Shown piece after piece: positions 1 to 41,212 of a stretch of DNA of 41,212 nucleotides (the stretch's first letter is position 1; every line of letters begins with the position of its first letter). A program made the translations under genes and the position numbers. The stretch is from Candidatus Omnitrophota bacterium. Lineage in GTDB: Bacteria; Omnitrophota; Gorgyraeia; Tantalellales; Tantalellaceae. The notes beneath the pieces were generated by a model. It was given only the letters and a program-made list of their open reading frames with translations, ran no database searches and had not been told where the DNA came from. The stretch is taken from assembly GCA_015231405.1 (NCBI GenBank), contig JADGBR010000001.1, positions 449,762 through 490,973 of the forward strand. The letters are read 5' to 3'.

Positions 1-2752
1 TCTTTCCTGCCTCATTGTACCACTGTTCAGAATCGTTCATCCAAGCGACATCGCCGTCCATGTCGAAATACGCCTGGCTGCTGAACGAGAACAGAAGGTT
101 GCCGTTGTCCTGGAACATCCTGTCAAAATTCAGCGAGGATTGGAGTACGTACACGCCGTCGTTACCGTATTTGACGTATTCCTGGCGGTTCCCGGAAATT
201 ATCTTATCGTTACGGGTATCGTACATGACCGTTTCGTCGCTTTTGTAAGATTGAACCGTATTCCCGAGGTAGTCATAATAATCGATCTCATTCGTAGTCG
301 CGCGGTCGGTCCTGACACCGTCATGGTAACCGTACTGGACATTCGTCCTGTTTGACCAGTTCTTGTTCCTCTCCCCGGTGACTTTGTTGATGTTCCACGA
401 TTCGTTGGCGCTTTTGACCCCGGAAAGGACCTTAATATTGTCGACTATTTCCCTTCGATATTCGATCGTCTCGATCCTTTCCGTGAAGATCTCGGAGCCG
501 GAGGCGTTTTCGACCTGGGAGGTATTCGCGGCTATGAGGTCGAGATCGGCGTCATATGTGTAGTTCGTCGAAGTCGCAGTTCTCCAGCTGTTGTTATTGT
601 TGTCGGTGTTCTCATAGCTTCTGTATTCGTAGGTCTTAAGCGACGGATCCGATCTATGGTAGGAAATAAACTGTTCTTCCGCGGAGTTCGATGTGTAAGA
701 GTAATCGCCGTTCAGGACAATATACTGGTTGGTTGAGAAGCTGTACGTCAACCGGCCGTCCCATGTATACCTATTCCTGGTTTCCGAGGTAGATGTTGAG
801 GAGTTCATGCCGTCATCCCACGTGCTGACCGTTTTGTTATAGGATATGTTCCCCGTTTCCGTGTATTCTTCACGGGAAAGGAGCGAATCCGTTATATTGC
901 CTTCGATGTCGCGGTTGACGATATCCAGGAACTTCATATATTTAACGCCATTCCTGTAATAGATGGTTTCAGTCAACTTATTCCTGATAATTCCGTTAAC
1001 CCTGTCTATCAGTGACCTGAAAACAAGGTTACCGTTCGAATTATAGGAAAAACTTTCGCTTTTTACGCGGTTACGTAAAAGCTCACCGTTCTTATCGTAC
1101 GCTACCTCCAAAAGGATGCTGCTTATGGGTTTGCCTTCGGAGTTATAATTAACGTTTTTCCTTTTGATCTGGTAAGCAAGCCCATAGTGGCCCGGATGAT
1201 ACGCCATCATTTCGTAGTTTTTAAACTCGCCAAAATATGTTATCTCAATACCGCTGCCATCGTTATAAACTACGTGCGTAAGATATACGGAACCGTCCTC
1301 GCTCAGTATATAATCCACTGAAGCGAATTGGTAGTGATGTTCAACAGAAACCGCTAATAATTTATCCTTGTATTCTGCGGCGTTCAATCCCTCGCTCGAT
1401 ACAGCCTCGAAAAGCTGAGAGAGATAACTTTTCAGTTTATCGTCGACGCCGGTAGCTCTTAAAAGCTCCGACTTGAGGTCTTCGACCGTCATGTAGCTGT
1501 TCAGGGAGCTGGACCCGATGATGTCGGTAATTTCATTGCATTTTTCCGTTATCCTCACGGGCCGGCTGCTTTCGTCAAAATATATGACTTTGCCGTTAGT
1601 TGCTTCAAGCCGCATATCAGCCTGGTCGAAAGTGCCATCCGATTTTTCCCTTAATACAAGATTTATCAAGCTACCCATCTTTGTGCGTAGACCGATGGTT
1701 TTTACGATGAGCGCGCTGTCGAGGATCCCGTTACCGTTAACATCCTCGTTCAAGTCCATACGACCGTCAGCGTCAATATCGAACTGGCCATAGGGCATCC
1801 ACTCTGATCCGGAAGCAGCAGCAAGCGAACCCTCGTCAATATCCATGTTGTTATCCCCGTCTCTATCCTCATTGTTGCCTATCACTTCCGGTATCCAGTA
1901 TTCGACCCCCGTTACGCTAATACCGTTGACGAGGCCGGCTAGTTTTTTCGCTTCCAGGATACTTTCCTTGAATGAAGGTATGAACCTAGTGACGAGGTCG
2001 AGCGTGTTCACCGTAATGGTAGTTTCCAAATAACCGGCTCTATTCGCCTTTAAAGTGATCTGGGCTACTGATTTTGCTTTTAAGGCTTCTACTAACGTTT
2101 TATCATCCAGGTTCAACACACCGTCGCAGTTAAGGTCGAGTTTAGCTTTTAACTCTATGTCAGCCATGTCTACTATCCCGTCGCCGTTAATGTCCTCCTC
2201 TCCGCGAATAGTCTGGTCCATGGCATAGTTGACGATCGCGATATCGTACTCGTCGGTCACGCCGTTACCGTCTATGTCCATACTTGAAAGCATTCTCCAT
2301 TCCTCATCGGTATATCCTGGCATTACCACTTCTTGGACCATTACCCTTTTAGGATCAATTATGATAAGTTCCGCGAACGCGTCGACGGCGGCTTTCATCT
2401 CCCTTGTCAAAAATATTTCTCCTTCTCCCTGTCTGATCACGTTTGAAGGCAGGATCTTTATCTCAGGTTCATAAGGTCCAGTAGGCTTTTCAAGGTCTCT
2501 AAGAACAGAAAAAGCGGCTGCCGCCGAAAAAGATTTTTTCAGCCAAACCGGAAGCTGGAACTCAGGTAAGTACGAAGAACTTGAGTAATCAGAGTCATCG
2601 GAACTATTATCTGAAGCATTCGTCAACAGGCCTGTACTGTATCTTTGTATCCCTCCAATGATCTCCCCTGATTGGGCATTACCGATAGTCGCTAGTGAAC
2701 ATAGAAAAACAGCAATTAACACTAACACCATTGATTTTGTGTACTTACACAT
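1..2752 (-). CDS. Secreted protein with multiple EF-hand/dockerin-like loops and YD-like beta repeats (3' partial)
   Basis: The first 917 residues are visible; the frame has no stop before the left edge. The start ATG 2752 has a strong AGGAGG five bases upstream. Residues 1-26 form a signal peptide (hydrophobic core, cleavage after GNA); the Cys within it is not in a lipobox. A Ser/Asp-rich linker follows. Calcium-loop motifs of the D-x-[DN]-x-[DN]-G type lie at about 159-170, 187-198, 206-217, 296-307, 325-336 and 337-345. After about residue 470 the protein is Tyr/Asn/Ser-rich with recurrent short strands and Y-x-x-x-G-x-L spacing, like degenerate YD/RHS repeats. It is probably an exported, calcium-stabilised surface protein; the missing C-terminus would decide whether it is an adhesin, toxin carrier or anchored structural protein. 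It lies 117 bases after the FecR gene, so it may share the operon. Confidence 0.85.
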   Translation of the reverse strand, partial: MCKYTKSMVLVLIAVFLCSLATIGNAQSGEIIGGIQRYSTGLLTNASDNSSDDSDYSSSSYLPEFQLPVWLKKSFSAAAAFSVLRDLEKPTGPYEPEIKILPSNVIRQGEGEIFLTREMKAAVDAFAELIIIDPKRVMVQEVVMPGYTDEEWRMLSSMDIDGNGVTDEYDIAIVNYAMDQTIRGEEDINGDGIVDMADIELKAKLDLNCDGVLNLDDKTLVEALKAKSVAQITLKANRAGYLETTITVNTLDLVTRFIPSFKESILEAKKLAGLVNGISVTGVEYWIPEVIGNNEDRDGDNNMDIDEGSLAAASGSEWMPYGQFDIDADGRMDLNEDVNGNGILDSALIVKTIGLRTKMGSLINLVLREKSDGTFDQADMRLEATNGKVIYFDESSRPVRITEKCNEITDIIGSSSLNSYMTVEDLKSELLRATGVDDKLKSYLSQLFEAVSSEGLNAAEYKDKLLAVSVEHHYQFASVDYILSEDGSVYLTHVVYNDGSGIEITYFGEFKNYEMMAYHPGHYGLAYQIKRKNVNYNSEGKPISSILLEVAYDKNGELLRNRVKSESFSYNSNGNLVFRSLIDRVNGIIRNKLTETIYYRNGVKYMKFLDIVNRDIEGNITDSLLSREEYTETGNISYNKTVSTWDDGMNSSTSTSETRNRYTWDGRLTYSFSTNQYIVLNGDYSYTSNSAEEQFISYHRSDPSLKTYEYRSYENTDNNNNSWRTATSTNYTYDADLDLIAANTSQVENASGSEIFTERIETIEYRREIVDNIKVLSGVKSANESWNINKVTGERNKNWSNRTNVQYGYHDGVRTDRATTNEIDYYDYLGNTVQSYKSDETVMYDTRNDKIISGNRQEYVKYGNDGVYVLQSSLNFDRMFQDNGNLLFSFSSQAYFDMDGDVAWMNDSEQWYNEAGK

Positions 2753-2757
2753 GACTC

Positions 2758-2763
2758 CCTCCT
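2758..2763 (-). promoter_or_regulatory. Strong Shine-Dalgarno site of the calcium-loop surface protein
   Basis: AGGAGG read on the minus strand, five bases before ATG 2752. It is the best ribosome site in the window and fixes the start of a gene that has no stop inside the window. The preceding 100 bases (2764-2869) are AT-rich; no convincing promoter pair or terminator is seen there. Confidence 0.8.
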
Positions 2764-2869
2764 GTTTAAATGTTTTAATATACTTTTTAAAAATTCTTCG
2801 CTACACTCTGTATAACAACCGGGAAGTGAGAAAATTACACAAAACTAACTAATTAATATCTAAACAGGG

Positions 2870-4351
2870 TTAGAGTGAGCTCAATCGGTCCAGAGCAAAT
2901 GAGCTTTCGGGTGATGCGGGATAGTTGTGGATTATTTCAAGATAGATAGCTTTGGCTTCTGTTTTTTTAAAAAGCCGTGTTTCCTTTAGATAAGCGATGG
3001 CAGTTTTGGCTAAAGGTGCCAAACCACTATCAGAATACAGCTTAAAAACGACGGAAAAGGCCCTTATTGCTTCGATATCCTCCCCGATATATGAATAATA
3101 ACTCCCTATAAATAGAAGCAGCTTGGGGCTATATTCGGCTTTTGGGTCTTTTTTGACTATTTCCTCAAGTTTGTGTATTCCATCGAGATGGATGGCTTTA
3201 TCGCCGTTCTTATTTGCTTCATTGATCAGATATAATGCCTCTTCAAGCTGTACCGGGATAGTTCGGGGTATCTGGTCCTGTATAAAGATCGGGCATGGCG
3301 AAAGAAGTTCAAGGACCCTGTTTTTGTCATTGCTGAGTAACAAAGCGACTTTTGTTCGTTTTCCTAACATAAAAAGATCCGAGATCTTTTGCCATTCTTC
3401 CATTAATAGAGGTACAGGGGTAAGTGGCGCCTCTCCCTGCGGGATCTCGGTTTTCATGCCTGCATCGACTACAACTTTAGATGGGACCTTAGCGAGTGAG
3501 AGTCTTTCCTTTCTTGAGGATACATCAACTTTTCCTTCAAGGACACCTACCCATGTTCTATCATTTTGTTTGTCCTGTGAGACCATAAACTTAGTGCCGA
3601 TAGCCCGGACTTTTGCGTTTGGTGTTTCGACCTCGAATTTTGACCCCTTAAAGGGCTTATCGATATCTACCAGCATATCGCCTTTTTTCAGGTTAAAACG
3701 GCATATACCGTGCCTGTTCCGGGGAGTGAGCATTGCCACTTCAATGGTTGCCCCCGGCCTTAGTTTAATGTTATATTTTGAGGGTAAAGCAATGACCAAT
3801 TCGGAAGTTCCCGCCGAGCGGACCTCATCCCCTTTTTTTAACTTAGTACCGGGGTCTATTTTTAACCAGCCGTTAGCTGAGTTTCTTAAGATGAAGGCCG
3901 TGCCGTTTATTTCACTTACGGATGGTTCGTCGTTCCCATAAAAATTAAGGCCGGCGAAAACGGCGACGAGGGAAACGGAGAAAGTGACTACTATCTTCCG
4001 AAAGGCCGGCGCGAACGGCGCGGTCAATAGTTCCGAGAGGTCCTTGAAAAATTCGGTGAGATCAGTGAAGGATATAGCAGTGCCAGGCAACAAGGCTGGC
4101 TTCTTATTTCGTAAAAGCTCGGCTTCAAGCTTAGCCTTGAATTCGGCGTCAAAACGGTCAGATTCTTTGATCGGTAGAAGCCCGGCGAGTATTCTATCGA
4201 TCTTATGAAGATCGCCGAGCTCTTTTGAGCAGGACGGGCACTTTTTGATATGTTTTTCCAGGATATCGGCGAAAAATACCTGTATGAACCCCGGGAAAGG
4301 CCCGGTTATCAAAGTGTTATTTATCCTGCATTTTAGTGTCTTTTTATCCAT
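2870..4351 (-). CDS. Transmembrane FecR-domain protein with anti-sigma-type zinc finger and C-terminal TPR-like repeats
   Basis: This 493-residue protein starts at ATG 4351, with AAAAGG eight bases upstream; GTG 4357 is a weaker alternative. In order: an N-terminal zinc-finger-like motif typical of anti-sigma factors (H34-x3-C38-x2-C41, with C8 as a possible further ligand); a helical linker; one membrane helix at about 119-138; a FecR domain at about 145-285 with the signature FEVETPNAKVRAIGTKF at 239-255; and helical TPR-like repeats from about 391 to the end. The layout predicts a cytoplasmic sigma-binding end and a FecR/TPR part outside the inner membrane. In known systems FecR domains relay envelope signals to ECF sigma factors. 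Translational overlap with the sigma gene supports that pairing. Carrying the zinc finger, FecR and TPR on one chain is less usual. Confidence 0.88.
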   Translation of the reverse strand: MDKKTLKCRINNTLITGPFPGFIQVFFADILEKHIKKCPSCSKELGDLHKIDRILAGLLPIKESDRFDAEFKAKLEAELLRNKKPALLPGTAISFTDLTEFFKDLSELLTAPFAPAFRKIVVTFSVSLVAVFAGLNFYGNDEPSVSEINGTAFILRNSANGWLKIDPGTKLKKGDEVRSAGTSELVIALPSKYNIKLRPGATIEVAMLTPRNRHGICRFNLKKGDMLVDIDKPFKGSKFEVETPNAKVRAIGTKFMVSQDKQNDRTWVGVLEGKVDVSSRKERLSLAKVPSKVVVDAGMKTEIPQGEAPLTPVPLLMEEWQKISDLFMLGKRTKVALLLSNDKNRVLELLSPCPIFIQDQIPRTIPVQLEEALYLINEANKNGDKAIHLDGIHKLEEIVKKDPKAEYSPKLLLFIGSYYSYIGEDIEAIRAFSVVFKLYSDSGLAPLAKTAIAYLKETRLFKKTEAKAIYLEIIHNYPASPESSFALDRLSSL

Positions 4352-4925
4352 TGTCACGGCCTTTTAGACATTTGACGAATAATTTCCTGCCCCTGAAAAG
4401 CCTTACAGCAACAACCGATTTAGTGCAACCTATAACACGGGCGGCGTCCTCATACGAAAGTTCCTGGATGACGCAAAGAGTTATTACCTCCCTGAACTCG
4501 GGCGGCATGGAAAGAAGGACCGATTGTATCGATTCCTCGATCTCAGCGTTATTCATGTAGTCGGAGGCATCGGTGCCGTCTTTTGTCAGAATATCGCTAA
4601 GCGTGAATTCCGAATTGTCCGACAATTTGGAGTCAAATGACACTTTCCTGACATTTTTCGCTTTTTTAAACTCGTTCTTAGCCAAATTCCTGGCGATGGC
4701 GTAGACCCATGACGAAAAAGAGCCGGTCGGCATATACTTGTCAATGTTAGTATACACCTTGACGAAAGTTTCCTGAGTGAGCTCTTCCGCCATCGTCCTA
4801 TTATTTGTCATGCGGTATAAATAATTCAAGATCGTCCTTTTGTACGCTTTGTATAATTCGTCAAAAGCCCCGGCATTACCGTTTTTGAACGAATTTATAA
4901 GAACAAGATCTTTTTCCTGACGCAT
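4344..4925 (-). CDS. ECF-family RNA polymerase sigma factor
   Basis: This 193-residue protein starts at ATG 4925; an in-frame TTG at 4964 would add 13 residues but has no ribosome site. Sigma region 2 spans about 20-90, with the core helices around AEELTQETFVKVY and the region-2.4-like helix SFSSWVYAIARNLAKNEFKK. Sigma region 4 spans about 131-185, with PPEFREVITL and the helix-turn-helix YEDAARVIGCTKSVVAVRLFRGR. Both DNA-contact regions look intact and the length is normal for the family. It directs RNA polymerase to a small regulon. The stop codon overlaps the start of the next gene (ATGGATAA, 8 bases), so the two are co-translated, and that neighbour is the likely anti-sigma regulator. Targets may include the flanking secreted-protein genes (inference). 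Confidence 0.95.
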   Translation of the reverse strand: MRQEKDLVLINSFKNGNAGAFDELYKAYKRTILNYLYRMTNNRTMAEELTQETFVKVYTNIDKYMPTGSFSSWVYAIARNLAKNEFKKAKNVRKVSFDSKLSDNSEFTLSDILTKDGTDASDYMNNAEIEESIQSVLLSMPPEFREVITLCVIQELSYEDAARVIGCTKSVVAVRLFRGRKLFVKCLKGRDNG

Positions 4926-4951
4926 AATAAGTGTCTGTAACAGTCCCGTAT

Positions 4952-4957
4952 AGTATA
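4952..4957 (-). promoter_or_regulatory. Possible -10 box (TATACT) ahead of the sigma-factor gene
   Basis: TATACT lies on the minus strand 26 bases before ATG 4925. No good -35 hexamer stands at 16-18 bases. Transcription from here would give a short leader and would exclude the TTG start at 4964. Weak evidence. Confidence 0.3.
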
Positions 4958-5045
4958 ACAACAAAAGGAGATAAAAATTACAGTTTCGGTTATTTTAGTT
5001 AGAAATCAGGCTTTTGTCGAGGAGAAATTCAGAAGAAGTTCAGGA

Positions 5046-5069
5046 CGTCAGATCAAAAATAACCTGACG
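5046..5069 (-). terminator. Hairpin after the small secreted-protein gene, possible terminator
   Basis: The arms CGTCAG and CTGACG are perfect complements around a 12-base T-rich loop, beginning 24 bases after the TAA of the upstream gene. No T-run follows the stem, so it is not a standard intrinsic terminator; it could be an mRNA-stabilising or regulatory hairpin. The rest of the 4926-5092 gap shows nothing else I can support. Confidence 0.35.
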
Positions 5070-5092
5070 CTTGTCCCTGACCCTATGATTTG

Positions 5093-6418
5093 TTACTTGC
5101 CGGTTGACTCAGCGTATGCCGCGGGGATCTTGTCGTCCTTGAAACTGTCGTTGGATACGGCTATCTGTTTTGCTTTCTGAAGGTTTATTATGACTTTAAA
5201 GGAATTATCGCTTGTGTACCTGAGGTATATGACTGAAGACTCGGTTGAGAATTTTTTGCAGAGAACTGAAAGATTACCATAAAAAGACCTTAACTGGGCC
5301 TCTATCTTGACCAGTTTTGGGTCGGTATTCTTCCTTACCTGGTCGTACGCCTTTATGATCTCATTCTTTTGTTCGTCGTCGTTAAAAGGATTTTCCCCGT
5401 TATTCTTTACGGCGTCCATGATATTCTCTACCAGACTTATATCGTTCGAGATATTTGGAAGGACTACCGAAGCTTTCAGGGAGCTTTTCATTTTATAGAG
5501 TAATTTTTCATAATCCAGCTTGATCCCTGAGACAAGATCTTTCCCGGCTTCCAGCTCGTCTAAAAGCCCAGAGATTTTCTCTATGTTCCTGGTGTTCCGC
5601 TTGTCTTTAAAGCCGGATATAAATTCTCTGACGCGTTCGGGGTCCAGGTATGTAGGCTTCGACGCGGCAGGCTCTTCTTTTCTAGCGTCCGTGTCGGACT
5701 TATCTTTCGAATAAGTTACAATAATGGGTTCTTTGCCGTTAAGTTCTTTGGCGTCTTCGGTAACGACTAGGTTGGGCGTCATGTTGTCAAAGGTGTATTT
5801 GTTCCTTGTCGATGGCGGCAGGTCATTCAAAATATCAGCGGGAATAGCATCGGAGGTCATATTGCGATCTTTTGCGTCGTATATACCGTCGCCGTTCAGA
5901 TCTTCTTGAGAGTCTATTACGCCGTCGTGCTTAATATCATAGCTGGTCCGGTCAGGCGTCAAAGCGTTCACTGTATCGATCATATCCGGGATAACGCTCG
6001 AACTACTCGATATGGTCACAGAGCCATCCGCGTTCAATTGCATTTCAGTATTATCATCTATCTTGGCTTTGACGCTGACTATGTTGCCGGCGTCGTTCCT
6101 TGTGTATTCAAAATTTATCTTCTCGCCGTTATCAAGTACCTGTGATGAAGGGAATTCATTCCCCGATCCGTCAGGAACGTTTTCATCTTTTTTCTTTTTG
6201 CGTGCCCAGTATTCCCTGGCGAATTTTTCTGCAAGATTGGCTTTTTCAGAGGCATTGCGGTTTAGAATAGCTTCACCTGAATTCTGGCCAATTCTTTTCA
6301 TAACATCGGTGTATTCGGCAGGGTTGCGTGTACCATTATCGTCAGCGAAGACGTTTACAGGAATGGTTAACTGTAAAACGAATATTAAATTAATAGAAAA
6401 TTTGAACAGATTGAACAT
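5093..6418 (-). CDS. Secreted protein with two EF-hand/dockerin-like loops
   Basis: This 441-residue protein starts at ATG 6418, preceded by GGGGAG (6434-6429) at 10-base spacing. An upstream in-frame TTG (6442) would add eight residues but lacks a ribosome site and spoils the signal peptide. Residues 1-25 form a signal peptide (hydrophobic core, VFA just before DDNG). A Lys-rich linker and beta-hairpin-like stretches follow. Two calcium-loop motifs occur in tandem, D161-x-K-x-D-G to E172 and D173-x-N-x-D-G to D184, and the C-terminal half is mostly helical with few distinctive motifs. The loops resemble dockerin or EF-hand repeats, usually calcium-binding and involved in adhesion or protein docking. 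The gene lies 165 bases after the giant gene and before the sigma gene. Function is not known beyond probable export. Confidence 0.8.
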   Translation of the reverse strand: MFNLFKFSINLIFVLQLTIPVNVFADDNGTRNPAEYTDVMKRIGQNSGEAILNRNASEKANLAEKFAREYWARKKKKDENVPDGSGNEFPSSQVLDNGEKINFEYTRNDAGNIVSVKAKIDDNTEMQLNADGSVTISSSSSVIPDMIDTVNALTPDRTSYDIKHDGVIDSQEDLNGDGIYDAKDRNMTSDAIPADILNDLPPSTRNKYTFDNMTPNLVVTEDAKELNGKEPIIVTYSKDKSDTDARKEEPAASKPTYLDPERVREFISGFKDKRNTRNIEKISGLLDELEAGKDLVSGIKLDYEKLLYKMKSSLKASVVLPNISNDISLVENIMDAVKNNGENPFNDDEQKNEIIKAYDQVRKNTDPKLVKIEAQLRSFYGNLSVLCKKFSTESSVIYLRYTSDNSFKVIINLQKAKQIAVSNDSFKDDKIPAAYAESTGK

Positions 6419-6489
6419 TATCTTATTTCTCCCCGAGCGCAATTGATTAAAAAAGTATTTTTTTCAGAAAATAAAAGTACTGACGATTT

Positions 6490-6495
6490 ATTATA
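6490..6495 (-). promoter_or_regulatory. Possible -10 box (TATAAT) ahead of the small secreted-protein gene
   Basis: A perfect TATAAT on the minus strand lies 71 bases before ATG 6418, in the 165-base gap after the giant gene. No clear -35 is visible, and the region is AT-rich enough for a chance match. No terminator hairpin is seen directly after the giant gene, so read-through is possible. Confidence 0.35.
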
Positions 6496-6583
6496 TTTAC
6501 TGTGTAATTTTACCACAGAATTAAGAAATAAGCAATACTCTTTTTCTAAAAATTTAAAGCCCTAACCGTGAAAACAAAATTGT

Positions 6584-9500
6584 TTATACTGAGGTTTCGG
6601 CTTCGGTAACTGAGTCAATGTATTCTCGTATCTCAGCGCCGATATTGCGGAGAGAAATGGGCATGAAATTAAGTACCGTAGAAATTATATCCGTGAATGT
6701 TTTTCCAAGAACATTTGCAAGCGTCATCTCAAAATTTTTCATCTTGTCATCGGATAGGCCCACGGGAACGAATATCGGACGCTTTGTCCCTTTATCCTTC
6801 GACGCGTTTATCACACGTTCTTTCAGGCTCTTTATGCAAGTGTTAAGTGCGAGAGTCGGTAGTTTGCGGCATATCTCACTGTAATTTTTGTTCGTTCCCA
6901 TGAGATCTTTGTCGAGCATGACGAAGTTACACATTGATTCGGGAGTATTTAAATGTTTACTCAAATATTTCGTTATACCATCCTGCATTCCTGTAGACCC
7001 GAGGAACGTTATAGAAGACGGGTCATTTCGGGTTGGCCTTTCCTTTTTATCGATCTTATGCAGAACGTTCACTAGAGTATCTTCGGCGTCTTTGATGATC
7101 TGGTTCAGATTCCGGTTTTCGGAGCCTGTCAAATGGTACGCTACTCCCATCTCTTTGAGCCTGGATATATGTTTTGTCGTCTCGACGATAACGACAAGAT
7201 TCAGTCCTTTGGGGCCTGTTTTCTGATCAGCGAGTTTTTGAAGCGACGGCAGCATCTGGTCTAGATCGATCCCCTGCGAGTATCTTCCGTCAAGAATAAC
7301 GAGTTGCGGGCCAGTTTTGCTCTTTTTTGCCTGGGCGGCAGAGAGGACTTGATCAAAAGACGCTATAACGCTGTCCTCGAGGGCGCTTGTGGCAAGGATA
7401 TCTTCGACGGTATTAAGCTGATCGACCGTAAGCTTGCTCACTGAGTCGATAGCTTTTTCCACCGATCGTTGAGATGCTTCGGTCATTTCTTTTCCGTTTC
7501 TGGCATCACTCATTCTTTCTTTTGAGAAATCTTTCCTTACCTGTTGTTCCATTTCCCAATCAGACATGGTCGAGTATAATTTCTCTTCGGTATTACCGGC
7601 CACCTTGGAATAGCCGTCGAATAACCTATCTACCATGTTCTCCCAGCGTGTCTCTTTTGGAAGAGCGCTCGAGATTATGGTGAGAGCGAGCGGAAGCTCG
7701 CCGGCGTTCAACCTGGATATGGCGGCTCTATCCAAACCGGATAAATGGGGGTATTTCCGGACGAAAGAAATGATCCGCGCTTCTTTTCTTGCCCTGGCGA
7801 CGATACCAGGGAGTTCTTTTAGGAGAGTGTCGGCATTACCGTTAAAATCGACAAGTATCCCGGTTTCCCCGCTTGTTAAAGAATTAAGTTCTTTCTCGCC
7901 TGAACTCTTATCCCCGTATGCCCTGAACTCTATATCGTCATATAATTTCATAAGGTCAGATGTCTGGATATAAGACAGCCCAACAACGCCGATTATCGGT
8001 TTTTGGGTTGAAGCCTTAACCCCAGGATGTATCAATGAGTTATACGCGTTTTGAAGTTTGCCGTTATTGAGTCCAGGAGCGTTCGCGGGTTTTTTAGCGT
8101 AATTGCCCTGGAAGAGCTTTTCAGAGAGCTCTCTCGCTTTCCTGGAACCTATTACTGGGCTCGCGATCTGAAAGAAAAGATATTCGCTTAAAAGACCGAC
8201 GTCACCGCCGGACATTAGGGTGTCGATCATTTCTCTTGAAAGACCTATTGTATCGACCGGAAGGAACGCGCGGAGATGTTCCCTAAGCCTGTCGTCCTCG
8301 GATGATATGATGTGAGAAGCCGCGGAATTGAATCCCAAGAGCCATCCTGACGGTTCATCCGCGTCAGGCCCGGGTAGAACAACGGCGCCGAACTCGCGGA
8401 TACCGGTGCGGCGCTTGGATATTTTTCTGATCGCTATTTCCAGACGCTTGAGATCGGCGTCTTCGATAGCGAGGCGTGAACGGTTAGCCCTGATACGCTC
8501 TAATAGATTTTTGCAGATCCCCATATTATTGACGCCTGGGCGTAAAGGATACAGATTGCCGGAAAGCCTGGCCTGGATCTCTATCATTCGACCGAGTTCC
8601 GCGGGATGGCCTTTTGCCGGACGGATAAGGGCGTTCTCGTTATCCCTGTCGAATTTGGAGTCTTTTCTGGCTTTGGCGACGGCAGCGCTGATCTTTTTGA
8701 GTAATTTATGCCTGTCGGTTTCTTTTTCCAGGAGGACGAGGTAGTCCGTCGAATCATCACGGAATAGTCTTTCCCTGCGCTCATTCTCCGTGCGTCCCGT
8801 GACCGCTACGAATTTAATGTCCGGATACAGTATATCGAGATTAGCGGGGATATCGGCCCTATCTCCCGTAATACCTATTACGGCTACCGGCCTTAACGGC
8901 TTCGCTCTTTCTTCAAGCGTTTTATTTATGACCTTTTCGAATGTCTCCTGCAGTTTGCCTTTTTTGTACCCTTTCAAGAACCCTGACCGAGAAGTATAAT
9001 TAGTTCCGCGGAACATTTGTTCGGCAATGGCCCTGGCCCTAACAGCTCCGAGGACGGGGCTAGCTGCCTGGACGAACAAATATTCCCTGAGGACGTTGGC
9101 GTTATCGCCGATCTCGTCAAGTATCTCTGACGATAGGCCTATGGTTCTCGGCGGCAAGGTATCGTTAAGTCCCGCTTCGAGGATATCCGCCGAGGCGGCT
9201 TGGGACCTTTTGGACGAGTTGAAGCCTACAAGCCAGCTTTCGGGAACACGGGTCCCGGTCGAAGTAATAACGACAGCGTTAAATTCCACTACTTTAATTG
9301 TGTTGTTGCCTATCTTGTTGAGTTGACCGAGGAGCTCTTTCTTCTCTTCGGACGTAATATCAAGCTCGTCGTATTCTCTTTCCAAAATATCCATGATCTG
9401 CCTGGAAACGACCTTACGCTTAATGCCGGAGCGCAATTTTGGCAGAACATTCCCGTACATTTCCAATTGCTTCGTTATGCCGTTCCGGAGCCTAACGGCG

Positions 9501-12500
9501 TTCCCTTTGACCTCGGTGACAGCTTTTTCCTTTATTCCGGCTATCCGCTGCTTGACCCATCTACCCGAAATAAAGTCCAAAAACCTGTTAAAATTATCCC
9601 TGACGGATCTTAATCTGATGAACCTGTCCAAGAATCTTTCCCTTTTTGTCCATGAAAGGGCTCTGGGTTTACGGTTCTCAAAATGTATGGCTTTTATCGA
9701 GGAAATGGTCTTTTGCTCGCATTGCGCGGCAATATTGCTTTCACGCGTGTTTTTACTTTTGTATAATTCAAACAACGATAAGTGCGCTTCCAGGAACCGT
9801 CCCCATAATTTGATCGCTTTCCCGAGCAGTTTTTCCCTGGCGGCGAGGGAAAGTCCCGGCAATTCGGAATGTTCATAATATGCTCTGGCAAGTAACATTC
9901 GAGCGTCAGGAGTAAGGCTGGGATCCTCGATAGCCATATTTTTAAGGCAAATTTCAGCTTTATCAAGCCGGCGTTCACCTATGTAATAGCGCATTTGAAG
10001 GAGCCACTTCTGTGCCTTGTCAAACTGGCTAAAAGCGGGAACTGATTCAATGATCTCAATGGTTGTGCGATCATCATCAGCTCGTTTAAGGGCCCCGCCA
10101 TAAAGTGCCTTGAGTTCAAAATTTAATAGATCGAATGCCGAAAGAACGGATGGGTTGAAATATGAGAAATCATCTTTGGCGAACTGTTCCCTCAATTCCG
10201 ATAAACGGTTCGCAGTATCGTAAATATAGCCCTTTAGTTTATAGCTCTTGGTCGGTTGATATCGTCGAAGTTTTGGTATGATATTCTTGATCAAAACTGC
10301 GGTTTCTGAACTGATCGGTGTTTTAAGGGAGTTTACATGGTCAAGAATTAAATTGATGATTTCGATCTGGCGGTTAAGCATATCGTTGTTGATATCATCC
10401 CAAACAGCGTCCTCCCTGACGAAACGTCCTAAATTGGTTTCTATAAGCGATATGAGTGACTTCATGACATCGGTGTCTGATAGATCGGAATAAAGGATGT
10501 CTTTCAGTTTCTGAGCGGCTAAAGTGAAATATCTTTCCTTAAGCGACTCTTCCCTGACGTTGCGGAACTTATCCTCGTATAAGCCGGCTATTCGTCTTAG
10601 GATCTTGAGCTTTTCCTTTTTACGGTCATTTTCTTCGGCTTTATCGAACGGGAATAAGGATAGTATCCCGACGATTTTGGTTTCAAGACCGACAATATCA
10701 TCAATATTTACTGTTTTTAGGGCCTGATGATCCGCTATCATTTCGTCAATGCGTATTTTAGCGATAGGCCATGATCTGTCGGCGTCATCGCTTGTCAGAT
10801 AACGCCTGTCGAGGAGGTATTGTATGAGTTTCTTCGCGGTGGATCTGTCGCCTTTAGCCGAAAGGTCGGATGCGCGCTTTATTACGCGGGCCGTGAAGAT
10901 ATCTTTGATGTCGCGTATCGCTTTTTTTGATAGAACAGCCGGGATCTTATCCGGTGAGAAAAGTTCGTTTAGAAGCTTAGAAACGGAGTTTATCCTGCCT
11001 GACCGGATGGCGGTCCTGATGTCGCGTCTCGCGGAACTCGGGATAATGATCCCTCTGGAGCGGAGGTGATCAAATAGTTTATTGAGGCCGCTTATGTCGG
11101 CGTTAAGTTCATTGCTGGTCATGAAACCGGAAGAGATCTCCATAAGATGAAAGATGATCAGGCTCTTGGGAAAAGTCCCGGGTCGGGAAAGCGTCATATC
11201 GGATATGTCGCGAATGAGATAGTTTTTGTAAAGCTCGGTCTTATCGATGTCTTGACGCCCGAACCATGCGTTCAGCATATCGATCAAAGCCTTATGCCGT
11301 TGATCAGAGGACTTAGACATTTTTCGAAGATAACTATCCTGAAGCTTTTTCCGCTTAAGTCCTTCGGGATCTTTCGCGTCGTTAAGGTCCCGGTATTCCG
11401 CCGCGAAATCGTCGGCGTAAAAAGTATCAATCAGAAGATTTATCGGGATCTCAAATGAGTCCATTTCGGACCTTATCTCGTCGACCCTTTTCTTGATCGC
11501 TTCATCTTTTTGATCAATTTTAGACAAAGCTCCGTTAGCTTTTTCGAAATCATTGTCTTTTACGTCCTTTGAAGCATCCTTGAGCAATTTATCTTCGGAT
11601 ATTTTAGCCTTCGGAGAATCGCCGAGTTTCTCCAACTCCTTAACGGCGCTCTTGTCACCGCTGTTAAATCGTACAGCTTTTTGATAAACAGCCTTAACTT
11701 TATTGTGATTGTCCTGGGCTCGTTCCCAGTTTTCTAATTCATCGCCCGTCCGCGAGGTTTCAGTACCGCTTCTTTCGGAGAAGTACGCCAGATCTTCCTT
11801 ATATAAAGCCGCTATACGGGAATACAACCCTGAAATGGCGGATAACAGTTCTTTGCCCTTTTTGCCTTCCCTGTCGAACCGGCTGAGTTCTTTAAAATTT
11901 CTATTTAATACTTCCATATCTTTTTCCAATAAACCCGCATTCCTCGAGATAAGGCCATCACGGTATTCTGCGACAAGGCTATCCTTGCGAGCGCCTCTCG
12001 GAGCCATTTTAATGGCGGCATCCAGTCTTTCATATTTGCGGGCCTTATCGTTATTTGCTGATTTATGCGGCCGAAAGATACGGTAGATCGCAAGTTTAAA
12101 TAAAGACCATCCGGATCCCTCGTCATCGAGTTTCATTTCCGTATATTTTTTCATGAAAATTTCGTTATCCTTGAGTGAGGGGTCAAGGGACAAAGCTTTT
12201 TCATAGAAGTATACAGAGGAATGGTTCCTGAATTTAGCATGGTAAGCGTCGCCTAAACGAACGAAATGCTGAGATGTGCCTGCCTCTATAGCGTTTGCCC
12301 TTTTCAAGATACGTATTATTTTGAGCCAGCAGGTTAGGCTGGAGTAGCCTTTTACGACCGTCCTGAGATAAAGCTCATTATTATCAAGCGACTTGGAACT
12401 ATCTTCATCGGCGGCTTTTTCAAAATAATGGCGTAAGAGGTACGGATTGGACGCGTTTATCAATCCCAACAGCAGATTAGAATACATTTTCAGCTGCGTA

Positions 12501-15500
12501 TTTTCGGAATCCGACATGGCGGTAAGCATTCCCCTTGAAAAATAATTACGAAACATACCGATAAGAGGATGTGAAGGGATCTCTCCTCTTCTTATCTTTT
12601 GGATCAATTCCTTATCTGTGCTTATCTTATTGAAGATCACCTTAAGAAGATCGGCCTTAAGGCTATCGGATAAATCATTGCCTTCAAGTTTAGCCTTCAG
12701 CGTGGTTATGGAAAATTCATCATTTCCCGATACAATATCAAAAACACGGTCTATGACGTCTTTCCACGGACCGGAAAGCTCAGCCGGGAGAAGAGAGACC
12801 ATCGCGTCAAATGTTTTGAGTATATCTTCTCTCATGGAAATAGCTTTGATCCCGGATTTCGTATCTTTCTGGGCTTGTTCCAGCATTTCAAAGGTGACCT
12901 TGAAGAGTTGGATGAGATTGTCGTTCTGTCCGTCTTTCCCGGCAGACATGACCATTGAGTTGATGATAGCGGCCTCGCCGTACAATCTTCTTAGTAAAGA
13001 TAGTTTCTCGGCCGAAAAGCTAAGTATCGTGAATATTTCATTAAAGCGGCCTTTTTCTTCTCCTTTTAAAAGGATCGCTGCCCTAATGAAATGCGCACGC
13101 AAAATAGTGCGCTGAGCAGTAAGCGTGAGATCGTTGAAATCTTTGGAGCTATTTCTCTCGATGATAAGTTGAGCATGCCTCATCGAATCTTTTAGGCTGT
13201 CTTTATCTCCTTTAGCCAGATATTTCTGGGCATAGATCAGGTCGATCGCGTCGCGTAAAGTGTAGTTATTACGTTCGGGCGCGTCCAACAATGCTTCTAT
13301 AGCTTCCAGATATTTAACGGCGTTATCGGGCGGCATCGTATCGGCTGTCGAAAGAAGTTGACCCGATACCGCACGGTCCGACAAAAGACGCTTCGCGTCT
13401 TTTGCGTTAGCCGCGTCATACTCACGCCTTTTACGCAATTCATCGCGCAACGCCGATGTCGCGAGTCCCTCGGCGATATACCAGGGCCTGTTTTTGTAAC
13501 TATCGTCTTTGGTATCACCGCCCATTTCGTTCATCTTTTTATCGCTTTCTCCTATCTTGATCTCAAGTTCGGAAATCCTTGCTCTATTGCCTATCACGAA
13601 AGCGACTTTATCCGAATATGAAGCCGCGGCATCGGCGGTCTTGATCATATCGTCGTTTTCGGAAGGGAGGATCTTTTCCTTTATAGCAGCCAGTATCTCG
13701 CGGGCCCTGGAAACCTTTCCCAACGACATATATATTTCATAGAGCTGCTTAGAGTAAGAACACATGGGGCCGTCCAGGGATTGATCGGCCTTGAGCGCGG
13801 CTTCAATTGATTCGGCAAGGACCTCTCCGGACAGGGCGGGGTCATCAGCGTGTCTCGCGCCGAGAGAAACACGTTCTTTAATAGCTGACAATCTTCCTTT
13901 TAGGGCTGATGCGTTCTTCGCGTCCTTTACCGACGCTTTTGAGTAAAGGTCTAAAGCTGATCTCAAATTATCAAGGGCTGCGTCCCTTTCCCCCTTTATG
14001 ATATTGGCACGGGCTTTTTTTAGATCAGAATCCGCGCGAGATATAAGAACGGATGAGAGTATCTGGTCCAGCCCCTCAGGCGGTGCTCTCCCTAGCTTCT
14101 TCGCGGTCTTATTGAGTTCATTGACGGCCTGTTCGATAATACTGGCTTTATCGTTGATCTCAGAGTCGTTTTTAAGTATCTGGAGAACAGCCAGGTCCAG
14201 GTCTATCTTTTCTTTTTCAATTCTAAGGATATCGTCAGCCTTTGTGACCCTCGACCTTTTCTGGAAATATATGAACATCAGTGTCCCTACGGAAATACCC
14301 ATTATTGAACCGGATATTAAAGCGGTTATGCCGATACCGGCTGTTAAAAGAGCTATTCCCAGCGGCGCGGCTACGGATACGCCGATGATAACGGACGATC
14401 TTGCGACTGCCGATATTATCCACCGGGTTCGCCCGGATGAGTAATAGCGCTTCTCCTTGCGGGACAATTCCGTTAATTCATCATCTTTAAGCTTTTTTAA
14501 ACGCGAATTTATAAGGGCGATCGATCTCGGGAATATGGCTATGATCTCCTCGAACAATTTCTTTTTACGCTCGCGTTCAACTGTTTTTCTTTTTCCGGTT
14601 AAAATATCCTTAAGTTTCGGCTGCGCGTCGATCTTGCTCAATTTGTCTTTTAGAACGGCGATAAATTTATCCTCTCGCGTCTTATTTGTCTCAGAATAAC
14701 TCTTCAAGAACTCCCGGAGCTTGATAGCTTTTTCGTAGCTCTTCTCTTCATCGTGATTCTCTATCTGGATAATAAGCTGACGGATGGACTCCGGGTCTGG
14801 CTTGCGGCCGTTCTTGTCTATTGAGCGCAGAAGCAGATCAACGTAAGGATAAGCAAGCCCTTTATTACCGTTGGCAAGATGTTCGTTTGCCAAATATATC
14901 GCTGTTTCGGGGCTGATACGGTCATTGTAAAGCAAATAAGCCCCAAGCATCCCTACGATAACGAGTACAGCGCCAATAAGCGCGAGATAAGGGTGAGCGG
15001 CCAGTAATGATGAATAAAAGACCGGGATCTTGTCAATTAGAGCTATAGCGCCGAGTTTAAGCGACGCGTATCCGACAAAAGCGGCTACGCTCCCTGCGAT
15101 CACTCCTAGCATTTTAGCGATAGCCCCTTTTGCGGCTACACGTCCGAACATCGGGAAAAGCGCGGCCTTTTTTAGTACCTTTACGGCTAGTTCGTCCTGT
15201 GGCCGGCCTTCGATACGGTCTAGCTCGAGAATTTTGGAAGCCGCCTGGGCAGCGCCTTCATCGGTAACGATAATGCGCAGACGCTTATCCGAAGAAGAAG
15301 CTGTATGAGTAAGGAGTATTTCTGTAAGCTCGAACCTGGCAAGCTTTCTCTCATTCTGTACCCGTTCAATGTCCTGGATCTCACGGGATAAAGCCAAAGC
15401 CGGGGCTATATATTCTTCCCATGTCATCCCGCCTTTCTCGTAGCGAGATGAAAGTCGTTCCAATTGTTTACGTTTTTTCAGGATACGGGACAATAGCTCC

Positions 15501-18500
15501 TTGTCGGTCATGTCGGGCCGGGCAAGCATTATCCTCTGGGCGGCTCTCTTGTTTCTGAGGGTTTCGTTCCTGAGATCGGTATTTACGGCGTTTTCCCTCA
15601 GCATAAAAGCTTCGGCGATAAGAGTCCCGGCTTCCTCAAGTTCGCGTTGTATGGATTTTTCGATATCGCTTATCCTGAGCTCTATTCGACTTACGCGCGC
15701 GGCGGTATCTTCCGGCTTAGCGCTTGCATCGTTATTAAGGCCTTCTATCTCCTGGCGCTTATCGGCTATGCTTCGGTGCATATCGTTTATGGCGTTGATC
15801 TTTTCATTGTATTTTTCCATCATAAAGTCTGCGGTTTGGTCGAAAGCGTCGCGTGACTCGGGGTCGAAACCGGCTTTAAGCGGGTCATGGGCAAAACGGG
15901 AGATATTTATAGTTCTGTGGATATCGCAAAGAAGCCTTTTTGCAACAATGTCGTTTTTACCTTTCTCTGTGCCGGCATATTTCTTTACAAGCTCAAGGGC
16001 CTTTGTCCTGGAGTATTTGATCTTACCTATATCCGCCGGGTCAGGGCGTATGCCGTTCCTGAAATATACGATAGCCGTATAGAGATCCGAAGATTCGCCG
16101 CCGATATCTTTTAGCGAAGCGGCTAACTTATCGATGAGGGACAGGTCGGGTACAGGCATATCAATTTCAATTCGGCACCTGGCGTCGAGGGCTGCTTTAA
16201 GCTCCGCGGTGTCATGTGAAGTGCGGATAATATTGTCATAGTATAACGTCCGCATCTGCTTTTTAGTTCTTTCGGCGCCGGCGGTATCGGGGTGTCGCTC
16301 TTCGATCAAGAAATCCATTACACGGCAGGTCCTTTTGATGTTGTCTGCCGAGATATCTTTCCAGCTGACTTTGGCTTTGCGCAATGATGAAAGCAAGGCT
16401 AAAGTTTCATCAACAGTGATAAGGTCCTTTAAGCCCGACGCGATAAGTACTTTTTCAATTTCATATTTCAGCCCTATCTCCTTATCCACGAGGACAGTGC
16501 CGGCCTCGTCGAAATTGTCGTCCTTATTGACCGGCTCATTCGCCGTGATACCCGAAAGTTCGAATAGCGCCCCGAGAGCTTCCGATTCAATAAAGTAATT
16601 GCCGGCATCACGGGCTTTGGCCCTGATAGCTCCGAGCCTTTTCGCAAGTTCTTTTTTCATGTCAGGAGGGGTGTTCTTCGATATATACGCCAGTAGCTCG
16701 TTCTGTGAAAATTCGTGTTCTAATCCCAGAATGGATGTTTTGAAGTAAGCGCGCGAAGGTATATTTATGGGGTCGTTCTTCCTTGCTTCATTGATAGCCA
16801 GCACATTGTCAATATCGTTCTCGATACGGCCAAGAACGCCGGAGATAATAGACCAATCTGAGTTGAAATAAACTCTTTTTGCGAATGATTCGGCAAAAGA
16901 CCTGCGCTCGGCGCTTTTTTCTCCTTCGAGAATATCAGCCGAAGCGTGAATTTCTTTTATGCGGGCGCTGATGGTCTCGCGTATAGACTCAGGGCCGGAG
17001 TTATATATGAAGGCGATGATCTCCATCGCCTCATTGACGGATTTATCTCCTTTTTCACCGGAGCTGTATTTGCCGTAAATTATTGTCCTGAACGCGGCGT
17101 CGACCGCCCTTGTCAGGCTCTGGCGTTCGCGTACCTCATCGCGGCCTTCTTCGTCGAGCAGTTCCTCCAGTTTTTTACGGGTATCGGCATTTAAACCTTT
17201 ATCGTCGCTAAGAGTCTTTCGGATACGATCAAGTGCTTTGCGATAGTCCTCTCTAAGTCTCGACCTTAGCCAGGACAATGAACTCAGATAATTGTCGAGG
17301 TGATATTTATCGTCACGTTCGCCTTGCCGCGCGTATGTATGTCTCGCCAGGGCTTCGTTTTCGGCCATCTTTTTCATTTTTTCCGACGCGACGTTGCGCG
17401 CGAGTTCAGAGCTTTCGTCGTCTTTCAACAGCGCTTTGAGCATAAGAGCGTAATCAAGGAGCGGCATCTCTCCGCCGTCATGGTGCATCGGATTTTCTGA
17501 GATGATACTAACGCTCAAAGCGTCGAGACGGGTCCGTAATTCATCCCGGACAGCATTAAGGGCGGCAAGATAATAATCGCTGTCGGAACCACCGGGGATC
17601 GAATTTGCCCCTCTCATTTCGCTTGCGCGAATAACAGCGAGGTTGTGCATGTTGTCCGAACATCTATGGTCTCTACTTTCGCGCTCGGTGTCTTCATCGA
17701 TAAGGCCCTTGATCGTCTGATAAAGGTCACAGCCGAGTTTTGCCCGGACCCATTTGAGAGATTCCAGATACTGAGTAGTGTGATAACTTTCGGGCATTCC
17801 GAGCGGTTCACCATATCTCTTATGACGGAACAGAGCTTCTTTTTCTGTAAGCCCTTTGATTCTTGTTCCGGGATCATCGGGCCTTGCCAGGTCCTCTTTC
17901 ATGATATCGTTAAGGTCCAGATAATGATCGCTCAATGACCTTTCACCTTGCGGTAAAAGATTTACGCCTGATTCGTTCATAAATTCGGGAACCGTTACAG
18001 TTCTGAATATTTCATTCAGAGAGCTCTCTGCTGCGGCTTTTCTATTTGTCTGATCGAAAACTTTTTTCTGTTTTTCGGATAATTTCTCTTTAAGCTTTTC
18101 GATCTTTTTCTCTATATCGCGTTTTTTAGCGGATTTATCGTAGTTCGCGGCCGCGGTGTCGTGTTCGGTCTTTTTCGCTTCGTAATCTCGCCAGGCTGCC
18201 GCCAGCGCATGGGATCTATCTAGTTTCATGATAATAACGCTTATGGCTTCTCCGGCTTTTTTAAGCTTTTCGGACAATTCAGGAGTTAATCGAGCGTTCT
18301 CTTTTGCCGTTTTATATCCCGATAATGCGGCAAAATATCCGGTAACCGCATTCCGTGTGTTCTCATCCATGGGCGATGAAAGAGAAGCTACAAGCGAAGC
18401 CGCGGCATCCATGGACGCTTTTGAGGAAGACATTCTGTCTCGAGCGACATCAAGCTCGAAAACGGCTTTCTTCGAGGCGTCTTCAAGTTCTTTTCCGGCT

Positions 18501-21500
18501 TTTTCCAGCTCATCGGTAAGCGACTGAACTTCTTTTTCCGTTTTAGCCAATTCTTCAAGAATTCTGGCCAGTTTAGAACGGGCCAACGCAAGCGGCATCG
18601 TCTCGGCTCTCATGATGTCAGCCGCGACATCGGAAAGACCGGGCTTAAGTTTATCGGCCAGCCTCAATGTGGCAATTGCCCTGGACCTGTAATGTCCCGC
18701 GATTACGGGGTGTTTATCGACTTGCAGCGCGTATTTAAGGAGGATAAGATAGCCTTTAGCCCGGGCGCTGACCGCTTCATAATCTTTCCCCTGGAGGATA
18801 TAGATATCCCCGAGTTCTTCGGCGAGCAGTGTAGATATGCCCCTTTCCTCGCCGGTAAGAGGAAGAAGCGGCTCGTCTTTTGGCGAATCAGCGAGTTCCA
18901 TGTTCCTTTCGATGAGAGCGTTCATCAGTTCAACGGCCTTCGAAAGGGTCTTTTCGGCGTCAGCGTATCTGCCGGAAGCTTTGTGTTCTGCCGCGACATG
19001 CCTGAGTATTTCGATAGCGTCCATCGTAGATTTTATATGGTGTCTTTCCTCGGAAGCCCGTTCTTCGTCGAGTATTGTCCTGATCCTGGCTCTCAACTCT
19101 TCGAATAATTTCTTAAGTTCGTTCTTAACGGCGTCATTCCCTTCTTCCTGAGCCTCTATCATGGGAATTATTTGGATAGCAAGCAGAATATCGTCAGGGT
19201 CATCGGGGATCGGTCTGACTATTTCGTTAATTAGAGGCATGACATCGGCCCTTTCAGCAATGTTCTCGAGCTTGGATCGCTCTTCGAGGAGAGTTTTCAT
19301 TAAGGTGATCACCTTGCGCAAATTTTCTCCCTTATAGCTATTTGATGCCCTGAGTGATCCGGCTATATCCCTCAATATATCGGATTTTTGCGCGTTATTG
19401 CGAAGTTGTCCTGAAAGCTCAAGCGCGATAAGTTTAAGTTCCGATCCTACGCTTGAAAACAAGATATCGATGAACTTTGTCTTGTCATTGGTGAATTCAA
19501 TAGCGTTAACAAGAGCAAGCATCAGCGCGGAGTTGAATTCCTTTTCGGAGAACAATTTACCGGCTATAGCCGACAGAAACTTCTTCGCTTCTTCTCCTAA
19601 TAAAAGTTCGATCATTCCGCAAAGAATATCGAACTCTTTGCGGAGGTCCGCCAAAGACCTATTTGGATCATTTATCATATTGGTGATCCTGTCTTTCTTC
19701 TCCGCTATAAGTTCCTTAAGGAGGCCCTCGGCATCCGCCTTGTACCCTTTTTTACCTCTCTCTCCGTTAACCTTTTCACCGAAAATCCTTATCTGCTCCT
19801 TCTTTCGGCTTAAGTCTTTTGCCTCTTGCGAATCGGGCTTGAATTTGCTTGAGTCGGTTTCCTTGACTTCTTTCTCTTTTATCTCAATGTCGGTGATGAG
19901 AGTTCTTGCTTTTGACAGGAGTATTGACGCTCTGATAAAATTCAAGTCGTTCTTGATATCGGCGGGCACGCCCGGAACGTTCGCGCCTTCCTCTAACAAC
20001 CGGACAATGTTCTCCAGGGAATACATCTCATCGTCGGTTCCGGCAATGATCGAACGGTCTCGTGCATCCCTGTGTAACTCGTTATAGATCTCCTCACGTG
20101 TTTTTCCGGAGGAAAGTCGTCTCTGATATTGATCGTTCGAAAGGCTGTATCTGACTGCCGGTATATTCTCAGTCCCCGAGGCGTGCTTTTTTAACGACTC
20201 GAAGATCATGGCTTTAAGTTCAAGATCACCGGTACTTTTCGCAATGCCAATTGCGGATCGTATAGCGGAGTTGAATTGATCGATCCTATTCTGAGCCTCG
20301 GTATCCGTGATCACGTCTTGACGGTCAATACCTTTTTCGATCTTAGCGATCACGAAGAGGGTCAGTATGATATTCTTTATCTCTTCAGCTCTTTTGATAT
20401 CCTTGAAATTGTCATTCAGCCAGATCTTGAATTCATCATGGGTCATCTTCATATGTTCGGAAATGATGGTTTTTACATTTTCGTCGGCTGATATCGGACC
20501 GGTTAGAGATGAAAGGTCCGATAAACTGTAAGCTCTGACGTGCTCCATCAGTATTGAACCGGCAAGTTGTGATGTTTCTTTTTCGAGCGTTTTAATGGCA
20601 CGATCGCGACGCTCCTTTTTCCAATCATTGAACCTGGTCCATAGACTTTTACCTTTTGTCGCCTTTACCTCGGCTTTCTTGGCTTTTAGTTCATCCGCGG
20701 CTATCTCTTCGCCTGTCATTTCAAAAGTCCGGGTTTCTTTAGAAGTAAGCTTGTTTTCCCCGATCCCGGATCGTAGCGATTCAAGTTCCTTCTTCTTGCC
20801 TTCCTCTTCCTTAGTCAGATCTTTGATCTTCTTGGAAGAGAGGCTTGCGGCAAGAGCTTTTCTTTTTTCCTCAAGCGAAGATAATAACTTAGTAACTTCT
20901 TCGTTATTTTTGGCGATTTCGCTGGTTTCGATGTCATTTTTGAATATTTCAATGGTCTTGATAAGCTGGATCTTTTCATCTCTCGTATATGGAGATCTTC
21001 TTTTTAAACTCTTGGCGATAGCGATCAACCCTGAATTAACGAGCTTAGCCGCGACTGAGTCAATAAAATTCCCGGAAGTGGGGTCAAACTTACCCTTGAT
21101 CTCGATCGCGTAGCGGGCCGCGCGTTCCGGGCTTACCGGTACACCCCTTAAAATATCGTAATTGACGGTGTGGAGCCACCTTGAGATCTCGTCTTTTCCG
21201 TAAGAGAGGTTGAAAGCGCTTGCCGCGTCTTTCCTGGCCTGACGCAAAGCGAATAACAGCCACAAGGGATATTTCCACCAGCGGAGTTTTTCCATGGTCA
21301 AGATATTGGCGTAGATTATGAGCCTCATGGCTTTAGACTGTGCTTCTTCGGGATACGAGCTGTCGATCAGGCGAAGATGCTTTAAAGCTTTTGACTCCTG
21401 GCCGCTTTTAAGATAATACTCGGCGAGAGCGAACCTTTGTTCGGGTGAAAGGCTTTTGGAGGTCTTTAAAAGCCTTTCCAGGGAAAGAATGATCGTTTTT

Positions 21501-24500
21501 ATCTCTTCGTCAGTTTCTTTTTCCCTGGTCTTGGGTTCTTCGGGTTTATCATGTTTCATGTCTTTTAGATCTTCCGCGTCGGTGGATTCTTTCACGGTCT
21601 CTACTAGTGTCCTCTTTTCTTTCCCGGCATCTTTTCTCGCGGTAAAGGAAGCCATGAAAACATCGAATTTGTCGCGTTGGGAACGGTCCATCCTATGTTT
21701 GATGCGGGCGAGGTCTGTCAGGACTTCTTCCTCGCTTCCCATATCGGAAGCGGTCTTTTTCGTAAGAGCCTGGAATTTTGTGATGAGATAGTTTATCCTT
21801 TCAATTTCGGCATCTTTGATGAGATCATCGGTCTCAGCGCCGGCGGGTTCAGAGCGGAGAGCGTCGATCCTTGACTGGTTATCCTTCAAGAGTCTGTCGC
21901 AAAGGTATATTGACAGGTCATTGACGTCATCAAAAAAGAAAGGCTTGCCTTCCTTTTTGAACTTGGCCCCGTCTCCGGCCAGTACAAGTATACTTTTATC
22001 CGGTTCTGTCCCAGCGGCTAATTTAGCTCTCAAATGTTCTAGAGAGTTCTTTTGACCATCAGTGCCGGAAGACATATACAAGAGGTATGTTCTAGTGAAA
22101 ATATCGATCGCTTTATCCTTTTTATCGTTCTGATAAAGGTATTCGATAAGTTTGATAGCCTCCTCAAGAGGCAGTTTCTTCTTATGTGGGCTGTCGGCTT
22201 TCTTTATCAAAGCGTTGAGAACACGGTCGGATTTGGGGTCCAGCCCCAGCTCGCGGTATTTAGCGATAAGTTTAACCGCGGCGTCCACAGAATTAGGCGC
22301 TTCTTTGACAGCGGTGAGTTCTTCACGCAATATATCATGGCCTCTGAAGAAAATATTAGTTTTTACCCGCAATGGGCCCTGGAGGAAAGAAGCAACAGGC
22401 TTGATCTTCCCGTAGAAGGGCTTAATGAAGTTAAATAACGTAAAACCGAACATAAGAGTATAGAGGCCATACCATGATGAATAAAGGGCTGAAAAACCGG
22501 AACCCGCAACCAATGTCGGTAGAGTAGCGGTAAATCCCCATGAAAAAACAGTCGCGGGCACAATTGAGGTAAAGAACAGTGAAAGAAGAGATAAGCCGTA
22601 ATACATCAATGACATCGGATAATACATGAGCGCCATGCCTAATGGAGGGCAGAAGAAAGTTACAACGGCTATAACAGCGGTGCCCGCTACCATGCCGATG
22701 ATCTGTACCTTTAACTTGTCCCATAGGGACTTCTGTGCCTCTTTTTCTTGCCCGGGCATTTCCGGCATTCCCGGTATTTTTGGCATTTTTTCGGGTTTCT
22801 TTTTACCCGATTCTTTTTTTGCCTTAGCTGCATCTTCCTTGCTTTTACTGAGCGTTTTATAGATCTGAAAGAAATCGATCTCCTCTCCGTTCAACTTTAT
22901 GTCTACATTTCTGTTATCATATGGTGGAAGGAGCATTCTCCTCTTTATATTCTTTACTAGCTCGCAGATACGCATGGCTTCGTCATAATTCTTCTCTTCC
23001 TCAAGCACTTTGACCAGGGCGGCCATGGCTTTCGCTTTTAGGATATCATTTCCGGCAAGAGCTTCGGTATCATCGGCACCTTTGAGCATTTCTCTCGCTT
23101 TTTCCTTATTTCCTCTTATCTGATGGATTATTCCTAGCGCTTTTTTCGCTATATCGTCTTCAGGATTAAGGGCGTGAGACATAGATAGATAATTAAAAGC
23201 GTAATTTCTAATTTTTAAGGCTAAGTCTTTATTGTGCGCGCGCGGTTTTTCGGAAATATCTTCTGATATGGCGAATAAAATCCGGCCTATTTCTGTAAAA
23301 GCTCTCTGATAATGAGCGTTAAAACCTTTTTGTTTAAAAGCTTTAAGTTTTTCGGGATTATTTTTAACAAGCGCGAGTTCGGCATGGTATTTTGATAGGT
23401 AGAGGAGATCCAGGGCGATCTTAATGATGTTTTGCGCTACGGGGTCGGCATCTGCAATTTCCCGAAAAGGAGCGACCGCGAGAGGCCTGTCAGGGTCATA
23501 ATTCCTCTTGAATAATAGCAGCGAATTTTCCTTTTCTTCCGGGCTCAGTTCCTCGCCTGAAAGTGTCTGGGCTATATCAAAAGCCGATTCCGCGTCCGTA
23601 AGAGTGCCTGATAGAACTGAGTTAGGAAGCCTTTCCTTAATAACATCATCGGGTTTAGGACCAGGCTCGATCTTTTTCTGACGGGTAATTGTCCTCCATA
23701 AGTTAGGCCATCTGTTCTCATCTTTTTTGAAACCTTCCCATTTTTCGAGAAGATTGGCTCCTGCTTTCCCTTTTAAGGCGTATAAGGCGAGTTTAAAATA
23801 TTGAAATCTTGGACTGACATTCGAGGACAAAGAGTCTAATACAGGATCGATCCACGGAGAAAGCGCTTTAAGTTTACTGTTGGTAAGCCATGATTTGCAT
23901 TTTGTGATATTTTCTTCGCTCAAGCTTATCCAATTGAACGGGTTCACTGGATTTTCCTGCCATAAGAACCCAGGGGCTTTGTAGCTGACATAAACAATTC
24001 CCTTTGCCTTGGATAAAGTCCAAAACCACCAGTTTCGCAATTTTCCTATCACGACGGGACGAAAAGCATCGGGCCTAAATGAAAAAATGATGTCAACAGA
24101 CTTGGTAAGGAAAGATGAAAAACGTCCTTTTTTCATCGTATTTATGAAATTCATCAAACTCAAGTATATTCCGTTCCTCTGGCGCAGTTTCATATCTCTC
24201 TTAATGTCTGTATCGTATTTGTTTAATGAGCTTTCAAGGCTGTCTTTGCCCCGGTGATAAAGGTTGTTCATCCAGTCACGGGCATTTATGATCCAGTTTT
24301 TCCAATATTCCCTGCTCCGCCATCCTGTCATTTTAAGCCAGTTATCATCTTTTTCGCTGATCGCTCCTGATCCTTTCGTATCCTTAAGCTGATCTCGCCT
24401 TGCGAAAAAGTTCCTGGTATTCTGTACTCTGTCGTCCCATCTTTTCTGCTTGTTCAATCGTCTATCCTGCCATTCTTTCATTTTCTTCTTGAACCATGTT

Positions 24501-27500
24501 CTCCATGATGCAGCGCCTTCCTCCGGTCCGCCTAAAGGTTTTCCGGTATCGTAAGTAAGTGGCATCTTTTCGATGTATTCCACTCCGACCCGGTTGTTTT
24601 CCGAGATAGCGGCAAGGTCGATCACCGGCTTTTCTTTTGGAAGTTTAGCGGACCTCCATACACCCTGCGCGTCAATAACGAAGTCCTCTTCAGAAAGTTC
24701 GGCTTTTTGGCAGTCTTTATCCGTGCCCGTAAGATACATGTTAGCCTGAATGACCTGTTTCCTGGCGTCAGGGTATACATGTTTACCCAGTGACCGGATA
24801 AAAGTCTTGTCTTTATCTCTCGCTACAAGAAAATAATATTCACCGCACTGTTTAATGAATACTTTATCGCTGGTACCGGACAAAAGTTCGAGGGTCCTGT
24901 CCAGCTTATCGAGCGTAGCAACCGTTCCGGGTTTCTCCATGGACCTGATGACTTCAACGAATTGACCTGCCGAATCGCTGTCATACATTCTTAAACCTTC
25001 GAATTTCCATTTCACTGCTTTACCTGACGCGTCGAATTCGCTTTCTGTTACTTTTTCAAAACTGACGAATCTTGGTGTTTTTCTGAGGTCCGGCGTCCGG
25101 GCTGTCGCCGCGCGGAGTTGTTCCTTGAGGTCCCTCATAATATCTTCCTCACGGTCATTGACGACCGAAGAGACAGTTATGGCGACTATACCTTCCGAAC
25201 CCTCCCCGCCTCCGGCGGGCCCGCCGCCATCCAACAAACTATTTTCCATGGCAAGGGCGATAGACGCGTTGTCCAGCTTATCAACGTCTATCGTGACAAA
25301 ACTCGAGTCTCCGACAGGCGCGTTCCTGAGCATGTCTCTCCGTCTTTTTAGATCAGCCTTTCCTTTCGATTCCTTTCCTGAAATGTCAGCGCGAGTCTCT
25401 CTTTGAAGGTCGGTTGCGTTATCTTTCGTAACCTGCTTATCAGAAACGGTAAGGGCGATACCATCTCCGGTTATATCTCTCGCGAATTCATCCAGGTCCA
25501 ACGATACCGTATATCTCTGGTCTTCGGGTTTAGCCGTGACCATGACCTGCGCGGGAGCGATCTCAGGGATGTATGAGCCGCGAATCTCGAGGCCTTCGGT
25601 ATTTGCGGTACGTTTTGCCTGAATAACGGAGTCGGGTTGTTCCCGAGGCGCCCACTTCTTTTCGTCTTTAAGGTTTTCCAGCTCCTGCCGCTCTACTTTT
25701 ATATCGTTCTGGGCGAATTTATCCGGTATTTTGTTGATCGATTCGTCGACCGCTTCACCGACGCGTTCGATATAACGCCGTACGCCTTTATCGTCGTATT
25801 TTTCAGCATGGGCGTCCCTGTCCTGAAAACGCTTTTTCGCAATGCCTATCGCTATCTCATCAAGGCTTTCGTAGGATATATCGACAGTGAGTTTAAGCTT
25901 ATTGTCGGGTGTTCTTTTAGTTGGGTCGTTGCTTTCCTTTATGATTATGGATTTGAGCTGCTCCAGCCCCTCTTCGTTCAGTTTTTGAACGGCCTGTTCG
26001 AAAGCTCCGATAAGTCTTACTTCGATCTTTCCGTTCTTGAGACCTTCGATCGCGAAAGATGGGCCGTAACCTTCCGCGTTCATGAAGTACATTTCACCGG
26101 CAATTATCCTGCCTGTCCTCTCCTTAATAATATTTCTGTATCCGACATGCAGGGTTTCACCGATCATTACAGTAAAGCAGTTATTGAATTCTTTCATTAT
26201 GTCGTCTGAAACTGTTTTTCCCTCGCTTAGATCAATAAGAGCTGTTTTAATTTCGTTCTCCAGATCGGCGAGTTTGAACTGCTGCCCATTGCGGGTAAGC
26301 TCGGCGGCTCTTCTTTTTACAATAAGATCGGCCAATAAAGGTAAAGCCTCGCCGTTTGAAAGCATAGCGGTGCCAGCCGTCTCTTCGGATGCGGTTTTTT
26401 TCATGGAACCCCCCGGATGGACCATTTCTTCTCCATCGAGGGATAATTTGCCAGCCTTATTGGTAGAGACATGATAAGCAACGCTGCCGTTCTTGACGGT
26501 TTTAGCTTCACCTATCCCTAGCGATATACTCCCGATAGAAGTGACGACCTTTGTCATGATCTTTACGGCGATAAGAGACCTTTGGCTGAGGAGATCTCCC
26601 ACAATATCGCTCTGTGATATATTACAGGTGTATTCCTTCCCAGTGGCTTTTTCCATATCGATATGGAACCTTTCAAATATTGTTCCGATACATTCAGTAA
26701 GGTCGAGTTTTCCTGTAGTTTTATCAACTTTATTAGGGGTGAAATACAGGTCAAGTATCTGGTTAATCCATTTAAAGGCGATCTGGGTGGCCTTTTGTGG
26801 ATCCTTCTTTAGGTCATCGGACATCTTTTTGATAAGCGCTCTAGCCTTATTGAGGGCAACCTGGCGTTCGCGTCCGATCTCTGTTTTATCAACTTTTTCT
26901 TTGAAGTTCCTTTTCTCAAAATCTACGCGTATTTGTCCCGTAAGGTTCTTGAAATAATTCTGATAATCGTTCCAGATATCCATGATAGCCGAAGGTTCGC
27001 CCTTTTTGCTGTAGAGGTTCCCGATAGCGGAGCCGCTTTCCGCGTCAATAGTAATTCCGAGCGTTTTTTCAAAGTCTGCCAGCACGGCGACACCCGTAGT
27101 GACAGGCTGCCCGAGGGCAAAAGACCGGAGGTTCGCTTCAACGGCTTCACGGGTATATTCTTTATTGCCCTTATTGGCATTGATGATAGAGTTCACGAAG
27201 AGTCCGAATATGTCGGGGTTGCCTAAAATAGTTTTCAACTTGCCTATATCGAAGTTGATATTATAATGCGCGTCACCGTCAAAGATCACGTCCTCTAATT
27301 CGGTGAGGTGGTTGCGTTTCCTGATAATTTCCTTGTATTTAGCGTCGGCTATCTTAAGCTCTTCCGGTGAAAGTATCCTTTCGTTGTAAGTGGCTGAATA
27401 TAATCTTCTTATCATCCGCATGTATTTGGATTTTTCATCGAGAGAAAATGTGACATCTATATAACCCACGTCGCCCATACGCCGGTTACGTCCATATTTC

Positions 27501-30500
27501 TGAAGCATAGCTTGCAGGCTGCCGTCGGGCGAGAGATCAACGAGGAAAAGTCCGTCCCAGTATTTATGCTTGATGATACGCCATACTTCGCTTGCCTCGT
27601 TCGCTCCTGAGCGCCTAAGATGTTCTTTAACGAGGTCCTGTTTCAGGGCGCGCTTAGCCGCGTCGATCTCGTAATAAAGACCGTCTTCGCCTGCGAGTAG
27701 TTCTCTTAAGGTCGAGACTTGCGAAGTTATCCCGGATAAGTTATCGACGGCGCCGGTAAGATCTTTGTTGTATTCAGCACCGCGTTTCATCAAAGATTCC
27801 TCGACCTTCTTATAGGCCGCGTCGATCTTATCCTTATCGGTTAGCCCTTTAAATTCGGATAAGAGAGGAAGGGCTTTTTCTTTGTTATTTCTGAACCATT
27901 CCAGGAGGAAGGCGTTGTCGTATTCCTCGCAGTAATGGATGTTGCGGCGGAGCAGCTTGAGGAGGGACTTCGTGCTGTTCTTGACGATGAAGCCTGCGTT
28001 TTCCTTGAGTCGAACGTTCGTCGCGCGGCCCAGCTTGGCGTCCGCAAGAGTTATAGTCGCGTGTTCTCCTGCCTGTTCGACAAGTTGATCTTCTTTTCTC
28101 CCCTCTTCCTCGAAGACATTTATATCTATCTTTTTACCGGATCTTTCCTCGAGGGAATACTCTTTTATCATATTCTGTATGATAGGCTCAAACTCCTTGG
28201 CCTGGCGAATATCGTCAAAATACACGATCATGCTTGCTCCAGGAGACTTTATGAGGATATCCCTTATTTGGAGAAGAGCTTTTTTCTGTTGGAGCTTGTT
28301 ATTGCTGAATGTTACCTGTGGCCTCGCGCCGCCTTTAACGGTGAGTGACGGCGCCATTTTGATAACGCCTATGGAAGGCTGACCATCTTTATTTCTGAAT
28401 AAACGCTGCATAAGCTCCGCTATGACCGCTACGGAGCCCGAGGCTCCGCCGAATGAATGCGTATATGAAAGAACGTTGCTGAAATCGAGATGTTCAGTGC
28501 TTTTATTGTTCGGGCGTGCGTCAAGTCCGGCTTTATGTATCAGCCTCGCTCCCGATCTAAGCTGATGTTTAAGTTCATATATAGTGTGAAAATCGTCCTT
28601 TCTCTGGGTGCCCTGCTCCCTTCCCGTGGATTCCTCGAGAAGAACAACTTCGAGTTTAACTTCTTCAAGGACAAAACCGGATATACCTTCCTCCCTCCGA
28701 ACGATGAAATATTTCCCGCCTATATACATGGTTAGGTCCTCGTCGCTTTTTGCATTGGTGAAGAAATCATCGTTTATAATGGCAACGAACTGTCCGTTGC
28801 ATTTGATCTTGAAAGACTTGCCGTCCTCCATCTGCTCTATATCAAAATCTGTTGTGACTTCCTTTTTTTTTGTTTCAAGATCCAAAAGACGCCCGTCATT
28901 ACTTACATAAACAGCGATTTTATCCGTCATAGGAGGCACGAATTTCAGGATATAATCAATGCCGAGCCTGTCGATATACATGGCTTTTACGCATTGCATG
29001 AACCGTTCGGGATCCGGCATTTCGGTTTCGGCCATGAACTCGGGTATTTCACCGTCGGAGGCGAGTTTACTCAGTTTACTCCTGATCTCGTTCATTGTAT
29101 CTGAGACGATCTTCTTGGTCTCATCGTTGGCATAAGCCTGCTTAGTCGTATCGTCACGGGTATACCCGGTCCTCCCTCCGGTCTCTTTGCCGGTCCAGTC
29201 CATCCTTTCAAGGATTATCTTTTTGTCCTGGTCAAGGGTAACTCTAAATTTCTTGCCGTTAACGATTATTGTTTTCCCAGCGCTATATCCTAATTCGTTC
29301 TTCTCCAATAATGTCTGATGGTCCAGAATAATGGTTGCGTTGTCATCGGTTAAGACTTTTAGCGCCCAATTTCTATCCGCTGTTTTCACTAGATCCAGCT
29401 TTTCTGTGTCTTCTTTGTTTAATCCGAGCATTTCTCTGGCTTTTGTCTTCATCTCCTCTATGGTAAGGTCATCGTCGCCGTCAAGCCTAAGGATATTCTC
29501 CTCAAAAAGGGCATATATGTCCTTCATGCCTCCTTTTTCGAAGATCCCTTCGGCCGCTTTCATCGAAATATAGTACGGGAGATATTCTCGTAATGACAAT
29601 TTGCTGTCCTGGGCGGCCATTATGAAATCGGCGAGGTATGGCGCGACGTCGCATTCATCCATGGTAACGTGGGATTTAGCTAGAAGCCTGAACCATTCGT
29701 CGCTTTCCGGACGCGTATTATCCTTTACTGCGTCAAGGGTTATGAAACTGAGCGCTCCGTACGACATGATCACAACGTCATAACCTTCTTCTTCATCGGG
29801 GTTATCCTTAAGCTGGGCGTCACTAAGTTTTTCACAGACGCCTTTTAGTTCCTTGTCGGTGTCTGTCTGATAAGCGACTTTGTATCCCATCATTTCATAA
29901 ACAAAATGGGTTTCGCGGTAATCCCTGCGGGTATAATAATCGTTGGTTACGAGGTGTATCCCTTTTAGCCCCCTTGCCCTGTTTATCATGTTAGCAAGCG
30001 GAAAACAGTCTGTCTTTCCGGCTCCGGTGAAAAGGTCCGCGTAACCACCGTCCGCGGCGTGGAGGCCGGTGAGGACCTGGGTATTTGTCGCCTGGTACTC
30101 CTTAGCGAGGACCATAGATGTCTGGTAGTACGCCACAAATTCCCATCTAAGCTCTTCGTTCCTGAAAGCGTCAGTCGAGACCTTCATTTTGGCCATAAGC
30201 TCTGTTTTCTTCTCGCGTATGATCTTTACCAGCTCTCTTCCGAGAAAGACTTCTTGTTTTGCTTCATTGACCAACCCCGGGTCGATGCTGTTAAAGCGGT
30301 TCTCAAAAAGATTTGTTGTGGTTCCGTCTTTATCCATTATTAAATATTTTCCGATTATCTTTGCGAGCTCTTCGATCCTGTTCTTGTTATCATCTTTGCT
30401 GTCGTCGGGTATAACCTGGATAATGTTCTGATCGATGAACATCTTGTTCGTTATTCCTAGGCTTCGCATTATATCGGCCACAAATACGGCATCGATCTTT

Positions 30501-33500
30501 TTAGTAGCTAACTTGCCAATAAGATCAGAGATGACCTTTACGCTGTCACCGTAAGCAAGTTTTTTAAAATTGTCATAAATATCCGAAAGTTTTGTGTTGA
30601 GCTGGCCTTCATTCGGAAGACCTTTATCTTTACAGGCGATAAGATCCTTGATCATAGCCTCATATTTTACGATGATAGTATCAAGATTTAACATTTTCTC
30701 AGTATATGACTTCGAGGTTAACCCTAGCTCTTTAAACCTTTTCCGAATGAAATGCATGGATTCAAGGGATTTATTCGCCATCGCTTCGGTTTTCGCGCGT
30801 ATCTCCTCGGGTGAAAGCTGCCTGACATGTTCATCGGATATGTTATCGTCAGTCAGCTGTCCGTCCATTTTGATTAGGATCTGATCGACATGAGTAGGGA
30901 TATATTCGGAAAGTTCAAGGTTGATGTTATTGTCGTCCATCTTATGCATTATCAGTCGCGTAAATTGAAGGAGGGCTTTTTCAGCATGGGACTCATCAAA
31001 TTTGACGCTAATTACGCCCTTTTCGTCAGTAACCGATTCGCCTTTCGCCGCGGCGTCGAAAAGCCTGCGGGCTTCAAGAAGTTCGGCTTTGTCGGTTCCG
31101 GTGTCCGGCATGTCATTGATATCTTTTTTTGTAAGCCCCAACCTGTCGAGAAAACCGCCTAACTCACCGATTATCGCGTAGATATTTTTAAGCGATTCGT
31201 TCAGCTTGGTTTTCTGTTTTTCGGCGGTTTCGGACAGTTTTACTTTTTCCCTCAGCTGTGTTATGGCTCTGCTCAACTGGGTCATTACAGTCATCCTGGA
31301 ATCGAATATCTGGCGCTTATTCTCTTCAACTTCTTTTTTTGTGACGATTATCCAAAGATCAACTTTTGCGTTTCTTATTGCTTCTGCTACAGCGGTATCA
31401 CTGCCTAGTCTTCTGTCCTCGTCCAGCAGTTTTGCCATGAATTGCGTTGTGTTCAATCCCCTTAACGAAACGACCATAATCAAACGCAATGCCCTGTTGA
31501 TAGTATCGGAAAAAAGTTGTTTGCCTGCCGGATCGTTCAAAGAGAATAGCTTATCAATAAAGTCATCGACACTCTCATTGTCAGCGACATTGATATTCTC
31601 GATTATCTTGGCTGCGTCATCGCTTTTTCCGAGTTTGTCGATAAGCGCTTTTTTGTATTCCTTGGCGTTAGCAAATTTAGTTTTATCTAAAGCGAGGAGG
31701 ATAGTTATGAACCTATTGGCGGTGGTGTCACTTTTACAGAGGGCTAAGAGCGCGTTCTGCAAAACAACCGAAGGCCTTTGGATTTTGACGGTCTTTCTCG
31801 CTGTCGGCGGGTCGTCATCTTTGAACTTAAGCCCTTTATCAAGCCAAAGAGGGTTCCGTTCGGCTATCTCGATATCGCTCTCTATTCTCTCCCTGTATTC
31901 GGTCTCTAGGGTCGAGCTGCGTTTCGTTTCAGTATCCCGGGCTCTTTTTAAGAGAGGGGCGAAAACAAACTCTTTTACGCCTTCGGAATTTATCTGGTTA
32001 AGGCTTCTAAGGTACTCGCTTTCGCTGAATCTGGTAAGCCTTGATATGGTCGATTCAAGAGACTTTTTGAGTGTGCTTGAAGTATCGAGTTGTTTTCTGA
32101 TCTCATCAGCCTTCTTTTTCTGTTCCGACAAAACAATGGGATCAGTTACGTCGCCGCTAGAGAGTTTTCGCAATTGGTCTTTTAAAGATTCGATCTCCGC
32201 TTCGATAGAGATCATATGGAAACTGTAATACAGATTGGTCATCCTGACGGCTCTATTCGCTAATTTAGAGCCGCGACCAGCCATTAGAGTTGATTCAAGA
32301 AGAGCTTCAATGATCTTACGAGTATCAACTTGGTCGGGGTTCTCTGCATCCACTCTTTCAGTGTCTTTGGCAAACGGGGCCAAAGCCCTATAAGAGGCGA
32401 ATATGGACTTGAAACCCGCCTTATCGGCTAGTACATCAGTGAAAGTCTGCCCGTCTTTAATAACGCCTTTTATTGCGAGCAGATCGCTCAATAGTGTTTG
32501 AGCGATCTGGCGTATCTCAGGGTTAGGCGTTTTAGCGTAAGCAGCTAGAACGTCAATGTCACAGCCCCTAAGGTCTCGGCCAGCCTTGACTTGGGATGTC
32601 AACTCGGATATTTTGTTATTGTGTTCATCGATCTTTGCGCTTAGAGAATTTAATCTGTCAAGGTCGTCAGATGTAAATGCCTGGGAGTCGTCTCTTCTCT
32701 TTTTTCCGAGCGCATTGAACTCTTTACTGGCAGTTTCAAGCTTCTTTATCGTCTGATCCAGCTCTGACTGGAGAATCCCCGCCTGCTTAAAGCGTTCATG
32801 GTTCTCAGCCATCGTTAATTTGAACCGCGCGAGATATTTATGTATGAACTTTAGCTGGAGTTCCTTCAACGCGTTAAGATCCGGTGATTTGAGTTCCGAT
32901 TCGGAAGGGATGGTGCGAAGTTCGTTTTCAAGCTGTTTTTTCTGTTTTTTTAGTTCAAGAAGAGCGGTTTCATTGAGTTTCCCGGAAGCTTCCGCTCTGT
33001 CGATATTTTCCTCGGCAAGCTGGATAGCCCTTTCCATGGCGCTTCTGAGATCCTGCAACTCACCTAAAAGCTTCGCCAGGTCGGAATCGTCCGGGCTCGA
33101 AACCGCGGGATTATTGAAAACAAGCCTCTCGAAAACTTTTTGTCCGTTTTTAAATAATCTTTCCTCGTCCGGCGTCATTGTGGCTTTAGGCTTATGCGAA
33201 TTAATGCCCGCGATCAATTGGCCGGCAGGCGTATTAGCTTCGATAACGATGCCATTAAGCGCGTTGATGAGATAGTCCCTTAATTCGGTGGACAACTTAT
33301 CGTCATCGTGGATCTTCCGTAAAAGTATATCCCTGTGATCCAGAGCCGATCTAAATGAAAGTTTAGGCTCTCTGATCCTTCGCTCGAATCTATCCAGTAA
33401 TTTCCTGACAGAATCCAGAGATCCGGAAATGGACTTACCCGTCTCTTCTGAAGTCATTTCTTTGGCTTCGTGATCAACTTTGCCTTCTTTTTCCATTTCT

Positions 33501-36500
33501 ATCTGTTGTAAACGGGCAATGACCCTGCTTACATAAAACTCTATGTCCCTGGGCTTGAACCGGGTTTCAGGAACAAAACTGCCGTGTTTGGAACTCGGGT
33601 ACCAGCTTGTTTCTGTCCCGGACAATTCATGAAGCAGAGATTCCATTGATCCTTTGCCGGTGCCGGTGCCTTTACTCGAGGCTATTAAAGGGCCTTTTCG
33701 TGCCGCAACGCCAAGAGTGCTATCGTCGCGGCTAAGAGATTCTGATAGCTCATGCCGCAGGGTATCAAAATTCCATTTCTCGCTCTCATCTATAAAAATG
33801 GACCTTTCATCGGCTCCGAATAAAACAGTAAGGGCTCCTTCCGCTCTCGCTGTGGTATTGAGATCTTTCATCTGTTTGGCGTTGACATAAAACACCTGCT
33901 GGGCAACACCGCCGTAAGTCACCGTAAATACCCTATTGTCGTCCATGTAGAGTTTATGAACGACGGTTATCAGGTCGCTTAGCTTTTCAGGGTCGTCCAG
34001 CGTCGAGGTATGGAATCCGTTTATCCTGATGACTTCGTCAAGCTGTTCCCTGAATTTATCGTCTTTCATCAGTTTTCCTATATCAGAATCAGCGGCAAAC
34101 AAGCTTTCCCCGGTATCTATGGCTTTTTGTATGATCTGGGCGGTGATAGCGTCAAGCTGGCTGATGAGAATATCGGTGTCTTTAACGTGCGCCAGAGATT
34201 TTCTTAGCTTCTGCAAACGTTTTATGTTAGCCAATGCGGGATTCGCTACCATCTTTTCGGCTATCTTTATCAGTCTCGCTCCCCTCTTGCTTATCATTTC
34301 TCTGACTTCCAGGATGGTCGCGCTCTCTGAATACTTTATTTCCATAAGGTCTGCCTGTTGTTGGACCTTAACCCATTGATCCTCAATTGCCTGTTTTATC
34401 TCTTTGACCGTCATGGCATCCGTGATCTCGGCCCCCCTCGCCCGCGCTTCATTAATGGCTTTTTCACGTTCAGCTTTGATCTGTTCGCGTATGAGAGCCG
34501 GAGTTCCTTTACTAGCTGCCGCTGAGACACCTTCGTTAATGGCTTCAGCTATAGCTTTATCGTTTTCGAACTGGATCTTTGCGCGTATGGCTGCGATGTC
34601 ATCGCTGTGGTTAATAGATATGCCATATTTAGTCTGGATGAAACTTATTGCCTTAGCGATAAGATCGGTGGATGCTTCTTTGTATTTTAAAAGCGATTCA
34701 AGGGCGATGAGGTTCATTTCATTCTTTTCGAGAAGTTCCTTGGCTTCTGCCAGGTCGAGTTCGCGCTGCAATGCCTTCTTCAAAGCGTTGATCTGGCTAT
34801 TAAGTCTCACCTTATTTGAATCCCTGACGGAGGCCTGTAGGGTGTTCTCTAAAGCGATCTCAGCTGCCAGAGCTTTTTCATATAACGAGATGAGCTCGTT
34901 CATGGCATTCTTGTCAAGGGTTGATGCGACAAGGCTTTCGTATGTAAGATCGCCGGCCAACCCTTTGGAAATCTTGATAGAACCGATCCTGTCGCTTAAT
35001 TCCGCTGTTCTATTTATGGCGGCCCATAAGGCTGATGGGGTCGTTGTTTCCATAGCTCGGAGCTTATCCGCGTTGCCGGAATAAGATCGGACTAATTGAA
35101 CAAAATTCACCGCTGATGCGTTCCTGTTATCGGAGACAGTTGACCTGGTATTTACGATAAATTCGTTAAGATCGGCGCAGATACCGGATGTTTCGCTTTC
35201 GGAAAGGATAATGCCGTTTTTCGATGAGCTTTTGATCCAAGTTATCACTTTTTGTATACCTTCACACTGTTTCGTTACGATCGTCGACTGGAACATGTAA
35301 CGGTCTCTCAGCGCAATATATTCGGCATAAAGCCTCCGGAATGTTTCTTCATCCATTGAGGAAGTGTTAGCGGGCGCCAAACGATTTTCAAGCTCGCGAA
35401 GTTTATCCTTCATCGTATCTAAGGCCAGAATGTCGGATCTCAATATGGTTTCGGCGCTCGTAACATATTCCGCCCTCATATTGACAAGGTATTCTTCCAA
35501 CGCCTCCTTAAAAAGACTTTCAAGTTTATTCTCAAAATCAACGTACGGTTTTTCATCTTTATAGGAGGTGGCTTTGGTGCGCCTGAGTGCTTCTTTAATA
35601 ACGCGCAGATAGTTCATGATGTTATTGAGAGCCTTCCGCCTTTCCTCACGTGTAGATGAAGGATCGGCTAAAATCCGCTTTTGCTTTTCTATCTCGATCA
35701 GGTGGCTTGCTGCCCTAATGCTAGATTCGGCAAGAATCTTACCGCTTGATACCTTATTACTGAGATCGTTGATCTGTTTCGAAGCTGTGGAGGCATCCTT
35801 GTCGGACTGTAGCACATCGCTTAATTCGGCCCTGATCTCAATAGGCAAACTGTCGATATCGTTAATGTCGATACCCAATATTTCAGCTATCTCGGTCAGC
35901 CTGGCCTTGTCGGAACTTACTTTATTTGAAAGTCCCCGGGCTTTTTCGTTTTCACCGGCTATAGTTTCAGTTATGGATGTCAATTCGCCCATGAGGCCAA
36001 CGAGGGTTGAATAAACTATGCCCTGAGTCTTACTCCCGGGTGATTTGTATTCAGTTCCGCTGATCCCGGGACCGGCCGATGTAACACCTTTTAAAAGGTT
36101 ATCGCTGAACTGTTTATCAAGTTTCTCGGCATTTTTAAGGATTTCCTGTAATTTAGCGGTATCGGACCGTGCCGAAGCAAGCTCCTTCAGTAACTGCTTC
36201 ATAATTAGGATCCTTGCATCGTACAGCTCTTTTTGAGCGTCGGTCATAGCTTTGATATAACCTGAGATATTGAGCGCTGACTCTATATCGGATACAACCC
36301 CGGTTATTCCTGTTAATTTTCCAATATCCGAAAACTCCTGTTCAAAGCCCTTAAGCTCAGAAAGTACTGACTGTAGGGTTTTAAATGCAGCGATCTTCGC
36401 CTCTAAGCCCGAGAAACCGCTACGTATGATCCCCATGGCTCTCTGGATACGTTGCTTGATCTGTTTTTCGGCCATTTTCCGATTAAAAAGAAAAGCTGAG

Positions 36501-39500
36501 TATTTTTCGGCGACTTGCTGTTTATGGTTATCAATGGAAACATCCAAAAGCTGTACAATGTTATGGATCCCCCTGTCCAGCCCCTTTATTTCGCGGAATC
36601 TCACAGACGCAAGCTTTAGCCTCAAGAGTTCCTTAAGTTCCGACAGGCGCGCCTTAATTGTTTCAAGCCTCCGGAATTCCGCATAAACCGTTTCGGCATC
36701 TCTGTTATTTTCCGACAGGATCTCAACCGCGGTTTTATACTCACTGGATAGCTGGTTAAATTCGGACCATAGATCATCGAACTCAGTTTGGGATCGGATC
36801 TCTTCCGATCGGGTAGCGAGTTCATTTTCAAGACCGAGTAAAGCGGCGACGTTGTTTTTAAATTCGTTGATCTTATTTTCGATCTCGGATATCAGCTCAA
36901 GAACTTCCGTCCTTTTTTGGGATGTCCCGGATTCATATTCACCCTTAAAACCGCTATAGGCGGCTATGAGTATTTCAAGCCGATCTTTCAAAGCTTGCGC
37001 GTCATCGACCCTCTCCTGGATATCCAGATAGTCTTTATCCCCGAAAAATTCGACATTATCAAGAAGGGTGTCGATGCCGTCAATAAGTTCGTTAAGTTGA
37101 GCGGATGCGTTATCGATCCCGACTGCCGCTCGGGTCATGAGCGCCAAAGCGCACACATTCTCGACATGGTCCCGAATTCCGATAGAGTCATCGGCTTGGG
37201 ACGCTTCTCTCGATTCATTGACAAGCTTATCGTCGTTTTCCGATAATCTTTTCGTCTCCTCATCAGCTAGCGCTTGACCGGACGCGTCACCAGGAGTTAC
37301 GTAAAGTGAATTGAGCCCTTTTGTCGCTTCAATGAGATCTTTTTGAAGAGCTTCGGCCGCGTCGCGTGAGTCGTTAATATTTTTGGCAAGTTCTCTCGCG
37401 CGAGCGATGAGTTCTTGCAATCTTACCTCACTGGCGTTCTCATCCGCTGATAGGGTATTAATTTCCGCCAGAGTCGTTTCCAGCTCGGCTCTTGCTTCTT
37501 TGGCTCTCGTTACCTGATCCTTTATCCCTTGACCCTTCGGTATGTTCTCCCCGCCGCCTCTCATGAAAGCTGACCTGATCTCTGCGTGTTTGATCAGCAA
37601 CTCAAGGACGGGTGTAATCCTTTCGATCCTTTCCTTAGCTTTATCGGCTATGGCGGTTTTGACCGAATCAAGGTCAAATAGCGATGAGAATTCAGTGCCC
37701 ATAGCTTCCGCCAATTCAAGCATTTCACGCTGGGCGTTTATAAACCCTGAATATGCCTGGCCGGAATTCATAACGATCTTTCTGAAATTCTCATACAGAG
37801 CGCTGACATATCCCATTCCAGCTCCGGCGGCGAAACCTGTGGCGATGCGTATAGCAAGCTCAGCTCTGGCAATAAGTTCGTCGGAAAGTTCATCAAGACC
37901 GGTAAGTCGGGACAATGCCTCCATCACAGGCCCGCTATACATCTGCTCAACGGCGGATGTTCCTATGTCGATGCGTAATCCATGAAGCTCGTGCATCATT
38001 TCATAGGCGGCGTTTTTGGTTTCAGGGGTCTTGATATCTTCCTTTATACCTGTACGTGACCTGACTTCCGCGCCAATAGCGTCAACAGTGGCTTCAAGAG
38101 ATGATTCCATGTCGGTTAGGGCTTTTAATTCCATCGCCACGGCCTTTTTCTCGGCAATGCTTACTTTTTCGCCTCTATCGATCCTTCCCTTAATGTCGCG
38201 GGCTTTCTCAAGCGTTTTTTCGATGCCATGTTCTTTTTTCCATTGTTCAAGGATGCTTTTGGCGTATTCTTCCGCGATAACATGACTAACATCCTGGGAC
38301 GTTCTGGTCATCATATCCACCAGCATATCAAATCGCTGTTTTAGCGAGGCTTCATCGGAAATATTGAATTCCCTGAGGACCCAATTAACATAGTAACGGT
38401 TCAGCAATAACTCTTCACCGAAAGTATTTTCCGATGTGGCATGGCCTCTTTCGCTTGATGACATGCTATCTACCAATGAACGCAGTTTAGCCAGCTCGAT
38501 AAGTTTCTCGGACGGGTCAAGGCGTTTATTGCTAAGACTTGCGATTATCCGCTGGCATTCGATGATATTTTTAAGCAGTTTATCTTTAAGGAGGCCCAAT
38601 GCTTCACGGGCCTTTTCGACCTGAATTCGTCTGGCTTCAAGAGCTTGAACCGCCTGTTTCTGTTCCTCGACCCTTTTCGCCAGCTTAGGGAGGTCCGTGA
38701 AAAGCTTGAGCTGTTTTTCCCTGATAGCCGCGTTTTCAACATCACCGGTGAGAAGATGGCTGTATTGATCCTGGAGATCACGGGCATACTGATATTCTTT
38801 TTCCGCCTCGATCAGGAGATCCTGGGCGTCATCCAGGTTGAGGTCTTTAATATCCTGCCTGGCGATAAGGAGTCTCGCTCCGGATAAAAGATTCTTATAG
38901 TTATCGATTGAGCTTTCTATTTCAAGAATAGCGAATAGCGTGTTACGTTTGTCAAGGAGATCGCGGGTTTCAGATAATAATTGATCTGTGGTCTCGTCAA
39001 CACTCATATTGCCGGAGCGCATCGCGGAAGCGGCCGCACTTGAGTTCTGGGCGTCACGCTTCGCGATTTCAGAGTTATCATCCCAAGCCGAGCCTTGAGA
39101 AGCGGCTTCAGACATCATTTTTGAGTGACGTCTGGCTAGCAGCCTATCTGCCGCGACCAGCCTTTTTCTTGCCTTTTCAAACTCACTGATAGCGTTATGA
39201 ACTATCTCATCAGTCGCTTTTTCGCCCATAACGCCATTCTGCTCCAGCGACGAGATGTCCCCGGTTAATTCAGTGTGAAGCGCCCTGAGCGCGTCGGCTT
39301 TTATATTGTAATCCTCCCTCGCGCGAAGGACCGCTTTTCGAAGTATCTTTAAAATGTTCAAATGGTTAGCTCTGATCCGGGCCTGCCTAAAAGCGATATT
39401 CGCGCGTTTCAGCTGGTTTTTAACACCCTTTATAGCTGCTTCTGACTTGGAGAAGAAAGGAGCGCATTCCGACGAGATATCGATCCCGGGCAATTGAAAC

Positions 39501-41212: not shown

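Follow-up and report, generated by a model that had tools for sequence, protein, structure and literature searches.

At the sequence level, a divergent SecA-type core, matched beyond chance and distinct from the SecA equivalog, lies within a giant protein encoded in the window, the 41,212-nucleotide stretch of DNA analysed here. SecA is normally a stand-alone cytoplasmic motor. In the reading that we prefer, with a probability of roughly 40%, the domain would be a polypeptide motor carried by an exported, effector-like giant and acting after delivery.

The giant open reading frame and its SecA-type core

The 41-kb window is the terminal part of a contig of 491 kb (G000:C11), which belongs to a draft genome of 3.66 Mb. 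The giant open reading frame (ORF; Table 1) is colinear with a 9,603-aa ORF of Candidatus Tantalella remota (JAVCCB010000015.1), its ortholog, and a second relative is present as a fragment in the Omnitrophota MAG CSMAG_1412; these relatives place the window giant in Candidatus Omnitrophota, a mostly uncultured and partly predatory phylum. Given that the contig end cuts the 5' end of the ORF, the protein is incomplete, and it is to this incomplete protein that the residue numbers refer, as does the location of the domain in the middle of the giant given by the first-pass annotation. The missing end was sought on other contigs; 20 genomic copies of the N-terminal domain were compared with that of the ortholog, and none was sufficiently close, with identities of 35% or less. 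PADLOC gave no convincing match. The SecA-like region is the block best conserved with the T. remota ortholog (34% over 1,216 aa, 637 bits; the next block reaches 179 bits).

Table 1. Features of the giant ORF; positions are those of the window, residues those of the incomplete protein
Feature	Position	Strand	Evidence
Giant ORF, 11,542 aa	6584..41212	minus	Open frame, 11,542 codons; 5' end missing: contig stops at window end
SecA-like core (NBD1, PPXD-like region with inserts, NBD2), residues ~3690-4600	27413..30145	minus	Profile searches, hhalign, motifs
NBD1-like lobe, residues ~3696-3870: Q-motif, TGAGKT, HLVTNDY, DECD	29603..30127	minus	Pfam SecA_DEAD E 3.3e-10; PDB SecA E 4.6e-9
PPXD-like region and extra beta-rich inserts, residues ~3871-4195	28628..29602	minus	Weak colinear hhalign match to SecA PPXD; 344 vs 113-219 residues
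NBD2-like lobe, residues ~4196-4600: TGR..FH, GGASGS, GRATN, GRNRRMGD	27413..28627	minus	hhalign 96% probability, E 1.6e-9 (residues 4188-4413); motif table
NBD2 insert, residues ~4412-4550, helical in low-confidence model	27563..27979	minus	Spacing 180 vs 78 residues
Q-motif TQVLTG, residue 3711	30065-30082	minus	Motif table
Walker A TGAGKT, residue 3729	30011-30028	minus	Motif table
Motif Ia HLVTNDY, residue 3753	29936-29956	minus	Motif table
Walker B DECD, residue 3852	29648-29659	minus	Motif table
TGR..FH motif TGREQGTQRKDDFH, residue 4196	28586-28627	minus	Motif table
GGASGS, residue 4255	28433-28450	minus	Motif table
LGRATN, residue 4394	28016-28033	minus	Motif table
GRxxR motif GRNRRMGD, residue 4574	27470-27493	minus	Motif table
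Two hydrophobic putative membrane segments, residues 6171-6189 and 6206-6224	22541..22702	minus	Kyte-Doolittle scan
Two hydrophobic pairs, putative membrane segments, residues 8696-8761 and 8931-8971	14300..15127	minus	Kyte-Doolittle scan
C-terminal domain, residues 11109-11542	6587..7888	minus	Common to other SecA-like giants of the family

The Pfam model SecA_DEAD (PF07517) matched the window protein at 40.1 bits, above its cut-off of 24.6; P-loop_SecA was sub-threshold (18.4 bits vs 27), and SecA_PP_bind had no match in class A, the class of the window protein (see below). When the PDB was searched with the single sequence using phmmer, SecA entries came out on top, from E 4.5e-5, together with one stray match to myosin (E 0.007); with a profile of three sequences (the window protein and two orthologs), only SecA and SecA2 entries were found below E 0.01, the best of them at 4.6e-9. 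NCBIfam also returned SecA and SecA2 models only, at 44 bits or less vs cut-offs of 725-1493. The profile-profile alignment by hhalign with 30 housekeeping SecA proteins of Omnitrophota gave four colinear segments in SecA order: NBD1 (probability 91%, E 9.5e-7), a PPXD-side piece that is in place, weak and by itself not significant, the block from TGR to GRATN (96%, E 1.6e-9), and the block of GRxxR, likewise without significance by itself. In the controls (the reversed alignment, 12 other segments of the giant and 20 column shuffles) the best values were a probability of 1.9% and E 0.026, and the motif order appeared in none of 200 residue shuffles, using a pattern composed after the motifs had been seen. 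The first-pass annotation had described motifs in SecA order with the key catalytic residues kept, and had proposed a profile search; its description is borne out, given that all motifs lie in one open frame and that the Q-motif, Walker A and B, and the GRxxR motif are intact.

These profile searches and controls contradict, at the sequence level, the idea that the domain is unrelated to SecA and represents a chance series of motifs in a coiled-coil-rich protein, which we find hardly credible. In its favour, the long AlphaFold model (residues 3640-4760) is unusable, with pLDDT 39 and pTM 0.26 from too few alignable sequences (3), and NBD2 alone, likewise with too few, reached pLDDT 50; structure prediction, also proposed by the first-pass annotation, was uninformative because of this shortage of usable sequences. 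The low-confidence model of NBD2, when compared by Foldseek, nonetheless draws mostly RecA-like helicase lobes, none of them at E<=0.001.

The enlarged spacings and altered motif positions also noted by the first-pass annotation are real. From the Q-motif to Walker A there are 18 residues, as in housekeeping SecA; from Walker A to motif Ia, 24 vs 23; and from Ia to Walker B, 99 vs 82. The expansion is small in NBD1, whereas the PPXD region and NBD2 are enlarged: 344 residues separate Walker B from TGR, vs 113-219 in housekeeping SecA, with 139 vs 118 from SGS to GRATN and 180 vs 78 from GRATN to GRxxR. In class A the aspartate of motif V is changed to asparagine and GMTGT to GGASG, so coupling may be altered. 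A SecA wing or helical scaffold domain after NBD2 had no Pfam match and an hhalign probability of 3.5%. The changed coupling motifs, the large insertions within NBD2 and the PPXD region, and the lack of a recognisable wing/scaffold domain would suit a repurposed NTPase, that is, a regulatory or mechanical ATPase that does not act on a translocating polypeptide and instead has nucleic acid or the cytoskeleton as its target, or serves envelope remodelling. We consider such a role rather unlikely, given that the PPXD-side piece of SecA is weakly detectable in place and that SecA_PP_bind is significant in class B, where it exceeds the cut-off in the C93, C20 and G023 giants.

SecA-like domains in other giants of the phylum

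SecA-like domains were found in 17 giant ORFs of Omnitrophota, 1,648-11,542 aa in length and in several cases truncated at the end of a contig; these ORFs fall into three classes, A, B and C. One match, C33, was dropped from this set, as its translation is RecG-like. Class B includes two giants in the window genome and six elsewhere in the phylum; in this class 9-11 putative membrane segments directly follow the SecA-like domain. Class C was found in six species of the same family as the window genome, in which class A was not found; its C-terminal domain is common to class A, and one pair also shares 770 aa at the N-terminus (49% identity, G006 vs G010). Since the ends are shared and class A was not found in these species, class C is probably the same gene as class A with a strongly diverged motor.

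All three classes retain the Q-motif, GK[TS], DExD and the arginines of RxxR, and the catalytic motifs are present in essentially all members. Their retention across classes separated by very long branches suggests that the catalytic residues are under selection for NTP hydrolysis. A catalytically dead relic or structural filler, which the low overall similarity to SecA and the alteration of some motif positions could indicate, is very improbable in view of the catalytic residues kept across classes and of the fact that no other region of the protein is as well conserved.

A tree built on 495 columns unites ordinary SecA from four phyla, one SecA2 and a SecA-like protein of an alphaproteobacterium in a single clade, and the three classes fall outside it; A and C are separated, at 99%, from all others. 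Very long branches make the deep order tentative, and with the same limit the tree speaks weakly against A, B and C being recent copies of the Omnitrophota housekeeping SecA, an origin that we rejected. The window genome also has a separate ordinary SecA, and its sole Pfam match to SecY is an ordinary SecY of 449 aa.

Predicted location of the domain and its possible role

By inspection, the complete N-termini, found in the ortholog and in class B and class C giants, contain a basic stretch and a hydrophobic core, together with a plausible site for signal peptidase, e.g. RPWIKAVSLIVITAFLFQQTVYGQA. This signal-like segment is followed by a domain of ~470 aa with invariant DxH, EG and GGxH. Neither Pfam nor the PDB yielded a relative of this domain, which has 43 matches in the window genome and occurs in 76 of 117 genomes of Omnitrophota. 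Since its relatives are made with a signal-peptide-like N-terminus, the window giant is probably exported, and probably membrane-associated; its export is inferred from the orthologs because its own N-terminus was not assembled.

Membrane segments were sought with a Kyte-Doolittle scan (19-residue window, threshold 1.6), a simple hydropathy method in which some segments are borderline, and the topology calls are to be read with this in mind. Between the signal-like segment and the SecA-like domain, no value above 1.6 was found in G010, G011, G023, G289 and G300 (a borderline segment of G010, at 1060-1078, reaches 1.54), and G006 and G016 have one borderline value of 1.67 before the domain. The pattern is not uniform, as G033, G097, G047 and the C93 giant have putative membrane segments ahead of it. 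In the window protein no value exceeds 1.6 before residue 6171, and the highest is 1.57 at 4880. From the signal-peptide-like start of these relatives, and the lack in most of them of a clear membrane segment before the SecA-like domain, this domain is predicted to be extracytoplasmic and away from ATP; should the first segment be a signal peptide, the domain would leave the ATP-containing cytoplasm. Cysteine content was discarded as a clue to location, as housekeeping SecA is equally cysteine-poor.

This prediction bears on the suggestion of the first-pass annotation that a motor fused to its own membrane anchors could be a cis-acting export machine. Hydrophobic segments do exist in the window protein; the nearest clear one, nevertheless, begins ~1,500 residues downstream of the domain, at 6171, and the only Pfam SecY of the genome is the ordinary one. 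In a cis-acting or dedicated exporter, the motor would stay in the cytoplasm of the producer and drive the export of later parts of the giant, or of its partners, through a pore made by the membrane segments of the giant or by SecYEG. SecA homology is consistent with this, and the proposal is most attractive for class B, in which the membrane segments right after the motor recall a channel attached to it; for actinobacterial giants, too, SecA-like domains have been predicted to facilitate the secretion of these proteins (Kaur et al. 2021, PMC8195603). However, the five relatives without a clear membrane segment before the domain, and the two with a borderline one, argue against it, and the class B membrane region had no Pfam match, SecY included, in the C93 and C20 giants and no PDB match. 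We regard the exporter as doubtful in general, and for the window protein cis-acting export is unsupported.

According to the preferred reading, in which the motor acts after delivery, an ATP-hydrolysing SecA-type core, formed by two RecA-like lobes that flank a PPXD-like insertion, would have diverged strongly and become enlarged inside a conserved giant. The giant would first be partly translocated, and the motor would then work in an ATP-containing compartment, for which the cytosol of an attached target cell is the likeliest candidate. There, closure of the lobes, driven by ATP, would pull a polypeptide across a membrane, be it the chain of the giant itself or a protein of the target. This reading is favoured because the kept catalytic residues point to an ATPase, SecA homology to a polypeptide substrate, and the signal-like start to a location that is not simply cytoplasmic. 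A broader version is speculative and, in our view, improbable: an Omnitrophota-wide family of giants whose SecA-derived motor would work outside the producer cytoplasm, fuelled by target ATP, and would pull the giant or its cargo into the target, the class B motor being joined to its own membrane domain of 9-11 segments with no detectable sequence relation to SecY.

Comparison with known SecA and SecA-like proteins

Housekeeping SecA (TIGR00963 / NF009538; PF07517, PF01043, PF21090) and the window domain share the Q-motif, Walker A and B, Ia, TGR..H, an SGT-like motif, RxT[DN] and GRxxR in order, a near-identical spacing in NBD1 and, as a weak match, a PPXD-like piece between the lobes. In contrast, the window domain scores ~44 bits against the equivalog cut-offs of 800 and 814, its PPXD region and NBD2 are enlarged, GMTGT and GRGTD are replaced by GGASG and GRATN, no wing/scaffold was detected, and it is embedded in more than 11,500 aa. 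SecA2 (TIGR03714 and relatives) has the same core, with weaker matches; the sampled SecA2 groups with ordinary SecA in the tree, whereas the giant domains do not.

SecA-like domains in giant or effector proteins have already been described and serve as precedents for the preferred reading. In Actinobacteria, SecA-like ATPase domains occur inside giant secreted toxins and are predicted to aid secretion (Kaur et al. 2021, PMC8195603); these are likewise giant, presumably secreted, multidomain proteins, but from another phylum and with GT4, ART and MFS as partner domains. In Amoebophilus, a host-associated bacterium, SecA-like helicase-related domains are found in effectors whose N-terminal domains are lineage-specific and whose C-terminal domains vary (Zhang et al. 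2012, PMC3482391); as a difference, these effectors are directed at a eukaryotic host. Both cases are likened to ours by description.

For Omnitrophota, the first-pass annotation had taken divergent SecA domains in giant proteins as reported; we found no such report in the literature searched, preprints excluded. A SecA core with apparently constrained catalytic residues, in exported-looking giants of several families, would provide an energised domain for these enigmatic proteins, and the question of their function becomes concrete: whether the domain is an ATPase, on which side of the membrane it lies, and which substrate it pulls. The giant ORFs of the phylum have been described as poorly understood, many of them with predicted membrane helices (Seymour et al. 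2023, PMC10066038). The same study reports adhesion domains (discoidin, laminin G) in them, with SecA absent from its main text, and, in favour of the preferred reading, in another Omnitrophota species the peptides of a giant ORF showed an increase in those cells that were attached to larger ones (PMC10066038).

An N-terminal domain common to many giant proteins

Many giant proteins start with a domain of ~470 aa that carries no annotation and lies behind a segment resembling a signal peptide (alignment A5 of this domain; loci L122-L141), in which the motifs DxH, EG and GGxH are invariant. The domain is present in 76 of the 117 Omnitrophota genomes, with 43 matches in the source genome (G000), and the ORFs that bear it range from ~500 to 35,113 aa. 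Searches of Pfam and PDB gave nothing convincing for it; its motif pattern may be reminiscent of TIKI/ChaN/EreA-type proteins. It looks like a common trafficking or effector module. On contig C20 of the source genome the domain and the SecA-like part are found in two overlapping frames, perhaps a single giant gene that was broken by a frameshift or by an assembly error.

Coordinates of the domains, motifs and genes described
Feature	Location	Remark
N-terminal domain, ~470 aa	G000:C93:47221-48705	example
N-terminal domain, ~470 aa	G010:C68:4217-5719 (L070)	example
N-terminal domain frame	G000:C20:33862-36615	overlaps next frame
SecA-like frame	G000:C20:36420-47225	
RHELSE	window 33740-33757	giant residue 2486, upstream of SecA-like domain
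Tandem repeat	window, about 7943-9139	giant residues ~10,692-11,090
449-aa protein	window 5093-6442	signal-like start; between giant and next entry
ECF-type sigma factor and FecR-domain protein	window 2870-4964	downstream of giant
Class B membrane segments	L008:11789-13036	also in relatives
661-aa SecA-like protein	L116:2162-4147	Rhodobacterales plasmid

Regions flanking the SecA-like domain

The RHELSE region of the window giant is related to the region of the G006 giant that contains RHEVVE (E 1.6e-6), and the RHEIGH of the C93 giant (residue 822, L008) is tied to these two through the motif alone; this site could be metallopeptidase-like. In the class B giants, the SecA-like domain is immediately followed by 9-11 putative membrane segments (alignment A8), for which searches against SecY and PDB returned no match, and these proteins may represent a motor joined to an unfamiliar polytopic membrane domain. 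Upstream of the class B giants of G097, G023 and G047 (L111, L107 and L113) there are proteins of ~1,035-1,220 aa with 10-13 membrane segments each, whose spacing is RND-transporter-like in pattern only.

Tandem repeat and a plasmid-borne SecA-like protein

Two tandem copies of ~300 aa, seen directly in the translation, occur in the window giant (GLSSEILDE...YLFVQAASPVLGA and GLSREMIDT...YLFFQIASPVIGS). The SecA-like protein of L116, a 'DEAD/DEAH helicase', is placed in the tree just outside ordinary SecA; its gene adjoins those of a PqqD-family peptide chaperone and of RND adaptors.
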